From: Mucilaginibacter sp. CSA2-8R
Lineage (GTDB): Bacteria; Bacteroidota; Bacteroidia; Sphingobacteriales; Sphingobacteriaceae
Reading direction: 5' to 3'
Length of the DNA: 64,000 nt
Assembly (NCBI RefSeq): GCF_038806765.1
Contig: NZ_CP152389.1
Span: forward strand, 930,001-994,000
Shown: positions 1 to 64,000 of the stretch, in pieces
Layout: every line of letters starts with the position of its first letter
Numbering within the stretch: the first letter of the stretch is position 1
Notes under the pieces: generated by a model
Database searches by the model: none
What the model saw: only the letters and a program-made list of their open reading frames with translations
What the model was told of the DNA's origin: nothing
Translations under genes and position numbers: made by a program

Positions 1-163
1 CCTGTTGAAAAAAGGTGAGGAATCACAACCAAAAACGTTAAGAAGGGAAGATATGATCAAATTCACTGGTGGTTACGCCACTGGTGGGTATACCCATACG
101 GTCACCGAAGTAGTGATGACTGACGGTGTGTATTATGATGCGACTGATGCAACCCAAGATTGA
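1..163 (+). CDS. C-terminal part of a double-glycine RiPP precursor peptide (start outside window)
   Basis: The frame opens before the window and ends at the TGA at 161-163. The visible part has a charged leader segment (SQPKTLRREDMIKFTGG) ending in a double glycine, the usual cleavage site of C39-peptidase exporters. The core of about 29 residues is rich in Thr, Tyr and Asp and has no Cys. Thr plus Asp/Glu with no Cys is what omega-ester (graspetide-like) modification would need, and an ATP-grasp gene follows at 6.5 kb. The leader resembles that of the complete precursor at 10856 (TREDLLRIKGG). A strong terminator follows at once. The family name is inferred; the reading frame and GG motif are seen directly. 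Confidence 0.7.
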   Translation, partial: LLKKGEESQPKTLRREDMIKFTGGYATGGYTHTVTEVVMTDGVYYDATDATQD

Positions 164-168
164 TTTTC

Positions 169-210
169 AAATTAAAAGGTTGCCTGAAAAGTAACCTTTT
201 AATTTTTTTT
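169..210 (+). terminator. Rho-independent terminator after the precursor
   Basis: A 13-bp perfect stem (169-181 with 193-205) closes an 11-base loop and runs into eight T residues. It lies 5 bases after the precursor stop codon, so the peptide gene can be transcribed as a short abundant mRNA. Confidence 0.9.
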
Positions 211-318
211 CATATACTATTCTTAATACAACTCTCATCGGCCGGATTCAAATCTCAATTTGCATTGTTCCTGCGAACCGCTTGGAACATTCACGTTGTA
301 TGCTATAAAATACAATAA

Positions 319-1334
319 ATGAGGTCAAAAGTAATCTTAGCTACGAAAAAATTGCTGGGTTGTAATGCTCAAAATGAAATGGAACCTTTGGTAAGAAGCA
401 ATTTCGCCGATGCCGTTAAAAGTGGAAGACTGGTTTACTGTGAAACTTTCGAGCCGAAAAAGTTCATTTATAGTCATTCAAGAAAAATAGCATTCAGGCG
501 AAGTGGAAGCGATATCGTCTGTAATTTAAATGCGGATTACTTTTTAGAGTCGGAGCTTATCAAATTTACCATAGAGCGCTTTGTTTATGACGCCAATTTG
601 TTTCAACTCCCTTGGATGTTAACGCTAGTGAAAATGATTCTGTGATCCCGGGTGAAGCGTGCATTATCAAAGCTGGCTTTATACGCATCAAGGGATTTGA
701 AGAAAGGATAAACATAAATGGATTTGAAGATATTGATTTATTCTATCGCCTTATGCTGGTTGGTATAGCGCCTACAGATTATGGAGCCTAAACACTTAGA
801 GTTTTATTTATCACTCTGACGGGAATAGACATTCGTCTGATAAGATAACGGAATGCGTTAAAAACATATACCTTAACCATATCGATTCCAGAACCTTTAA
901 TATTCTGATTTTATATAAAGACAATTTTTTCGAAAACGGATAAATTATTGATCATACTGTCAAAAACGCACATGATCATAGTTGTGCTTATCTTGAAATG
1001 AATTGTTCCTTTTTCAAAGCTGGATCGCACTCTGAAAAGGAAAATGGCATGATGATTATGAAAGACTGCATTTACTTGTCGACAGCAATTAGGTTCACCA
1101 TTCATTCTCGTTTAAAGCTAAATCTACTGAAAGTTTGAGGAATGGTGGACTTTCTTTAAAATGCGGAGTGGCCTCAAGACTCAAATAGCTTCTTTTAATT
1201 ACGTTTACATCAACAGTCATTTATTCCTTAGAGATAAAAAAGACAAAAAATTATTATCAACCGATATGGATTCGGATACGATTTGTATTAAAAAATTTCA
1301 ATTACAAGCGGTTGATTTCAATATAATCTCCTGA
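319..1334 (+). pseudogene. Decayed GT2-type (galactosyltransferase-like) glycosyltransferase
   Basis: An open frame runs from ATG 319 to 645 and contains CNLNADYFL, like the nucleotide-sugar-binding DxD region of GT2 enzymes. The same protein continues after a shift near 610 in another frame (PLDVNASENDSVIPGEA, then GFEDIDLFYRL). The latter matches the G-x-E-D-x-D-L signature of galactosyltransferase-like GT2 proteins. It stops at 789-791, and coding-like pieces continue to 1334, for example LILYKDNFFENG. At least two shifts and several stops separate the pieces, so no full enzyme can be made. It follows the precursor and precedes the exporter, so the ancestral product may have been glycosylated. 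The family call comes from motifs only. Confidence 0.6.
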
Positions 1335-1335
1335 A

Positions 1336-2189
1336 ATGAAGCTAGAAGAACTTACTCATTTGTCAATTTCTTATTTTTGCCCACAACGATATTGGAGTAA
1401 TTTAATTGAAGAGGGAATTTTGCCTTTTTTTTAGCCAGTCGCTTGGAACGTACAAAGGCTTATTTATTAGCGCTGAGTTTCAACAAAGGCGATAATAAAT
1501 AAGCCTTTGTACTGACCCTTCCAGCAACAGGAAAATGGCTCAGGCATCCGATAATTTTTTTACAAAATATTTTGTTTATAACCAATTTCAGGTACTGATG
1601 AGCTTGCCTTGTCTATTTGTGCAATTGAGCCAGCCAAAATAGTATTTTTGCCGCTAGCAAGCAATTATATATGTTCTGGTCTTTTGAGCAGAGTTTTTAT
1701 TTTGAATATGAACAAATTAAAATCTCAAAGCTACTTGAATTTTCAAGTTCAATTTACTGAATTCATTTTGAAAGATATTGGTGATCATTAGGTTATAGTG
1801 ACGTATTTTTAACATTTGCGGTGCTTTTGTATTTTGCTTCGATAACTATGTTCTGGATAAATCGCGCTGTGTACATGAAAAGCAAGTATCAAGTTTCCTC
1901 CCATTCAGGTTCTGCTTACGAGGAAGTTTTCAAAAAGCAAGCATTAGAGGAAATAGTCGATGATCTATCTAATGGCAAAGGGTCGTTGGAAAAAAATTGG
2001 CAAAAGATAGGTCGTAATCAATTTGAGAGAACTGTTACGGCAAATAAGTTTTCAGGGAGCTTGAACGATGGTCAGAAGTCTAATATGCATTCACTCATCG
2101 TCGAACTAATTCATCGTCAACTAGCTCTCCAGCTTAGCAAAAAAGAGTATCTATGCGGCTATTATAGAGTCATTGAAAAGTTGCAATAA
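1336..2189 (+). pseudogene. Decayed thiopeptide-type bacteriocin biosynthesis (LanB C-terminal / SpaB_C-like) gene
   Basis: A frame from ATG 1336 reads HLSISYFCPQRYWSNLIEEG, like the W-L-S-x-x-x-Y start of SpaB_C-type elimination domains, and stops near 1434. A palindrome follows. Coding-like pieces then resume in changing frames, and the longest (1821-2189, GTG start, 122 residues) ends ELIHRQLALQLSKKEYLCGY. That ending resembles the C-terminus of the intact dehydratase at 23071 (HMHLNRMFIHRQRHHELVTY). The piece before it contains FERYW, where the family has ERYG. I infer a broken stand-alone elimination domain. An alternative is that 1821-2189 is a separate unknown small protein. Confidence 0.4.
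1450..1512. repeat. Perfect 20-bp inverted repeat with 23-base spacer
   Basis: GTACAAAGGCTTATTTATTA at 1450-1469 is matched exactly by its reverse complement at 1493-1512. It interrupts the decayed SpaB_C-like gene. It lacks a T-run, so it is not a simple terminator. It may be a small palindromic (MITE/REP-like) insertion. Confidence 0.85.
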
Positions 2190-2238
2190 GTAATCAATGT
2201 AGCAGTTTGGAATTTTATTATTAACAATATACACGTCA

Positions 2239-4440
2239 ATGGCTTTTGCGTTTTACAGGCAACTCAACTCTATGGATTGTGGTCCGGTTTGTTTAAAGAT
2301 GATAATCAAACACTATGGGAAACACTTTAATACTGATACGCTAAGAAGTCTTGCCGGATTCAATAAAGAGGGCACTTCAGTTCTTGGTCTAAGCGAGGCT
2401 GCAGAACAAATTGGTTTTAAAACACGCGGAGTCATGCTGAATTTTCAGCAGCTAATTGCGATAAATCTCCCGTCAATTCTGCACTGGAATCAAAATCACT
2501 TCGTGGTACTTATCTCAGTTGTAAGGCGCAGAGGCAGTTGGGTAATTAAAATCGCCGATCCAAGCAAGGGGATCATCCAACTAAGTAAAAAGGAGTTTCT
2601 GGATCTGTGGACTTTTGGTGAAAACCAGGAGGAAGATAAAAAATGCGGTGTAGCATTAATAATGACACCTACCGCAGCATTCTATAAAGAACCCGACGAC
2701 AAAGAGCGTAGTCTCAATTGGCGGGTGATTCTAAAATACTTATCGAATAGCAAGTGGGCAATTTGTCAGATAGTAATTGCTCTCGCGGTAACTGCCGGTT
2801 TGCAACTGCTGATACCATTTTTTACTAGAGCCGTTATTGACGTCGGAATAAATGCGAATGATACAAACTTAATTATTGTCGTCCTGCTGGCGCAACTGGC
2901 CCTGATTTCCGGAAAAACAGCACTAGACTTCATCAGAAGTAGAATCCTATTTAAAATCTCAAATATAATTAACATATCTATTCTTTCAGATTTCTGGATC
3001 AAGCTGACGGCACTTCCTGTTTCTTATTTTGATTTGCATCACACGGGGGACACTTTACAGAGAATAAACGATCATAAAAAAATCCAGGATTACTTAACAG
3101 GTTCCTCGTTGGGAACCCTATTTTCGATTATCAGCCTTGTAACTTTATCCTTCGTGTTGTTATCCTTCGACAAAATATTATATATCGTTTTCTTTTGCGG
3201 AAGCGCACTATATGTAATCTGGATAGCATTCTTTCTGGGCATACGCCGTAAACTTAACTACAAATCTTTCCATATTTATTCAAAAGAAAATAATGCTACA
3301 CTGCAATTTGTTCAGGGGATGCAGGAGATTAGACTCAATAATGCTGAACAGTTGAAACGATGGGACTGGGAAAATCTACAAGCAAAAATTTTTAAATTAA
3401 ATCTCAAATCATTAACATACAGTCAAATCCAAGAAACCGGATCACTGTTCATAAATCAAGGTAGAGATCTTTTTATTACCTTTTTGGCAGCAAAACTTGT
3501 AATTCAAGGAAATTTAACTTTAGGTTCCTTGGTAGCTATTCAATATATAGTCGGACAACTAAGCAATCCGGTTGAACACGTTGTTAAATTCATTCAGGCG
3601 ACTCAGGATGCTAAGATCAGTTTGGAACGTATTAATGAGGTGCATCAGCTACAAGATGAGCAAAATCCGGAAATTGACTATATAAGCCAACTTCCAGAAA
3701 ATAAAACGATTGTTTTAGAGAGACTATGCTTTAAGCATCCAGGATCTGGATTGAGATTTGCCCTGGAGGATATATCTGTAGAAATTGAGGCTGGTAAAGT
3801 TACAGCGATCGTCGGCATGAGCGGAAGTGGAAAAACTACACTTATTAAACTTTTAATGAAGTTTTACGATTATTATGAAGGTGATGTAAAGATAGGAAAT
3901 ACTCATTTAAAGGATATAAATCCAACTTTTTGGCGGCAACAATGCGGAGCTGTGCTTCAGGACGGTTATATTTTCAATGACTCTATCGCTAAAAATATTG
4001 CAATTGGCTCCGAAACGATAGATCATGACAAGCTAGTTTCCTGTGCAAAAGCAGCAAATATTTACTCATTCGTTGAAACGTTGCCTAACGGGTTTTACAC
4101 TCTTCTCGGAACAGATGGAGTAGGTATAAGTCAAGGGCAACGGCAACGTTTACTCATCGCAAGAGCGCTGTATAAGGATCCCCTATATTTGTTTTTCGAT
4201 GAAGCAACGAATGCATTGGATGCCAATAATGAAAAACTTATATCTGAGAATTTAAAATCTGTGTTCTCAAACCGAACGGTCATTATTGTTGCGCACCGGC
4301 TTAGCACCATAAAAAATGCAGATAAAATAATATTCTTACATGAAGGTAGAATTGTAGAACAGGGTAATCACATAACTTTAACCGAATCTAGAGGGATGTA
4401 CTATGAACTTGTAAGAAATCAATTTGAATTAGATGGATAA
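2239..4440 (+). CDS. C39-peptidase-containing ABC transporter (bacteriocin/RiPP exporter, set 1)
   Basis: Inner-membrane exporter that cuts leader peptides after double glycine while exporting the core. The N-terminal C39 protease domain (about 1-140) has the catalytic Cys in SMDCGPVC, the His in NQNHFVVL and the Asp in IADPSKG. A hydrophobic ABC membrane domain follows (about 165-450). The nucleotide-binding domain has Walker A GMSGSGKTT (about 525), signature SQGQRQR and Walker B YLFFDEATN. The 733 residues are normal for the family. It overlaps the adaptor gene by 8 bases. It is closely similar in layout to the exporter at 18063. All catalytic residues are present although neighbouring genes are broken, so it may still serve precursors in trans. 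Confidence 0.92.
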   Translation: MAFAFYRQLNSMDCGPVCLKMIIKHYGKHFNTDTLRSLAGFNKEGTSVLGLSEAAEQIGFKTRGVMLNFQQLIAINLPSILHWNQNHFVVLISVVRRRGSWVIKIADPSKGIIQLSKKEFLDLWTFGENQEEDKKCGVALIMTPTAAFYKEPDDKERSLNWRVILKYLSNSKWAICQIVIALAVTAGLQLLIPFFTRAVIDVGINANDTNLIIVVLLAQLALISGKTALDFIRSRILFKISNIINISILSDFWIKLTALPVSYFDLHHTGDTLQRINDHKKIQDYLTGSSLGTLFSIISLVTLSFVLLSFDKILYIVFFCGSALYVIWIAFFLGIRRKLNYKSFHIYSKENNATLQFVQGMQEIRLNNAEQLKRWDWENLQAKIFKLNLKSLTYSQIQETGSLFINQGRDLFITFLAAKLVIQGNLTLGSLVAIQYIVGQLSNPVEHVVKFIQATQDAKISLERINEVHQLQDEQNPEIDYISQLPENKTIVLERLCFKHPGSGLRFALEDISVEIEAGKVTAIVGMSGSGKTTLIKLLMKFYDYYEGDVKIGNTHLKDINPTFWRQQCGAVLQDGYIFNDSIAKNIAIGSETIDHDKLVSCAKAANIYSFVETLPNGFYTLLGTDGVGISQGQRQRLLIARALYKDPLYLFFDEATNALDANNEKLISENLKSVFSNRTVIIVAHRLSTIKNADKIIFLHEGRIVEQGNHITLTESRGMYYELVRNQFELDG

Positions 4441-5422
4441 ACAAGAGAATAAAGTTCTATCTTCAGAAATGCTCGGGATTATAAACAAAGAGAAAGCGAA
4501 ATCAGATAAGTATCGCCGCTCTATCCTGACTCAGGATATTTTATCACAGAAAAGGAATTTTACTAATGACTGGGCGCTGTTAATTGTCGTTGCTATTATC
4601 GGGATACTGTTTCTAGGCGCCTCATTTATTCGCTTTCCTAACTATATCGTATCAAATGCTGTCATAGTTGCAACGAATTTACCATCACCTGTAATAGCAG
4701 GACACCGTGATACTTACCATTTAATGGTTAGAAACTCGGCGTTTGTAACGAAAGGCGAGATCTTAGCAGTGGTACCTGGACAAGGCGATTACACACAAGT
4801 ATTGAAATTAGAAAAATTATTAAGGAGCAGACGGAAACCAAATGAGTTAATGCCTATTCTGGAGGCAACTAAAATGAATTTTAACTGTTTGGGTAAGATT
4901 CAGGCATTGTTTGATAATATGTTCAGCAAGCCGACGGGAATTAGCGGTAGGAACACTCATCAATTGATGGTGGCTGTAAGTTCTTGGATTGACGAATATA
5001 CCCTCCGATCTTCTTCTGATGGGAGATTATACTGGGATGTTGCTACCCTGAAATCTATCTTGAGTTTTCAGGAAAGCACCACCGTCGCTCATATCGTTCC
5101 TCGCTCAGCATATTATCTGAGGCTTGCTTTGGATCAAAATCAACTAGGAAGGGTCCATATCGGACAGGCAGTTCAAGTCAGAGTCAAGACATCATCGGGC
5201 GCTGATAAAAGCATTTCAAACGGCAGTATAAATAATATCTCAGAAGTGATGGATCAAGGGAAATTTGATGTGTTTGTCAGCTTACCTAAAGGTCATAGAA
5301 ATTTCTCGCAAGGTGCTTGGCTAAAAAGCGGATTGAAATGCAGAGCGTATATCATTGTTCAAAATCAGAATCTGCTGCAAGCCCTCTTCAATGCAATTTT
5401 TAACAGGCCAAAGTCTGATTAG
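4433..5422 (+). CDS. HlyD-family membrane-fusion adaptor (set 1)
   Basis: Periplasmic adaptor that would link the C39 ABC exporter to an outer-membrane exit. One transmembrane helix lies near residues 45-67 (LLIVVAIIGILFLGASF) after a cytoplasmic N-terminus. Next come a lipoyl-like half-hairpin (VRNSAFVTKGEILAVVPG), a mid region and a beta-barrel-type C-terminus (GRVHIGQAVQVRV). It overlaps the exporter by 8 bases, which implies translational coupling. At 329 residues it is shorter than classical HlyD and longer than the set-2 adaptor at 20239. Family membership rests on topology, motifs and context. Confidence 0.8.
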   Translation: MDKQENKVLSSEMLGIINKEKAKSDKYRRSILTQDILSQKRNFTNDWALLIVVAIIGILFLGASFIRFPNYIVSNAVIVATNLPSPVIAGHRDTYHLMVRNSAFVTKGEILAVVPGQGDYTQVLKLEKLLRSRRKPNELMPILEATKMNFNCLGKIQALFDNMFSKPTGISGRNTHQLMVAVSSWIDEYTLRSSSDGRLYWDVATLKSILSFQESTTVAHIVPRSAYYLRLALDQNQLGRVHIGQAVQVRVKTSSGADKSISNGSINNISEVMDQGKFDVFVSLPKGHRNFSQGAWLKSGLKCRAYIIVQNQNLLQALFNAIFNRPKSD

Positions 5423-5639
5423 TGATCTTCTATATAGCCATTTTATGACATTATTGACGATCCGAAATATTAATGAGCATAGTAAAAAAGCTTCAAATTC
5501 GGTAATGCCGTTTAAATTAGCTTCATGCTCGACCACCTCAAGTGGTATATTATAAAGCGTAAGATGGAATTAGAGTTATTACTTTAAGATCAAAGTTCCT
5601 CAACAAATTGTGAATTAAGTGCATCAAATTTATTCTATT

Positions 5640-6428
5640 ATATAAATTCCTTACTTAAATTGCACATAAAAATCTTGGCTACGTGATTTATACGATTGAT
5701 ACACTCAATGATTCACAGGTAAGTTTTTTGATTTACATTGATGCTAAAATTTACATTGACTTTTATGAGTTCAATAATCAAATACCACGAGGATCCAACG
5801 TATACCATTTGATCCACAGGGATATGTGAACTGGGGCGGATTCAATTGTTAATGGCCGTCTTAAATCTTTTGCAAGGAGCCCTTTATCTCCAAAAATTTG
5901 ACTACGTCTATTCACTCAAAGGCAAGCAATTTTTAGGCTTCTATATTACTCCTCACGATCCTTAGGGAGAATCGATTTAATCAATGCTGCACAATTAATA
6001 CATTGGGCATACAAGTTAACCAGAACTTCGTTGAAGATCAACGAAAGTGAAATTTCAAGCGAACGCTACCAAAAAATCTCGTACCTTATGGCGGATCAAT
6101 GTGATTCACCATTACAGCTAATTGCGCTCAATTTATTATAGTACACATTACTGAGCATCCAGAAGAGCTAATGTGTTTCAAATATACGTTGATCACAGAT
6201 GAGTTAACTACTAAAACGACTGCAATGAATTTAAAGTTCTGTGATAACGTGGCCGATAATAATTTGAGATACATCGATTAGTCAGACAATACAGGCAGGC
6301 CGAAAACGATGACAATAGGAGATTTACCTAGAATTAGAAGCAGCGAAGCTCATTATATTCGGAAGTTTGATTGCGCTGTAGACAAAAAAAATATAAATAC
6401 GCTTAGCGGAAAGCTAACAGACAAATAA
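5640..6428 (+). pseudogene. Decayed GT14-type (core-2/I-branching-like) glycosyltransferase
   Basis: No full frame exists, but successive frames give one recognisable protein. First comes IAHKNLGYVIYTIDTLND and FLIYIDAK, the A-H-K start and I-H-I-D-like strand. Then, after a stop, come WGGF and LNLLQGALYLQKFDY. The end is a long piece in one frame, CFKYTLITDELTTKTTAMN then NNLRYID(stop)SDNTGRPKT, with DLPRI and SEAHYIRKFD. These match the order of motifs in bacterial beta-1,6-N-acetylglucosaminyltransferase-like (GT14) proteins. At least three stops and several shifts break it. It lies between the adaptor and the ATP-grasp gene of set 1. Confidence 0.6.
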
Positions 6429-6503
6429 TAGTTAACATGTACCTATTAAGGCAGGCCTGTAACCATTTGTTTACTATAGAATTGATGTAATTTATAGGAA
6501 TTT

Positions 6504-7490
6504 ATGATAGTAATTTTAAGTCATCATAACAGTGAATTTACCTCCGAACTGATAATGGATTGGATACATTATTATGGACACGAATGCCAGCGCACAAATG
6601 GTATTGACCTACTCGGAGATTCTAACTTTTGCATAAAATTGACCAACGATAAGAGTGTCAGCCTACAGACAGAATCAGGTTTAGAATCTGCGGATGTTTT
6701 ATGGTACAGGCGCTGGAATAGATCAAGAAGTTTAGAAGCGCACATACCGGTAAATGAAAAAATGCTTCATGAAGACGTAATCTCTCTTGTTAAATCAGAA
6801 TTTGATGGACTTACACGCGCGCTGTTTTTCGCCATGAATAAACAGAAATGGGACGATACGCCAGAATACATTCAAGATTACCCAATCAAAATGAAACAAT
6901 TAGAAGTTGCGCGATCGGTTGGATTACTGATACCTAAAACTATTGTCACTAACAACAAAAGAGATTTGCAGGTATTTATGCAAGAAAATCATATTGAAAA
7001 TTTAATTATCAAACCTATCAAGAATGGCACCGCTATTAGTTCGACCGAAGGCACTTACGTTACTTACACTTCTAAAGTATCAGAAAGCCTATCAGAAGTT
7101 CCCGATACGTTCTTTCCGTCTCTATTCCAAGAAGCAGTAATTAAAGAGTATGAGATCAGAACGTTTTTTTATATGGAGGAATGTCATTCGATGGCAATTT
7201 TTTCAGCAAGGGATGAAAAAACTTCTGTGGACTTTAGAAATTATAATTTCGAAAAACCTAACCGAAACGTCCCCTATAAATTACCTGATGATGTCGAAGC
7301 CAAAATTAGAAATCTTATGAAAAGCTTAAATTTAATAAGTGGTTCTATTGATATATTGGTTAATAAATCTGGTGATCATATATTTTTGGAAGTAAATGCT
7401 GTTGGGCAGTTTTCAATGGTGTCATTTCCTTGCAATTATTATTTGGAAAGAAAATTAGCCCGTAGCCTTATCCTTAAACAAGAAAAATAG
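6504..7490 (+). CDS. gwsG: ATP-grasp peptide maturase, grasp-with-spasm type (set 1)
   Basis: Predicted ATP-dependent ligase that makes ester or amide links between side chains of a precursor peptide, as the related graspetide enzymes do. The 328 residues have an N-terminal pre-ATP-grasp region (MIVILSHHNSEFTSELIMDW). The nucleotide- and metal-binding motifs lie in the C-terminal half: KEYEIRTFFY, SGSIDILV and FLEVNAVGQF. Close similarity to the set-2 enzyme at 11096 is plain along the whole length (for example SMAIFS, VDFRNYN, PNRN). The set-1 copy has NAVGQF where set 2 has NPVGQF. It is followed after 13 bases by the small protein and then the SPASM protein, the conserved order of this system. 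Confidence 0.85.
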   Translation: MIVILSHHNSEFTSELIMDWIHYYGHECQRTNGIDLLGDSNFCIKLTNDKSVSLQTESGLESADVLWYRRWNRSRSLEAHIPVNEKMLHEDVISLVKSEFDGLTRALFFAMNKQKWDDTPEYIQDYPIKMKQLEVARSVGLLIPKTIVTNNKRDLQVFMQENHIENLIIKPIKNGTAISSTEGTYVTYTSKVSESLSEVPDTFFPSLFQEAVIKEYEIRTFFYMEECHSMAIFSARDEKTSVDFRNYNFEKPNRNVPYKLPDDVEAKIRNLMKSLNLISGSIDILVNKSGDHIFLEVNAVGQFSMVSFPCNYYLERKLARSLILKQEK

Positions 7491-7503
7491 ATTAGTTAAT
7501 TGT

Positions 7504-7713
7504 ATGGAAACAAAATCAAAAATTAAAGAGCCTTTGTTGCTGAAATTTTTAACACCAATTTCCAATGTTGATAGCATTAAAGAACCAACCGGAGAAAACA
7601 CCTTTTACAACGCTGGTGAATTTAATGTAGTTCCTTTCTATAAATCCATCAGCCTGCTGATTGGTCATCAAAATATTCTACGCCAAGAAAAGTCATCAAA
7701 AATTAGCACATGA
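7504..7713 (+). CDS. Small protein between ATP-grasp and SPASM genes (set 1)
   Basis: A 69-residue soluble protein of unknown function. It starts 13 bases after the ATP-grasp stop, and its TGA overlaps the SPASM start (ATGA), so it is translated as part of the trio. A protein of similar size sits at the same place in set 2 (12156). The two share little except a C-terminal hydrophobic patch (VPFYKSISLL here, YWFYKPVSQL there). No Cys, no GG motif and no signal peptide. It could be a peptide-binding partner of the maturases, or a second modified peptide; I cannot tell which. Confidence 0.6.
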   Translation: METKSKIKEPLLLKFLTPISNVDSIKEPTGENTFYNAGEFNVVPFYKSISLLIGHQNILRQEKSSKIST

Positions 7714-8717
7714 GTAAAATGACATTGTTTGCTAACTGTATTCCAGTAAGAGGAGCAACAAGAAGTATTATTTGCGATCTGCAGAGAACTACCTATGAAA
7801 TTATACCAAGTTCGATGTGTGAGTTCCTCACCTATTACAGTGGTAAAACACTGGAGGAGATTAAGAAAGATTTTTCCAAAGAAGATCAAATGATAATAGA
7901 TGACTATGTCAATTATTTAGTTGACAAAGAGTATGTTTTTTTTTCGGACCATCCTGAAAACTTTCCTCCGCTGAACCTGGAGTGGGACTCCCCAAGCATG
8001 ATAACCAATGCTATTATAGACTTCGACTTAGCCTCAAATCATGATTTTAAGAAAATTATTGATCAACTTACAGTTCTACGCTGCCAAGCACTTGAGTTAA
8101 GATTTTTCGATGTGTATCCCATTTCTTTTATTAAACAGTTAATCGAGCAGACCAAGAATTCTTCTTTAAGATATGTAAGCCTTGTCATCAAATATGATGC
8201 AATACTGAACGATATTAATTTAAAAGAATTGTTGTCAGCTAATTCTGTCTTAACGCATATTTTGATTCATAACTGCCCTTACAACGTATTGTCTGAACTG
8301 GAAAATTCAGTTTTTTATACAACAGATGAATTATCTGATGAAACCCACTGTGGAGTCATAAGTGAATTCAACTTTTCAGTAAATATAACATCATTTACCG
8401 AATCATTGCACTTCAACAGCTGCCTGAACAGGAAGGTGTCTGTTGATAAAAGAGGGGAAGTGAAAAATTGCCCTTCCCTCGCGGTATCGTTCGGTAACAT
8501 TAACTCCGTAAATCTGTGTGATATTGTTCAGCAAGCGGAATTTAAGAAAACCTGGACCATAAAAAAGGATCTTATCGAAGTGTGTAAGGACTGTGAATTC
8601 AGATACATATGCACAGACTGCCGGGCTTATGTAGCAGATCCTTTTGCTAAGCCTTTAAAGTGTAGTTATGATCCATATCATCCGGAGGAATCCAATTTCT
8701 ACAATTCGTTGTTATGA
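7710..8717 (+). CDS. gwsS: SPASM-domain peptide maturase, grasp-with-spasm type (set 1)
   Basis: Partner maturase of the ATP-grasp enzyme. The C-terminal SPASM domain is complete: CLNRKVSVDKRGEVKNC gives the first Cys pair with its Gly. CKDCEFRYICTDC plus a final Cys (LKCSYDP) gives the second cluster set. The N-terminal two thirds lack the radical-SAM CX3CX2C motif, as does the set-2 copy, so any radical-SAM fold here is degenerate. The start MSKMTLFANC matches the set-2 start MSKMVLCANC. It is coupled to the small protein upstream (ATGA), and its own stop overlaps the start of the broken GT32 gene in the same way. Name from family recognition. Confidence 0.85.
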   Translation: MSKMTLFANCIPVRGATRSIICDLQRTTYEIIPSSMCEFLTYYSGKTLEEIKKDFSKEDQMIIDDYVNYLVDKEYVFFSDHPENFPPLNLEWDSPSMITNAIIDFDLASNHDFKKIIDQLTVLRCQALELRFFDVYPISFIKQLIEQTKNSSLRYVSLVIKYDAILNDINLKELLSANSVLTHILIHNCPYNVLSELENSVFYTTDELSDETHCGVISEFNFSVNITSFTESLHFNSCLNRKVSVDKRGEVKNCPSLAVSFGNINSVNLCDIVQQAEFKKTWTIKKDLIEVCKDCEFRYICTDCRAYVADPFAKPLKCSYDPYHPEESNFYNSLL

Positions 8718-9381
8718 ATGACAAAGTCATACATCAAATCTGGCTAACAGAAAGTGATCCAGCAATTTCGGAGTACTACTTGGAATTAAAAGAAATTTAG
8801 TTCAAAAATCATTCTGATTGCCAATCTATTCTTTGGGACGATGAAGCCATTATTCAACTCCTCAACAATACATATAATTATCTGGCGGAATTTTTATGCT
8901 CTTACAGTTAAGTATACAAAAAATAGATGTGTCGAAATACCTGATTGTTTACGAGATGGGAGGAGTCTATATCGATATGGACTACGAATGTAGTTAGCCG
9001 GTTTTTAATTTGTTTGAAAACCACGACAGTTATTCGGCAGAAGAGACATCAGACCTTAGCTAATCGGTAACGCTATTTTTTCATCTCCAAAGAAGGGCTT
9101 ATTTTAAAATCCGTCATTAACAATCTCACTAACACTTTGAAAAGCTGTGTATATCCTCCTGACGATAAATAAATAATGTTTTAAATACGACAGGTCCAGA
9201 GTGTTTAGTTCAGCCTATCAGGAATATAAGTTAAAAGATACCGGCATATAGCCTTAAGTGAATTTTTGTCACCGATAACTTCATTGGAAAGCCGGGAGCT
9301 TTTAGCCTGACGTGTTGTCCCGATTCGCTAATCTCTAAAATAAGTGAATCCTATGCGATTCATTATTTCTTTTCACTTTGA
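8714..9381 (+). pseudogene. Decayed GT32-type (DXD sugar-binding) glycosyltransferase
   Basis: ATG 8714 overlaps the SPASM stop (ATGA). The frame reads MNDKVIHQIWLTESDP, the I-H-Q-I-W start of GT32 enzymes, then a TAG, then LWDDEAIIQLL. After a shift comes DVSKYLIVYEMGGVYIDMDY, the Y-x-x-G-G-x-Y-x-D-x-D sugar-nucleotide motif. Later pieces give NTTGPE, then KISESYAIHYF before the stop at 9381. The order of motifs is that of a whole GT32 gene, broken by several stops and shifts. The intact start overlap shows it was once the next gene of the maturase operon. Confidence 0.7.
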
Positions 9382-9659
9382 CTAAATTGAAATGTATAAG
9401 AATGTAGCTTCAGGATATGTTTGATTTTAAAAAAAATAAATTTACCTGGCTTTGTAATCTATTACTGAACATCCGCTTTTCCTTCTAATGGTCTCAGAAT
9501 AATACAATATTGACATCTTGATGGTTAGCACGTCTAGTCTTATTATCTTAAATATTTTTTATAAAGTATAAAATGACGTGCAAAAGTGCGAACAGGTTAT
9601 AAATGGTCAAAGCATCAATTGATACTGAATCCTTGCCAGTGTTGAGGTGGCATAATAAA
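9382..9659. other. AT-rich spacer with no recognised gene
   Basis: About 280 bases between the GT32 remnant and the IS remnant. Both strands are full of stops and I see no motif, tRNA or strong hairpin here. Confidence 0.6.
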
Positions 9660-10222
9660 TTCAATTTAAACCCTTACTGTCGTATGCGGCTGTAATATAA
9701 ATCTTGGTCCTCAGTCGGGTGTTTCTCAGAAAGCTCCATTAACTTATTGATGGTCTCTGAATCATCACGAACAATCTTATAACAAAACACGGATTTGGTC
9801 AGTTTTACTATCCTGCAAGTCCTGCTTATGTTTACCCAGAGATATTCCGTTAAATGAGCAACCATGTTCTTGCGCTGGCAGGGCTTCAGAATTTTTTCCG
9901 TATTACGTCCTTTAACAGGCTGTGATCTAGCGCCAGGTCCGCATACATATGCTTTGGCTTCCGGCTCTCCTCTTCTAGCTCCTTCAGCTGCTCTAGTTCT
10001 TGGCTGTCATGCCGGCATATAATTTACGCCAGTTGTAAAAAGCCGCGCTTGTGAATGCCGAGTTCCCGACATACATCGTTCAGCTCACGGCCGCCTTCGT
10101 ATTCTTTGATGGCCTTAATAATCTGCGCTTCGATAATAATAGGGTTCTTTGTCGTTGGCTGTTTAACGTTAAGACTTTTCGCCCTTTAAGCAGTTCGGTT
10201 TTTAGGAGGGGATATAGATTTA
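9660..10222 (-). mobile_element. Truncated, decayed IS3-family remnant
   Basis: The minus strand encodes a fragment (9674-9865) that closely matches the N-terminal 63 residues of the OrfB at 28241 (for example MELSEKHPTEDQDLYYSRIRQ here, VELSEKHPTEGQDLYYSRIRQ there). The orfA region (to about 10150) and the terminal AGGAGGGG stretch near 10205 follow. The rest of orfB is missing, and several changes and small indels break orfA. It even shares the extra base in orfA with the younger copy. It was probably inserted near the end of set 1 and contributed to its break-up. Confidence 0.85.
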
Positions 10223-10226
10223 ATTA

Positions 10227-10581
10227 ATGGCGGTTGGTTTAATTATCGGGTTTATTGAATATATCTTATTTGAACCGGTAAAATTCAGCTCTTTATCCAA
10301 AGCTTATCGTCACAGTTCAGGTTATTACAATAGCGAAAATAACGTAACTCAAGTTTGGAAATCCTGTTATGGAACAGCAAGAGCCATTAGTTACATTACC
10401 GTTTTTTTTCAGGTAGCGTCGTGACTCTCCTGGCTACCTACTTAATTAAACGATACCTGTTTTTTTTGCCGGTCGGCGATGTGGAGATATTAGACACGGT
10501 GTACTCAACCACAATTTGACGGTCAATTTAGAAAATGCGTTAAAATTACTTGAACAACTTCTAATAGTTAATAAATATTGA
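10227..10581 (+). pseudogene. Possible remnant of a LanC-like lanthionine cyclase
   Basis: The frame 10227-10424 reads MAVGLIIGFIEYILF, then VTQVWKSCYGTARAISYI. LanC proteins have a G-L-x-H-G-x-P segment followed by a W-C-Y-G zinc-ligand motif and a short helix, in this order and at about this spacing. A second piece in another frame gives RHGVLNH near 10500, where LanC has C-H-G-x-x-G-x-x-H, and ends at 10581. The zinc-binding Cys-His is not intact. A class I dehydratase lies at 23071 but there is no intact LanC in the window. Weak evidence, based on motif order only. Confidence 0.35.
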
Positions 10582-10855
10582 CCTTTTGTAGCAATCATTC
10601 TAAGAAAATATTAAGATTTCTCATTATATCTGTGATTTATAAACACAATAATCACGCAATTAGTGATTTCGTCAAAGTAGAGCAGTGTTTGATGTAATCA
10701 ATTTTTCACCGCTTCAATAAAACTATATTTTAGAATATCAACAATTTGATTGATGAGGCAGTTATGAACATTTTTAATTCAATATAGTGTTCCTGGATAA
10801 CTCTCCCCAGGCAAATTTATGGAGGGAATCTTTAAACCATTACTTACTTTTTTTT
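10582..10855. promoter_or_regulatory. Leader region before the precursor gene
   Basis: AT-rich, no gene. It should hold the promoter of the set-2 operon. A TATATTTT string near 10722 fits seven of eight bases of the Bacteroidota -7 element (TAnnTTTG), but I see no well-placed -33 TTTG, so I do not assign a promoter. Confidence 0.35.
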
Positions 10856-11047
10856 ATGGAATTTTTCAATTTAAATTTCGATGAGCAGCCGTTAACAAGA
10901 GAAGACCTGTTGCGCATCAAAGGTGGTGTAAACCCTGCTTACACTGTATCAGGATGTACAGGTTGTTCAGACACTGCTTCAGGTCACTTATCGGATGACG
11001 GTGATTCGCTGACCGCTGACTGTACAGACGGCTGTACAAAAGACTAA
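10856..11047 (+). CDS. gwsA: RiPP precursor peptide with double-glycine leader (set 2)
   Basis: A 63-residue peptide. The leader MEFFNLNFDEQPLTREDL then LRIKGG ends in a GG cleavage site for the C39 exporter at 18063. The core of about 39 residues is rich in Thr, Ser, Asp and Cys, with two Cys clusters (GCTGC and CTDGCTKD) and an SDDGDS centre. Thr/Ser plus Asp suits ATP-grasp ester cross-links. The four Cys could be oxidised by the VKOR/thioredoxin fusion or join dehydrated residues if the dehydratase acts on it. The frame stays open back to a GTG at 10787, but ATG 10856 gives the usual leader length. A stem-loop separates it from the maturase genes. Confidence 0.85.
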   Translation: MEFFNLNFDEQPLTREDLLRIKGGVNPAYTVSGCTGCSDTASGHLSDDGDSLTADCTDGCTKD

Positions 11048-11054
11048 CCTTAAA

Positions 11055-11080
11055 AGCAGGAAAGGGAAACCTTTCCTGCT
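11055..11080 (+). promoter_or_regulatory. Intercistronic stem-loop after the precursor gene
   Basis: An 11-bp perfect stem AGCAGGAAAGG / CCTTTCCTGCT with a GAAA tetraloop, starting 8 bases after the precursor stop and ending 15 bases before the ATP-grasp start. No T-run follows, so it is more likely an mRNA-stabilising or partial attenuation element that lets the peptide be made in excess over its enzymes. Confidence 0.7.
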
Positions 11081-11095
11081 AAATTATGCTGCAGG

Positions 11096-12169
11096 ATGAT
11101 CCTTATTATTAGTCAGAGTTATATTGATGCCCCAACCGACTATGTTTATGATTGGTTGAAATGCCTTGGTGTGCCATGCCGTCGGTTAAATGGTGTTGAC
11201 CTAATTAAGAACTTAGGCTTTGGAATCAGGCTTGGTGGTGGTGCGGAGGATATGCAAATGCATTCCGGCAAAATCAACCTACAAGATATTAGTGCCGTCT
11301 GGATTAGACGGTGGATTACTCATTACGAATTTACAAAGGTGCGCTTTGAAAGTGAAGAAGAAGCACTTCTGGGTGATGTGATAGAGCGATCGAACAGCAG
11401 TCCATTAGAAGGTGATAAAGCCAGCTCAGTGCTTAAAGTATTAGCAGACGACATTAATGAGCACATTGATGGAGAATTTAGAGGGTTAAGCCACTACTTT
11501 TTTGAGTTTATCAAGGATAAACCAACCCTTGGTAATAGGTTTTACGCTGGAAAAGATCCTAGTAAAGCTCATCAGTTGTTAGTTGCCGCAAAAGTTGGCT
11601 TATCGGTTCCGGCTACATTGATTACAGATTCAAAAGTGGAATTGCAAGCCTTCAAGACTCAATATAAAGGCATTATTTGTAAAAATATCGCTGATATAGG
11701 TTTTTTTCATTTCATTTCATCGGCTGCAACTTACACACATCTGTTAACTGATAGTGATATTGAGGCACTCCCAGAAAGTTTCTTTCCAACGCTGTTTCAG
11801 CAATCGGTTGATAAGGAGTTCGAGATTAGGGCTTTCGTATTGGGAGAAGAAATTTACAGTATGGCGATTTTTTCATCAAAAGATGAAAGAACTGAGGTTG
11901 ATTTTCGTCGTTACAATCACCAGAATCCGAACAGAAATATTCCTTTCAAACTTCCAGCCGAGACAGAAATACAAATCAAAAATTTTATGAAATTAACTGG
12001 TTTGCAAACGGGATCGATCGATCTTATTTATTCAAAAACAGGCGAATTTGTTTTTTTGGAAGTCAATCCGGTTGGGCAATTTAGTATGGTGTCGACTCCA
12101 TGTAATTATAGGCTTGAAAAGAAAGTGGCTGAACATTTAATAAATCTATCTCAAAATGGGCGAAACTGA
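11096..12169 (+). CDS. gwsG: ATP-grasp peptide maturase, grasp-with-spasm type (set 2)
   Basis: Predicted ATP-dependent cross-linking enzyme for the precursor at 10856. The 357 residues carry DKEFEIRAFV, TGSIDLIY and FLEVNPVGQF, the ATP- and metal-binding motifs, and end PCNYRLEKKVAEHL like the set-1 copy (PCNYYLERKLA). It is about 29 residues longer than set 1, chiefly from a Ser-rich insertion near residues 96-118 (RSNSSPLEGDKASS). It overlaps the following small protein by 14 bases. Substrate choice and bond type (ester or amide) are inferred from the family and from the Thr/Asp-rich core. Confidence 0.88.
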   Translation: MILIISQSYIDAPTDYVYDWLKCLGVPCRRLNGVDLIKNLGFGIRLGGGAEDMQMHSGKINLQDISAVWIRRWITHYEFTKVRFESEEEALLGDVIERSNSSPLEGDKASSVLKVLADDINEHIDGEFRGLSHYFFEFIKDKPTLGNRFYAGKDPSKAHQLLVAAKVGLSVPATLITDSKVELQAFKTQYKGIICKNIADIGFFHFISSAATYTHLLTDSDIEALPESFFPTLFQQSVDKEFEIRAFVLGEEIYSMAIFSSKDERTEVDFRRYNHQNPNRNIPFKLPAETEIQIKNFMKLTGLQTGSIDLIYSKTGEFVFLEVNPVGQFSMVSTPCNYRLEKKVAEHLINLSQNGRN

Positions 12170-12371
12170 TCAAGAGATTTTGGGCGTTTTCATGCGCTCT
12201 TTATCGGATGAAAAAAAAAGGAACATCCCTTTAACCGCTTTGTATGTCAAAGACTTGTCGCCAGGATTAGTCAAGGTTGATAAAAGTAAGGAACACCACA
12301 CGGAAAAACTGCCTTGTTATTGGTTCTATAAGCCTGTCTCCCAACTTTACAAAACTTTTGAAAATGAGTAA
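12156..12371 (+). CDS. Small protein between ATP-grasp and SPASM genes (set 2)
   Basis: A 71-residue soluble protein of unknown function. It starts inside the end of the ATP-grasp gene and ends inside the start of the SPASM gene, so its place in the operon is tightly fixed. It is the positional counterpart of the 69-residue protein at 7504. The two align mainly at a C-terminal aromatic patch (PCYWFYKPVSQL). It has one Cys and many Lys, and no signal or GG motif. A leader-binding or maturase-bridging role is a guess from position. Confidence 0.6.
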   Translation: MGETDQEILGVFMRSLSDEKKRNIPLTALYVKDLSPGLVKVDKSKEHHTEKLPCYWFYKPVSQLYKTFENE

Positions 12372-13428
12372 AATGGTATTATGTGCCAATTGTTTTCCTG
12401 TTAAAGGATATACAAGAAGCATAATTTGCGATGTTATCAGATATAAATATGATTTCATCCCTAATTCAATGTATATATTTCTTAAGAACTATAACCGTAC
12501 CGACCTCGAAGTACTTAAAGCAACGCTAAGTCCAGATCAAAGAGTGATAGTAGAGTCTTACATTGATTTTTTACTCGATCGGGATTACATATTTTTTACC
12601 GACAACCCGGAATATTTTCCGGAAGTTGAGATTGCCTGGGACGAATCTTCAGTAGTCACTAACGCGATTGTTGATTTCGACGAACATTCTCAGCATTCTC
12701 TTAATAAGATTGTCTCAGAATTAAATCATCTTAGATGCAATGCGCTGGAAATTAGAACGTTTTTTCCGAAAAATGCAGCGGAAATTGAAGCAATCACACA
12801 ATCTCTCTCGGAGAGTAGTTTGAGAAGTGTACAATTTATTTTAGCATACCATGAGGAGTATACACGCTCTTACTTTCAGAACCTGATGAAAAAAAATCAG
12901 CGGTTAATGTCGGTAGTTATTCACTCCACACCAGATCCTGAATTGTTCAAGGAGAATCCTGAAAATTATAATATATTTTTTATCACCAACCCCATAGAGT
13001 CTGAAGCTCACTGCGGCGCTATTTCTAATTTTAACTTTGCATCGAATATTTCACTTTTTATGGAATCCCAGTTTTATAACAATTGTTTAAACAGGAAAAT
13101 TTCTATTGATAAACGTGGGTTCATAAAAAACTGTCCATCTATGCAAAATGATTTTGGGCATCACTTTGATGTAACTTTGTCAATGGCTTTGGATGTTCCG
13201 GAGTTCAAAGAATTATGGAGTGTGAAAAAGGATGATATTAATATTTGCAAAGATTGTGAATTCCGTTATATCTGTACCGACTGTCGGGCGTATACACAAT
13301 ATAATTCATCCCATCTGGGAAAGCCTTTAAAATGCAATTATGATCCCTATGCGGCTGTTTGGGAGACGGAAAAAAGCCCTTTTTCTACTGCTATGGCTAG
13401 CCCGGCAGACACAGCTATCAGCATTTGA
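12364..13428 (+). CDS. gwsS: SPASM-domain peptide maturase, grasp-with-spasm type (set 2)
   Basis: Partner of the set-2 ATP-grasp enzyme, 354 residues from ATG 12364. An upstream in-frame start (12277) exists, but 12364 matches the set-1 N-terminus and overlaps the small protein. SPASM cysteines are all present: CLNRKISIDKRGFIKNC, CKDCEFRYICTDC and LKCNYDP. No CX3CX2C radical-SAM motif is visible. The centre (SEAHCGAISNFNFASNIS) matches set 1 (DETHCGVISEFNFSVNIT). A 24-residue tail rich in Ala, Ser and Thr extends beyond the set-1 C-terminus. The next gene starts 5 bases downstream. Confidence 0.88.
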   Translation: MSKMVLCANCFPVKGYTRSIICDVIRYKYDFIPNSMYIFLKNYNRTDLEVLKATLSPDQRVIVESYIDFLLDRDYIFFTDNPEYFPEVEIAWDESSVVTNAIVDFDEHSQHSLNKIVSELNHLRCNALEIRTFFPKNAAEIEAITQSLSESSLRSVQFILAYHEEYTRSYFQNLMKKNQRLMSVVIHSTPDPELFKENPENYNIFFITNPIESEAHCGAISNFNFASNISLFMESQFYNNCLNRKISIDKRGFIKNCPSMQNDFGHHFDVTLSMALDVPEFKELWSVKKDDINICKDCEFRYICTDCRAYTQYNSSHLGKPLKCNYDPYAAVWETEKSPFSTAMASPADTAISI

Positions 13429-13433
13429 TGTAA

Positions 13434-15062
13434 ATGAAATTAAATCCGCTTGAATCGGCTAGAAAGGAGCAAAATTGTTTTGACATTGCTTGTGAGGTTA
13501 TCAAACTCTCACGTTTAAGAGTGTCAAAGACATCCCTTCTTTCATCCTTCCAAAAGCATCCTTATAACGGAACTTTATTAAGTCTTACTGATATATTCAA
13601 CTCATTTGGTATCAAGAGTAAAAGTGTATTGATAAAAAGTGAGAAGCTTTCACTTCTTCCAAACCCTTTTATAGCGGAAATACGCGGAGATGCTCAGTTA
13701 AATTATTTTTGTGTCGTTAAATCTATTGACAACGATAAGCTTGAATATTATGAGCCTATCAATAGACGGTGGCGCGTGACAGACTTGGTGACATTTGTAC
13801 AGCAATGGACCGGAGTCTGTTTGCTAATGGATCACAAAAATTATATACCCGAGAAAAGTTACATCAGCAACGCCGTTCATGAGACACTGGTGTTGATAAT
13901 AAGGTATCTGTCAATTTTCATCATTCCCGCCTACCTCATAGTTAGCTTTCTACAACTCGTAGCTAACTGGCAACAAAAAAGTATTATATCAGCCCTCTTT
14001 CTTCTGACATTTCTTGCCGGCAGCATCTTAACATCTTTGCTGCTTTCGGATGAGGTTCAAGGTGATGATTCTCTTTTGAAAAAGATTTGTAATCCTTCCG
14101 GTAAAGTCAACTGCCAAACAGTTGTCAAATCATCAGCCGGAAAAGTGTTTGGTTTTTCCTGGAGTATAATTGGATTTATTTATTTTTTTGGTGGGATGAT
14201 CAGCATATTATTGCTGGGCATAAACGACCAGCCTTTGCTGAAAAGTTTATTATTGCTTTCATGTTTAACGTTTCCTTTTATTTTTTATTCAATATATGTA
14301 CAGCTCTTTAGAATTAAGATGTGGTGTACAATGTGTCTTGGCATTGTTGCCTTGTTAATAGTACAGGCATGTTGTGCTTTACAATTTCATGACAGTATAT
14401 TTACGTGGGAGAATGTTTGGAACCCTCTAAGAGAATTACTGTTAATCTACATTGCCGTCGCTGCAATGGTCCATCTTCTTCTTACAAGGTTCAGATTAAG
14501 TAGGGATGAGCAAAACAGTAGTGTCAATTTAAATCGACTTAAATATAACGCTCATGTTTTTAATACTTTACTGCAACAACAGCCTAAAATAATTCCAGAT
14601 GAGATGTTGGGGGTTACTGTAGGAAAGAAAGATGCTAAGATAAAATTGGTCAAAGTTTGTAATCCATACTGTTCGCCTTGTATCCAGTCTCATGCTGTCG
14701 TGGAACGATTGATCACTGAAAATCCCAACGTTCAAGTTCAAATTATTTATAATATTCCCAACACACCAGATGACAATTCGGCTAATCTGATCAAGTTTTT
14801 TATGTCTGTTGGCCGCACCAGTGATGCAATAGTTGTCAGGGAAACACTATCTGACTGGTATTCTGGAGCAACCAGAAGTTATGTTGAGTTCATCGAAAAC
14901 CGGATTTTACCTGCCAGTTTAGATCAGTATGGCGTTGACTTAGATAAGATGGTCAATTGGTGTCAATCTATGAATGTTGGCGAGCAGTCTCCTATTTTCT
15001 TCGTAAACGGTGCCAAATTGCCTGACGTTTACACAATTGAAGATATGCTTTATATTTTGTGA
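13434..15062 (+). CDS. Fusion of C39-like domain, vitamin K epoxide reductase and thioredoxin
   Basis: A 542-residue membrane redox protein. Residues 1-140 resemble a C39 peptidase fold (NCFDIACEVIKLSRL, then LNYFCVVKSI, then YYEPINRRW), but the catalytic Cys-Gly-Pro context is not kept, so cleavage is doubtful. About 148-340 is a multi-helix VKOR domain with Cys in KVNCQTVV and the pair CTMC near 297. The C-terminal thioredoxin-like part has CNPYCSPC near 409 and the cis-Pro-type SPIFFVNG. The likely role is to pass electrons between quinone and thiols in the periplasm, forming or sorting disulfides in the exported Cys-rich peptide. It is cotranscribed with the maturases. Confidence 0.85.
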   Translation: MKLNPLESARKEQNCFDIACEVIKLSRLRVSKTSLLSSFQKHPYNGTLLSLTDIFNSFGIKSKSVLIKSEKLSLLPNPFIAEIRGDAQLNYFCVVKSIDNDKLEYYEPINRRWRVTDLVTFVQQWTGVCLLMDHKNYIPEKSYISNAVHETLVLIIRYLSIFIIPAYLIVSFLQLVANWQQKSIISALFLLTFLAGSILTSLLLSDEVQGDDSLLKKICNPSGKVNCQTVVKSSAGKVFGFSWSIIGFIYFFGGMISILLLGINDQPLLKSLLLLSCLTFPFIFYSIYVQLFRIKMWCTMCLGIVALLIVQACCALQFHDSIFTWENVWNPLRELLLIYIAVAAMVHLLLTRFRLSRDEQNSSVNLNRLKYNAHVFNTLLQQQPKIIPDEMLGVTVGKKDAKIKLVKVCNPYCSPCIQSHAVVERLITENPNVQVQIIYNIPNTPDDNSANLIKFFMSVGRTSDAIVVRETLSDWYSGATRSYVEFIENRILPASLDQYGVDLDKMVNWCQSMNVGEQSPIFFVNGAKLPDVYTIEDMLYIL

Positions 15063-15223
15063 CCAAGGTCTCTAATTAATATAGGTGCTCCAAATGCTAA
15101 TTCGTGTAAGTAAATCATAGCTTCACAGCAAATTCTTATCCTTTCGTGTAATGTTGGTTGTGGGCACTGTTTAGTTCTTATCGGTTGAATTAAATTAGCA
15201 AATGTTACTCCTCGTATACGTCT
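15063..15223 (+). other. Gap containing a possible radical-SAM motif remnant
   Basis: One frame gives ILILSCNVGCGHCLVLIG then a stop (about 15129-15187). CNVGCGHC is a CX3CX2C pattern like the iron-sulfur motif of radical-SAM enzymes. The stretch is too short and too close to stops to be a gene. It may be the stub of a deleted enzyme or chance. Confidence 0.25.
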
Positions 15224-18016
15224 ATGATAAAACAACTACAAATACTTTTATTGCTACTTATTTGCTACTCATCTGGCTTTAGCCAGAACTTCTCTCAGGA
15301 ATTGATTGTCAAAGCAGTCAATGTAAAGAACCAGGAGATTGTAGATAACAGATTAATCTCCGTTTCACTCTTAAATGTAAAAGATTCAACCTTCGTCCAG
15401 CAGCTTCGCTGGACTGAGCGAAGTAATGTTTCATTAAAGGGAATTAGGGACGGAAAATATATCCTTTTTTATCAGGCCGAAGGATTCATTCCCCGCTATG
15501 AAGATATTATGGTCCGAAACGGGCAGGTTGCTGAAGAACTTCATGTAATTAACTTTATTCCTAAGCAGATTTCACTCGGAGAGGTTGTTGTTAAAGGTGC
15601 TAGAACAAACATTGCTGTTAAAGGTGATACAACCGATTATAATGCACTCGGATATGTCACACAGGTTAACGATAATGTAGAAGCTCTTTTGAAGAAGCTT
15701 CCCGGTATAGATATAAGCAGAGATGGTAAAATTACCGTACAAGGTAAAACGGTCAATAAAGTTTTGGTAGATGGTAAAGAATTTTTTGGAAATGATCCGA
15801 AAGCTGCCATCAAAAATTTACCTGCAGATGCTATCGCAAAAGTACAGGTTATTGATGATAAGACCGATCGGACAAAGAATACAGGCATCGACGACGGACA
15901 ACGCGAAAAAGTCATCAACTTAAGCTTGAAAAATGATAAAAAGAACGGATGGTTTGGAAATATTGCAGCTCAACCAGGCACGGGTAGCCGTTATCTGGCG
16001 CAAGCTAATTTGAACAAATTCAATGAACGGTCTCAGTTATCTGTTATTTCCTTAAGTAATAATATCAATGAAACGGGATTTTCACTTGAAGATTTGAACA
16101 ATTTTACAAACGGGAGTACTTATAGTTTCTTTGGATCTGGGAATGGCACATTAAATTTCAGTGTAAGCAATTCAGGCAGGGTTAACGTTAATAATGCTTT
16201 CTCAGGTCTTGACGGAGGTCTTGTGAAAAGCCATAATGGTGGTATAAATTTTTCTGCTCAATACGGCAAAAGAAAGCAATTGAAATTTAATATCAGCGTC
16301 ATGGGACTATTAAGTTCGAATGATATCACGCAGAAAACCGAAATCAACGATATTCCTAATAATTTATTAACCAGCCAGCTCAACCAAGGCTCAAATTCCA
16401 ACGACCTCTATCGGATTAATTTAAATTTTGATTATACAATAGATACATTGACTTCGTTTCGGTTCAAGCCATTTTTTACCAATGGACAAAAAAGAAGCAA
16501 CAGTGTTTTACTTTCGACAACAACTCGGGAGGATCTGAGTTTCGTCAATAACATCAGGCAATTTCTGGAGCAAGCAAGTACTAGCCCTAGTGTCGGCGGC
16601 CAGATCGGTATCAACAAGAAATTAAGGTATGGTCAAGGGTCGATCAACTTCTTTACCTATGGCAGCTATTCCGACAATAAACTTAATTATACCAATGATT
16701 TACTAATCAACGCTGTATCTGCGAGCAACCCAACGGGCGGTAATGTTCAACAACAGACCAGCCAAGGGAATAATGGTGGATTCTTTACAAGTACGCTGTC
16801 CTACATCAAACCATTGAGTAAAAAACGGAAGGTTAACCTCACCTTGAGCCAGATAGTAGATTTTCGTAAGGAAACGGCAAGTCAATACACCCTAGACTAT
16901 AATCCGCTCAATGGTAATTACGAAATTTACAATGCAAATTTTAGTGGGAATATCACCAGTACCAACTACCGATATACGACCACTGCTGGAATAAATAAGG
17001 TTTCTGACGAAGTTACATTAAATGCCAATTTAGCTGTCGCTAGACTAGGCTTACGGGGTGAGATTCAAAACTCTGTCAGTGAGGGTGTTGACAGGGAGAT
17101 TTGGGCCTTTGTTCCAAACATCAGCGGCCTTTTCCGTCCAAAGAAAGGTACCAGTCTATACATAGCATTAAAAGCAGATGTTCAAATGCCGTCGGCAGCA
17201 GATTTGCAGCCGATTCTCAATAATTCTAATCCACTTTACATACGGTCAGGGAATCCGTCCCTTCAGGCCTCACGTTCGTTGAATGCCAATTTTAATTACA
17301 ATACATTTAATTCGGCAACAAACACCTTGTTAACTATCAACGGGCTCTACACACAATATTGGCGGGGATTTTCGACTTCAAGCAGCGTTGATACAAATGG
17401 TATAGCCAGGACATTCCCTATTAACGTTACGGGCAATTATCTTGTCAGTGGTGGTATTAATCTTGGCTTGTCCCCCAAAATTAATGGCCTGAAAATTAAC
17501 GCCGGCGTGTCTTCTAATTACAGTCACACGGTTAATTTAATCAACGACCAAATCAATGATTTGTCAAGGATTTCCGGCAGTATCATCATGGGGATCAATT
17601 ATGATAACAAATATTATCAGCTGGGAGTCCGTCTGGCCCCAACTTTTAATAATGCTAAAAATTCTTATACAAAACTGGCAGATCAGCGGTACTTATCTTT
17701 TGATAATAGCTTAAATGTTAGTTTGAATATATCTAAAAACTTCAGGTTGTTTTCCGAGGTTGCTCAAAATTTATACCGTGGCCAGCCTGGTGGTAGCGAC
17801 ATTACATATTATCTCTGGAATGCAGGACTTGAGCAATATTTATTGCATAAACGCAACCTTACAATTGGGTTGAACGCTTACGACCTGCTTGGGCAAAACG
17901 CCGCTGTTACCAGGTTCATTACCAGTACTGGTCAGATTCAAAATACTCAGACTAACACCCTTAGCCGTTATATTTACTTGAAGGTAATTTATAAAATTTC
18001 CAAGGTCGGCAAATGA
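15224..18016 (+). CDS. Outer-membrane beta-barrel protein with TonB-receptor-like plug
   Basis: A 930-residue outer-membrane protein. Signal peptide MIKQLQILLLLLICYSSGFS, a carboxypeptidase-regulatory-like beta-sandwich (about 22-110), then a plug-like region (SLGEVVVKGARTNIAVKGDT, LPGIDISRDGK, KVLVDGKEFFGNDPKAAI). A long C-terminal barrel follows, rich in alternating aromatic strands, ending VIYKISKVGK. It belongs to the OMP_b-brl_3 / TonB-dependent type found beside peptide exporters in this phylum. In this operon it could be the outer-membrane exit or a receptor for the product; nothing in the sequence decides between them. Confidence 0.85.
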   Translation: MIKQLQILLLLLICYSSGFSQNFSQELIVKAVNVKNQEIVDNRLISVSLLNVKDSTFVQQLRWTERSNVSLKGIRDGKYILFYQAEGFIPRYEDIMVRNGQVAEELHVINFIPKQISLGEVVVKGARTNIAVKGDTTDYNALGYVTQVNDNVEALLKKLPGIDISRDGKITVQGKTVNKVLVDGKEFFGNDPKAAIKNLPADAIAKVQVIDDKTDRTKNTGIDDGQREKVINLSLKNDKKNGWFGNIAAQPGTGSRYLAQANLNKFNERSQLSVISLSNNINETGFSLEDLNNFTNGSTYSFFGSGNGTLNFSVSNSGRVNVNNAFSGLDGGLVKSHNGGINFSAQYGKRKQLKFNISVMGLLSSNDITQKTEINDIPNNLLTSQLNQGSNSNDLYRINLNFDYTIDTLTSFRFKPFFTNGQKRSNSVLLSTTTREDLSFVNNIRQFLEQASTSPSVGGQIGINKKLRYGQGSINFFTYGSYSDNKLNYTNDLLINAVSASNPTGGNVQQQTSQGNNGGFFTSTLSYIKPLSKKRKVNLTLSQIVDFRKETASQYTLDYNPLNGNYEIYNANFSGNITSTNYRYTTTAGINKVSDEVTLNANLAVARLGLRGEIQNSVSEGVDREIWAFVPNISGLFRPKKGTSLYIALKADVQMPSAADLQPILNNSNPLYIRSGNPSLQASRSLNANFNYNTFNSATNTLLTINGLYTQYWRGFSTSSSVDTNGIARTFPINVTGNYLVSGGINLGLSPKINGLKINAGVSSNYSHTVNLINDQINDLSRISGSIIMGINYDNKYYQLGVRLAPTFNNAKNSYTKLADQRYLSFDNSLNVSLNISKNFRLFSEVAQNLYRGQPGGSDITYYLWNAGLEQYLLHKRNLTIGLNAYDLLGQNAAVTRFITSTGQIQNTQTNTLSRYIYLKVIYKISKVGK

Positions 18017-18062
18017 TCGATATGCTGATTTAGCTTGATGCAATCAAATTTAATTTAATGAA

Positions 18063-20237
18063 ATGAAGAAATTTCCATTTTTCAAACAGCTTGATATCAT
18101 GGATTGCGGACCAACCTGTATCAAAATTGTAGCTAAATTCTACGGCAAAAACTTTTCGATCCAAAAGCTCCGCGGGCTTACTCAAATCAATCGAGATGGG
18201 GTATCTTTATTTGGTATCAGCGATGCTGCAGAGCAACTCGGTTTCAGAACGAGAGCTGTAAAAAGAACAGTTGAACAAATAAAAGAAGTGAATTTTCCCT
18301 CAATTCTTTATTGGAAACAGAATCATTTTGTTGTTATTTTCGAGGTAAAGGACGATAAATACCTGGTTGCAGATCCTGCAAGAGGAATCATTACGTACTC
18401 CAAACAGGAGTTTTCACGTAACTGGCTTGGAGATGAACAATTTGGTATAGTTCTGATGCTGTTACCGACTCCATCATTTCATGTCCAAGATGATGACAAG
18501 GCGACCGGTATAAAATGGTCGTTCTTGTGGCGATATCTTCTTACTTACAAAAGTTTAATTATACAGTTAGTATTTGGCCTGTGTATCGGCAGCTTGCTGC
18601 AGTTGCTGACACCATACTTAACGCAGTCAATTGTGGATGTAGGAATCAGTACCGCCAATATCAGTTTCATTTATATCATTTTACTTGCACAAGTCGTGCT
18701 AGTCATCGGTCGTGTTAGTGTGGACTTCATCCGTTCGTGGATTCTTCTTCATATAAGCACTCGAATTAATGTATCGATTTTAACAGATTTCCTTATCAAG
18801 CTGATGAAACTTCCAATCAGTTTTTTCGACACTAAGCTTACCGGCGACATCATGCAGCGAATGACTGATCAGAGAAAGATAGAGAACTTTCTAACGGGCT
18901 CTGCCTTGAGCACGGTCTTCTCGCTCTTTAATTTACTAATATTTTCTATTGCATTGATTTCTTACAATCTCACAATATTTTTTGTGTTTGCAATTTTTAG
19001 TTCCGTCTATATGGCTTGGATTGGCATCTTTATGAAACGGAGGCGAGAGTTGAATTTTAAAAGTTTTGATATTTCTGCAAGAAACCAAAGCAGTATAATG
19101 CAGCTTATAAATGGAATGCAGGAAATTAAGCTAAACAACTGTGAGAAGCAAAAACGATGGGAATGGGAACATATTCAGGCACAGTATTTTAGATATAATG
19201 TGAAAAGCCTGTCTTTAAGCCAGTATCAACAGGGGGGGGCCGCTTTTATAAATGAAAGCAAAAATTTAATAATCACATTTTTAAGTGCAAAAGCGGTAAT
19301 TTATGGTGATCTTACGTTGGGGGCAATGGTTGCTGTACAGTATATCATTGGACAGCTTAACAGTCCCATCGAGCATTTACTGAGCTTTCTTCAAGGATTT
19401 CAAGATGCAAAAATAAGTATGGAAAGGTTAAACGAGATTCATCAGTTAAAAGATGAAGAATCACTTGAATTGGAGGTGAATCACTTTTTGCCGGATAATA
19501 AGTCAATTACATTTTCGGATCTAACGTTCAAATACCCGGGAGCGGGAAATTTGAATGTTTTAAAAAATATTAGTTTTTCGGTACCTGAAGGAAAAACTAC
19601 GGCAATTGTTGGGATGAGTGGCAGTGGCAAAACAACGATTTTGAAACTATTGCTTCGTTTTTATATGCCTGAATCCGGATCTATCAAAGTAGGCGGGCTA
19701 GATCTGGCTAATATAAGTTATAAGTCCTGGCGGAATAGCTGCGGTACTGTGATGCAGGAAGGATTCATTTTTTCTGACACTATTGAAAAAAACATTGCTG
19801 TGGGGGACGATTATCCAGACCGGGCAAAATTGAATCATGCTATCAGAATTGCGAATATACAGGATTATATAAGCTCTCTTCCATTAGGTCTGAAAACTAA
19901 AATTGGTGTTGAGGCGAACGGAATAAGTCAAGGACAACGTCAGCGTATTTTAATTGCCCGAGCTGTATACAAAGATCCGGCATACATTTTTTTTGATGAG
20001 GCCACTAATGCTTTAGATGCGAACAATGAAAGAGTGATAATGGATAACCTTAAAGAGTTTTTTGTTAACAGAACGGTCATTGTCGTGGCTCACAGGCTTA
20101 GTACAGTAAGTGGTGCGGACAACATAATAGTTCTGGATAAAGGCGAAATTATTGAACAGGGAGATCATGCAAGCCTGACGGCAATGCAGGGAGCCTATTT
20201 CCACCTGGTAAAAAACCAACTTGAGTTAGGAAATTAA
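18063..20237 (+). CDS. C39-peptidase-containing ABC transporter (RiPP exporter, set 2)
   Basis: Exporter and leader protease for the set-2 precursor. C39 domain with Cys in IMDCGPTC (residue 14), His in KQNHFVVI and Asp in VADPARG. A hydrophobic membrane domain (about 160-445) follows, then a nucleotide-binding domain with Walker A GMSGSGKTT (about 517), SQGQRQR and Walker B IFFDEATN. It is 724 residues, with the same layout and much identical sequence to the exporter at 2239. The adaptor gene begins one base after its stop. It starts 46 bases after the outer-membrane gene, within the same operon. Confidence 0.93.
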   Translation: MKKFPFFKQLDIMDCGPTCIKIVAKFYGKNFSIQKLRGLTQINRDGVSLFGISDAAEQLGFRTRAVKRTVEQIKEVNFPSILYWKQNHFVVIFEVKDDKYLVADPARGIITYSKQEFSRNWLGDEQFGIVLMLLPTPSFHVQDDDKATGIKWSFLWRYLLTYKSLIIQLVFGLCIGSLLQLLTPYLTQSIVDVGISTANISFIYIILLAQVVLVIGRVSVDFIRSWILLHISTRINVSILTDFLIKLMKLPISFFDTKLTGDIMQRMTDQRKIENFLTGSALSTVFSLFNLLIFSIALISYNLTIFFVFAIFSSVYMAWIGIFMKRRRELNFKSFDISARNQSSIMQLINGMQEIKLNNCEKQKRWEWEHIQAQYFRYNVKSLSLSQYQQGGAAFINESKNLIITFLSAKAVIYGDLTLGAMVAVQYIIGQLNSPIEHLLSFLQGFQDAKISMERLNEIHQLKDEESLELEVNHFLPDNKSITFSDLTFKYPGAGNLNVLKNISFSVPEGKTTAIVGMSGSGKTTILKLLLRFYMPESGSIKVGGLDLANISYKSWRNSCGTVMQEGFIFSDTIEKNIAVGDDYPDRAKLNHAIRIANIQDYISSLPLGLKTKIGVEANGISQGQRQRILIARAVYKDPAYIFFDEATNALDANNERVIMDNLKEFFVNRTVIVVAHRLSTVSGADNIIVLDKGEIIEQGDHASLTAMQGAYFHLVKNQLELGN

Positions 20238-20238
20238 G

Positions 20239-21027
20239 ATGTTTAAAAAAAAGAATGAGGTCCCTGCCGATCAATTGCATTCGGAGGACATGGACGATAT
20301 AATCAATGCAGTTCCGTCCTGGGTCGTACGTTGGGGAATAACGATTTTTTTCGTGCAGCTTTTATTGATCTTCTTATTAGCAGGTTTTGTTGAATACCCT
20401 GACTTACAGCGTATGGCGCTTAAAATTACTGCGCTCAGTCAACCGGTGACCTTAAATGCTCAGCAATCAGGAATAATTACCTGCATTATGGTTAGGAACC
20501 ATGAAACGGTCCGTAAAGGACAACCCTTAGCCGTTCTACAGCAACATGCTGATTCAGGCAAGATCAATAACTACAAAGGTTCTGCGCAAGGAACTTTTAA
20601 ACTCATGATGGATACACTTTATGCGCCCCGGAATGGAATGGTAAGCTACGCCAAACCAATGAGGGTAGGGCAGGAGTTATTCCGGGGACAGTCAGCATTG
20701 TATATAGGTGCCAATACACAGAGGTATGTCGGCGAAATGTCAGTTCCTGTAAATTCTCCAAACATCAAGCTTAATCAAACAGTGATCGTTAAACTCAATG
20801 GATACCCCTACCAAGAGTATGGTGCTATAAAGGGTAAAATTACTTATATTTCAGATGTTACAACAGAAGATAATACGTTACTGTGTGAAGTGACCTTAGA
20901 GCTGACCAAGCTATCTCCATTAGTACACTTAAGAGCAGGTATGACAGCAAATGCAGAAATTATAACACGGCAAACGACACTATTAAGGAGATTAAGTAAT
21001 GGTTTTGTGCAGAATCAGCTAAAATGA
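20239..21027 (+). CDS. HlyD-family membrane-fusion adaptor (set 2)
   Basis: A 262-residue adaptor for the exporter just upstream. Cytoplasmic start, one membrane helix near residues 34-52 (ITIFFVQLLLIFLLAGFVEY), then a lipoyl-like segment (GIITCIMVRNHETVRKGQPL) and a C-terminal beta domain (LRAGMTANAEI). It lacks the long coiled-coil hairpin of classical HlyD. Its TGA overlaps the start of the regulator gene (ATGA). It is shorter than the set-1 adaptor at 4433 but has the same order of parts. Confidence 0.82.
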   Translation: MFKKKNEVPADQLHSEDMDDIINAVPSWVVRWGITIFFVQLLLIFLLAGFVEYPDLQRMALKITALSQPVTLNAQQSGIITCIMVRNHETVRKGQPLAVLQQHADSGKINNYKGSAQGTFKLMMDTLYAPRNGMVSYAKPMRVGQELFRGQSALYIGANTQRYVGEMSVPVNSPNIKLNQTVIVKLNGYPYQEYGAIKGKITYISDVTTEDNTLLCEVTLELTKLSPLVHLRAGMTANAEIITRQTTLLRRLSNGFVQNQLK

Positions 21028-21746
21028 ATAAACTCACCTGTTACGTTCTTGACGATGAGCTACATTCTTTAGAGACTTTAGCTGGATATATCACTCAAAC
21101 CCCCGAGGTAACACTTATTGGTCAATCTACAGATCCAAAATGTGCTTTAGCCGCTTTTAATGCAGGAGACGTGCCTGATATACTATTTACAGACATTGAT
21201 ATGCCTGACTTAACCGGATTGGAAGTCTCGGCGTTGTTGGGAAAGAGGTGTCTTGTCATTTTTGTAACAGCCTACAACAATTTCGCCGCAGAAGCTTACG
21301 ATAGTGAGGCTTTTGCTTATCTTTTGAAGCCGGTTTCGTATGCTAAATTTCTAGGAACGATTCGCCGAGCAATCGAACAGAAGGTAACTGTAGCCAAGCA
21401 TGAAGAATTTCTTTTCGTAAGAGGAGAGAACAAGAGCAAAACGTTTAGGGTAGATTTGAAGGATATTGTATATTTCGAAAGTGCAACAAATTATGTTATT
21501 GTATCTACCGTTCGCGAAAACATTACAACCTATGTAATGATCAAAGAGTTAGCGGATCATATTCCAGAAAAAGATTTTTCCAGGATTCACAGATCGTTTA
21601 TCATCAATCATAATCACATACATTATATTCATGGCAACGAGGTAGTGATGACTAACGGCTCACATTTACCTTTAAGCAGTTCCTACAAAGAAAGTTTTCT
21701 AGATAAAATTAACAAGAGAACATTGATCTCCAAAAGACTGCTCTGA
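21024..21746 (+). CDS. LytTR-family response regulator (last gene of the set-2 operon)
   Basis: A 240-residue DNA-binding regulator. The receiver domain (1-120) has the acidic pair LDDE, phospho-acceptor Asp in FTDIDMPDLTG (about 57), Thr in FVTAYNN and Lys in LLKPVSY. The LytTR domain (about 133-235) has the usual VYFESATNYVIV and FSRIHRSFIINHNHI strands. Start overlaps the adaptor stop. No kinase gene adjoins it; a LytS-type kinase lies 5 kb away at 26843. Being in the biosynthetic operon suggests self-regulation by the product or by that kinase. Confidence 0.88.
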   Translation: MNKLTCYVLDDELHSLETLAGYITQTPEVTLIGQSTDPKCALAAFNAGDVPDILFTDIDMPDLTGLEVSALLGKRCLVIFVTAYNNFAAEAYDSEAFAYLLKPVSYAKFLGTIRRAIEQKVTVAKHEEFLFVRGENKSKTFRVDLKDIVYFESATNYVIVSTVRENITTYVMIKELADHIPEKDFSRIHRSFIINHNHIHYIHGNEVVMTNGSHLPLSSSYKESFLDKINKRTLISKRLL

Positions 21747-21761
21747 AATTTAAAACTCAAT

Positions 21762-22430
21762 TTAGTGAAAGTCAGATAAATCAAGAACCTCATAATTAAT
21801 GTCGAGCAATTTTGCATTTTCTTCCACAGTGTTTTTGAAACCTGCTTTCTTTCTCCGTAAATTGACTTTTTGCGGATTGGCTATAGGCCAAATAAACCAG
21901 TCGTTTTTTCCTGTCCGCTTAAGTTGCCTGAATGCGGCCTGCGTGCCGTAAATTTGTTTTTGGTGTTTGTTTACAAGATATCTGTCCTGCATAGTAGCGT
22001 AAAGAAAAAATGGGAGATCATTTTTATGCGCCGCTTTGGCGACAACATCAATGTACTTATCAATCTTTGGAGAGTGTTGTATTACGTTCCATGCAACTTC
22101 ATTGGTAGGGGTGCCCACTAATTTCTTACCAGGGTAACCATATTGGTCAATTACCTTTTCAACAAAGAGCAAGTTAGCAGAATCAATTGATTTTTGTTTG
22201 TTCCATAGTAAGTCATCGATTTCCTCAGCGGTCGATTGGAATTTAGCAGCTATTTTTATTTTTTTAGCTGTGTTTGACAGGTCAGAAAGATATCCGCGAT
22301 ATTTTTGATCCAATGACATAATGCTGTCCAATTGACGTCTCAGATACTTCTTATTAACCGATTGAGCCTGTAACTTTGAGCTGACTGATATGGAGAACAT
22401 CATAAAGATGATTTTGAAAAATTTTAACAT
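21762..22430 (-). CDS. Secreted DUF6624-type protein
   Basis: A 222-residue protein with a signal peptide (MLKFFKIIFMMFSISVSSKLQA) and a soluble domain. DQYGYPGKKLVG, AWNVIQHS, LYATMQDRYLVNKHQ and QIYGTQ are in the order seen in DUF6624 proteins. The molecular function of that family is not known to me. It ends 15 bases from the end of the regulator gene on the other strand, so it is convergent with the RiPP operon. No link to peptide maturation is visible. Confidence 0.7.
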   Translation of the reverse strand: MLKFFKIIFMMFSISVSSKLQAQSVNKKYLRRQLDSIMSLDQKYRGYLSDLSNTAKKIKIAAKFQSTAEEIDDLLWNKQKSIDSANLLFVEKVIDQYGYPGKKLVGTPTNEVAWNVIQHSPKIDKYIDVVAKAAHKNDLPFFLYATMQDRYLVNKHQKQIYGTQAAFRQLKRTGKNDWFIWPIANPQKVNLRRKKAGFKNTVEENAKLLDINYEVLDLSDFH

Positions 22431-23070
22431 ATAAATTTTCGAAATGAATTGAGTTCACAAAAAGGTTGGCTTGAGTTTCGACTATAGGAAATCAACAACT
22501 CTGACAATATAACAAGTAAGGGTTCAACTCCAAGCCTCTTTTGAAGAATGACATCTTTTGTAGTCAACGTGGAAAGTATGCATGAGATTTTACCACGTTT
22601 CCGTCTAGTCTACTGTTAGAGTACACCGCCGAAAAATTAGCTTGTTCATTGCAAATAAGGCCCTTATTTCCATAAGAATTAACTAAACCTAAGATATGAT
22701 TTATTTAATGCAGATAAAGCATAGTTACATCAATTACTGAAAAAATTACACCATTGGCAAAAATTGGTTAACTAAATAGAAGGATTAAGGGTAACAGATC
22801 AGCATATGGATTGACCAGACAGCATTAATCGTTTAGTGAAATTCGCTCCATTGTGAAATTTCAGCAACGCGTCGGTCACGAAAGGTAAAGCACTTATGTC
22901 GATTAAATGTGATTTGGTGTAATAAAGAGTCTAATTAATCCGGTGCTCACTAATTTCAGATTAGAAATAATAAATGAGTATTTAAAAGTTCACTTGCAGC
23001 CGGATCGAACCTTCAATAATGGTTTTGAAGGTAAGTAATCTTTAGAAGCAAAACCCGTAATCCTAATCAC
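22431..23070. other. 640-base gap between DUF6624 gene and dehydratase gene
   Basis: It must hold the divergent promoters of both genes. I looked for a lanthipeptide precursor on both strands and found no frame with a leader and Ser/Thr/Cys-rich core. No strong hairpin seen. Confidence 0.5.
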
Positions 23071-26000
23071 ATGTTTACATTTCTACCTGACATTATTTTA
23101 AGATCGCCGTTACAAAGTTCTAATGATTTTAAACCGAATAATCTACAACAACAGCTTACTGACCCGTTTTTTAAATTAGCATTATATCTTGCGAGTAGTT
23201 CCTTTTATCAACTTTTAGAGGCAAAAAACTTTGATCTTCAATTGTTGACTGAAAAAGAACAATTAACCTTGCTGAAGTACTTCAATCGAATATGTTTTCG
23301 ATGCACACCCTTCGGCTTTTTTTCGTCCGTGAGTATTTTAAAATGGAATAGAACTCAGAGTGAAGTTCAACTGAGCGCGAGATCAGAAGTTAACCTTTTT
23401 ATATTGCCGGACCAGCAAATTAATTTATATCGCAAAGGGTTCAACCAACCCGGCCCGGATGATAAAATTGTTTTGAATCCATCGCTTTACAAAACTATAG
23501 ACGGATATCGCCTTATTCAAACTGTAGTTTTGAAGGAAGGTCGTGTTTTATACCAGCTCTTTGATATTGAACAAGATATTATTCTGAAGAAAGTCATCGA
23601 TCACTTAAGTACCGTTCAATTAATACCATTAGAGAGATTGTCAGGTTTTATTATCAGTCAAACACTTTGTTCAGTCGTTGAGTCTGATCACTATATAAAA
23701 AACTTGTTTGAAATCCAGGTTATTCAACGTCCCATGGACTATTCATTGTATTGTCAGCCAGGTGAGCTCCCCTTGTTACGTGGTATTTGTTTAAATTTAT
23801 ATTCTGCTTTTGTCAGCGCAAACAAAACACCGAATTTTCAGCGATTGCAGGAATTGCAGCTACTCTCTCTGAAAATTAAGCGTTGTTTAGAAAAAAAAAG
23901 TGGATATATCCCTCCGGAATTTTATTACACAGTGTCGACTAGAGCAAGCTCAGGCGGCCTTAATTTAAAACATCAAACTCAATTAAAAGAGGCACTATCA
24001 GTAATGATGCGCCTTTCTGTTAGGATCAATCCAACGGAACTTAGTTGTTTCACAAAAAAGTTCAAGGCAAGATACGATCGCCAGATTGTTCCCTTGCTAC
24101 AGGTACTGGATCCTGAAATGGGTTTGGGTTATGGAACATCCTCAGCTACAGGTGCCTTTGGAGAGATGCTGACCGATTTGCCATTAAAAGATTTCCAAAA
24201 TGAAACTGATATGCCATTCCATCAGCATAAAGCGAAGCAAATGTTTTTGAAAAAGTGGACTTCACCCCAGTTTGATGGCAAAGCAATCAAAATCAGTCAA
24301 GACGATTTGCTTCAATTAGAACTACCTGAAGAATCCGCTTTGCCTTTTTCAACACAGGTCATGTTCTCTTTTAGGGGAGATTCGTTGCTGATTGAGTCTG
24401 CGGGAGGGGCCTTCGCAGGAGGAATCATAGGGCGCTTTACTTTATTGGATACAGAGATAAACTCATTAGCTCACACGATTGCCATAAAAGAAGAAGAAGC
24501 TCATCCCGAGATGATTTTTGCAGAAGTCAATCATCTTCTAGATGCCAAGACAGACAATATCAACTGCCGAAGATTGAACTACAAATATATCATCAATACA
24601 GTAAGTGCCTCAAATTTTGGAAATAGTTTGCCGCTTAGTGATCTATATGTTACCTCTTGTAATAATGAAATTGTGCTCTATTCCAAAAGTTTACAAAAAC
24701 GGGTAATTCCAAGATTTAGCTCAGCCTATAACTACCATAAAAATGATTTAGGGATATTTAAATTTCTTTGTGACCTCCAATATCAAAATTTTCATAGTGA
24801 CCTCAAAATAAATCTTCCTGCCTTGTTTCCCGGACTTGAGTACTATCCGCGTGTTACGTATCATCAAACAATTCTGAGCGAAGCCCAATGGTATCTTTCT
24901 GAAGCAGAAATCTTTCAATTATCTTCAGGCGGGGGTGGTGGGGATCGTCGTTTAAAGCATTTGATTGAAAACCGTCAATTTTCTCGCTATATAGCGTTGA
25001 CTGAAGGAGACCAGCAACTGGTTATTGATTTACAAGACGAGCGACATAAATTGTTTTTTTTAAAGTGTCTTGAGAAGCAGAAAGCTGGTTGTTGGATCAA
25101 AGAATATGATTTAAATCAATCTGACCTAATCCGATGTGATCAACAGGCTTTTGCTGGTCAATTTATTGCTTTTCTTGTCTCTGACGTTCGTCGCTTTAAG
25201 ATCGTGCCTTTCAACGACTCCATTAACCGATCTTTAATACAACGCAATTTCGGACCCGGAAGCGAGTGGCTTTATTTAAAAATTAAAGTGTCCTCTAGTT
25301 ATGCTGATTCGTTGTTAAAAAAAGTGTATACCAAAATTCTCCGAAACACCAATCATGGTGTAAGAGTCTGGTACTTTGTGAGGTATGATGAAGGTGGCAG
25401 TCACCTCCGCCTACGAATCAATTTGGCGCAGGAACGTTTAGGGGACATCATGCAAGCATTTCAAAAAGTCTTGAAACGCGATATTGATCATCATCTTGTT
25501 GAAGCCATTCAATTAGATACTTATTCTCGTGAAATCGAAAGATATGGTTCAGATATAATCGAAAATGTGGAAAAATGGTTTCATTCAAGCAGCGAGTTTC
25601 AGATCGCTTTCAGTAAGATCTCACAGCAGAATAAAGCATTTCATTTGTGCGCATTCATTCCAATGCTTATGGCTGATTACTTAATCAGCCAATTCCTTCC
25701 ATCCAATTCTGAGCAGTTTGCGTTTGTCAAAGAAGTGATGACTAGCCTGTTAGGAGAGAATACAGAAAAAAAGTCATTGAAAGTTGCGCTTGATCAGAAA
25801 TTTCGTGTCATGGCCAAAGATTTTCACTATGTCATAGATAATTCTGCGAATCTATGTCGCGACCTTAAAATTTCTTCCCACGTCAGGCGCCTGCGTTTGC
25901 ATACGTCATCTTTATTGATTCAGGTAAGTCATGTTAAGAAAATTCGACGATATCAGCTCCTGGCAGATTTAGTGCATATGCATTTAAACAGAATGTTCAT

Positions 26001-26091
26001 ACACCGGCAAAGGCATCATGAGTTGGTTACCTATTATTTTTTATACAAAAAGAAGTTGTCTGAGAAAGCTCTATCTAATCAATGCTTATAA
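23071..26091 (+). CDS. lanB: Class I lantibiotic dehydratase (LanB)
   Basis: A 1006-residue enzyme that would use glutamyl-tRNA to dehydrate Ser/Thr of a precursor. N-terminal dehydratase part with CFRCTPFGFFSSVS near residue 80, FYYTVSTRASSGGL, TSSATGAFGEM and RFSSAYNYHKND. The C-terminal elimination domain begins near 727 (FGPGSEWLYLKIKV). It includes VWYFVRYDEGGSHLRLRI and YSREIERYGSD, and ends LADLVHMHLNRMFIHRQRHHELV. Both activities are therefore in one chain, as in classical LanB. The length is normal. No intact cyclase or certain precursor lies beside it. Its substrate may be the Cys/Thr-rich peptide at 10856 or an unlinked one. Confidence 0.92.
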   Translation: MFTFLPDIILRSPLQSSNDFKPNNLQQQLTDPFFKLALYLASSSFYQLLEAKNFDLQLLTEKEQLTLLKYFNRICFRCTPFGFFSSVSILKWNRTQSEVQLSARSEVNLFILPDQQINLYRKGFNQPGPDDKIVLNPSLYKTIDGYRLIQTVVLKEGRVLYQLFDIEQDIILKKVIDHLSTVQLIPLERLSGFIISQTLCSVVESDHYIKNLFEIQVIQRPMDYSLYCQPGELPLLRGICLNLYSAFVSANKTPNFQRLQELQLLSLKIKRCLEKKSGYIPPEFYYTVSTRASSGGLNLKHQTQLKEALSVMMRLSVRINPTELSCFTKKFKARYDRQIVPLLQVLDPEMGLGYGTSSATGAFGEMLTDLPLKDFQNETDMPFHQHKAKQMFLKKWTSPQFDGKAIKISQDDLLQLELPEESALPFSTQVMFSFRGDSLLIESAGGAFAGGIIGRFTLLDTEINSLAHTIAIKEEEAHPEMIFAEVNHLLDAKTDNINCRRLNYKYIINTVSASNFGNSLPLSDLYVTSCNNEIVLYSKSLQKRVIPRFSSAYNYHKNDLGIFKFLCDLQYQNFHSDLKINLPALFPGLEYYPRVTYHQTILSEAQWYLSEAEIFQLSSGGGGGDRRLKHLIENRQFSRYIALTEGDQQLVIDLQDERHKLFFLKCLEKQKAGCWIKEYDLNQSDLIRCDQQAFAGQFIAFLVSDVRRFKIVPFNDSINRSLIQRNFGPGSEWLYLKIKVSSSYADSLLKKVYTKILRNTNHGVRVWYFVRYDEGGSHLRLRINLAQERLGDIMQAFQKVLKRDIDHHLVEAIQLDTYSREIERYGSDIIENVEKWFHSSSEFQIAFSKISQQNKAFHLCAFIPMLMADYLISQFLPSNSEQFAFVKEVMTSLLGENTEKKSLKVALDQKFRVMAKDFHYVIDNSANLCRDLKISSHVRRLRLHTSSLLIQVSHVKKIRRYQLLADLVHMHLNRMFIHRQRHHELVTYYFLYKKKLSEKALSNQCL

Positions 26092-26105
26092 CATTTTGCG
26101 CTTAT

Positions 26106-26837
26106 TTATTTTCGATTGGTTTTGACGGTAAATGAAGTAATGATATCCATAAATTCGTTTTTGAAGCTTGCGCCTAACGGAAGGATGATGTGTTCCGCCA
26201 ACTTAACCATATTCCCTTCCACAGATCTTATCTTACGAAGATTGACGATATATGATTTATGAACACGCGCAAATTTGGTATAAGTAAGAGCTGCCATCAT
26301 TTCATTCATCGTTAAATAGGTAATATACTTGCCGCCTCCTGTTGTAAAGATTGTAATGTAGTTTTTCAGCCCTTCGACATAGATAATGTCGTCAACGTGA
26401 AGTTGTAATACTTTTCCGCGTACTCCCGGGTTTATGAAAATAAAGTCATTGGGCGACTCGGTTTGTATGGGGACCGGAAACCCAATCATTCCGGTTACCT
26501 TATCTATGGACTTGAGAAATCTTGCGAAGGATATTGGCTTAAGCAGATAATCTGCAGCGTTGACACCAAAAGCATCTAAGGCATAATTCGGAAAGGCCGT
26601 TATAAAAACTTTGAATAGTTTAGGTGGCAGCAAGTCTGCTAATTCAATCCCGGATAATTCAGGCATATCTATATCGAGAAAGACCAAGTCTGTTCTTTGG
26701 GCATCTTTTAGTTCTCGCAAAGCCGTGAGTGGTTCAGATGTATATCCGGCTAATTCAAGATGCGGGACTTTGTTAATATAGTTAACCAGCGTGTCTATCG
26801 CATGGGTTTCATCATCAATTATAAAGCACTTAATCAT
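26106..26837 (-). CDS. LytTR-family response regulator, partner of the adjacent LytS-type kinase
   Basis: A 243-residue regulator. Receiver domain with IIDDE near the start, phospho-acceptor Asp in FLDIDMPELSG (about 56), Thr in FITAFPN and Lys in LLKPISF. The LytTR DNA-binding domain (about 140-235) has IIYVEGLKNYITI and FARVHKSYIVNLRKI. It lies 5 bases after the kinase gene, so they form a two-gene operon. It ends 14 bases from the convergent dehydratase gene, which makes the RiPP genes its probable but unproven targets. Confidence 0.9.
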   Translation of the reverse strand: MIKCFIIDDETHAIDTLVNYINKVPHLELAGYTSEPLTALRELKDAQRTDLVFLDIDMPELSGIELADLLPPKLFKVFITAFPNYALDAFGVNAADYLLKPISFARFLKSIDKVTGMIGFPVPIQTESPNDFIFINPGVRGKVLQLHVDDIIYVEGLKNYITIFTTGGGKYITYLTMNEMMAALTYTKFARVHKSYIVNLRKIRSVEGNMVKLAEHIILPLGASFKNEFMDIITSFTVKTNRK

Positions 26838-26842
26838 TTTAT

Positions 26843-27922
26843 TTACAGTTCAATAGACAGATTAAGTTCATAAGTATCATTCAAGTCTTTAATTCCTAGG
26901 TGATGACGGTCATTGTACAATTGTAATAGTCGTGATCTAACGTTAGACATACCAACGCCGTTAGACGGAAGCTTTCTGCGCCTGCCTTTGACATTAAAAA
27001 TTAATAAACTAAAATTGTTTTTATTTATCTCAATCTCTATCCTTGCTGGGCAGTTTTCATTGGCTAGCTCTCCATATTTGAACACATTTTCTATCAAAGT
27101 TACAATGAGCATCGGCGCGATAGTTAAACCAATTGCCGATCCAACCAGTTTGAAATTTAATTGTAGCGAGTTATTGAACCTACTTTGTGTTAGATTTATA
27201 TAATGCTTTATGTGTTCAAGCTCAGCCTCCAGCGGAACCTTTCCCTCTTTGTCTGTATTAGTGAATGCATACCTCATCATTTCAGCAAAAGAAAGCATAA
27301 CATCCCCGAGTGATTCTGAATATTTACACACCTGATTATGCATATAAGAAAGCATATTGAATATGAAATGGGGATTTATCTGTGCTTTAAGAAACGCGTT
27401 TTCTGTTGCAAGCAAATCTTTCGCCAGCCTTTCTTGGTGAAGACTTTTTACGAGAAGTTCTTCATCAAGCTGATTAATTTTTTCTATTGAAGAGACTGTA
27501 AGGCGGCCGAACGCAAAGGCTGAACTGATCACGATGAAATAACCTGCCCGCCAACTACCGTTGATGATAAACTTAGTTAATGTTTCGTTTTTCTCAACAT
27601 TATAAATACCAGTACTTAAATAAAGATGAACAATACCATACTTCACAGAAAGATAAAACACAATTTCCAGCGCGGTTAACAAAGCGATAATTAGATAAAC
27701 CGGTCGGCCATTTGTTGAAAAATAAAAGATTATTAAACTGTGCAGATAGAAAAGGCCGATGTTCAAAGGATAAAAGGTCAGAATATCAAGCCAGGACGTG
27801 GAGAAATGTCCACCACTGAAAGAATAATTTATACCCAGTTCATAAACGATAAACGCACCCCAAAACACGAGATGCGGTTTCACATTTCTCCACAAAAAAT
27901 TACTTTGCATCTTATCATTCAT
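26843..27922 (-). CDS. LytS-type membrane sensor histidine kinase
   Basis: A 359-residue kinase. About four hydrophobic segments fill residues 15-145 (for example VFWGAFIVYELG, IGLFYLHSLIIFYF), followed by a coiled linker. The His_kinase domain has the phospho-acceptor His in AQINPHFIFNML (about 184). The ATPase part has LIENVFKYGEL (N box) and GVGMSNVRSRL (G box). No separate periplasmic sensor domain is seen, so signals are likely sensed in the membrane, as for peptide-responsive LytS-like kinases. It is the first gene of the pair with the regulator at 26106. Confidence 0.9.
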   Translation of the reverse strand: MNDKMQSNFLWRNVKPHLVFWGAFIVYELGINYSFSGGHFSTSWLDILTFYPLNIGLFYLHSLIIFYFSTNGRPVYLIIALLTALEIVFYLSVKYGIVHLYLSTGIYNVEKNETLTKFIINGSWRAGYFIVISSAFAFGRLTVSSIEKINQLDEELLVKSLHQERLAKDLLATENAFLKAQINPHFIFNMLSYMHNQVCKYSESLGDVMLSFAEMMRYAFTNTDKEGKVPLEAELEHIKHYINLTQSRFNNSLQLNFKLVGSAIGLTIAPMLIVTLIENVFKYGELANENCPARIEIEINKNNFSLLIFNVKGRRRKLPSNGVGMSNVRSRLLQLYNDRHHLGIKDLNDTYELNLSIEL

Positions 27923-28043
27923 ATCGAATAGGGGGGTAAATTATAAAAAAGGTAGTTTGGTATTTCGCAAAAGGTGTGTTGGTGTAAAAAAGGATACTGC
28001 TGTCTTCTAATAAGCTTGTATTTGCTGGAAAATACATTGTTTT

Positions 28044-28187
28044 ATGAGAAAGAAAGATAGAAAAATTTCAATGCCTAAAGGAAAAGTAATCTACAATTAT
28101 GTTGCCCATACTAGCGGCAAGAAAACTTCCGAAACAGATCCGACCGTTATCACGACTATGACAGTTACCCATATTCTCATACTGTAA
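28044..28187 (+). CDS. Small basic ORF, possible class I lanthipeptide-type precursor, with an IS inserted at its last codon
   Basis: A 47-residue frame. The N-terminus MRKKDRKISMPKG recalls the Lys-rich K-K-I-S-L start of Bacteroidota class I lanthipeptide leaders. The second half is rich in Thr and Ser (about ten) with no Cys, so dehydration is possible but lanthionine rings are not. The IS at 28184 interrupts the last Leu codon. Joining the flanks at the target duplication shows the uninterrupted gene would also end in Leu then stop (CTT TGA), so the peptide is unchanged. It may be non-coding. Confidence 0.35.
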   Translation: MRKKDRKISMPKGKVIYNYVAHTSGKKTSETDPTVITTMTVTHILIL

Positions 28188-28240
28188 CCCTCCCTTAATT
28201 CGGACTGGTATTTTATAGACTTATTAATTCAAAAATATAA

Positions 28241-29110
28241 TTATTGTTGTTGGAACTGTGGGGATATTGGAAACTCGCCAGAGTTTTCAATATCTCCACA
28301 GTTTAACCGCTTATATAGGTCTGGCGTTATACCTCCCAATGCTTCATGTGGCCTGCTGTAATTGTAGTCTTCCATCCATTCATCAGCTAGTATCTGTACC
28401 TGGTTGATGTCTTCAAATAAGTAAGCATCCAGTATGTTTTCCCTAAAGGTTCTGTTAAAGCGTTCGATATAGCCGTTCTGCATGGGCTTACCAGGTTGTG
28501 TGAATTGCACGGTTATACCTTTGCTCTCACACCAATCTTTAAACTCCTTGCTGTTAAACTCTGGTCCGTTATCTACCCTGATACAGCTTGGTTTGCCCTG
28601 CTCATGAATTGTTCGCTCCAAGATCTGTGTTACCCGCACGGCTGGCATGGTATAAGCAGCCTCCACAGCAATAGCTTCCCGGTTAAAATCATCAATGATG
28701 TTCAGCGTGCGGAACCTTCTTTTGTTCACCAGCACATCACACATAAAGTCCATCGACCAGGTATCTCCAACCTGATCAGGCACGATCAGTGGCACTTTAA
28801 CCCTTGCTGGTACACGTCTGCGCACCTTGCGGCGCTTATTCATACCCAATAATAGATAAACACGTCTTACACGCTTATAATTGCATTGAAGCCCTTGCTG
28901 GCGTATGCGGCTGTAATATAGGTCTTGACCCTCAGTAGGATGCTTCTCGGATAGCTCCACTAACTTATTGATGGTTTCAGTATCATCACGGACGTTCTTA
29001 TAATAAAACATGGATTTGGGCAGCTTCACTACCCGGCAAGCCCTGCTGATGCTTACTTGGCGATATTCCGTTAAATAAGCAACCATGTTCTTGCGCTGGC
29101 AGGGCTTCAA
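28241..29110 (-). CDS. IS3-family transposase OrfB (DDE integrase core)
   Basis: A 289-residue catalytic half of the transposase. HTH_21-like start (SISRACRVVKLPKSMFYYK), then the rve core with the DDE residues in WSMDFMCD, RVDNGPEF and the Glu of NGYIERFNRTFRE. C-terminal YNYSRPHEALGGITP is typical. Expected to be made as an OrfAB fusion through -1 slippage at AAAAAAG near the end of orfA; the annotated frame opens with TTG. The gene is intact. Confidence 0.93.
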   Translation of the reverse strand: MKPCQRKNMVAYLTEYRQVSISRACRVVKLPKSMFYYKNVRDDTETINKLVELSEKHPTEGQDLYYSRIRQQGLQCNYKRVRRVYLLLGMNKRRKVRRRVPARVKVPLIVPDQVGDTWSMDFMCDVLVNKRRFRTLNIIDDFNREAIAVEAAYTMPAVRVTQILERTIHEQGKPSCIRVDNGPEFNSKEFKDWCESKGITVQFTQPGKPMQNGYIERFNRTFRENILDAYLFEDINQVQILADEWMEDYNYSRPHEALGGITPDLYKRLNCGDIENSGEFPISPQFQQQ

Positions 29111-29374
29111 AACTTTTTTGAGAGTACGTCTTTTAACAGGCTGTGATCTAGCGCCAGCTCCGCATACATATGCTTTAGCTTACGGTTCTCTTCTTCCAGC
29201 TCTTTCAGCCGCTTGAGTTCCTGGCTGTCCATGCCGGCATACTTTTTACGCCAGTTGTAAAAAGCCGCGCTTGTGAATGCCGAGTTCCCGGCATACATCG
29301 TTCAGCTCACGGCCTCCTTCGTATTCTTTTATGGCCTTAATAATCTGCGCTTCGGTAATAATAGAGTTCTTCAT
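29107..29374 (-). pseudogene. IS3-family OrfA (HTH) with a one-base insertion
   Basis: From ATG 29374 the frame reads MKNSIITEAQIIKAIKEYEG and VCRELGIHK, then leaves frame and stops. The correct continuation (TSAAFYNWRKKYAGMDSQEL, ending LKDVLSKKF) is in the next frame and also opens at a new ATG (29298). The whole span is 268 bases, one more than the 267 expected for an 88-residue OrfA plus stop. The extra base lies in the helix-turn-helix near 29286. The decayed copy at 9660 has the same sequence there, so the change predates both copies, or the site is a recoding site. Confidence 0.75.
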
Positions 29375-29517
29375 CGTTGGCTGTTTAAAGTTAAGACTTT
29401 TCGTCCTTTAAGCAGTCCGACTTTTAGGAGGGGTTACACTTTGAGTTACATGCGTCAATAAGATCAAATAGTAAGGAGTCGATTACATAAAATTGACGAA
29501 ATCTGTATTGGCCTAAG

Positions 29518-29558
29518 CAAAGAAAGACCATAAGCGATCAACTTATAGTCTTTCTTTG
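29518..29558 (-). terminator. Terminator of the toxin-antitoxin operon
   Basis: CAAAGAAAGAC-c-ATAAG at 29518-29534 pairs with CTTAT-a-GTCTTTCTTTG at 29542-29558, one mismatch, 7-base loop. It lies 61 bases after the antitoxin stop. Confidence 0.7.
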
Positions 29559-29618
29559 TTCAAAATATAATGTCGTAGGGAAAGATACTCAAAATATAAA
29601 TGTAATGAACCTCAGCAA

Positions 29619-29924
29619 TCAAAGCCTGATAGATAGATTAAGATGTCCATTGAGTCCTACCTCAATAATATTTTTTAAGGTTGAAATGCGAACATCTTTT
29701 AGGTTGTTCTCAATTTTGGAAATGTATGCCTTCGTGGTTCCTGCCTTTTGAGCCAGTTGTTCCTGGGTCAATCCTTTGGCAATTCTGGCTTCCTTAAGCA
29801 TGACACCAATAATAAATGCTTCAGCTTCTCTCTCATATTGATCGCGCTCAGGCGTTCCAATAAGACCGAATTCTTTATTTTTGAGTTCGTCGAATGTGGT
29901 GATATCATCATTTACTTTTTTCAT
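29619..29924 (-). CDS. XRE-family antitoxin (HigA-like)
   Basis: A 101-residue helix-turn-helix protein. The HTH_3 domain fills the C-terminal half (EARIAKGLTQEQLAQKAGTT, then KAYISKIENNLKDVRISTL). It overlaps the toxin gene upstream by 17 bases. Expected to bind and block the toxin and to repress the operon promoter. Toxin-first order is typical of HigBA-type systems. Confidence 0.88.
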   Translation of the reverse strand: MKKVNDDITTFDELKNKEFGLIGTPERDQYEREAEAFIIGVMLKEARIAKGLTQEQLAQKAGTTKAYISKIENNLKDVRISTLKNIIEVGLNGHLNLSIRL

Positions 29925-30246
29925 ACTCTAATTTTATTTTTAACGCTTTAGCAATTTCATTAGGCGGCGTTTTCATAGTTTTTTTTTGAAACCCATTCAT
30001 TAATATGATCAATTTACCTTCGTGAAAACAGCAAAATATTCTGAATATATCGCTACCTACCTGCACGCGTATCTCGTATAAACCGTCAGTGCCCTGCAGG
30101 TGCTTAAGATAAAGTTCAGGTACACGCTCGATACTTTGAATCAGGTCAATCGTCCATGAAATTTTTTTCTTAACTTTTTGATTTTGTGCTTCGAGAAAAT
30201 CAAGAAAATACCGCTTATATAATACTACTTCTCTTATTCTTTCCAT
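29908..30246 (-). CDS. RelE/HigB-type toxin (phage-derived Gp49-like family)
   Basis: A 112-residue protein from ATG 30246; an upstream in-frame ATG at 30282 exists but is less likely because MERIREVVLYKRYFLDFL is the usual start. The core has VPELYLKHLQGTDGLYEIRV and IFRIFCCFHEGKLIILMNGF then KKTMKTP, the fold and basic C-terminus of Gp49-like/RelE mRNA-cleaving toxins. It lies between the integrase and the antitoxin and may stabilise the mobile element. Confidence 0.88.
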   Translation of the reverse strand: MERIREVVLYKRYFLDFLEAQNQKVKKKISWTIDLIQSIERVPELYLKHLQGTDGLYEIRVQVGSDIFRIFCCFHEGKLIILMNGFQKKTMKTPPNEIAKALKIKLEYEKSK

Positions 30247-30285
30247 ACAAATATAAATCAAAGTTGTCCAATAGGGCAACAATTG

Positions 30286-31515
30286 CTACCCGATTTTTTT
30301 TCTCAACAATGCCATGTCATCACTGATCTTTTGTTCTAATACACGAGCATAAATCTGCGTGGTGGCTATTTTAGTGTGGCCAAGCATTTTGCTTACCGTT
30401 TCAATCGGAACTCCGTTTGATAGCGTGACCGTTGTCGCGAATGTATGTCTGGCGACATGAAAGGTCAGATTCTTGTTGATACCGCAGATATCGGCGATCT
30501 CTTTCAAATAACTGTTTACCTTTTGATTCGAGAATATTGGAAAAATACGGTCCAGTTTAGACGAACGGTAATGCCCTTGATATTTCGAAATGATTGTCTC
30601 GGCAATACCCAAAAGAGGTGTGTTGACTGGTGTAGCCGTTTTTTGTCTTAGTATCTTAATCCATCTCTCACCGTCAATCCCGTTTACCAGGTTTCCCTCT
30701 CTTAAATTGGCGACATCAACATAAGCAAGGCCAGTGTAACAGCAGAAAACAAATATGTCCTTAACGATTTTAAGCCTCTCAATAGTAAATGCTTTTTCTT
30801 CAATCAGTTGAAGCTCCTGTGAGGTCAGAAAGTCTTTATCAACCCGATCGTGCTTCATTTTGTAATTTTTGAAAGGATCATTGTTGATCCAGTCAAGCCT
30901 GAGCGCAAGACTGGTCATCTTTCTTAACCGGATCAGGTGCTTCATCACGCCGTTGTTATTCAGAGGCTTTTGGTGGTCAGCCGGCTTGTGACACCTCAGG
31001 AAGTGTTCAAAGTCTATAACAAATTTATAATTGATCTCCTGCAAGAGAATGCTGCGTTTACGGAGTTTGGCTTCAATGAATTTTTGAAGATAACGCTGTG
31101 TTACGTAGTAGTGCTTGAGCGTACTCCATGCCAATGTCTGGTTGGCTTGCTCGTTGTGATATTCAAAAAGACGAGTAAGCGTGTTAGGCTCTTCACCGTC
31201 ATTGCCGAAAAAGGCGTCTTTTATCGCTCCTGCGGTAACGAGCTTACCTTTGAGCAGGATTTGCTGATAGCAGTTACCCAGTGTCAACCTTATTTGGTCA
31301 AGGCCGCCATTGATGAATTTTACATCATTCTTATTTCCTTTACCGGCGCCTTTTCGTTGATCCCACCACTTCGGGTCGATCCATTGCTTTACAGCAAAGT
31401 GTATAATTTCGCCATTTACTGTAATTCGTGCGTAAATAGGAGCTTTTCCATCCTTTGATTTGTCCAGCCGGATAATGAACTGGACCCCGAAAGTGTTCAT
31501 CGTTTTCATAACCAT
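30286..31515 (-). CDS. Tyrosine recombinase / site-specific integrase
   Basis: A 409-residue integrase of the Bacteroidota conjugative-element type. An N-terminal Arm-DNA-binding domain (FIIRLDKSKDGKAPIYARIT), a SAM-like core-binding domain (about 105-200), and the catalytic domain with CYTGLAYVDVANL, HVARHTFATT (His-x-x-Arg) and MLGHTKIATTQIYARV (Tyr nucleophile). The first catalytic Arg position carries Ala (TGLA), as in many relatives. A tRNA 3'-end fragment lies about 290 bases upstream of its start, the expected kind of attachment site. Confidence 0.92.
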   Translation of the reverse strand: MVMKTMNTFGVQFIIRLDKSKDGKAPIYARITVNGEIIHFAVKQWIDPKWWDQRKGAGKGNKNDVKFINGGLDQIRLTLGNCYQQILLKGKLVTAGAIKDAFFGNDGEEPNTLTRLFEYHNEQANQTLAWSTLKHYYVTQRYLQKFIEAKLRKRSILLQEINYKFVIDFEHFLRCHKPADHQKPLNNNGVMKHLIRLRKMTSLALRLDWINNDPFKNYKMKHDRVDKDFLTSQELQLIEEKAFTIERLKIVKDIFVFCCYTGLAYVDVANLREGNLVNGIDGERWIKILRQKTATPVNTPLLGIAETIISKYQGHYRSSKLDRIFPIFSNQKVNSYLKEIADICGINKNLTFHVARHTFATTVTLSNGVPIETVSKMLGHTKIATTQIYARVLEQKISDDMALLRKKIG

Positions 31516-31745
31516 TATTTTATCTGTTTTATTTGGTATAATTCTGACCCAAAACCACAGCTTTTTTAGTCCAGAAAAGGCTCAAAACCGCTCATTTTTA
31601 CTCTAATTTTATGATAGTTAAAGTATTGATAATAAGTTAATTAAACAACTTTTCTGTACCTCAAAGCTAAAAAATGAAAACAGGTTACGGAATAGGTATT
31701 GAGATCCTTGCGTTTTTTTGAGATAGATTGGGGGCTTTTAAAGCA
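31516..31745. other. Region upstream of the integrase gene
   Basis: AT-rich, with no gene seen. It should contain the integrase promoter and perhaps recombinase arm sites; no clear repeats were found. Confidence 0.4.
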
Positions 31746-31781
31746 AAAAACCCCGTAAATCATTCAATTTACGGGGTTTTT
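31746..31781. terminator. Strong bidirectional terminator next to the tRNA fragment
   Basis: A 15-bp perfect stem AAAAACCCCGTAAAT / ATTTACGGGGTTTTT with a 6-base loop and T-runs in both directions. On the minus strand it follows the tRNA 3' fragment, as tRNA terminators do. Confidence 0.9.
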
Positions 31782-31801
31782 ACACCTTTTAAGGTAAGAT
31801 T

Positions 31802-31825
31802 TGTGCGCCCACCTGGGCTCGAACC
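31802..31825 (-). other. tRNA 3'-end fragment, candidate attachment site
   Basis: The minus strand reads GGTTCGAGCCCAGGTGGGCG then CACA: a T-loop (TTCGAGC), the 3' side of the T-stem and an acceptor strand. Beyond the two G before the loop the 5' half of the T-stem is wrong (ATAGG where CCTGG is expected) and no tRNA body follows. A truncated 3' end next to an integrase is the usual mark left by tRNA-targeting elements. Confidence 0.65.
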
Positions 31826-31959
31826 TATTTCTAAAATGTGCTTATTATCAGCTAGTTACAAAGAAAGTCAATCTTCAGGTGCTTAGTTAGGTGCCCACTT
31901 TATTGACTATTCAAATATAACAAAGAGAATAAATTTGGAAAATAAATCGCTATATCGTA

Positions 31960-31971
31960 ATATTGCAATAT
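31960..31971. promoter_or_regulatory. ArsR-type operator upstream of arsR
   Basis: Perfect palindrome ATATTGCAATAT ending 5 bases before the arsR start, in an AT-rich promoter region. The same word recurs before the next gene, as expected for autoregulation by ArsR. Confidence 0.65.
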
Positions 31972-31976
31972 AGTTT

Positions 31977-32306
31977 ATGGGACTTACAAAGACGGAAATA
32001 TTCACAGAAGAGCAGAACAGATTAGCTGTTATGTTGAAAGCAATTGCGCACCCTGCACGCATCGCCATTCTTCAACATATCATTAGTGCAAATGCTTGTA
32101 TCTGCGGTGACTTGGTAGATGAGTTGGGATTAGCTCAACCAACAATCTCACAGCATTTGAAGGAATTGAAAAATGCCGGGCTGATCCAAGGCACGATAGA
32201 AGGTGTAAGTGTTTGCTACTGTATCGAGCCTAAAGCATGGACATTGCTACAAGAGCAGCTTAATAACTTTTTCAACCTTTATAAAGTTCCAACATCCTGT
32301 TGTTAA
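31977..32306 (+). CDS. arsR: ArsR-family arsenite-responsive repressor
   Basis: A 109-residue winged-helix repressor. The helix-turn-helix is GDLVDELGLAQPTISQHLKE; Cys in ACICGDL, VCYC and the C-terminal CC are candidate arsenite ligands. It leads a six- or seven-gene operon, and palindromes before it and before the next gene fit autoregulation. Length is normal. Confidence 0.92.
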   Translation: MGLTKTEIFTEEQNRLAVMLKAIAHPARIAILQHIISANACICGDLVDELGLAQPTISQHLKELKNAGLIQGTIEGVSVCYCIEPKAWTLLQEQLNNFFNLYKVPTSCC

Positions 32307-32327
32307 AAAAATTTATACGTAATCATC

Positions 32328-32342
32328 GCAATATTGCAATAA
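32328..32342. promoter_or_regulatory. Second ArsR-type operator, before the DUF6428 gene
   Basis: GCAATATTGCAATAA repeats the arsR operator word (11 of 12 positions) and contains the palindrome GCAATATTGC. It lies 20 bases before the next start, so an internal ArsR-controlled promoter is likely. Confidence 0.55.
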
Positions 32343-32361
32343 ATAGGTAAATATCTTCATT

Positions 32362-32919
32362 ATGGAAACTTTAAAATGGCAATCCTTTAAAGAACAACTA
32401 CAGGCTAATCCAACACTAGACCTGCAATTTCAATATGCAGAAAACGCATGGGTAGAAGCCTCTTACCATATCACTGAAATTAAACAAGCTCCGATTACCT
32501 CAGTCGATTGCGGCGGTGTCATGAATGCCTGGACTGAAGTGATCGTCCAATTATGGGTTCCCGAGGAAGAACAGCAATTACGGTCTATGAAAGTTCGCAA
32601 GGCGCTGTCTATAGTAGACCTCGTAGAGAAAGCGCTTCCGCTGAACCCTAATGCCATAGTAAAGATCGAATTTGGAAACGCGCTGTTTGATACTCGTCAG
32701 ATGTTGCCAAAAGAATTAAGAATAGACGGTGAAAATTTGATCGTGGATCTCCGTCCGGATGCGGTTCAATGCAAAGCGATCACTCGTGGCGGTAGTTGTG
32801 GTACCAACGAAAAAGGAGAAGAGTGCTGCACGCCTGCCGTGGAAGTGAAACCTAAAATTCAGCTGAAAAATTTAGTTGCTGAAGCACCAAGTTGCGCTCC
32901 TGGTTCTGGTTGCTGCTAA
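32362..32919 (+). CDS. DUF6428-type protein of arsenic operons
   Basis: A 185-residue cytoplasmic protein. The family-like core is YHITEIKQAPITSVDCGGVM then VIVQLWVPE; the C-terminus is rich in Cys (GGSCGTNEKGEECC and SGCC), which could bind arsenite. Function unknown to me; it is regularly found behind arsR in this phylum. It lies between arsR and the acetyltransferase. Confidence 0.75.
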   Translation: METLKWQSFKEQLQANPTLDLQFQYAENAWVEASYHITEIKQAPITSVDCGGVMNAWTEVIVQLWVPEEEQQLRSMKVRKALSIVDLVEKALPLNPNAIVKIEFGNALFDTRQMLPKELRIDGENLIVDLRPDAVQCKAITRGGSCGTNEKGEECCTPAVEVKPKIQLKNLVAEAPSCAPGSGCC

Positions 32920-32937
32920 CTTAATCAGGATGTAACG

Positions 32938-33432
32938 ATGAATATCATTGCCTTACAACCTGCGCATTGGCCGGATGTTAGAAGAATTTATTTGGAGGGC
33001 ATTGCTACCGGTCAGGCGACCTTTCAAACTGAAGCTCCTGAATGGGAAGACTGGAACAAAAGCCATTTAGCTGACCTGCGTTTTATAGCCACAACCGACG
33101 CAGGTAAAGTAGCGGGGTGGGTTGCATTATCCCCTGTATCCAATCGTTGCGTTTATGCCGGAGTTGCAGAAGTCAGCATTTACGTGAGCGAAACTTTTCG
33201 CGGGCGAAAGGTAGGCCAGGCACTTTTGCAACACCTGATCATAGAAAGTGAGAAGGCGAACCTGTGGACGCTGCAAGCCGGTATATTTCCTGAGAACGAG
33301 GCGAGCGTTAAGCTTCATAAGAAACTGGGATTCCGCATTATGGGCTATCGTGAAAGGGTCGCAAAGCAGTATGGCATGTGGCGGGACGTATATCTCCTTG
33401 AAAAAAGGAGTAATTCAGTTGGAATTGATTAA
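32938..33432 (+). CDS. GNAT N-acetyltransferase, ArsN1/phosphinothricin-acetyltransferase-like
   Basis: A 164-residue acetyltransferase. The start IIALQPAHWPDVRRIYLEGI and TGQATFQTEAPEWEDW match the PAT/ArsN1 subfamily; the acetyl-CoA site is FRGRKVGQALLQHLI and the C-terminal strand is RVAKQYGMWRDVYLL. In an arsenic operon it probably acetylates an arsenic analogue of phosphinothricin (arsinothricin); this substrate is inferred from family and context. Confidence 0.85.
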   Translation: MNIIALQPAHWPDVRRIYLEGIATGQATFQTEAPEWEDWNKSHLADLRFIATTDAGKVAGWVALSPVSNRCVYAGVAEVSIYVSETFRGRKVGQALLQHLIIESEKANLWTLQAGIFPENEASVKLHKKLGFRIMGYRERVAKQYGMWRDVYLLEKRSNSVGID

Positions 33433-33464
33433 GGAGCGCAAGAAAAGACAATTCAATTAGTAAA

Positions 33465-33896
33465 ATGAAAAATATATTAGTCCTATGTACGGGAAACAGT
33501 TGCCGTAGCCAGATTGCTGAAGGCTACCTGCGTCACTTCGCAGGCGACCGAGCGACGATCTACAGCGCGGGTATTGAAACACATGGCGTGAACCCTAAAG
33601 CCATTGGTGTGATGGCAGAAGACCATATCGATATTAGCAAACACACCTCTAACCATGTGGATGAATATGCAAGCATCCCGTTCGATATCGTAATCACTGT
33701 TTGCGATAATGCCAATGAAGCCTGCCCGTTCTTTCCCGGTAAGGTAGAGCGATATCATGAAAACTTCCCTGACCCGGCCAAAGCCACGGGCACGCCGGAA
33801 GCAGTCTTGGACGAGTTTCGCAGGGTGCGCGACCTGATCAAGGTCTATGCAAAGAACTTCGCCCAACAACATTTTGAATTAAACACCAACAATTAA
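33465..33896 (+). CDS. arsC: Arsenate reductase, low-molecular-weight phosphatase type
   Basis: A 143-residue cytoplasmic enzyme that reduces arsenate to arsenite. The P-loop [15 protein letters not shown] carries the catalytic Cys near residue 8; [12 protein letters not shown] supplies the two resolving Cys of the thioredoxin-linked class. FPDPAKATG holds the Asp-Pro loop. The arsenite permease gene follows 8 bases later. Confidence 0.93.
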
Positions 33897-33904
33897 CAGA
33901 ACAT

Positions 33905-34990
33905 ATGAGCGCAAATGACTGTGCCCCGGCGGCTGAAAGAAAGAGATTAGGTTTTATCGATCGTTACCTGACGTTATGGATCTTCCTGGCGATGGCTATC
34001 GGCGTGGCCCTGGGTTATTTTATTCCTTCGACTGCGACCTTTATTAACTCTTTTTCAAGCGGTACGACAAATATCCCGTTAGCTATCGGCTTGATATTAA
34101 TGATGTACCCGCCGCTGGCCAAAGTGAAATATGAGAACATGGGCGAAGTGTTTCGTAATACCAGGGTATTGAGCGCCTCGCTGGTGCTGAACTGGATCAT
34201 CGGGCCTATACTAATGTTCATCCTGGCAATTACCTTGCTGCGTGACCACCCGGATTATATGGTCGGATTGATTCTGATCGGTCTTGCCCGCTGTATCGCG
34301 ATGGTGGTGGTTTGGAATGAACTCGCTGAAGGCAACCGCGAATATGCAGCCGGACTGATCGCCCTGAACAGCATCTTCCAGGTATTGCTCTACAGTGTTT
34401 ATGCTTACGTGTTCATCACGTTTTTGCCACCATTGTTCGGCCTGAAAGGATTGGCAGTGAATATTACCATTGGGGAAATCGCCAAATCAGTGGGTATCTA
34501 TTTAGGCATCCCATTCGCTGCTGGTGTCATCAGCCGCTATGCGCTCATTAAACTGAAGGGCGAAATATGGTTCAATACCAAATATGTGCCTTTCATTTCG
34601 CCCATTACGCTGATCTCGTTGCTATTTACGATCATTGTGATGTTCAGCTTAAAAGGCAACCTGATCGTACAGATACCTTTTGATGTGGTACGCATCGCCA
34701 TCCCGCTGGTGATCTATTTTACCATCATGTTTATTGCCAGCTTCTTTATCGGTAAGTCATTTGGTGCGGACTATTCACGCAGCACCTCAATCGCCTTTAC
34801 CGCTACCGGTAATAACTTTGAACTGGCCATTGCGGTCGCTATCGGGGTATTCGGCATCAACTCCGGTGAAGCCTTTGCCGGGGTGATCGGCCCGCTGGTG
34901 GAAGTGCCTGCGCTGATCGCACTGGTCAATCTCGCTTTCTGGTTCCGCAAAAAATATTACGCTAATAAAACTATTATACCTACTACCTGA
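33905..34990 (+). CDS. arsB: ACR3-family arsenite efflux permease
   Basis: A 361-residue inner-membrane carrier with about ten hydrophobic helices, beginning [40 protein letters not shown] contains the Cys that is essential in ACR3 pumps; [20 protein letters not shown] is the second conserved block. It exports the arsenite formed by ArsC. Two bases separate it from the next gene. Confidence 0.94.
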
Positions 34991-34992
34991 AT

Positions 34993-35751
34993 ATGAAAAT
35001 CGCCTTATTCTCTGATATCCACGCCAACATGCCTGCATTGGAAGCTTTCTTTGCCGATGTGGAAACCCGTAAACCTGATGCGATCTACTGCCTGGGTGAC
35101 CTGGTAGGTTATAACATCTGGCCCAATGAAGTGATCGACGAGATCCGCAAACGCGGGATTCCCTGCATTACCGGCAACTATGACTTTGGTATTGGCCGTC
35201 ACAGCGATGATTGCGGCTGCGCTTATAAAACCGATGAAGAAAAAGCGATGGGTAAAATATCCATCAGCTATACGAACGAGATCGTAAAAGATGAGCAGCG
35301 GGCGTATTTGCGCACCTTACCGGCACACATTCGTTTAGAGTATCAACTCAACAACGATAAGTTAAACGTGCTGTTGGTACATGGCAGCCCGCGGAAGGTG
35401 AACGAATACCTGTTTGAGGATCGCGACGAAAAAAGTATGCTACGCATTATGGAGCAGGCGGATGCCGATGTATTGTGCTTCGGCCATACCCATCAGCCAT
35501 ATCACCGCGTACTTTCTGCTAATGAGCAGTTCTATCATGCGATCAATATTGGCTCAGTGGGTAAACCTAAAGATAAAGACCCAAGAGGCGGCTATGTGTT
35601 GTTACACATTGCAGAAAACAGCACAAAAACAGATAAAGACAGTATTAAAGCCGAGTTTATCCGTTTTGATTATGACATTGAAAAGGCAGCTAAAGCCGTT
35701 GAAGACAGTCCGCTGCCTAATGAATACGCAGACATGTTAAGGAACGGCTAA
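34993..35751 (+). CDS. Calcineurin-like metallophosphoesterase (YfcE/MJ0936-like), copy 1
   Basis: A 252-residue cytoplasmic phosphoesterase. Metal ligands are in FSDIHANMPAL (D, H), CLGDLVGY (D), TGNYDFG (N), LLVHGSPR (H) and FGHTHQPY (H-x-H). It differs from copy 2 by an insertion with CGC (HSDDCGCAY, about 74-83) and keeps Asp where copy 2 has His in GNHDEK. It is the sixth gene of the arsenic operon. Its substrate is unknown, but the position suggests a job in arsenic or phosphate stress. Confidence 0.85.
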   Translation: MKIALFSDIHANMPALEAFFADVETRKPDAIYCLGDLVGYNIWPNEVIDEIRKRGIPCITGNYDFGIGRHSDDCGCAYKTDEEKAMGKISISYTNEIVKDEQRAYLRTLPAHIRLEYQLNNDKLNVLLVHGSPRKVNEYLFEDRDEKSMLRIMEQADADVLCFGHTHQPYHRVLSANEQFYHAINIGSVGKPKDKDPRGGYVLLHIAENSTKTDKDSIKAEFIRFDYDIEKAAKAVEDSPLPNEYADMLRNG

Positions 35752-36395
35752 TGAGAATAGCACTTTTTTCCGATGTACACGCCAACCTGCCTGCCTTTGA
35801 GGCGTTGCTGGCCAGCGTTGAAGAACGAAAACCTGACGCGGTGTATTGCCTGGGCGACCTGATCGGCTATAATATTTGGCCGAATGAGGTAATTGCCGAG
35901 GTTCGAAAACGCGGTATCGCCACGCTGAAAGGCAACCATGATGAAAAGACCAAAGGCTATGCTTACGAACTGGTGACGGCCGACAACCGGGCTTATCTCA
36001 ATACCTTACCTGCGCACATCCGCTTGGAATATGCCGATTTTCAGATCCTGCTGGTACACGGCAGCCCGCGCAAGATCGACGAATACGTATTGGAAGACAT
36101 GCCCGAAGATGAAGTCATCCAAATAATGGATGCTGTTAAAGCCGATATCCTTTGCGTGGCTCACTCACATTTGCCTTATCACCGCAACATCAGCGATAAG
36201 CAGGTGATCAACACTGGGTCTGTCGGTAAGCCCAAAGATGGCGACCCACGTGGCGGTTATGTAATACTAACCATCGGCGGTAACATCAAAGCAGAGTTTA
36301 TCCGCTTTGATTATGATATCAAAAAAGCGGCGAATGCAATTATTGACAGTCCGTTGTCGGATGAACTGGCCGAGCGGTTAAGAAAAGCTTTTTAA
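35751..36395 (+). CDS. Calcineurin-like metallophosphoesterase, copy 2
   Basis: A 214-residue paralogue of the gene just before it, from which it clearly arose by tandem duplication. The same motifs are present (FSDVHANLPAF, CLGDLIGY, KGNHDEK, LLVHGSPR, AHSHLPYH). The start ATG overlaps the previous stop by one base. It lacks the Cys-bearing insertion of copy 1 and has the canonical GNHD. Last gene of the arsenic operon, followed by a terminator. Confidence 0.85.
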   Translation: MRIALFSDVHANLPAFEALLASVEERKPDAVYCLGDLIGYNIWPNEVIAEVRKRGIATLKGNHDEKTKGYAYELVTADNRAYLNTLPAHIRLEYADFQILLVHGSPRKIDEYVLEDMPEDEVIQIMDAVKADILCVAHSHLPYHRNISDKQVINTGSVGKPKDGDPRGGYVILTIGGNIKAEFIRFDYDIKKAANAIIDSPLSDELAERLRKAF

Positions 36396-36399
36396 AAGT

Positions 36400-36427
36400 G
36401 AAGCCCCGTATACAAGTACGGGGCTTC
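36400..36427. terminator. Bidirectional terminator between the arsenic operon and the metal cluster
   Basis: An 11-bp perfect stem GAAGCCCCGTA / TACGGGGCTTC with a 6-base loop, between convergent genes. Confidence 0.85.
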
Positions 36428-36446
36428 CTCATTATTGCATTACAGT

Positions 36447-36620
36447 TTATTTGCAGCAATCTGCTTTGGTACAGGTTGTCTTGGCACATTTTTGTCCTTT
36501 AGGACAGCTGGTGCAAGTAGCCTGTTTTGCTTTTCCTCCTTTAACAGGTGCATTACCATTAGCCATTACTGAGGTTGCCGCAAAAGCAATTGCCAGCACA
36601 CTAAACATTACTTTTTTCAT
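36447..36620 (-). CDS. Small secreted Cys-rich (metallothionein-like) protein
   Basis: A 57-residue protein from ATG 36620; an earlier in-frame ATG (36659) would put a polar stretch before the signal peptide. Signal MKKVMFSVLAIAFAATSVMA, then a Lys-rich tail with seven Cys (TCTSC, KCAKTTC, ADCCK). Such tails can bind soft metals. It ends the minus-strand metal cluster. Role inferred from composition. Confidence 0.7.
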   Translation of the reverse strand: MKKVMFSVLAIAFAATSVMANGNAPVKGGKAKQATCTSCPKGQKCAKTTCTKADCCK

Positions 36621-36680
36621 CGTTGTATTTTTTTCTTTTAAATAATTCGTTACACTCAAGGTCAGGTTGTGTCGGATTAT

Positions 36681-37019
36681 TTAACAAGCTTTAGGCGGCT
36701 TCCAGCTTAATGGATGGTAAACAGATAAATCACCAATGATAAAGGGTGCAACTGGTTTCGGCAGGTAAAATGCAAACGTGCGCTGAAGTTTAACGGCTGG
36801 TACGGGAATAAATCCGCACAAACTACAGGAAAACATCTGAGCACAACCTGGCTGACCACAATCACCACTTTGCTTTTGGTGTTCCGAATGGCAGCTCATT
36901 GTATCAGCCGACTTTTTACAACAGGAATGCCGATCAGTTTTCGAACCCGCCTGAACCAACCCGCTCGACGCAGAAAGGAAAAACAGACACATGATCAGAA
37001 AAACCGATAAGACTTTCAT
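36681..37019 (-). CDS. Small secreted Cys-rich protein (HYC_CC_PP-like)
   Basis: A 112-residue exported protein. Signal MKVLSVFLIMCLFFLSASSG, then HSCCKKSAD, SCHSEHQ, GCAQMFSCSLCGF and a C-terminus LSWKPPK. It resembles the Cys-rich protein at 41298 (C-x-x-C-G-F core, W-x-P-P end), so the two bracket the receptor and ATPase genes. Probably a periplasmic metal-binding helper; the family name is tentative. Confidence 0.6.
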   Translation of the reverse strand: MKVLSVFLIMCLFFLSASSGLVQAGSKTDRHSCCKKSADTMSCHSEHQKQSGDCGQPGCAQMFSCSLCGFIPVPAVKLQRTFAFYLPKPVAPFIIGDLSVYHPLSWKPPKAC

Positions 37020-37059
37020 TGAATTAAGTAACGTAATATTTGTTGAAATATTTTAGCTG

Positions 37060-39030
37060 TTAAAGTTTCATCCGTTGTATTCGCACGGCATTCAAGATAG
37101 CGAGTAATGCAACTCCCACATCTGCAATCACTGCCTCCCAAAGGTTCGCTACCCCGCCTGCACCTAAAACCAATACGATCACTTTCACGACCATAGCAAT
37201 GGTGATATTTTGCCAAACCACACGGCTGGTGATCTTACCTGCCTGGATAGCTGTCGTAATTTTAGAAGGCTGATCGTTCTGAATAACAATATCTGCCGTT
37301 TCAATGGTGGCATCACTACCCAAGCCGCCCATTGCGATACCAGCATCTGCCAAAGCAACCACCGGCGCATCATTCACGCCATCACCTACGAAAGCGATGC
37401 GGCTGCCAGCATCCTTAAAGCCCTGTACCTTTTCAACTTTACCGTCCGGCAGTAGATCACCAAAGGCTTTATCTATACCCAAGGACTTCGCTACTTTATC
37501 CACGACGGCTTGCTTGTCCCCGGATAATATGACGGTTTGCAGCTTAAGATCGTGCATCCGCACAATAGCATCTTTCGCGTCTTCTTTAATTTCGTCTGCA
37601 ATCGTGATGTATCCTGCAAATCGGTTATCGACAGCCAGGACGACAACGGTATCAACCAAACCATCCACTTCACCAGGATAGGCAATATTGAATTTCTTTA
37701 AAAGCTTCGCGTTGCCAGCCAGCACCACCTTACCGTTTATCGTCCCTTTTAAGCCATGGCCGGAGATCTCTTCTACATTTTCTGCCTTAATAGCTTTAGC
37801 TTTATCGCCAGCATAAGCTACCACAGCTTTGGCGATAGGATGAGTCGAGTTGGCTTCAATAGCCGCTGCCATCCCTACCAATTCATCATTACTCAGTCCT
37901 TCGGCTTTCACTTCCTGGACCTTAAATACACCTTTGGTCAGCGTTCCTGTTTTATCCATGATGACCGTATTGATCTTCGTCATGACGTCCAAAAAATTAG
38001 AACCCTTAAATAATATCCCATTTCTTGAGGCCAGCCCGATACCGCCAAAGTAGCCCAGCGGTATTGATACTACCAGCGCGCAAGGGCAGCTGATCACCAG
38101 GAAGACCAATGCCCTATAGAACCATTGATGAAAGTTATAGGTCTCTGTAAAGAAATATGGTGCAAAACATACCAGTAAGGCTAAGGCAAAGACGATAGGC
38201 GTATAAATTTTGGCAAAGCGGCTGATAAACAATTGCGTCTGCGATTTGCGTGCGGTGGCATCCTGCACCATTTCCAGTATCTGGCTCAGCTTGCTGTCTT
38301 TGAACAAAGCTTTGACCTGAACTTCTGTGACCTTATCCAGATTGATCATACCTGCCAATACCTTTTCGCCTTTGCGCTTCGTGTCCGGCTTACTTTCACC
38401 CGTCAGCGCTGCCGTATTGAAGCTGGCCGAATCCGAAGAAAGCTCGCCATCCAATGCGACCTTTTCACCAGCCTTCACTTGGATGATCTCATCCACTTGG
38501 ACGCTTTTCGGGTTAACCTCCGATAGCTTGCCGTCACGCATCACCATTACCTTATCCGGCCTGATATCCAACAATGCCTTGATGCTTTTTTCCGCGCGGT
38601 TCACCGCTGCATCCTGAAACCACTCACCGATTGAGTAAAAGACCAAAACGGCCACGCCCTCGCTGTAAGACCCAATGCTGAAAGCACCAATGGTAGCCAC
38701 GCTCATTAGGAAAAACTCGTTAAAGAAATCGAAGTGCTTCGCCTTACGCCAGGCCATGCCCAGTACGTTATAGCCAGACAGTCCAAAGGCGATCAAAAAA
38801 ACGATCAGATTCACCGGAAACGGCGGCTGCCACTTGAATCCATACTCCAGCGTGAGCATCACGACGAGGATCAAAAGAGCGGTGAGCAGCGGCCAGTGGC
38901 TCAGCCAACCTTCTTCTTCGTCTTTAGCACTCTCAGGGTCTGAAATTTCTTCTTGAGGTAGCTCATCTTTAATTAGGGAATGATCGGTCTTAATATCTTG
39001 ATCCAATTTATGATTAGGTATTTGTTCCAT
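37060..39030 (-). CDS. P1B-type heavy-metal-exporting ATPase (Zn/Cd/Pb type)
   Basis: A 656-residue pump. The N-terminus is acidic and His/Asp-rich with no CxxC metal-binding domain; a membrane region from about 45 follows. Actuator TGES (AALTGESKPD), metal-site SCPCALVVS near 315, phosphorylation site DKTGTLTKG near 357, nucleotide-binding HPIAKAV and hinge GDGVNDAPVVALADAG are all present. The CPC motif with the downstream pattern fits zinc/cadmium/lead or cobalt exporters better than copper ones. It follows the TonB receptor gene by about 20 bases. Confidence 0.92.
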   Translation of the reverse strand: MEQIPNHKLDQDIKTDHSLIKDELPQEEISDPESAKDEEEGWLSHWPLLTALLILVVMLTLEYGFKWQPPFPVNLIVFLIAFGLSGYNVLGMAWRKAKHFDFFNEFFLMSVATIGAFSIGSYSEGVAVLVFYSIGEWFQDAAVNRAEKSIKALLDIRPDKVMVMRDGKLSEVNPKSVQVDEIIQVKAGEKVALDGELSSDSASFNTAALTGESKPDTKRKGEKVLAGMINLDKVTEVQVKALFKDSKLSQILEMVQDATARKSQTQLFISRFAKIYTPIVFALALLVCFAPYFFTETYNFHQWFYRALVFLVISCPCALVVSIPLGYFGGIGLASRNGILFKGSNFLDVMTKINTVIMDKTGTLTKGVFKVQEVKAEGLSNDELVGMAAAIEANSTHPIAKAVVAYAGDKAKAIKAENVEEISGHGLKGTINGKVVLAGNAKLLKKFNIAYPGEVDGLVDTVVVLAVDNRFAGYITIADEIKEDAKDAIVRMHDLKLQTVILSGDKQAVVDKVAKSLGIDKAFGDLLPDGKVEKVQGFKDAGSRIAFVGDGVNDAPVVALADAGIAMGGLGSDATIETADIVIQNDQPSKITTAIQAGKITSRVVWQNITIAMVVKVIVLVLGAGGVANLWEAVIADVGVALLAILNAVRIQRMKL

Positions 39031-39051
39031 AATTAATTATTAAACAGCCAT

Positions 39052-41235
39052 TTAAAGCTTGATTTTAAAACCTCCATTGATCACAAAGCCATCCAACGGA
39101 GCATAAATATCTCTGAATGTTGGATTAGTAATGCTGCCGGTGTAGATCGTATCAAATCTGGTTTGGCGCGCATCAGTGATGTTTTCAAAGTTTACAAACA
39201 ACGAAAACCGTTCCCAAATTTTTTCTGCCATGAGTCCTGCTGTCCAGTAACCTTTACCGGTTGCCCCATCATTAAGCCGCTGCGGACTGAAATAATAAGC
39301 TTCGGCACCGATCTTCCAGTGATCTTCTAACTCATACATCAGCACATTGTTGAGCCGGTGACGGGATACCAAGGGATAAGTAGTGATTGTATTGCCCGTA
39401 TGTTGCGTTACATCAGCAAGCGTATAACCCAAAAAGAGTTTAAAATCTCCATATGTCAGCTTCACATTGGTTTCCATCCCTTTAGTGTTCAGGTCACTAT
39501 TGGGCTGCTGATATTGCAGGTCGCCACCAGTAAGCGTTGTCAGTGAGATAGGGTAATCTACCCTGGTATAAAAAAACAATTGGTTAATGCTTAAGCCCAC
39601 TTCACCAAACAATGCTGTTCGGTAATTGATATCGTAATTAGCCCCATACGACCGTTCGGCCCGGGCGTTAGCCACATCCAAAGGCAGGACATTTCGGAAT
39701 TGTATCCGTTCTGCATCTTCGGTAAACACCGTTGGCGCTTTATAGCCCAAACCACCGCCCAAACGAGTAGAGAAGTGTTCATTGATCTTCCATAGGCCGG
39801 AGATTCTCGGCAAAAAGAAAAATCCGTAATCGTTATGATAGTCGCCCCTTATGCCGGTTTCCAACGTAATCTTCGGACTGATGTTTAATGTATTTTGTAG
39901 AAAGCCGCCTATCGTATTGTAGGTATAGCTGCGTAGTGGGAAACTGCTATTCCTGTCTTCCCCGAAATGATCAGTCAGGAAATTTAGCCCTGCTACCCAG
40001 TCTGAATTTTCACCGGTACGGGTGTAGTTGGCTTCGGTGTAAGAGGAAACCTGTACACCGGAAAAGCGGTAGTCCGGTAACGCGATGGTACGATCAAAGT
40101 AGCTGACACTGTTTTTGAAAGTTAGCTTTTCGTTGTCGTTGAGTTTGTGATCAAGCTGTAGCTGGCTGCTGTACCGGCCCGTCTTGTTTTGCTCAAAGTA
40201 CGAATGCTGCGCACCGCCTTTCCCCTCGATGTAATGCAAGTCACCACCGATACGGTTTTCGGCAGTTGCATTGATACCTATATTCAGTGTAGTACGGTCG
40301 GTAAGATAAACCCATAGTTTAGGGTTTAGCGTATAGCGGTTGAATCTGGGAATGGCTGTCAGATCAATGTTCGACGGGTCGTAGGGACTGCCATGATTGT
40401 AAGCAGCATAAATGGTCGTGCCTACCTTGGAAAACTTCTGACTGTAGAACATACTGGCATCAGCTCCCTTCGCGGAGGTTCCATTCAATAAGAAATTAAG
40501 CTGCTGTTCATCGGTGGGTGTTTTAGATACCAGGTTCACCAGTCCTGCAATGGCGCCGCCACCGTACAGGGTTGAAGAAGAACCTTTGATGACCTCTACC
40601 TGCTTTAAGTCCAGGGGGGCGATTTGGAGTAAACCCAAACCACCCGAAAAGCCGGAGTATAGGGGAAAACCGTCGCGTATGATCTGCGTGTATTTACCAT
40701 CCAATCCCTGGATGCGGATAGCGGCGTTACCACTGGTAGCCGACGTTTGCTGCGTTTGGATACCGGTACTCTCGGCAAGCAGCATGCGGATATCTCCTGG
40801 TTTCATGTTGCCCTTCTCTTCCAGTTCCTCGCCTGATATAACTTCTACCCGGGTAGGAATATTGGCAATGGTACGGCTGCTGCGCGTAGCCGATACGGTA
40901 ACTTCGGTTAGCTTTTCACCTTCGCCTTCGCCCGATGGCATTAGCTGCACCAAAAAAGGTTCGGAACTGGTCAGCGGAAAGGTTAATGTATCCAGCTTGG
41001 TTTCATAGCCCACGTAACGGAACTGCAAAACCTGCATCCCGTCAGGGATATTCGCTAAAGTCACTTGGCCGCTTGTATCGGCAGTGGCACCTTTTGTCGT
41101 GCCCTGCAAAAGTACAGTTGCACCATTTAAAGGTTCATTCGTTTTACCGTCTTTAATAACGGCCCTCAATGTATTTTGAGAATAGGCTAAGGCAGTATAT
41201 AAAAGTGCTGCGATGAGCACGAAAAATCGTTTCAT
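39052..41235 (-). CDS. TonB-dependent outer-membrane receptor of the metal cluster
   Basis: A 727-residue receptor. Signal MKRFFVLIAALLYTALAYS, a carboxypeptidase-D-like domain (about 22-110), a plug with VTVSATRSSRTIANIPTRVE, QGLDGKYTQIIRDGFP and STLYGGGAIAGLVNLVSK, then a 22-strand-type barrel. Its place before the P1B ATPase and behind a DUF6660 gene suggests that it handles a metal or metal chelate. The direction and ligand cannot be read from sequence. Confidence 0.88.
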   Translation of the reverse strand: MKRFFVLIAALLYTALAYSQNTLRAVIKDGKTNEPLNGATVLLQGTTKGATADTSGQVTLANIPDGMQVLQFRYVGYETKLDTLTFPLTSSEPFLVQLMPSGEGEGEKLTEVTVSATRSSRTIANIPTRVEVISGEELEEKGNMKPGDIRMLLAESTGIQTQQTSATSGNAAIRIQGLDGKYTQIIRDGFPLYSGFSGGLGLLQIAPLDLKQVEVIKGSSSTLYGGGAIAGLVNLVSKTPTDEQQLNFLLNGTSAKGADASMFYSQKFSKVGTTIYAAYNHGSPYDPSNIDLTAIPRFNRYTLNPKLWVYLTDRTTLNIGINATAENRIGGDLHYIEGKGGAQHSYFEQNKTGRYSSQLQLDHKLNDNEKLTFKNSVSYFDRTIALPDYRFSGVQVSSYTEANYTRTGENSDWVAGLNFLTDHFGEDRNSSFPLRSYTYNTIGGFLQNTLNISPKITLETGIRGDYHNDYGFFFLPRISGLWKINEHFSTRLGGGLGYKAPTVFTEDAERIQFRNVLPLDVANARAERSYGANYDINYRTALFGEVGLSINQLFFYTRVDYPISLTTLTGGDLQYQQPNSDLNTKGMETNVKLTYGDFKLFLGYTLADVTQHTGNTITTYPLVSRHRLNNVLMYELEDHWKIGAEAYYFSPQRLNDGATGKGYWTAGLMAEKIWERFSLFVNFENITDARQTRFDTIYTGSITNPTFRDIYAPLDGFVINGGFKIKL

Positions 41236-41297
41236 TACAATAGTTGATTAAGTTGATACCAGTATGAATGAGCCACACATAGGGCTATACAAGGGGA

Positions 41298-41609
41298 TCA
41301 ACCTAATTGAGGGGGTTGCCAGATTGAGAGTAAAACAGCCTTTAGATCGGGCTGAAGATAAGGGTAAAAAGTCCCTGACTCTAATTCTGTTACAGTAATG
41401 TTAACAGGATTAGTTTTTTTTATCACTATAAAGCCGCTGCATGAACCGCAAGTAAAAAATGGAGAACAGCCAGTACATTCGTTTTCTTTAACGGGCTTAG
41501 TCTGGGATTTGTGAATAGAAGTTTTTGATTCGCATTTACTATCTGCACAGCATGGTTTGGTAGACAAACCAAGCACGACAAATGATAGTATAATGCAAAA
41601 TAATCTCAC
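41298..41609 (-). CDS. DUF6660-type small secreted Cys-rich protein
   Basis: A 103-residue protein with a signal peptide (MRLFCIILSFVVLGLSTKPC) and CADSKCES, ECTGCSPFFTCGSCSGF and the C-terminal LSIWQPPQLG that marks DUF6660 proteins. It is the first gene of the minus-strand metal cluster, 62 bases before the receptor. A periplasmic metal carrier is plausible. Confidence 0.75.
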   Translation of the reverse strand: MRLFCIILSFVVLGLSTKPCCADSKCESKTSIHKSQTKPVKENECTGCSPFFTCGSCSGFIVIKKTNPVNITVTELESGTFYPYLQPDLKAVLLSIWQPPQLG

Positions 41610-41702
41610 GCAACAAAGTTATGAATAATCCTCAGATGCGCGTAAAAATCAAATTAGTTGCCTGATTATTTGGCAGTATGCTGACCGGTTCGAAACTTTT
41701 AA

Positions 41703-42455
41703 CTATTTATCTCGACGTACCGCATTTGCAATAGCCGCTGCAATAGAGAAGCGGATCTGATACCAAGTTCTTTTTGAAACTGTCATAATTCGCATTGGCT
41801 GATCCATTTTGATGGTAAAGAACATAACTTCCTCATCGATCCTTTGAGGATCAATGTAAAACGTATAGGCGAATTCGTTGATATAAAATTTCACGATACC
41901 TGCTTTCGATGCATCAATGCCTACGTAATCGGTTTGCACCTTTTCATTGTCGCAGGTTAGCAGAATACATGGAAATACCGTTTCATCGACTATGTAGTCT
42001 TCATATATTGCTTTCCTAACAAATTCCGCGGCGTCGGGCGGAAGCTTAAAATTAACAAACAGGCCTTCATCCGAGATACTAGCACGCCATAGCAGCGATA
42101 GCAGGAATAGCTTAAATTTATGGAAGTTAAGGTTCAGGCATTCAACAGCACCTACGTCCGCTTTGAGGTGCAGCTGTTTAAAGTCTTTATTTTCTTTTAA
42201 ATAGGGCTGACGATAAAGATAATTACTGGCATATCGCTCCAGGCTTCCTAAAATCTCATTGTCACAGGTTGCACAAAGTATATAACGTTCATGAGCTCCA
42301 GACTGCACCGTTTTGCGCTGGTAAGGGTGATTCGAGTTCACCACGTTGATCTGGCCTTTTTGGTTAGGAATGCCCTTATACATAAAATTAGGAAAGATAT
42401 GGGAACGTTTGATCAGTTCTTTATCCTTAAGGCAAAGTTTACAGACACCTATCAT
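41703..42455 (-). CDS. Hypothetical protein with HNH-like zinc-finger start
   Basis: A 250-residue protein, start chosen at ATG 42455 because the hairpin at 42474-42505 would overlap the longer frame. CKLCLKDKELIKRSHIFP then, about 45 residues later, LCATCDNEILG: two CxxC pairs with an intervening S-H, as in HNH-type zinc folds. The C-terminal two thirds are beta-rich with no motif I know. It could be a nuclease-related protein of the element. Function unproven. Confidence 0.55.
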   Translation of the reverse strand: MIGVCKLCLKDKELIKRSHIFPNFMYKGIPNQKGQINVVNSNHPYQRKTVQSGAHERYILCATCDNEILGSLERYASNYLYRQPYLKENKDFKQLHLKADVGAVECLNLNFHKFKLFLLSLLWRASISDEGLFVNFKLPPDAAEFVRKAIYEDYIVDETVFPCILLTCDNEKVQTDYVGIDASKAGIVKFYINEFAYTFYIDPQRIDEEVMFFTIKMDQPMRIMTVSKRTWYQIRFSIAAAIANAVRRDK

Positions 42456-42473
42456 GCTGTAAGATATAAAATA

Positions 42474-42505
42474 AAAGTCCCTTAACACTCGCTGCAAGGG
42501 ACTTT
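42474..42505 (-). promoter_or_regulatory. Hairpin just upstream of the HNH-like gene
   Basis: AAAGTCCCTT (42474-42483) pairs with AAGGGACTTT (42496-42505), 12-base loop, ending 18 bases before the start codon. It could terminate upstream readthrough or act on translation. Confidence 0.6.
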
Positions 42506-42648
42506 CAACCTAAACCTTATCACAATTAGCCGTAAGTTCCGGCTAAGAATGCGCAAGCTAACAATTTTTCACATTTTTATAAATACCAGTACCTTCGGTT
42601 CCGGTGGAGATACCCGCGTCGGAGGTCAAAAGATTGTAGATCATATAC

Positions 42649-42763
42649 CGCCCCCTGTTTTCACCAATATCATTAACATAACGAAAACAGGGGGCGTCCT
42701 CAAACGGGCGGGCGATAGCCCGCCGTCCGGCAATTTTGGAAGCAAGGGGGATTTCTCCCCCTT
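42649..42763. repeat. Three consecutive GC-rich hairpins
   Basis: (1) CGCCCCCTGTTTTC at 42649-42662 with its exact complement at 42683-42696. (2) GGCGGGC-GATA-GCCCGCC at 42707-42724. (3) AAGGGGGA-TTTC-TCCCCCTT at 42744-42763, 6 bases from the end of the DUF932 gene. None is followed by a clear T-run on the minus strand. They could form an RNA element or a transfer-related DNA structure. Confidence 0.75.
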
Positions 42764-42769
42764 AGCAGA

Positions 42770-43837
42770 TCAATTACAATTTAATGCTTCTGCGCCATGT
42801 GTTGCAAAGTCCCGGCAAAGATCAAAGGCAGTTTGTGCCCGCTGCTTTGCGGTGCCGTCCATGATCGATCTGAATTTAGCTTCCTCGCTTTTGAAGGTAC
42901 GCGCATTCTGAAAATACCCCGTTACAGCGTTATACGCACCAAATACGGTTCCTGCTGTCGTACCGATTTGCTGGGTTGGACTTCCTAAAGCATATTCATA
43001 CACGCTGTCTACGATGTTGGTGTAATGGGTGGATAGCAAGTCAAACTTGCCATTGGCCAAATTCTCCAACACTTCCTTGTTGGGTGCCATTGCGATCTGT
43101 ATCAGTTTTTTGATCTCGCCGTCTGTAATACGGACTTTTGCCCACTGATTAAACAAGCCTTCCATTTCGTGGCTTAGATCCCTGCTGATACCCATGAGCG
43201 TATGCGCCTGTTTCAAACGTTCTGCTGCGGAGGCAGTATGACGTATCTTAATGGCACCCGAATGGTTACGCATCGCTGCGTTCAGCGTGTTGTTGCAGAC
43301 AACTCGAATCGGCGTAAAAGCTGCGGTAATACTGCCTAAACCATCGTGTGAGGTGGTTAAAAACAGATACTGCTCTATCCAGTCTTTTTTGCCAACACGA
43401 ATATAGTCAGGCAACTTGGCGGTAATAAAAACCCTTTCTCCGCTGCCCAATACACCTGCGGTCTCGTATAAAATACCATCGCCACCGCCTACTATAGCAT
43501 CAAAGAAAGAAAAGGCATCGCGATTTTGCACTACTTCGTAGTCATTGCCAACCACCCCTAATACCTGCTCTGTGTCTGCCCTGACGGTTGCAAAGAAATT
43601 TGGTACTGTTATCTCAGGTATGATGATATCATCGCTACCCTCACCTAAATGTTTCGCGGTATCATAAGTAAATAAGGGGCGCTTTTCTACGATATAATCC
43701 AACCCCGCGTGCTGGATAGCTTCGCTGCTGGTCGGGTAACGGTCGATAACTTGCCCTAAGCCGTGCCAGGCTTTTTCTTTAACGCTCATAAAGCTGTGTT
43801 TGCCAGTTTTCTGATCGAAATTGAGTTGATGTGCCAT
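42770..43837 (-). CDS. DUF932 (phage/plasmid-like) protein
   Basis: A 355-residue protein from ATG 43837 (MAHQLNFDQKTGKHSFMSVK). The earlier in-frame ATG at 43900 overlaps the small gene upstream. AWHGLGQVIDRYPTSSEAI, VVGNDYEVVQNRDAFSFFDA, FTPIRVVCNNTLNAAM and a C-terminal Lys/Arg-rich helix match the DUF932 family found on phages, plasmids and conjugative elements. Biochemical role unknown to me. Confidence 0.88.
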   Translation of the reverse strand: MAHQLNFDQKTGKHSFMSVKEKAWHGLGQVIDRYPTSSEAIQHAGLDYIVEKRPLFTYDTAKHLGEGSDDIIIPEITVPNFFATVRADTEQVLGVVGNDYEVVQNRDAFSFFDAIVGGGDGILYETAGVLGSGERVFITAKLPDYIRVGKKDWIEQYLFLTTSHDGLGSITAAFTPIRVVCNNTLNAAMRNHSGAIKIRHTASAAERLKQAHTLMGISRDLSHEMEGLFNQWAKVRITDGEIKKLIQIAMAPNKEVLENLANGKFDLLSTHYTNIVDSVYEYALGSPTQQIGTTAGTVFGAYNAVTGYFQNARTFKSEEAKFRSIMDGTAKQRAQTAFDLCRDFATHGAEALNCN

Positions 43838-43844
43838 TGTCTTA

Positions 43845-44015
43845 TTATTTAGTGGTTTTGGTATGGAGTGGAATGATCTCGGTACGCAATACCTTGACAT
43901 TTTTGGTACTGGTAATTTCTACGTCGCTTTTTTGCAGCTCTGCAATGGCGTCGTGTATGACTTGGTGGGTGGTCTTCATGGTCACTTTCACCAATAGAAA
44001 AATTTTGTCTTCCAT
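43845..44015 (-). CDS. Small hypothetical protein (56 residues)
   Basis: ATG 44015, reads MEDKIFLLVKVTMKTTHQVI, then AIAELQKSDVEI and ends with a Lys/Thr-rich tail. Compact alpha/beta-like pattern. It sits 7 bases before the DUF932 start and 4 bases after the small gene upstream, so it is an operon member. Unknown function. Confidence 0.6.
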   Translation of the reverse strand: MEDKIFLLVKVTMKTTHQVIHDAIAELQKSDVEITSTKNVKVLRTEIIPLHTKTTK

Positions 44016-44019
44016 TGCC

Positions 44020-44148
44020 TTAATATTGATAGGTGTTTAAAAAATCGCTTAGTTCCATTTGAAACTGTGCGGGGTTCTCCTGTGCCAGTTGTTCGGCGTA
44101 ACCTTCCCAAAAGAGTTGGTCGGTCAGTTCTATAAATTGCTCGTACAT
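44020..44148 (-). CDS. Small hypothetical protein (42 residues)
   Basis: ATG 44148, reads MYEQFIELTDQLFWEGYAEQ and an acidic, Gln-rich end. Helical, soluble. It is tightly packed between the 205-residue gene and the 56-residue gene. Unknown function; it could be a false gene, but the spacing supports it. Confidence 0.5.
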   Translation of the reverse strand: MYEQFIELTDQLFWEGYAEQLAQENPAQFQMELSDFLNTYQY

Positions 44149-44212
44149 GGGAATTGCTGTTTAGTAAGATAAATGGAAATGCCCCCGACAATGAGCCGGG
44201 AGCAATGACCGT

Positions 44213-44830
44213 CTAAGCATTCGGAAAAACGATGTTCGCTTCAATGTCCGATAGTTTTTCATGGCAGGCATCGAATATGAATTGCGATACCATGCGGATC
44301 AGGTTCGGGGTGTTGGTCACGAATTTACGGCGTTTATCATCCTGAATAATGAGCTTGCAGCCCTGGTACGGGTTGCTTTCCAACTCGTCGTTTTCCTCCT
44401 GTAACTGTACTTCGAAATCTTCTAAGGTCTTGATACGGGCGATCAGGGCTAACCGCTGTATAGAAAGACGGTGCAGGTCGTTCACCGATCTCAAGGTTTG
44501 TTCTAAGTTAAGCGCGAACTTCTTTGGCTCGAACTTTACCTCGTCTGTTATTTCGGGCCCGGTGTTTACCTCGGGTCTTACTGCTTCGGTGGCGGGCAGA
44601 TTCGCAAAGTCAGCGGGTTGGTTATCCACTGCAGCGGTACTATGGGCCTTGACCTCGGCTGGCGCAACTTCCGCAGCTTGCGAAGTTTGGGCAGGTTTTT
44701 CATCGGCTTGGTTTCCATCTTGTTTAGCTTCTTTGCCTGTTAAACTTGGGCGGTTACTGCTTCTGTTAGTTTCGTTCGCTTTTGCTGCTGTACCTTGTAC
44801 ACCGTTTGCATTTTTTTCTGCTGTTTTCAT
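44213..44830 (-). CDS. Hypothetical protein of conjugative elements with disordered N-terminus
   Basis: A 205-residue protein. Residues 1-95 are low complexity, rich in Ala, Asn, Gln, Glu and Lys and probably unfolded. The C-terminal half is helical (LEQTLRSVNDLHRLSIQRLA, LEDFEVQLQEENDELESN) and ends in MVSQFIFDACHEKL. First gene of the DUF932 operon. I recognise no function; the coiled part suggests self-association. Confidence 0.65.
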   Translation of the reverse strand: MKTAEKNANGVQGTAAKANETNRSSNRPSLTGKEAKQDGNQADEKPAQTSQAAEVAPAEVKAHSTAAVDNQPADFANLPATEAVRPEVNTGPEITDEVKFEPKKFALNLEQTLRSVNDLHRLSIQRLALIARIKTLEDFEVQLQEENDELESNPYQGCKLIIQDDKRRKFVTNTPNLIRMVSQFIFDACHEKLSDIEANIVFPNA

Positions 44831-45440
44831 CTTAAAAAGAATTTAAAGGGTTAAAAAATTTGTTTTTCGTTTCCCTCTTTTCCCGAAGACTTCCCTTAAA
44901 AGCTATTTTTCAAAAGAAAAAACGGTAAAAAAGAAAGTCAAAAAAGCGGTCGTGAGCCAGAGCGGGAGAACTATAAGTCCCGAAGGGTGGCCGCAGCAAA
45001 GCGGAGGACATTATGCGTTCGTACGTGAAGGCTGACCGAGCTTGACGCCGCTTTTGTCCGTTTTCTTTGGAAAATAGCATCTTAAAAGTCACTGATCTTT
45101 CAGCGTAGGATCAAGTGCAGAGCGAAGGCAAACGCAGCTTTTCCCGGCGGAATGGCATGTAGCGGGTAAACAAGTGAGATTCTGAGCGAAGCTATTGATC
45201 GGACATTAAAGCAGGTGGCATGATGGCTGATGGTTTTGCAGCGCAGCAAAAATTCAGAAGCGGACCTGAGTGTGACGTATCTGATCGAAGTAACTGTCAA
45301 GGATCACAACGGCATCCTTTTCATCGAAAAGATATAGTGGAGAGCCTGGCCAACGGGACAGCCAGCTACAGGTAATTATTAGTATCGTGAATGTGTAATC
45401 AATCTAAGCTGATCTGCTTAGCACCGCCATGTTAAACAAA
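44831..45440. other. Long non-coding stretch
   Basis: About 610 bases with no credible gene. Frames on the minus strand are short and rich in odd residues. It contains a GC-rich part (44945-45060) between A-rich flanks. Candidates are an untranslated leader of the DUF932 operon, a non-coding RNA or a transfer origin; nothing here decides. Confidence 0.4.
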
Positions 45441-45476
45441 AAAGCGATGCATGAGTATTAACTCATGCATCGCTTT
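45441..45476 (-). terminator. Terminator of the S1/P1 nuclease gene
   Basis: A 16-bp perfect stem AAAGCGATGCATGAGT / ACTCATGCATCGCTTT with an ATTA loop. On the minus strand it is followed by a T-rich run, 56 bases after the nuclease stop. Confidence 0.9.
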
Positions 45477-45531
45477 AGTTTAGATCTCAATTATAGTAAA
45501 GTGATGTTGAACCTTATCCCTCTACCTACAT

Positions 45532-46629
45532 TCAGAACTTGATCTTACCAGGATCAGTGATGATGATCTCCGGTTTACCTTTATACTCTATCACTTCGCC
45601 TTCGACAGTGACGGTCTTACCTTCGATCTGGCTGCTCAGCTCTTTGGCCTTTCCTTTTAAAGCGATGGTCAGCAACTGGTTGGGATAAGCAGCGCCGAGG
45701 TTGACCAGTGTCATACTGCCAATGTCCCGGCTACTGAATACTTTGCCGCTTACAATGATCATTTTGCCTGTGTAGGTCTTGATCTCTTCCAATTTTACTG
45801 TGACAGGCGATGTTACCGATGACGCAGCAGTAGCTGGAACCACCGTCGTCTTCACCTTTTGACCAGCTAGAAGACGGTTCAGCTCCCCGGCGAGACGAAT
45901 ACCGGCCTGGTCTATCCGCTTGCGTACCACCGGTATGTATTTTTGATAATAAACGTCATCGATATTTTGTCCGGGTTTGGCATTGGCATACAGATCTGTG
46001 GTGATCTGATAGCTTTCCCACAGCCATTCAATGGGACCGTCACTTTGCCACTTTCTGATCTCTACAGGTGTTGCTACATCATAAGTTTTGACAATATCTT
46101 CCTGACTTAAACCTTCCTTGTCAATCAGTTTGCTATCCCAAAGGCTATGCAGGTTCGTACCTTTGTTGTCGAAACGCAGCTGAATCGTATTGCCCCCTTT
46201 ATCCTCCTTACGGCTGACATGCATCGGTTGATGTGCATCTCCAACAAGGTGGATCAGATATTTCATCGCTTCATTTTTAGCTTCAGCAGATGCGTTGGCA
46301 TCTTTAAGCGTCGCTTCAGTTTTGAGAATGGCCGTATACACGTTGTTATCGCTTTCCTGAACCGCTTTGACGAAAGCGTCCCGTGTAAGCCCCAACGGCA
46401 GATTAATATAATGCCAGGGGGCGGTCTTAAGATCCCGATTTTCGTCAGCCCAGGTGCTGACATCTTCCATTTGCTCTCCCTTCAGATAGGCGGATGCCAC
46501 GTAAGCGATGTTAGCGTTCAAATGCTTTTGGGCGATCGTGGCAACTGCGCGATGCCCTTTGAAGCCCCAAGAGATCAGTCCGAAGGCGGCCAAAGCCATG
46601 CACCAATTTAATATAGTTCGTTTTTTCAT
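45532..46629 (-). CDS. Secreted S1/P1-type nuclease with an extra C-terminal OB-fold-like domain
   Basis: A 365-residue protein from ATG 46629 (MKKRTILNWCMALAAFGLIS), a signal peptide ending before the mature N-terminal Trp. Zinc ligands: WGFKGHRAVATIA, WADENRD, HLVGDAHQPMHV and NLHSLWD. This zinc nuclease cuts single-stranded nucleic acids outside the cytoplasm. The domain normally ends near residue 275. Here about 85 further residues follow (TYTGKMIIVSGKVFSSRDIG to KPEIIITDPGKIKF), a small beta domain of OB-fold type. It may help bind substrate. Confidence 0.85.
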   Translation of the reverse strand: MKKRTILNWCMALAAFGLISWGFKGHRAVATIAQKHLNANIAYVASAYLKGEQMEDVSTWADENRDLKTAPWHYINLPLGLTRDAFVKAVQESDNNVYTAILKTEATLKDANASAEAKNEAMKYLIHLVGDAHQPMHVSRKEDKGGNTIQLRFDNKGTNLHSLWDSKLIDKEGLSQEDIVKTYDVATPVEIRKWQSDGPIEWLWESYQITTDLYANAKPGQNIDDVYYQKYIPVVRKRIDQAGIRLAGELNRLLAGQKVKTTVVPATAASSVTSPVTVKLEEIKTYTGKMIIVSGKVFSSRDIGSMTLVNLGAAYPNQLLTIALKGKAKELSSQIEGKTVTVEGEVIEYKGKPEIIITDPGKIKF

Positions 46630-46693
46630 AAAGTTGTTCGGGTCGCAAGATCGCAAACTTTGCGTTAAGGACTTGCCACCCTTTTATTTTAAG

Positions 46694-46915
46694 TCATAAA
46701 TAAGGCGCTAACTGCTCCACTTTGGAGAACGATCGCAGCCGCTTAATGGTGTTCGCCTCCTGATCGTAGTACACCTCTACATAAAAAGTACCCAGGCTAT
46801 AGCATTGTACCCGATACCCGTTGTCCAGGCGGTCACCCAGGAAAGTACCTGTCCAGACCGCTTCGTATTGCTCGGCCTCGGCCATGCGCATAAAGTCATA
46901 TAATGTGATCACCAT
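46694..46915 (-). CDS. Hypothetical protein (73 residues)
   Basis: A small soluble beta-rich protein (AVWTGTFLGDRLDNGYRVQC, TFYVEVYYD). It is 13 bases after the HD-domain gene and probably cotranscribed with it. No recognised family. Confidence 0.6.
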   Translation of the reverse strand: MVITLYDFMRMAEAEQYEAVWTGTFLGDRLDNGYRVQCYSLGTFYVEVYYDQEANTIKRLRSFSKVEQLAPYL

Positions 46916-46928
46916 GGAAAGTTACGCA

Positions 46929-47783
46929 TTACGAACCAATGGTCGGATGCAGTTCTCGGCGTTTCAGTCGTTCAGCAGCCCCTTTGACCGCAAAGTGTTC
47001 AAAGCCCTGCATCTTACTGAGCGCGTTCAGGTCATCTTCATAACCGGATCGCCGGAGTTTAGCAATCACGGCATCGTCGTCCAATTGAAGGTCGATGCGT
47101 TCCAGTACCCCATCAGTGATCGCCTTTTTCAGTATCTCTGCCATACGCTGGTTGGCGAAAAGGTACTCAGGTTTCTTGAAATACTCGTCATTCAGCCTTT
47201 TGAACTGCCTGCTGATCCAGCGGGCAGCCGTTTCGCTGGTCAGAACCATGCGGCCGCCCTCTACGGTCAATCCGATCAAAAAGTGGTTAATATCTGCCTG
47301 GCTAATCATTCCCGCGTGAAAAAGATCTCGCAACGTATAATCCACGCGGTCCGCGCAAAGTTCCGGTAAAGGCTGCTCCAACAGGGTATATCGTTCGAAG
47401 TCTGTTAAGACCTGATCATAACCATATTTGGCAAGGATCAAAGGTATCTCCGATCTGCTGATCACTTCGGTAAAGATCTGCTCATGGTAATCCTCGCCGG
47501 AGTACCCAAAGACCTGATCGCCCACGTGTGAGAACGCGGTATGAGAGACGTCATGCAACAAAGCAGCGATCTGTTCTTCGATGCTGCCGCCGAAATGACG
47601 AACCAGCCAACATACGCCCAGTGAATGCTCGTACCGGGTGTGTCGCTGTGAGGGGTCGATCAAAAAGATCGCGCCGCCCTGATGGACGGCTTTTAACCGC
47701 TGCATAGGTGCTGACAGGATCAGTTCCTCCAGCAATTCATCTGCTTCCCAGCTTCCATATATCGTATCTTCCAGTTTTAACAT
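46929..47783 (-). CDS. HD-domain phosphohydrolase
   Basis: A 284-residue protein. HD motif residues: the first His in RYEHSLGVCWLV, the HD pair in AALLHDVSHTAFSH, and a later Asp in CADRVDYTLRD. It resembles dGTPase/SpoT-like HD hydrolases, but the exact nucleotide cannot be told. It lies 6 bases after the AlkB gene in a repair-gene run, so nucleotide-pool cleaning is a reasonable guess. Confidence 0.82.
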   Translation of the reverse strand: MLKLEDTIYGSWEADELLEELILSAPMQRLKAVHQGGAIFLIDPSQRHTRYEHSLGVCWLVRHFGGSIEEQIAALLHDVSHTAFSHVGDQVFGYSGEDYHEQIFTEVISRSEIPLILAKYGYDQVLTDFERYTLLEQPLPELCADRVDYTLRDLFHAGMISQADINHFLIGLTVEGGRMVLTSETAARWISRQFKRLNDEYFKKPEYLFANQRMAEILKKAITDGVLERIDLQLDDDAVIAKLRRSGYEDDLNALSKMQGFEHFAVKGAAERLKRRELHPTIGS

Positions 47784-47789
47784 TTCTTA

Positions 47790-48398
47790 TTATTTTACGA
47801 CCCTAAAGGTCAGGTTAACTCTTGGCCCCATCGGCTTCGTAGATTTGGCGATCCGGTGTTCCCAGCGTTCCTGAAGCCCTGCTTTCATCAGCAGGAACGA
47901 TCCATGTTCCAGTCTGACAGAATAGTGCTCCTTGTGATCCGCCTTATTTCGTATATCAAAGCTACGCACCTGGCCAAAGGAAACCGAAGCGATGACCGGG
48001 TTCTTACCCAGAATGTCTTCTTTGTCACTGTGCCAGGCGACGGAGTCATTGCCATCGCGGTAATAATTCAGCAGCACGCTGTTAAATTTGGTACCTGCCA
48101 GCGGCTCGACCAGTTGTTTGATCGTCAGCAGATCAGGTGTCCAGGTCATTGGTGCTACTTTTTTAAAAGATTGGTAGTCATAGGCCTGCGGGTCACCATA
48201 CCACCCGGTGAGGCGGGGCGTGACCACATCTTTGGTATACATCTTTCTGACCTGCTGTGTCCATGGCGTCTCTGCAATGAACCTTTCCAACAATCGCTGT
48301 GCGTCAAACGGCTCGATCAGTTTTGGGAAGTACTCCAGATACTGCGTAGGTAAACCCTTGCTTTGACCTGCTTCTGCAAATAACGCCAGTTGTTCCAT
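47790..48398 (-). CDS. alkB: AlkB-like Fe(II)/2-oxoglutarate dioxygenase (DNA dealkylation)
   Basis: A 202-residue enzyme that removes alkyl groups from DNA bases. Iron ligands are in VAWHSDKED (H-x-D) and WEHRIAKS (H); 2-oxoglutarate is held by the Arg residues of RVNLTFR at the C-terminus. WYGDPQAYDYQS is the usual nucleotide lid. It belongs to the minus-strand repair block, following two small genes and the polymerase gene. Confidence 0.9.
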   Translation of the reverse strand: MEQLALFAEAGQSKGLPTQYLEYFPKLIEPFDAQRLLERFIAETPWTQQVRKMYTKDVVTPRLTGWYGDPQAYDYQSFKKVAPMTWTPDLLTIKQLVEPLAGTKFNSVLLNYYRDGNDSVAWHSDKEDILGKNPVIASVSFGQVRSFDIRNKADHKEHYSVRLEHGSFLLMKAGLQERWEHRIAKSTKPMGPRVNLTFRVVK

Positions 48399-48399
48399 C

Positions 48400-48639
48400 T
48401 TATTTCCTTTCTGCGCTACCCATGATCAGTCTGGCCACCTGTTCCTGCTGATCTATGGTCAATTCATCGCCGTCGTATATCCAGTAGCCGTTCGCATCAA
48501 ATAATACCCTCCCCAAAGCAGAAGGGTATTGTTCATATGCTGTATAAAGCTGGTAACATTGTGTAGCCGGACCGTCTCTGTCAGGCAAGATGCGAATCAC
48601 ATCGCTGCTTCCGTCCGGATGTTTAAGCCAGGCCTTCAT
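48400..48639 (-). CDS. Hypothetical protein (79 residues)
   Basis: Small soluble protein (WLKHPDGSSDVIRIL, ALGRVLFDANGYWIYDGDEL). It ends one base before the AlkB gene begins, so the two are coupled. No family recognised. Confidence 0.65.
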   Translation of the reverse strand: MKAWLKHPDGSSDVIRILPDRDGPATQCYQLYTAYEQYPSALGRVLFDANGYWIYDGDELTIDQQEQVARLIMGSAERK

Positions 48640-48685
48640 TTCTATGGTCAGTAGTTATAACATATGTAAGGTCATACCTGATCAC

Positions 48686-48919
48686 TCAGGTGATTAATTT
48701 TTTTAGTTCGGTGTTGATCAGTTTTAACTCATCATCAGATAGATCAGCGCCCAGTAATGGTGAAAATGTACCTGACCCGTTCTTTTTAATGTAGCCACGG
48801 AACATTCCGTCAATGGATACCATATAACTCGGTCCCGGCTCACCAGGCATTTTCTTCAGGTCAAATTGCATCTCCATTTTTTGACCCGAAACTTCACTAA
48901 TGGTCTTCCATCTATCCAT
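48686..48919 (-). CDS. Hypothetical protein (77 residues)
   Basis: Small soluble protein with a beta start (MEMQFDLKKMPGEPGPSYMV) and helical end (LSDDELKLINTELKKLI). It starts 4 bases after the polymerase gene. No family recognised. Confidence 0.65.
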   Translation of the reverse strand: MDRWKTISEVSGQKMEMQFDLKKMPGEPGPSYMVSIDGMFRGYIKKNGSGTFSPLLGADLSDDELKLINTELKKLIT

Positions 48920-48923
48920 GACA

Positions 48924-51866
48924 TTAATCTATTACCGGGTTCGTTAAAATGGGAAGTTTGGCAAACTTGATCACTTCGACCCCGGGCATACCGAATTCCT
49001 GCACCACTTTCCCATAAATAAGATAACAGCCTGCTCCGTGGAATGGGTAGACCTTGGTCGTATTCGGAAAGTGCACCGTATCAAAAAAGTTTCCATCCGT
49101 ATCCAGGAACGACCCGAACCACATGAGCTTTCCGGTCTTGGTGCGGACCGTTTTTTCACATACATACCAACCGACCATTCTCACCAGCTGTCCGATATGA
49201 TTGATCAGATCATTAGCACCGATCTCACCCCGATAGTCGGTCTGCAGCAGCTCAAAGGCGGTCATACTTAAAGGGAACCCCAAAAGTTCCAGCTCATGAT
49301 AAGCGTTCTCAAGCCGGGTATTGACGAGCACAGGCAGGCTGTAGTTTTTGACATCTACCGCGAACAGTTCCACTTCGTTAGTTGCCTTAACCTTGGTACC
49401 CATCAATAAATGCACCTCCCAAAGCAGTTCCTTTTTGCTTTTCCCGGTGAACCGCAAGGCACCGACACGGATCAGGATGATCGCCTGTTCCAGCCCGATG
49501 CCTGTTCTTTTGATCAGATCTTCCAAGCCACTATAAATGCCATTGGCGTATCGCTCTTCGGGTATCAGGTCGATGAAATGATCATTTAATCCGTGGATGC
49601 CGACAAAGCCCAGATAGACGTCGGTGCCATTGATGTTGACGATGCTGTCGCTGTTATTGACACAGGGCAAATGAACGGTGGCACCAGATTTCTGCAATTC
49701 ATGGACATATAGCGACCGCGTGTAAAATCCACCATAATTGTTGAGTACCGCCACCATGAATTCACGCGGGTAGTAGGTCTTTAAAAACAAGCTTTGATAG
49801 CTCTCTACCGCAAAACTGGCCGAGTGTGCTTTAGAAAAACTGTACCCTGCGAATGACGATACCTGCCGCCATACTTCAGCTACGACATCATCCGGCCGGC
49901 CCAGTTTCTTTGCTTCTTCAAAAAAGCGTTCGACCAAACGATCGAATTCTTTTTTTGAACGATATTTTCCGCTCATGCCGCGCCTGAGGATATCCGCGTC
50001 CGTGCCGTCCATTCCGGCAAAGTGAATACAGATCTTGATCACATCCTCCTGGTAGACCATGACACCATAGGTCTCGCTGAGCTGTTCTTTCATCACCGGA
50101 TGAAGGTATTTGACGCTCTCGGGGGCATGGTGGTATTTGATATATTCACCCATCATACCTGAACTGGCCACGCCGGGGCGGATGATGGAACTTGCGGCGA
50201 CCAGGGTCAGGTAATTTTCGCAGCCCAGTTTACGGATCAGTTGACGCATTGCCGGTGATTCAATGTAAAAGCAACCGATCGTGTCGCCGCTTTTCAATTG
50301 GGCATTGACCTTCGGATCTTTCATAAAGACCTTGACCTGATGTATGTCGATCTTCCGCTGCTGATTTTGCTCGATCAGTTTGACCGCCATTTTGATGTGG
50401 CCGATCCCGCGCTGGCTCAATACGTCGTACTTATCAAAACCGATCTTTTCCGCCTCATACATATCCCATTGCACGGTCGGCATCCCTTTCGGCGGAAGGT
50501 CAAGGGCCGTGTAATACGTGATCGGTTCTTCAGTGATCAGCACACCACCCGCGTGAATAGACCGCTGATTAGGCATGTCGGACATCAGTCCGTATATCGC
50601 CATGATCTTTTTAAAGGTCGGATTTTTCTGGTTGGCTTCTTCCTGCCGCGGATCGGTGAAACTGTCGATCTCTGATTTGGGCAGGCCCATGACCTTACCG
50701 ATCTCGCGAATAATGCTCCGATCCTTGAAGGTAGACATTGTTCCTAACAATGCCGCATGATACCGGTCATACCGCTTAAAGAGGTAATCCTGAACATCTT
50801 CGCGTTCATCCCAGGAATAGTCAATATCAAAGTCCGGCGGCGATGTACGCTGCGCATTCAGGAACCGTTCAAAATACAGATTTAGTTCAATTGGATCTAC
50901 ATCGGTGATCTTCAAACAATAAGCGACGATGCTGTTCGCGCCGGAACCTCGTCCCACATGATAGTAGCCCTGGGATGATGAGTATCTGATGATGTCATGG
51001 GTGATCAGAAAATAAGCGCAAAAATCCAGTTCGTCAATGACCTTCAATTCATGCTTTACCTTTTTGAGCGCTAGCTTATTTTGTTTACCATAGCGGTAGT
51101 ACAGTCCCTTCATGGTCAGCTTTTCCAGCAATTCCCGGTCGTTCGCTTTACTGCCGGTGAACGTGCTGCGATTCAGATTTACCCGGCCTTTAGGATAATC
51201 CATGACGCAGCCATCCATTAGCCTACGGGTATTGTCCAGAATAAAGGCGTAACGGGAAAATTTCGCTTCCATCTGTCCGGGTGGCAGGAACATATCGGTC
51301 GGATGGCATTTGTCCTCCGGACGAACCATGGTCAGTACCATATTCAGATCTATGCCCCGCAAATATTCATGGAGACGGTAACTGATCTTGTCCAGCACAA
51401 AGACCGGTTGCAATGCCACTAATTTGTCTTTAACGGCTCCAATATCTTTGCCGAAAAGTTTATTCAGTTCGTCGAAACGAATGCCAACGTATTCATTTTT
51501 CTTCAGGTCACCGGTGTATTGAAACGGATAGATGGTAACGGCATTGAGGAAAGCTGGCGCAGCGTCCGGCAGTGGTATTTTTTGTAAATTATGTTCGCTC
51601 AAAAACTCGTTCAGTTCCCGCATTCCTTCGCGGTTCTTAGCGATACCGATATAAAGCAACTGCTTATCCCTGCGGAACTCGATCCCGCCGATAGGCCGGA
51701 CACCGGTCTTGTCGCATTCCCGCATAAATTCCATGATTCCCGTGGAGTTATTGATATCGGTCAGCGCCATCTGCGTAATGCCACGCGCAGCGGCCTCCTC
51801 GACCAGCGTCGGGATCGACATGGTTCCGTAACGCAGACTATATTGAGAGTGAACATTCAGGTACAT
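48924..51866 (-). CDS. DNA polymerase III alpha-type subunit (DnaE2-like, element-borne)
   Basis: A 980-residue C-family polymerase. PHP domain at the N-terminus (MYLNVHSQYSLRYGTMSIPT, MALTDINNSTG), catalytic palm with PPDFDIDYSWDERE, finger and helix-hairpin parts (AGGVLITEEP, LRRGMSGKYRSKKEFD), and an OB-fold near the C-terminus. It is about 180 residues shorter than a replicative DnaE and the PHP reads LTDINN rather than LTDHNN. With DinB 3 bases upstream it looks like the error-prone DnaE2-type partner. Replicative function is unlikely on a mobile element. Confidence 0.85.
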   Translation of the reverse strand: MYLNVHSQYSLRYGTMSIPTLVEEAAARGITQMALTDINNSTGIMEFMRECDKTGVRPIGGIEFRRDKQLLYIGIAKNREGMRELNEFLSEHNLQKIPLPDAAPAFLNAVTIYPFQYTGDLKKNEYVGIRFDELNKLFGKDIGAVKDKLVALQPVFVLDKISYRLHEYLRGIDLNMVLTMVRPEDKCHPTDMFLPPGQMEAKFSRYAFILDNTRRLMDGCVMDYPKGRVNLNRSTFTGSKANDRELLEKLTMKGLYYRYGKQNKLALKKVKHELKVIDELDFCAYFLITHDIIRYSSSQGYYHVGRGSGANSIVAYCLKITDVDPIELNLYFERFLNAQRTSPPDFDIDYSWDEREDVQDYLFKRYDRYHAALLGTMSTFKDRSIIREIGKVMGLPKSEIDSFTDPRQEEANQKNPTFKKIMAIYGLMSDMPNQRSIHAGGVLITEEPITYYTALDLPPKGMPTVQWDMYEAEKIGFDKYDVLSQRGIGHIKMAVKLIEQNQQRKIDIHQVKVFMKDPKVNAQLKSGDTIGCFYIESPAMRQLIRKLGCENYLTLVAASSIIRPGVASSGMMGEYIKYHHAPESVKYLHPVMKEQLSETYGVMVYQEDVIKICIHFAGMDGTDADILRRGMSGKYRSKKEFDRLVERFFEEAKKLGRPDDVVAEVWRQVSSFAGYSFSKAHSASFAVESYQSLFLKTYYPREFMVAVLNNYGGFYTRSLYVHELQKSGATVHLPCVNNSDSIVNINGTDVYLGFVGIHGLNDHFIDLIPEERYANGIYSGLEDLIKRTGIGLEQAIILIRVGALRFTGKSKKELLWEVHLLMGTKVKATNEVELFAVDVKNYSLPVLVNTRLENAYHELELLGFPLSMTAFELLQTDYRGEIGANDLINHIGQLVRMVGWYVCEKTVRTKTGKLMWFGSFLDTDGNFFDTVHFPNTTKVYPFHGAGCYLIYGKVVQEFGMPGVEVIKFAKLPILTNPVID

Positions 51867-51869
51867 AGC

Positions 51870-53027
51870 TTAAAGGTTAAGGTCAACACCCGATGCAAGT
51901 TTAATAGAACCCGGCCCGAAGCGGTTCCGGATCTTATCCATGGCCTGGTAGAGGCTATACTGTTCTTCTGACGCGGCATAGAGATCGATCTGCTCAAAGC
52001 CGCTGACCAGTTCGGACAATCGTACGCCGACCAGCCGGATCAGTAATCTTTTCTGGTAAAGCTGTTTGAACAGCTCTTTCGTCTTATCGATCAGCACCCG
52101 GTCTAATGCCGTATAGGGCACTCTTGCCTGTTTGGTCACGGTCTCAAATGTAGAGTAGCGTATGGTTAGGGTCACGCAGGCGGTCTGCTTCTTACTTTGT
52201 CTGAGTTCAAAAGCCAGATCCATGACCATAGAGGTCAGTAAGTGGTTGATGGTGTCTATGTCAATGCTGTCACTGCTGAACGTGGATTGCGTGCCGATAC
52301 TTTTCCGCTCCTGGTAAGGGACAACCGGGGCATCATCAATGCCTTTGGCTTTTTGTAATAACCAGATGCCGTTTTTCCCAAGGATACTGGTCATATACTG
52401 CGGGTGAACCTGTGACAGGGTGTGGATGCTTTTGATGCCCATATCACTCAGCTTAATGAATGTTTTTTCACCCAACCCAGGGATCTTTCGTATGGAAAGC
52501 GGATCCAGAAAAGGCCGGACACCGGGGCGTGCGACACTCAGTTCACCATTGGGTTTGCATTCATTGGTGGCCATTTTGGATACGGTCTTGTTGACCGAGA
52601 GTCCAAAGGAGATCGGCAAGCCAGTTTCCCGGATGACTTTAGCACGTATCTCCCTGGCGTAGCGAAGGGTGCCGAAATGTTTATCCATGCCGGTCATATC
52701 GATGTAGTGTTCATCGATGCTGGCCTTTTCCAAAAGCGGCACTTGTTCGCGTATGATCTCAGTGATTTCGTGTGAGGCTTTGGAATACTCATCCATATTA
52801 CCGCGTATCCAGATCCCCTGCGGACATAGACTTTTAGCCAACCTTGCAGGCATTGCCGCGTGTACGCCGAATTTGCGTGCTTCGTAACTGCAGGACGTGA
52901 CCACACCGCGATCGGATAAGCCCCCGATGATCACCGGACGGCCCACCAAACGCGGGTCTTTCCTTACCTCTACAGAAACGAAGAAGGCATCCTGGTCCAT
53001 ATGAATAATCTGACGGTCAGTGCTCAT
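51870..53027 (-). CDS. dinB: Y-family DNA polymerase IV (DinB-like)
   Basis: A 385-residue translesion polymerase from ATG 53027. Catalytic motifs IIHMDQDAFFVSVE and SIDEHYIDMTGMD (the second is SIDEAYLD in most relatives), thumb RKIPGLGEKTFIKL, and a little-finger domain ending in the IDLYAASEE region. It is followed after 3 bases by the DnaE2-like gene, so the two are coexpressed. First gene of the minus-strand repair block, divergent from the SRAP operon. Confidence 0.9.
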   Translation of the reverse strand: MSTDRQIIHMDQDAFFVSVEVRKDPRLVGRPVIIGGLSDRGVVTSCSYEARKFGVHAAMPARLAKSLCPQGIWIRGNMDEYSKASHEITEIIREQVPLLEKASIDEHYIDMTGMDKHFGTLRYAREIRAKVIRETGLPISFGLSVNKTVSKMATNECKPNGELSVARPGVRPFLDPLSIRKIPGLGEKTFIKLSDMGIKSIHTLSQVHPQYMTSILGKNGIWLLQKAKGIDDAPVVPYQERKSIGTQSTFSSDSIDIDTINHLLTSMVMDLAFELRQSKKQTACVTLTIRYSTFETVTKQARVPYTALDRVLIDKTKELFKQLYQKRLLIRLVGVRLSELVSGFEQIDLYAASEEQYSLYQAMDKIRNRFGPGSIKLASGVDLNL

Positions 53028-53310
53028 GAGTGCGATAGCTATTACATTTTTGTAAAATATTAGTGGATAGTGCAATGCGCGGAGACCTAAGATCTATACC
53101 GTTTTACCATCCACATACAGGCAACAAAATTAATGCTAAAAATATTAGTAAAACAAAGCATATTTGAAATATTTTTGCGCAAGGTGTTCGTGCGACCGAA
53201 TAAAGTGCTGACAGCAAATCCTATAGGATGTGTGATCTACGGTTGCACTTTTAATACTGAACCATGGACGATCTTTTATATCTGGAATAAATAATTTAAT
53301 TTTAAAAAAC
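53028..53310. promoter_or_regulatory. Divergent promoter region between dinB and the SRAP operon
   Basis: About 280 bases without a gene. The word AAAATATTAGT occurs twice (near 53054 and 53137), a possible shared operator. No LexA-type palindrome was certain. Confidence 0.4.
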
Positions 53311-53559
53311 GTGAGAGCGGTAGAACCAACATTTGAGGTCATTTTAGACAACATACCCGTGATCGTGACCGAAGCAGCGATCGGGAACAGACGGGTCTTT
53401 CACTGTCAGTACAGCGATGAGCGGAAAGCATTGACCCTCACGGTAGGAATAGATCTTAAAGACAAAAAGTTCTGGACCTCTGTACCGGAGGGGCGGCAGG
53501 ATGAGGCAGAAAAAGTTGGCAAATTAATTGCGGCATTCATTAAAAGTAAAAAAGCATAG
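53311..53559 (+). CDS. Hypothetical protein (82 residues), GTG start
   Basis: Begins with GTG and reads VEPTFEVILDNIPVIVTEAA, a small beta domain followed by a helix ending in KSKKA. It lies 3 bases before the SRAP gene and is probably its operon partner. Function unknown. Confidence 0.65.
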   Translation: MRAVEPTFEVILDNIPVIVTEAAIGNRRVFHCQYSDERKALTLTVGIDLKDKKFWTSVPEGRQDEAEKVGKLIAAFIKSKKA

Positions 53560-53562
53560 GTC

Positions 53563-54402
53563 ATGTGTTATTACAACGGACAGCGCGTAACTAGGGCGGA
53601 ATACATCGAATTAAAGGGGCTGGCAAAAGAGGTCAGGAAGTACAATTTCCTGAATACGGGCGTTCATAATGGGTTTAATTATGCGCCATGTGCGATACTG
53701 GTCGCTTCAGAAGATGGCAAAGATTTCGACATCGTCCAGGCGGAATGGGGCTATGTTCCCGGCTATATCAAGACCCGGGCCGAAGCGAACATTTTCCGTG
53801 CAAAATACACTACGCTAAACTTCAGATCGGAGAATCTTTATACAAAAGAAGACGGTAAGCGCTCTATGTGGGCTGATGCGGCCAAGAACCGTCGCTGCCT
53901 GGTATTGTCGAGTGGTATCGTTGAGTCGAGGCACGTACCGAAGATCGGCAAAAAAGGACAGGAACTTAAAGAACAGATCAAGTACCCGTACCAGGTGACC
54001 GTCAAAGACCATGAATACTTTTTTATGCCTGGTCTATACAATGAGTGGTTAGACCCGGAGACCGGGCAATTTGTGAATACAGTTGCATTTGGGATCACAG
54101 ATTCCAATACGATCATGTCACAGATCCATAACTCCAAAAAGCGGATGCCAACGATCCTGACGGAAGATCTGGCGTGGGAATGGCTGATGGAAAAGCCGGG
54201 CGAAGAACGCCTGTCACAGATCGCCCGTACGCAGATCCCATCGCGAATGCTTGACTTCTGCACCGTAGACCGCGATTATCGCACTTCGGGAGAAGCCACT
54301 CCGTTAGCATATCCTGAGTTGGGAGCGATCGTTCTTACCTTCGTTGACACGGAAGAATTGTCGTTCAACTACTGGCCCGAAATGCAAACTGTCAAGGCGT
54401 GA
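53563..54402 (+). CDS. SOS-response-associated peptidase (SRAP/HMCES-like)
   Basis: A 279-residue protein that would cross-link to abasic sites in single-stranded DNA. The catalytic Cys is residue 2 (MCYYNGQRV); NFRSENLY supplies the Asn and LSSGIVESRH the Glu (usually in GFYEW; the Trp is missing here). IHNSKKRMPTIL holds the His. The fold order and length are normal. It lies next to the polymerase operon on the other strand, consistent with damage tolerance of single-stranded transfer DNA. Confidence 0.88.
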   Translation: MCYYNGQRVTRAEYIELKGLAKEVRKYNFLNTGVHNGFNYAPCAILVASEDGKDFDIVQAEWGYVPGYIKTRAEANIFRAKYTTLNFRSENLYTKEDGKRSMWADAAKNRRCLVLSSGIVESRHVPKIGKKGQELKEQIKYPYQVTVKDHEYFFMPGLYNEWLDPETGQFVNTVAFGITDSNTIMSQIHNSKKRMPTILTEDLAWEWLMEKPGEERLSQIARTQIPSRMLDFCTVDRDYRTSGEATPLAYPELGAIVLTFVDTEELSFNYWPEMQTVKA

Positions 54403-54425
54403 TCAAACTTAGATAATTGAAGATC

Positions 54426-54455
54426 AAGGAACGGGCTACTCAAAGCCCGTTCCTT
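54426..54455. terminator. Bidirectional terminator between SRAP and the transfer region
   Basis: A 12-bp perfect stem AAGGAACGGGCT / AGCCCGTTCCTT with a 6-base loop, between convergent genes. Confidence 0.88.
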
Positions 54456-54462
54456 CATTTGA

Positions 54463-55230
54463 TCAGACACCCAGTCCTTTTTTACGCGTCTGCTTTTTTA
54501 CAGGCAGGTCCTCTTTTGCCTGCTCGCTTTGCGACTTCTTATTAATTTTCGATTCAGGTTCCAACAGTGCTTCCCGTTTGATCTTTTTCATGCTGTCATC
54601 GTAGAGGTCGATCGTTTTGAACTGCGGATTGGCGGCGATGAAGTATTTGGTATCCTTGCCATCTGCTGTCACAGTAATCTGCTGTACATTCCCTTTTTTT
54701 AGAGAGCGCAATAAGTTTTCCTGGCTTTGCGGGTTCTCCATTTCTTTGATCCCGACACCGCTGATCACTTTCTTAACATCGAAGCCATAGTTCTCGTGAT
54801 AGTGTTTAAGCTTCATATTGCCTTTATCGTTCAGGTTATCTTTGTCTAAAGCAACCCAGGCCTGGTATTTTTGGCCTTCCAGGTTATACAGTTGTTTGTG
54901 AACTGAACGGCCTTCCATTAAGTTAAAGGCTTCTTTTGCGGTTATGCCGCTGCCTTTATTGATGTAAAAACTCTGTTTCAGGTCTTTGGCCGGATCATTC
55001 TGATGCGGGATATTTGCATCATACTTGTTAAAAAAATACATTTCATGATCATTACCTGCTTTAAAATGCAGCGTGTAATCAATTGTTTTCTGGTTGAACT
55101 CATGACGGGTCTGAAGATCGAACTCCGGTGATTTGGCCCCGATCTGTTTTTCCAAATCGCCGTTTAAGCTTTCGCCGAACCCCAGGTTCAGCAAGCTTTT
55201 CTTTAAAAATTCTGCGTTCTCGGTATTCAT
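54463..55230 (-). CDS. Hypothetical protein of Bacteroidota conjugative elements
   Basis: A 255-residue protein from ATG 55230 (MNTENAEFLKKSLLNLGFGE). Polar, soluble, with SGITAKEAFNLMEGRSVHKQ, LKHYHENYGFDV and NLLRSLKKGN, then a Lys-rich tail ending KKQTRKKGLGV. This layout recurs beside tra genes in this phylum. Its function is unknown to me, and the basic tail could bind DNA. It lies 64 bases after traM. Confidence 0.65.
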   Translation of the reverse strand: MNTENAEFLKKSLLNLGFGESLNGDLEKQIGAKSPEFDLQTRHEFNQKTIDYTLHFKAGNDHEMYFFNKYDANIPHQNDPAKDLKQSFYINKGSGITAKEAFNLMEGRSVHKQLYNLEGQKYQAWVALDKDNLNDKGNMKLKHYHENYGFDVKKVISGVGIKEMENPQSQENLLRSLKKGNVQQITVTADGKDTKYFIAANPQFKTIDLYDDSMKKIKREALLEPESKINKKSQSEQAKEDLPVKKQTRKKGLGV

Positions 55231-55294
55231 AATTACTCGTTTTATGATTAAAAATTGATTGATTTCGTTCTCGCACATAAGCGATGGGGCTGTG

Positions 55295-56425
55295 CTATTT
55301 ATTGATCTTCAGTAGTACAGGAAATTGATCGTCTAACTTCACCTTGATCTTCCTGATCTTTTTGCTGAATAGACCTTTTGCCGCGTTTATGCCACCTGCT
55401 GCTGCCTGGGAAGCGATCGATTGATCCATACTCATGATCTGCATATTTTGTAACGCACTATTGGCATTAGCGCCAACCTCTGCACTTAGTTCCGCTTCCG
55501 GTGCAGGGAGGCCGGGCATACCATCCAGGCTATAGATGATCAGATCTACTGGCACGATCTGCTGATCTATGCGAATGTTGCTGATGCGTACGATCAGCCT
55601 TTGATTCGTAATTTGCCCTGTTCCATAAACCTCTTGTCCCACAGGAAACAGCTGGCCTTTGAGCGTAACGCTTTCTGTCAGTTTTAATTTAACTGCTCCG
55701 CCGTCACGCACTTTTTGCTTGCCATCTATCGTCGCAGCGATCGCTTTGAAAGGCTTTTCCGGCTTGTTCACCGTTTTCTTTTCCGTAACGCTTTCCGGGT
55801 TTTGGATATTTTGGATCTGTGTTAGCATTCTGCTTAACTGTTTCATTTCAGGATCAGCCCCGGCACCTGTGTTGTTCATGCTTTTCATCATCTTCGAAAG
55901 CCGTTTAACATCGGCATCTGTTTCGGGTATTGATGAACCGCCACCTGCATATCTGGTCTGTTCCGGCTGGTTGATCTGGCTATTTATCTGTGCAAGCTTA
56001 GCTTTGATCTGCACCTCACTGGCTTCTGCACTGTTTGTAGTGGCATCCGATGTTACGCTGGTGTTCAGCTTTACCGATGAGTTTCCTCTGGGTAATTTTG
56101 TGCCATTTAAACCTAAGGCCTCTGTAAACGCTGGACTGATCCCATCGGCATTTAATCCGACCGAATCCTTTTTAGCATTTTGATAAACACCCATTTTGTC
56201 TTTCTCTTGCTCGTCTTTGAATTGCGCCTGAGGCAAGGTGGTGTTCAACCCGTTCGCCGGGTTGTTTGCGTCGAAATTGCTTTGTTGTCGCCCACCACCT
56301 AAGGCCCAAAAAGCCATCAGTAGAAAGGGAATAATGAGTACAGGTATCATCACCATGAACTTGCGTTGTTTTAAGAAATCCGGTGTATGCAGCGGCAGTT
56401 GACCGCTTTTAGCTGTTACTTCCAT
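55295..56425 (-). CDS. traM: Conjugative transposon protein TraM
   Basis: A 376-residue envelope protein of the type IV secretion machine. A short cytoplasmic start and one membrane helix (MVMIPVLIIPFLLMAFWALG), a long Gln/Asn-rich linker, then a VirB10-like beta domain (VTLKGQLFPVGQEVYGTGQI, RLIVRISNIRIDQQIVPVDL). The end is QFPVLLKINK. Order after traJ, traK and traL is that of Bacteroides-type tra operons. Confidence 0.9.
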   Translation of the reverse strand: MEVTAKSGQLPLHTPDFLKQRKFMVMIPVLIIPFLLMAFWALGGGRQQSNFDANNPANGLNTTLPQAQFKDEQEKDKMGVYQNAKKDSVGLNADGISPAFTEALGLNGTKLPRGNSSVKLNTSVTSDATTNSAEASEVQIKAKLAQINSQINQPEQTRYAGGGSSIPETDADVKRLSKMMKSMNNTGAGADPEMKQLSRMLTQIQNIQNPESVTEKKTVNKPEKPFKAIAATIDGKQKVRDGGAVKLKLTESVTLKGQLFPVGQEVYGTGQITNQRLIVRISNIRIDQQIVPVDLIIYSLDGMPGLPAPEAELSAEVGANANSALQNMQIMSMDQSIASQAAAGGINAAKGLFSKKIRKIKVKLDDQFPVLLKINK

Positions 56426-56431
56426 GATCTG

Positions 56432-56773
56432 TTATTTTATCGTTAGAGAATCGGTGAATTGTTTTTGGCCGTGTTGCGGTTCAGGCAGATCTGACGGCCT
56501 GCCGATGTGAACCGCGCTATACGGTACCTTGCTTTGTTTTGAAAGGGCATCAGATGGTCCACTAAGGGTGGTTAGTAACCAGATCGTTAAGGCCAACATA
56601 ATCAAACCTAACATCCATTTTTGCCGCCTCTTGGAAAATCCATTGAACCAGACGTTGATCGTTATTGCCAAACGTTTTTGCAAATGGAGGATACCGTTAG
56701 CAATGGCCACTGCCGCCCGATCTGATGCCTGGTTTTGGTTGGCACGGGTATGTTGATCTTTAAAAAACTTCAT
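56432..56773 (-). CDS. traL: TraL-type conjugation protein
   Basis: A 113-residue single-pass membrane protein: a basic cytoplasmic part (FNGFSKRRQKWML), a membrane helix (LGLIMLALTIWLLTTL) and a short periplasmic tail. It lies between traK and traM with 2- and 6-base gaps. The name follows from position and size. Confidence 0.75.
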   Translation of the reverse strand: MKFFKDQHTRANQNQASDRAAVAIANGILHLQKRLAITINVWFNGFSKRRQKWMLGLIMLALTIWLLTTLSGPSDALSKQSKVPYSAVHIGRPSDLPEPQHGQKQFTDSLTIK

Positions 56774-56775
56774 GG

Positions 56776-57393
56776 CTATGGTCGTTGAATGGTCGTATCT
56801 TTATTGGCTATTGTTTCCCATTGCTGGATAAGGAAGCCGTGTGGGTTGTTATCCGAACGCGTGACATTCCTTAGATAGCCCTGGGTGATCAAACTCCGGT
56901 TTACCGTGGAAGTGGACCGGATCAGTTTTTGCGTCGCATAACATTTGAAATAGTATGGGTACTGGTCAATGTCCAAACGGACGCTGTCGACAACGACCTG
57001 CTGAGAGATATTACCGGAGATCAGATTATTGTAATAGCTTTTCTCTTTCAAGTCATTGTACTGGTTCTTTGCACTCTCATCAGCCAGGTAAAGCGCTTTA
57101 CTGATGTTGGCGTTGATCACTTTCTCATCCGGGTCAAGCGTGAAAAAGTAATGGTGAAACATGCTGATGTGATCTTTAGCCTCCACCGGAATGTTATCTT
57201 TCCGATCCGCGGCAAATGCTTCCAAGGCTTTGCCGTTAGCCAAAATATAGATATGCCGGCCAGCCATATCGGCGGCCTGATAGCTTTTGTACATGGCAAA
57301 GCAAGAGATCACCATACACGCTGCGATCAGCAGGTAGGTAAATATTTTGACGTGTTTAAAAGCTGTTTCGATGTTTTTGAGATGTGTGAACAT
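56776..57393 (-). CDS. traK: Conjugative transposon protein TraK
   Basis: A 205-residue VirB8-like protein with one N-terminal membrane helix (IFTYLLIAACMVISCFAMYK). The periplasmic domain contains IYILANGKALEAFAADRKDN and DHISMFHHYFFTLDPDEKVI, typical of TraK. Third in the row before traJ. Confidence 0.92.
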   Translation of the reverse strand: MFTHLKNIETAFKHVKIFTYLLIAACMVISCFAMYKSYQAADMAGRHIYILANGKALEAFAADRKDNIPVEAKDHISMFHHYFFTLDPDEKVINANISKALYLADESAKNQYNDLKEKSYYNNLISGNISQQVVVDSVRLDIDQYPYYFKCYATQKLIRSTSTVNRSLITQGYLRNVTRSDNNPHGFLIQQWETIANKDTTIQRP

Positions 57394-57411
57394 GATCGTT
57401 GATGTTTAAGT

Positions 57412-58623
57412 TTAAGATCCTTGTTTACCTGCAATGCGTTGCGACTGGAGGTCATTCGCTGTGGGTGAAGCATTCTGCCCATTATTTTGATAGCCATCTG
57501 CAAAGTGACCAGGTGCATTGATCAGATTGACCGCACCGGTAGCCATGCGGCTACCTAGAGCTGACCCAGCCTGTATAGACGTATTGGATGCCATGCTGAC
57601 CATCGAATTGACCTTTTGAAGTAAGCCATTGCCGCCACCGGCATTCACAATGTAATTGGCTACGCTCGGTACCGTGAAATAACCGATAATACCGATGATC
57701 AGGAATATGAGGTAGGCCGTGTCGGTCGAACTGAAGAACGTATCACCCGCAGTTTGTACCTGCGAAATATCCAGCTTCAGCATGTTTTCCTCAACTTTTC
57801 CGATGATAGCCCCGAAGATGTTAGACACTGGTAGCCATAAGAAAACATTGATGTATTTGGCCAGCCAAACGGTCAACGTATGTTGGAACCCATCAAAGAC
57901 AGCGAGGCCAAAAACTATCGGCCCTAAAATGGCGAGGATGATCAGGTAAAACGTTCGGATGGTATTAATACAAAGTGCGGCTGCTTCAAAGAGAACCTGC
58001 AAAACTTCACTCATCCATTGTTTGACCGTATTGCGGAAATTATAGGACGCCTTCGCCATTGCAAACTTTACGTCATTCCCAACGCTGGCAAACATCCCTT
58101 CGTCTTCACCTGTAGGATCGTCCGGGTGCGTGTATTTATACCATTTATCCCGGTCACCATCTCCATCTGAACCCACATACATCTGCCAGGTATCTGTTTT
58201 TTCTACTGCATCTTGTTTCGCTTTTAACAGTGCTGCTATGGCCGCATCAGAATTCTTGACCATATTGCCTGTTGCGTTTACCGTGGGCTGCATGATCCCA
58301 TTGACCACCGCGATCACGGTCGGGAATAACAGAATGGCTAAACCCAATCCGAAAGGTCTTAAGAGCGGGTAAAAGTCAATTGGCTCTGCGCTGGCGATCT
58401 GCCGCCATACACGACTACCGATATAACCTAAGGCACCAAATCCCGCGATGGCCCTTCCGACACCGACCAGTTGGCTGCACATCGGCAGCATGTCGTTATA
58501 AACTTCGTTGAGCGTGCCTTGTAAACCCTGTATGTCGCCCGCCAACCCCTCGGCTTTGGAAAGTCCGGGCAAAGCGATAGCCGTAACCGCGATCATCGCG
58601 GCTATCCAATGTTTCTTTTTCAT
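57412..58623 (-). CDS. traJ: Conjugative transposon protein TraJ
   Basis: A 403-residue polytopic membrane protein with a signal-like start (MKKKHWIAAMIAVTAIALPG). Several helices (AIAGFGALGYIGSRVW, FGLGLAILLFPTVIAVV) and a central FYLIILAILGPIVFGLAVFD block follow. It is the inner-membrane channel component of the Bacteroides-type system (VirB6-like). The C-terminal 60 residues are polar. Confidence 0.92.
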   Translation of the reverse strand: MKKKHWIAAMIAVTAIALPGLSKAEGLAGDIQGLQGTLNEVYNDMLPMCSQLVGVGRAIAGFGALGYIGSRVWRQIASAEPIDFYPLLRPFGLGLAILLFPTVIAVVNGIMQPTVNATGNMVKNSDAAIAALLKAKQDAVEKTDTWQMYVGSDGDGDRDKWYKYTHPDDPTGEDEGMFASVGNDVKFAMAKASYNFRNTVKQWMSEVLQVLFEAAALCINTIRTFYLIILAILGPIVFGLAVFDGFQHTLTVWLAKYINVFLWLPVSNIFGAIIGKVEENMLKLDISQVQTAGDTFFSSTDTAYLIFLIIGIIGYFTVPSVANYIVNAGGGNGLLQKVNSMVSMASNTSIQAGSALGSRMATGAVNLINAPGHFADGYQNNGQNASPTANDLQSQRIAGKQGS

Positions 58624-58634
58624 ATAAATTTAGA

Positions 58635-59282
58635 TTAGTTGTTTATCCCGTAAAGTTGCTTGACCGTTTTGACCTGGCCCATTTCTTTGGTTCGTTGTAA
58701 GCTAAGCATGGTGCCTTGACGGTTGAAATGGCGAAGGAATTGCAGTTTATCATTACTGCCGGTGTAGATCCGATCAATGGCTTTGATCCGTTCGTCATCG
58801 CTCATCCGTAGCTTGGTCGCCGTGAGGACGTTGGCCAGATCGCTTAGATCATTAAGGCTTTGTTTGACCAAATGCGCGTAAACGCTGCCCATGTAATTCA
58901 GTTCTTTTGGATTGAAACTCCCGCTTTTTTTAAATCTGGCGAAGGCTGTCTTATACTCCTTGAGTAAACTGGCTTGCTGGCTTACTATTTCCGCAACCCG
59001 CCCATAGTTCCGAACCACGGGACTGACCTGTAAGAGGCCATTCAGGTAGACGCCATGCAAACTAAGGTTCCCTTTAGCTAAAGAAGATACGGTACCATAC
59101 CCTTGCTCGTAGATCTGGTAGCCGGTCTTCATATTGGCCAGAATACTTTTCAACTGGGTCAGCTTCTCCATATTCAATAATAATTGCTGCATTTCCTGGC
59201 CCTGCGCATTGGCCGTTTTCGAAAAGCTGATCGAAATAAATAGCAAAACCGTAGTGGCTGATTTGATGATGTGCTTTTTCAT
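58635..59282 (-). CDS. TraI-type exported conjugation protein, paralogue 3
   Basis: A 215-residue secreted protein: signal MKKHIIKSATTVLLFISISF, then a helical domain with ELNYMGSVYAHLVKQSLNDL, MSDDERIKAIDRIYTG and the shared end KTVKQLYGINN. Paralogues 1 and 2 have the same helical order and end (KKWYGIN, RAIYGDHH). It is directly upstream of traJ on the minus strand, the usual TraI place. Such proteins are periplasmic parts of the transfer machine. Confidence 0.75.
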   Translation of the reverse strand: MKKHIIKSATTVLLFISISFSKTANAQGQEMQQLLLNMEKLTQLKSILANMKTGYQIYEQGYGTVSSLAKGNLSLHGVYLNGLLQVSPVVRNYGRVAEIVSQQASLLKEYKTAFARFKKSGSFNPKELNYMGSVYAHLVKQSLNDLSDLANVLTATKLRMSDDERIKAIDRIYTGSNDKLQFLRHFNRQGTMLSLQRTKEMGQVKTVKQLYGINN

Positions 59283-59291
59283 AATGCTCAG

Positions 59292-59987
59292 TTAATGATG
59301 ATCGCCATAAATCGCCCTGATCGCCTGATCATCCCGAAAAGCTTGTTGGTGTTGGAGGCTGTATCTTTGTAATTGGCCAATAAAGCTGGAAGTGAAGCGG
59401 TAATTATCCTGCATGGCGGTATAGATCTGGTCAAGCCTGCTGATCCGTTCCTCGTCATTCATTTGCAGTTTCCCATCTTTGAGCAGCTCATGCAATAAGG
59501 ATAACTGGTGCTCACAATCAGCTAACAGCGCCTTTTTGACCTTTTGGAAGTAAACCTTTTGTTCGAGTGTAAGCTCACCGTTTTGAGCGATTCGGGCAAA
59601 CTTGCCCAACATCTCATTTTGCCAGGTCATGATCTGATTCACTTGCGGGCTATTCTTCACTACCGGGTTGACAGCGCTTCGCTTTGAATAATATTCATTG
59701 TGCAGCTCAAATTCCTGGCCAAGCGCACCGGTGATCGTGGCTAAGCCGTTGTGCGCAATATTGTAACCCTGTTTGACGTAACTGGAATACATATGTAGTG
59801 CAGCGATCTGTTCCAAAATGTATTTTTTCTGGGTTTTCTTTTGAGAGAACCATTCGGCAATTGTTTGCGCATCCGCATGAGCGGACAGCAAAGCTGCTGC
59901 TGAGGTCAGGAGCGTATACGTTAGCAAAACCTTACTTTTAAGGCTGATCTGATCGGCCTTATGCTTCATATCTTTAATTGATCCCAT
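59292..59987 (-). CDS. TraI-type exported conjugation protein, paralogue 2
   Basis: A 231-residue paralogue. The start overlaps the previous gene by 14 bases; a second ATG (59969) also precedes the signal (VLLTYTLLTSAAALLSAHAD). Helical domain with MNDEERISRLDQIYTAM and LQRYSLQHQQAFRDDQ, ending RAIYGDHH. It is more diverged than the other two and lacks their SYMENVY/NYMGSVY segment. Confidence 0.72.
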   Translation of the reverse strand: MGSIKDMKHKADQISLKSKVLLTYTLLTSAAALLSAHADAQTIAEWFSQKKTQKKYILEQIAALHMYSSYVKQGYNIAHNGLATITGALGQEFELHNEYYSKRSAVNPVVKNSPQVNQIMTWQNEMLGKFARIAQNGELTLEQKVYFQKVKKALLADCEHQLSLLHELLKDGKLQMNDEERISRLDQIYTAMQDNYRFTSSFIGQLQRYSLQHQQAFRDDQAIRAIYGDHH

Positions 59988-60657
59988 ACCATTTTTTGAT
60001 TGATCTAGTATCTGCTAAATCGCGGCTGCGTTGTAGAATGATACTGATGTTTTGGTTATTGAATTGCTTTAGATCGTTATAGTTCTCGTCCAGCTGATCG
60101 CCGGCCTTGTCGATCAGTTCCAAACGTTGCTGATCTGTCATTTGCGTTTTAAAGCCATTGATGACCATTAAGATCTGATCCAAATTTTGCATACTGGCTT
60201 TCAGAATCCCACTGTACACATTTTCCATGTAGCTCAATTCTTCCGGCCTGAAATGCTTATCCTGTTTGAACAAGGTCCAGGCGCGGTGGTACTGCTGTAC
60301 CAATGCGGCCTGTTTGAGTGTTACGTCTTTGATCCGTTGGTAGTAAGCAATGGTCGATTTGATCTTCCAGAGTTCGGTGTAGTAATCGCTGTAAAGCTTT
60401 TTCTGCTGATCTGTCCAAGCTGATATCTCGGTGAGCTTCAATTTAGAAAGCTGGTTCTCAATCACCTTTTGGGCGTTTTGCAACCAAATGGTTTTATTCT
60501 GCATTCGCTGAACTTTCAGATCGATCGCTTTAATAACCTTTGTGACCGTTATCTTGATAACCTCGGTCACGACAAATTGTGCTTTTGCCTTATTTGTTAA
60601 GGTGATCGATAGCAGCAATGCAAGCCACACGGTGATCATTATCTTGATTTTTTTCAT
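59974..60657 (-). CDS. TraI-type exported conjugation protein, paralogue 1
   Basis: A 227-residue secreted protein with signal MKKIKIMITVWLALLLSITL, a long helical part (VIENQLSKLKLTEISAWTDQ), ELSYMENVYSGILKASMQNL and the shared end TRSIKKWYGIN. First of three tandem paralogues between the lipoprotein and traJ. Confidence 0.75.
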   Translation of the reverse strand: MKKIKIMITVWLALLLSITLTNKAKAQFVVTEVIKITVTKVIKAIDLKVQRMQNKTIWLQNAQKVIENQLSKLKLTEISAWTDQQKKLYSDYYTELWKIKSTIAYYQRIKDVTLKQAALVQQYHRAWTLFKQDKHFRPEELSYMENVYSGILKASMQNLDQILMVINGFKTQMTDQQRLELIDKAGDQLDENYNDLKQFNNQNISIILQRSRDLADTRSIKKWYGIN

Positions 60658-60721
60658 AATACCTCCTTGTTACTAAATGAGATCGGTGTGTTGTAAAAAG
60701 ATCAACCAAATACCCAAGGCC

Positions 60722-61087
60722 TTAGAGACGCGTAAATTTTGATGCTTTGAGTTGGAATGCCTGATCATTAGGAAGAAGAAGAAGCTGCCGTCCATAATCC
60801 GTTTCGGATAACATTCGAGTTCTCTCGTTCCATGTCGCTTTCCAGGTTTTAACTTTGAATTCCTTTGGTGACCGCTTTTTGTTGTGTATACGATTAAAAC
60901 CGGTCTTTAATGTGACTCGATAGATCTGATCTGGAATTATGGTTTGGACTATCAAAGTATCGTATGCAATGCTGTATTCGCTTTGTCCTTCGTGCACATA
61001 TTTGCCTGTAATTAATTTGACAGACCTGTTGTTGCATGCTGCAAGAGCCGCTATTAGCAATAGCATTGAAATGAGTGATCTTTTCAT
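60722..61087 (-). CDS. Small lipoprotein inside the tra operon
   Basis: A 121-residue protein with a lipobox (LLIAALAACNN, Cys at residue 18) and a small beta-rich domain (SIAYDTLIVQTIIPDQIYRV). It starts 7 bases after traG. No family recognised. The location suggests a surface-exclusion or core-complex lipoprotein; this is a guess from position. Confidence 0.65.
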   Translation of the reverse strand: MKRSLISMLLLIAALAACNNRSVKLITGKYVHEGQSEYSIAYDTLIVQTIIPDQIYRVTLKTGFNRIHNKKRSPKEFKVKTWKATWNERTRMLSETDYGRQLLLLPNDQAFQLKASKFTRL

Positions 61088-61094
61088 GATGATT

Positions 61095-63590
61095 TTATGC
61101 TGCCTGTTCTAATTCTTCCCGTACGATAGCTGCAATACCGCGCTGTATACTGCCGTATTTTTTCGCGTAGGCGTGTACTTTTGCTTTTTCCGAAGATTCG
61201 GTGGTATAGGTCCAATATTCTTCCCGGCTCACCTCAGTGCGGTAGACTTTAGAAAGCTGGCCATTCAGGCTGATGAAAACTTCTTTGTACTTTAAGCTTT
61301 CATCGTTGTTCCTGTTCATACTCATGATCAGCGCGGTTTCCTTATCCGTTATACCTAAGAGCTGCTGAATTTTAGGAAAGTCATTTTGGTATTTACGCTG
61401 GTCAAGCAGAATCTTACAGTCACTGTTGTTGATGATCGCTTGCTTTACCACGGGAGAGCTTATAATGTCTTCAATATCTTGGGTGACCACCAGCGCCTCC
61501 CCAAAATACTTCCGCACTGTTTTGAACAAGTACTTGATATACTCGGCCATTCCTTCACGCGCGATGGCTTTCCAGGCCTCTTCGATCAGAATCATCTTAC
61601 GGGTAGCTTTATCAAGCTTTCGCATTTTAGAGACGAACGTTTCCATGATGATGAGCGTTACGACCGGAAACAAAATGGGATGATCTTTAATGTTATCCAG
61701 TTCAAATACAATAAACCGTTTTTGCAGGAGGTTCAAATTTTCCTTCGCGTTCAGCAGGTAAGCGTATTCGCCACCTCTAAAAAATGGTTTCAGCACAAAG
61801 AGCAGGTTATCGATATCAAAACGATGGTCCTTTACTTTGGATCGCTTCATCGTCTCGTAGAAATCACCCGCCAAAAACTCGTAGAAAGTGTCGAAACACG
61901 GGAAAGTATCAGGCTGCTCCTTTAACTTTTCGTAATAGTGATACAAAGCATCAGAGATAGCTACATATTCTGAACGCTGTACACCTTCGTCCTCTTTTTT
62001 CCAGAGCGCAAGGATCATCGCTTTGATGCTTTCCTTTTTTTCGGTATCCAGGTGATCGCCTTCCGGAATATAGAAGGGGTTGAAGCTGATCGGATCCTGT
62101 TCTGTGTAGGTAAAGTAGTATCCCCCAACAAATTCACATAAGCCCTGGTAGCTATGACCCACATCCACCAAAACGATATGCGCGCCCTGCTCAAAATAAC
62201 TACGTAACAAGTGATTGGTAAAGAATGACTTGCCGCTGCCTGACGGACCTAAAATAAACTTATTACGATTTGTGGTGATCCCTTTGCTCATCGGGTCATC
62301 GCTGATGTCCACATGAACCGGATTACCCGAAAGTCGATCACCTAACCGCAATCCACAAGGACTTAAACTTGAGCGGTAGTTCGTTTCCAGATTAAGAAAA
62401 CAAGAGGCTTGTTCGACGAATGTATCAAAGGAATCATTCATAGGGAAAGTTGCTTCATTGCCCGGCAACCCAGCCCACCAGATCTGTGCAGCACCGTCTG
62501 TTTCCTGTTTAGGCTGTGCATCCATTTGCGCTAAGGATGAACTGACCCTGTTTTTCAGGTCCTTTAGATCGGCAGGGTCATCTGTCCAGGCCAGAATATT
62601 AAAATGAGCTTTTACCGGTAAACGCTGCTGGCTGATGGCTTCATTCAAAAAGTCATGCGTGGCATCCCGGCCGATCGCATTTTCCCGCGAGTAGGCGGAT
62701 AGCGATTGTAAGCGCAATTTTTTAGCCTCCAGTTTTCTCAAAGTTTGCTGACTGTCTTCGATAAAGATGTACTGGTTATACAAATGGTTGCAGTTCAGCA
62801 AACCACCGATCGGTGTGGCGAATCCGGTACTGAATTTTGTCTTGTCAGTACTGTATTTATCGTAAGTGATCCTTGGCCCGCACAAAGGCGGGAGGTCTTC
62901 GGCATCACTCAGCGTGTAAAGCTGGCAGTGGTCATCACCGATACGGATCTCGTCCTGGATATGCAAGTCTTTCAAAACCGGAGGCTGATGTTCGTTCAAC
63001 AGGAAGCAATATTGTTCTAAAGCACCTGTTCGTTTCGCCGTACCTGCCAACTGATCATCATCTAAACGGGTCAGTGAGATCAACCCGCTATCTTCCAACA
63101 CCTTTACAAATTGCCCGGCACTATCCTGAAATTCATAAAACAGCTCATCACAGGTAGTTTGTACCGGTACAATGCGTTTACGCATCAAGGTACTGACCGC
63201 ACTGGTGTATTGTTTAAACTTATCCGGCTTTTTCGTCAGGTAGATATGGCAATGGTGATGCAGATAGGCCCGCTCATTAAAGTAGCCTTCACTGGAATGG
63301 GAAAGGAATGTTTCTGACACCGCTTTACCATCCTTTGCAAATGCCGCCTGATAGCGGTCGCCTATGAACCAATCCTGCTTATGGAAAATACTGTTCTTTG
63401 GCAGGAGCTTGAGCGCTTTGATCCATACCTCGTGGAAAGCATGGTATTCATCGTTCGACAAGGTGAAGATCTCGGGGAGCTTCACTTTGAAACCAAGCGT
63501 CATATCGCCCTGCGCTGAGATCAAACAGTTGTGCTCGATCTTATAAATGGGGAAAACTTGTTCCGCTTTGCTGTGTGAGATCATGATCAT
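61095..63590 (-). CDS. traG: Conjugative transposon ATPase TraG (VirB4-like)
   Basis: An 831-residue cytoplasmic ATPase that drives transfer. N-terminal domain (FPIYKIEHNCLISAQGDMTL), Walker A FILGPSGSGKSFFTNHLL near 450, Walker B KMILIEEAWKAIA near 675, and AIINNSDCKILLDQR near the C-terminus. Its start overlaps the traF gene end by 4 bases. Length is normal. Confidence 0.94.
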   Translation of the reverse strand: MIMISHSKAEQVFPIYKIEHNCLISAQGDMTLGFKVKLPEIFTLSNDEYHAFHEVWIKALKLLPKNSIFHKQDWFIGDRYQAAFAKDGKAVSETFLSHSSEGYFNERAYLHHHCHIYLTKKPDKFKQYTSAVSTLMRKRIVPVQTTCDELFYEFQDSAGQFVKVLEDSGLISLTRLDDDQLAGTAKRTGALEQYCFLLNEHQPPVLKDLHIQDEIRIGDDHCQLYTLSDAEDLPPLCGPRITYDKYSTDKTKFSTGFATPIGGLLNCNHLYNQYIFIEDSQQTLRKLEAKKLRLQSLSAYSRENAIGRDATHDFLNEAISQQRLPVKAHFNILAWTDDPADLKDLKNRVSSSLAQMDAQPKQETDGAAQIWWAGLPGNEATFPMNDSFDTFVEQASCFLNLETNYRSSLSPCGLRLGDRLSGNPVHVDISDDPMSKGITTNRNKFILGPSGSGKSFFTNHLLRSYFEQGAHIVLVDVGHSYQGLCEFVGGYYFTYTEQDPISFNPFYIPEGDHLDTEKKESIKAMILALWKKEDEGVQRSEYVAISDALYHYYEKLKEQPDTFPCFDTFYEFLAGDFYETMKRSKVKDHRFDIDNLLFVLKPFFRGGEYAYLLNAKENLNLLQKRFIVFELDNIKDHPILFPVVTLIIMETFVSKMRKLDKATRKMILIEEAWKAIAREGMAEYIKYLFKTVRKYFGEALVVTQDIEDIISSPVVKQAIINNSDCKILLDQRKYQNDFPKIQQLLGITDKETALIMSMNRNNDESLKYKEVFISLNGQLSKVYRTEVSREEYWTYTTESSEKAKVHAYAKKYGSIQRGIAAIVREELEQAA

Positions 63591-63901
63591 CGTTTTAACC
63601 GTAAGAAAATTTTTCGGGAGCTGAATTTAAGGTGGTTTGGCAGGTAGCGTTTAGCCGCTATTTTCATCAGGCCGTGTTCACCATATTTGTGGCTTAGTTT
63701 AAATACCTGATAAAAGAGCAGACTACCTAAAACCGCAGTAATGATCAGACAAATACTGACTGGTACACCCATAATGTACATGGCGGCGAAGAGAATTAGT
63801 AAGATGACCAGGCCACCGGCCAGATAGCCGATATACTGCGCTTTCAAACCCTTAAATTCAATCGGCTTATTAATGCCTTTATTGATCTGATAGATTGCCA
63901 T
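63587..63901 (-). CDS. traF: TraF-type (DUF4133) membrane protein
   Basis: A 104-residue protein, MAIYQINKGINKPIEFKGLK then two membrane helices and a basic C-terminus, the DUF4133 pattern. VirB3-like partner of TraG, whose gene overlaps it. Confidence 0.9.
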   Translation of the reverse strand: MAIYQINKGINKPIEFKGLKAQYIGYLAGGLVILLILFAAMYIMGVPVSICLIITAVLGSLLFYQVFKLSHKYGEHGLMKIAAKRYLPNHLKFSSRKIFLRLKR

Positions 63902-63912
63902 GGCAGATAGTT

Positions 63913-64000
63913 TTAAACGCCAAAAAATGATTTTAAAACCGTGGCTACGACCACCAAGAAGATGCAGCTGCCGAACCAGCTGGAAGCTACTTTACCGGTG
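63913..64000 (-). CDS. traE: C-terminal end of TraE-type (DUF4134) protein, cut by the window
   Basis: The minus strand from the window edge reads TGKVASSWFGSCIFLVVVAT then VLKSFFGV and a TAA at 63915-63913, 11 bases before traF. A hydrophobic helix at the C-terminus and this place in the operon fit TraE/DUF4134. Confidence 0.8.
   Translation of the reverse strand, partial: TGKVASSWFGSCIFLVVVATVLKSFFGV

Follow-up and report, generated by a model that had tools for sequence, protein, structure and literature searches.

The window, that is, the whole stretch of 64,000 nucleotides analysed from Mucilaginibacter sp. CSA2-8R, carries on its forward strand an intact run of genes, for the most part overlapping or closely spaced, from 10856 to 21746. 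The run starts with a graspetide precursor (10856-11047), recognised from its open reading frame and sequence, with a GG leader and a core containing two Cys pairs (..CTGC..DCTDGC..); a similar core motif was observed in a locus from a Chitinophagaceae MAG (L042). The next genes encode an ATP-grasp peptide maturase of the gwsG type (11096-12169; TIGR04192, 245.4 bits against a curated cut-off of 230), a small protein (12156-12371) directly upstream of the SPASM gene, and the SPASM protein itself (12364-13428; TIGR04193, 326.5 bits against a curated cut-off of 175), both scores placing the operon among the grasp-with-spasm systems. The small protein gave no family match in the profile search and was assigned by position alone, which is that of the LPL family (PMC8939145). 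Downstream are a fusion of degenerate C39, VKOR and thioredoxin-like domains (13434-15062), an outer-membrane beta-barrel protein (15224-18016; PF14905), a C39 peptidase ABC exporter (18063-20237; profile match), a HlyD-type adaptor (20239-21027; match below curated cut-offs) and, as last gene, a LytTR response regulator (21024-21746; open reading frame list and synteny survey). The ATP-grasp gene overlaps the small protein gene, as does the latter the SPASM gene and the HlyD gene that of LytTR; the gaps are 48 bases between precursor and ATP-grasp, 5 between SPASM and fusion, 161 between fusion and barrel, 46 between barrel and exporter and 1 between exporter and HlyD. All the genes named in a previous sequence-only reading were thus found in an unbroken order from precursor to regulator, and its assignment to a graspetide-type operon with double-glycine export and a Cys-bearing core was confirmed by profile matches and locus comparison.

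A DUF6624 protein (21762-22430, reverse strand; PF20329) follows, of a family reported to be frequent in several graspetide groups (PMC13097080, section 7). After it, a full-length class I dehydratase, LanB, is encoded at 23071-26091 on the forward strand, as had been proposed, with both the glutamylation and the elimination domains (PF04738, PF14028, TIGR03891 and alignment). The same reading had LanB adjoining the operon, which holds as far as adjacency is concerned; LanB lies outside the run, because this stops at 21746 and is followed by the opposite-strand DUF6624 gene and by 640 bases in which no convincing gene was found. Promoter and terminator scans of 20900-28400 were near the shuffled level, and the Rfam search of the window gave no match at gathering level. 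Only 14 bases separate the end of LanB from a convergent LytTR response regulator (26106-26837, reverse strand; open reading frame list and synteny survey), next to a histidine kinase (26843-27922, reverse strand; PF06580). Divergent from the kinase is an unannotated gene (28044-28187, forward strand) for a Cys-free peptide of 47 residues with a Thr-rich tail, the predicted LanB substrate.

The CxxxCxxC cluster motif of radical SAM enzymes was found nowhere in any of 17 or of 46 aligned members of the SPASM protein family (overlapping sets). The fold still resembles those of SuiB and PqqE (Z 11.8 and 11.7, rmsd 5.8 each); Foldseek alone returned two matches at E ≤ 0.001, both to SuiB and with low TM-scores. 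Residues 1-89 were modelled by AlphaFold with a mean pLDDT of 88.7 as an RRE-type winged-helix fold, matching the RRE of PbtF (Z 9.4, rmsd 2.2 over 78 residues) and also TbiB1, TruD and MccB. The protein is therefore predicted to consist of an RRE domain that would bind the leader, a radical-SAM-like barrel and SPASM, and, since the barrel is devoid of the catalytic cysteines, it is likely a partner protein rather than a radical enzyme. This prediction gives the SPASM half of these systems, so far unexplained, a concrete hypothetical role, that of a leader-holding partner.

In the fusion at 13434-15062, Peptidase_C39 and VKOR domains were detected, together with a weak thioredoxin match below cut-off. 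The usual His is missing from the C39 domain by our own reading of the sequence, so the earlier label "C39-like" is right. Relatives of the fusion occur in 7 of the 80 named loci, and at least two core Cys were counted in 5/6 loci with the VKOR fusion versus 20/53 loci without it (one-sided p 0.03, a weak difference from hand-entered counts). Nothing joining C39 with VKOR and bacteriocin was found in a literature search.

The surroundings of LanB were compared across genomes. Full-length LanB without LanC is common in the Sphingobacteriaceae genomes surveyed, and the source genome has no PF05147 (LanC) match at E ≤ 0.001. The arrangement LanB, LytTR, histidine kinase was present in 42/47 LanB loci without a nearby LanC, among them all three LanB loci of the source genome, versus 2/14 with LanC nearby; the same order was seen in the three Hymenobacter plasmids inspected. 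In four loci (L013-L016), open frames of 164-252 residues that precede LanB were discarded as candidate genes, since they run antisense to genes that look MauE-like and DUF6520-like. No exporter, protease or immunity gene was seen in the LanB cassette of the window.

No Pfam or NCBIfam model was found for the peptide family. The Bacteroidota lanthipeptide leader NF038153 had no match in the source genome and NF038158 only two, both below cut-off (E 1.3 and 5.6); the listing of families for the alignment of the peptides contained neither. After a DPT motif, the family contains 25% Thr, 9% Ser and 0.6% Cys, with Cys in this region in 4/47 peptides, and a pN/pS of 0.16, calculated from 25 pairs with members in common, indicates purifying selection. 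A profile seeded from LanC-less LanB loci matched at E < 1e-3 in 31 of the 47 such loci; among the other 16, the peptide was recognisable by eye in eight, and no clear peptide was seen in the remaining half. At the level of whole genomes, the family was detected in 52/82 LanB-positive (30 without a match) and 0/119 LanB-negative genomes, and in 23/53 and 0/119, respectively, after removal of 29 training genomes, a co-occurrence inflated by related genomes. Within the source genome the profile matches only the three LanB loci, all of them training rows. Among the 144 peptide matches listed, 101 are within 7 kb of a LanB; outside the training rows, 41 are far copies, and all 20 of those examined have a kinase and a LytTR gene within 2.5 kb, the same small-peptide arrangement as in the window.

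Upstream of the peptide gene, at 27956-27987 on the forward strand, the motif model placed a direct-repeat element with 9-N13-9 spacing, like that of LytTR sites. The conserved element reached 15.9 bits, against 7.4 (sd 0.5, maximum 8.3) in 40 shuffled sets. Candidate copies, weak and of local evidence only, precede LanB (22891-22922, forward strand) and the graspetide precursor (10666-10697, forward strand). When the window was left out of the model and then scanned, the peptide's own site ranked ninth and six matches at places with no role of this kind scored at least as high as the element upstream of LanB. Control of LanB by this element was discarded: sites upstream of LanB did not recur, the 95% level of the controls being exceeded in 4/47 LanC-less LanBs (binomial p 0.21), and with counts of 0/14 for LanC-type LanBs and 4/25 for TlpA/SusC controls (p 0.03) there is no general signal. 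Among other grasp operons the element stands before 1/5 cassette-linked (the window itself), 0/9 unlinked and 3/70 named loci, so the 10666 site is a hint only.

These data are best explained by two separate peptide systems side by side, a graspetide system at 10856-21746, with DUF6624, and a LanB signalling cassette at 23071-28187, a reading to which we assign a probability of about 0.78. The LanB would belong to a separate, widely conserved cassette with its own Thr-rich peptide and two-component sensor, apparently undescribed, and none of the titles and opening abstract lines retrieved in a literature search on LanB with LytTR/kinase in Bacteroidota mentioned such a cassette. The analysis itself establishes the gene content, the synteny, the co-occurrence, the purifying selection, the lack of a LanC match and the conserved element upstream of the peptide; all chemistry and sensing, and any regulation of the graspetide genes, we infer as follows. 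In the graspetide system, the SPASM protein probably holds the precursor leader through its predicted RRE domain, the ATP-grasp enzyme is expected to join side chains of the core by ester or amide bonds, the Cys pairs are probably oxidised by the VKOR/thioredoxin fusion, and the C39 exporter would cleave the precursor at GG. In the cassette, LanB most likely dehydrates Thr/Ser of the 28044-28187 peptide; as the genome gave no LanC match and the peptide is Cys-free, no thioether rings would form, and the ring-free, dehydrobutyrine-rich product is most likely the signal sensed by the neighbouring kinase, whose LytTR regulator would act on the peptide promoter. Peptides encoded far from any LanB would need one that works in trans, which is assumed. 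A wider scheme, in which such peptides form a group of Bacteroidota signals, each with its own kinase-LytTR pair and many served by one LanB in trans, and in which the circuit also switches on the graspetide operon of the window, is put forward tentatively.

The gene roles, a dehydratase and a two-component system as in class I lantibiotics, and the conserved element upstream of the peptide would also fit an autoinducing bacteriocin, a dehydrated antimicrobial peptide sensed by the kinase and LytTR regulator as nisin is with NisRK. We consider it unlikely, though the strongest of the alternatives, given that the genome has no LanC match, that exporter, protease and immunity genes were not seen in the cassette, and that several genomes have peptide-kinase-LytTR sets away from LanB, a better fit to signalling.

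Less probable still is that the peptide is a small kinase regulator, or an unrelated small protein, untouched by a LanB with some other substrate. The 20 far loci speak for it, as LanB was absent from the stretch examined in each, but none of the 119 LanB-negative genomes has a peptide match, and the tail, rich in Thr and poor in Cys, is what one would expect of a substrate for a dehydratase.

The sequence-only reading had further suggested a hybrid, in which LanB dehydrates Ser/Thr of the 10856 precursor to join ester or amide links, dehydroamino acids and disulfides in one peptide. Of 20 genomes of the family with a TIGR04193 match above the cut-off, four have a LanB within 15 kb of it, against 0.26 predicted by uniform placement (P 1.5e-3 for at least three genomes, own genome left out), so some, perhaps indirect, link is possible. 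SPASM, LanC, LanB and exporter genes share one strand in a relative (L010), although its ATP-grasp frame is shortened and it has two precursors that differ from each other; on a plasmid of Hymenobacter canadensis, gwsG, LanC and LanB lie together in some 15 kb, and lanthipeptide dehydratases occur at low frequency in graspetide clusters (PMC13097080, section 7). On the other hand, LanB was within 10 kb in 1/80 named loci (many ended by contig ends) and none of the 26 genomes outside the family, nine of which have a LanB, showed a listed LanB within 15 kb on the same contig, where contig breaks could hide some proximities. LytTR/kinase synteny of LanB is far commoner than synteny with grasp genes, and the same sequence-only reading had named a LanB acting solely on an unrelated precursor elsewhere as evidence against the hybrid, a situation that the predicted precursor at 28044-28187 would nearly reproduce. 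With a conserved peptide and regulators of its own, LanB very improbably modifies the graspetide core, despite the above-expectation proximity.

The closest known systems of the first operon are the grasp-with-spasm graspetides (TIGR04192/TIGR04193; branch 5 in PMC8939145; SPASM-linked group 14 in PMC13097080), with which it shares ATP-grasp, small protein, SPASM protein, C39 exporter, HlyD, outer-membrane barrel, DUF6624 and a GG precursor with Cys; it differs in the C39-like/VKOR/thioredoxin fusion and the terminal LytTR, and its SPASM protein in the predicted combination of an RRE with a radical-SAM-like barrel that lacks the Cys motif for catalysis. Class I lanthipeptides (nisin type, pinensin and other Bacteroidota LanBC clusters) have in common with the second system a full-length LanB with both domains and two-component regulation, but the cassette has no LanC match, no NF038153/NF038158 leader, a Cys-free peptide, a LytTR regulator and a peptide gene divergent from the kinase. 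LanBs not near a LanC are noted in other Bacteroidota in a passage of PMC3091789, and a survey starting from LanC domains, such as that of PMC7268733, would miss them; in Clostridium, a lanthipeptide-synthetase-like protein has been connected with quorum sensing of the Agr type (PMC10301443). The conserved peptide partner provides a testable substrate for LanC-less LanBs and suggests peptide communication using dehydroamino acids in place of thioether rings. LytTR peptide-pheromone systems (ComCDE, Blp, Agr) are alike in having a small peptide beside a kinase and LytTR and a direct-repeat element upstream of the peptide; the cassette departs from them in the predicted dehydration of its peptide by LanB, in that no exporter was seen within it and in its occurrence in Bacteroidota.

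The grasp operon (10856-21746, forward strand) holds all the genes named in the sequence-only reading, in that order and at the expected places. Its ATP-grasp and SPASM proteins exceeded the NCBI curated cut-offs for the grasp-with-spasm system, the fusion protein gave a C39-like, a VKOR and a weak thioredoxin match, and the outer-membrane barrel matched PF14905. The gene run was confirmed as intact, but the adjacent LanB (23071-26091, forward strand) is not an operon member: the last gene of the run stops at 21746 and is followed by a DUF6624 gene on the opposite strand and then by 640 bases in which no open frame is convincing as a gene. Both N-terminal and C-terminal dehydratase families were matched by this LanB. 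A second, shorter grasp-with-spasm set is present at 6504-8717, with ATP-grasp (6504-7490), small protein (7504-7713) and SPASM protein (7710-8717) genes, and near it a C39 exporter (2239-4440), an HlyD gene (4433-5422) and a GG precursor (about 5-163).

The genome is a single contig of 5.34 Mb with three LanBs, all convergent with LytTR and histidine kinase genes, and gave no LanC match. For the LanB of the window these are at 26106-26837 and 26843-27922 (both reverse strand). A total of 61 LanB loci were annotated (50 hand-picked among the matches listed, ten fetched earlier, and the window). LytTR and kinase genes were convergent within 3.5 kb in 42 of the 47 LanBs without LanC within 5 kb, and in 2/14 with LanC; the LanC profile was built on a single sequence, divergent LanCs may escape it, and one locus scored LanC-less (L115) has weak LanC matches nearby. 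Many LanC-less LanBs (L013-L016, L134, L138, L147, L150, L152) also adjoin TlpA, SusC and SusD genes and a divergent gene pair, one MauE-like and one DUF6520-like.

The 2505 small open frames in the neighbourhoods of the 47 LanC-less LanBs were compared all against all. A single cluster, drawn from 22 loci, dominated, and a related set came from five further loci, the window among them. The window peptide (28044-28187, forward strand, divergent from the kinase) has 47 residues, a basic N-terminal part and the tail SETDPTVITTMTVTHILIL, and is without Cys. With an iterated profile (E<1e-3) the peptide was detected in 31/47 LanC-less and 2/14 LanC-type LanB loci, and in 3/92 grasp loci, two of them from one genome and all adjoining a kinase-LytTR pair; by eye, 8 of the 16 LanC-less loci without a profile match have a comparable Thr-rich frame in that position. 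In L155-L159 the peptide is present as three to six similar copies, arrayed in tandem between kinase and LytTR. The pN/pS of 0.16, summed over 25 close pairs with shared members, supports its coding status. Pfam and NCBIfam scans of 35 members returned single-member matches only, all with E>0.01.

When 201 genomes of the same family were searched with the 35 aligned members, the peptide was present in 52/82 LanB-positive vs 0/119 LanB-negative genomes (Fisher 4e-27, relatedness ignored), and in 23/53 vs 0/119 after removal of 29 training genomes (Fisher 3e-14, relatedness ignored). Of the 144 matches listed, 101 had a LanB within 7 kb and the other 43 did not; without 35 training rows these were 68, many of them tandem copies, and 41. 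Twenty of the 41 far matches, examined in stretches of 8.5-9 kb, all had both kinase and LytTR no more than 2.5 kb away, with no LanB match in any of these stretches. The peptide was within 7 kb of 61/131 typed LanB main hits. Class-wide, with at most 17 candidates scored per genome, it was found in at least 6 of 395 genomes, all Sphingobacteriaceae. The LanB of the window belongs to a conserved cassette of LanB, LytTR, kinase and Thr-rich peptide, not to the grasp operon; we infer its chemistry and a signalling role.

An integrase-core (IS3-like) transposase starts 54 bases past the peptide gene, followed within 28241-63901 by an integrase of phage type and then a conjugative element that encodes homologues of TraG, TraJ and TraM. 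The GC content of this stretch is 42-49% vs 35-40% in 1-28000, and past it there is another LanB cassette (L005).

Of 20 same-family genomes in which TIGR04193 exceeds the cut-off, four (the window genome, G067, G044 and G152) have grasp and LanB genes within 15 kb of each other, where uniform placement predicts 0.26 genomes; with the window genome excluded, P was 1.5e-3 for at least three. This excess means either that RiPP genes cluster or that a link exists. The LanBs of G044 and G152 are likewise accompanied by a kinase and LytTR of their own, and that of G067 by LanC and a lanthipeptide-like precursor of its own, the ATP-grasp frame there being just 146 residues; the co-location is thus recurrent but mostly of neighbouring modules. 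Outside the family, none of 26 genomes with TIGR04193 over the cut-off had a same-contig LanB within 15 kb among the matches listed, LanB being present in nine. One locus (L010, 4145-16771) carries on a single strand ATP-grasp (only 146 residues), SPASM, LanC, LanB, exporter and HlyD genes, with two different precursors upstream, and is possibly a lanthipeptide takeover of a graspetide cluster. On a Hymenobacter canadensis plasmid (L198, NZ_CP114769.1), grasp-with-spasm genes and a tandem series of nine precursors annotated as ComC/BlpC-like are 5-10 kb from LanC, kinase, LytTR and LanB.

A 32-base direct-repeat element common to 43 regions upstream of the peptide reached 15.9 bits, the model being seeded with the window's own sequence; 40 shuffled sets under the same procedure gave 7.4 bits (sd 0.5, maximum 8.3). 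A model built without the window gave matches upstream of the graspetide precursor (10666, score 14.6), LanB (22891, 13.4) and the peptide (27956, 12.8). Since six further matches in the 64 kb equal or exceed the score upstream of LanB, and the element is absent from most LanB and grasp operons elsewhere, a regulatory link from cassette to graspetide operon is only hypothetical.

The SPASM-type cysteines of the SPASM protein were conserved in two overlapping alignments (17 and 46 members), some being missing in two of the 17 (L010, L027), and CxxxCxxC was absent from every aligned protein. In an AlphaFold model (46 sequences, mean pLDDT 88.7, pTM 0.83), residues 1-89 resemble the leader-binding RRE domains of PbtF (Z 9.4, rmsd 2.2, 78 aligned), TbiB1, TruD and MccB, and residues about 91-333 resemble the radical SAM/SPASM maturase SuiB (Z 11.8, rmsd 5.8, 215 aligned) and PqqE (Z 11.7, rmsd 5.8, 189 aligned). 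The protein is read from this model as a putative leader-binding partner with a barrel without the catalytic cluster motif, which would feed the ATP-grasp enzyme.

No name or description of the cassette was found among the open-licence papers listed. Passages of PMC8895600 treat two-component quorum sensing without mention of it; passages of PMC3091789 report that Spirosoma linguale and Microscilla marina have LanBs distant from LanC, and those of PMC7268733 describe mining that took LanC-like domains as its starting point and omitted Cys-free precursors in one of the cases described. A LanB relative is present in 38 plasmid records, of which four were examined. The LanB/LytTR/kinase order is kept in three Hymenobacter regions, one with LanC past the kinase, and peptide look-alikes score below significance at the equivalent place; in the Spirosoma region, LytTR and kinase are 5' of LanB on the same strand.

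The grasp operon is a well-equipped example of an already known kind. Among 80 named SPASM loci (the top-ranked 80 out of 509 confirmed stretches), counts from profile matches are lower bounds because many loci end at contig ends: ATP-grasp was present in at least 79, the C39 exporter in at least 46, HlyD in at least 37, DUF6624 in at least 33, LytTR in at least 13, the C39/VKOR fusion in at least seven and LanB in at least one. The fusion (13434-15062) tends to accompany cores with at least two Cys (5/6 loci vs 20/53), a weak hint that this degenerate C39/VKOR/thioredoxin protein may make disulfides. Such loci correspond to branch 5 in passages of PMC8939145, where the SPASM protein is termed a radical SAM enzyme, and to the SPASM-linked group 14 of PMC13097080. 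The latter paper reports that DUF6624 is common in a number of graspetide groups, and that lanthipeptide dehydratases occur in graspetide clusters at low frequency. A Chitinophagaceae MAG locus (L042) shares with the window the order ATP-grasp, SPASM, fusion, exporter, HlyD and DUF6624, and the ..CTDC[SG]D.. cores of its three precursors resemble ..CTGCSD.. of the window.
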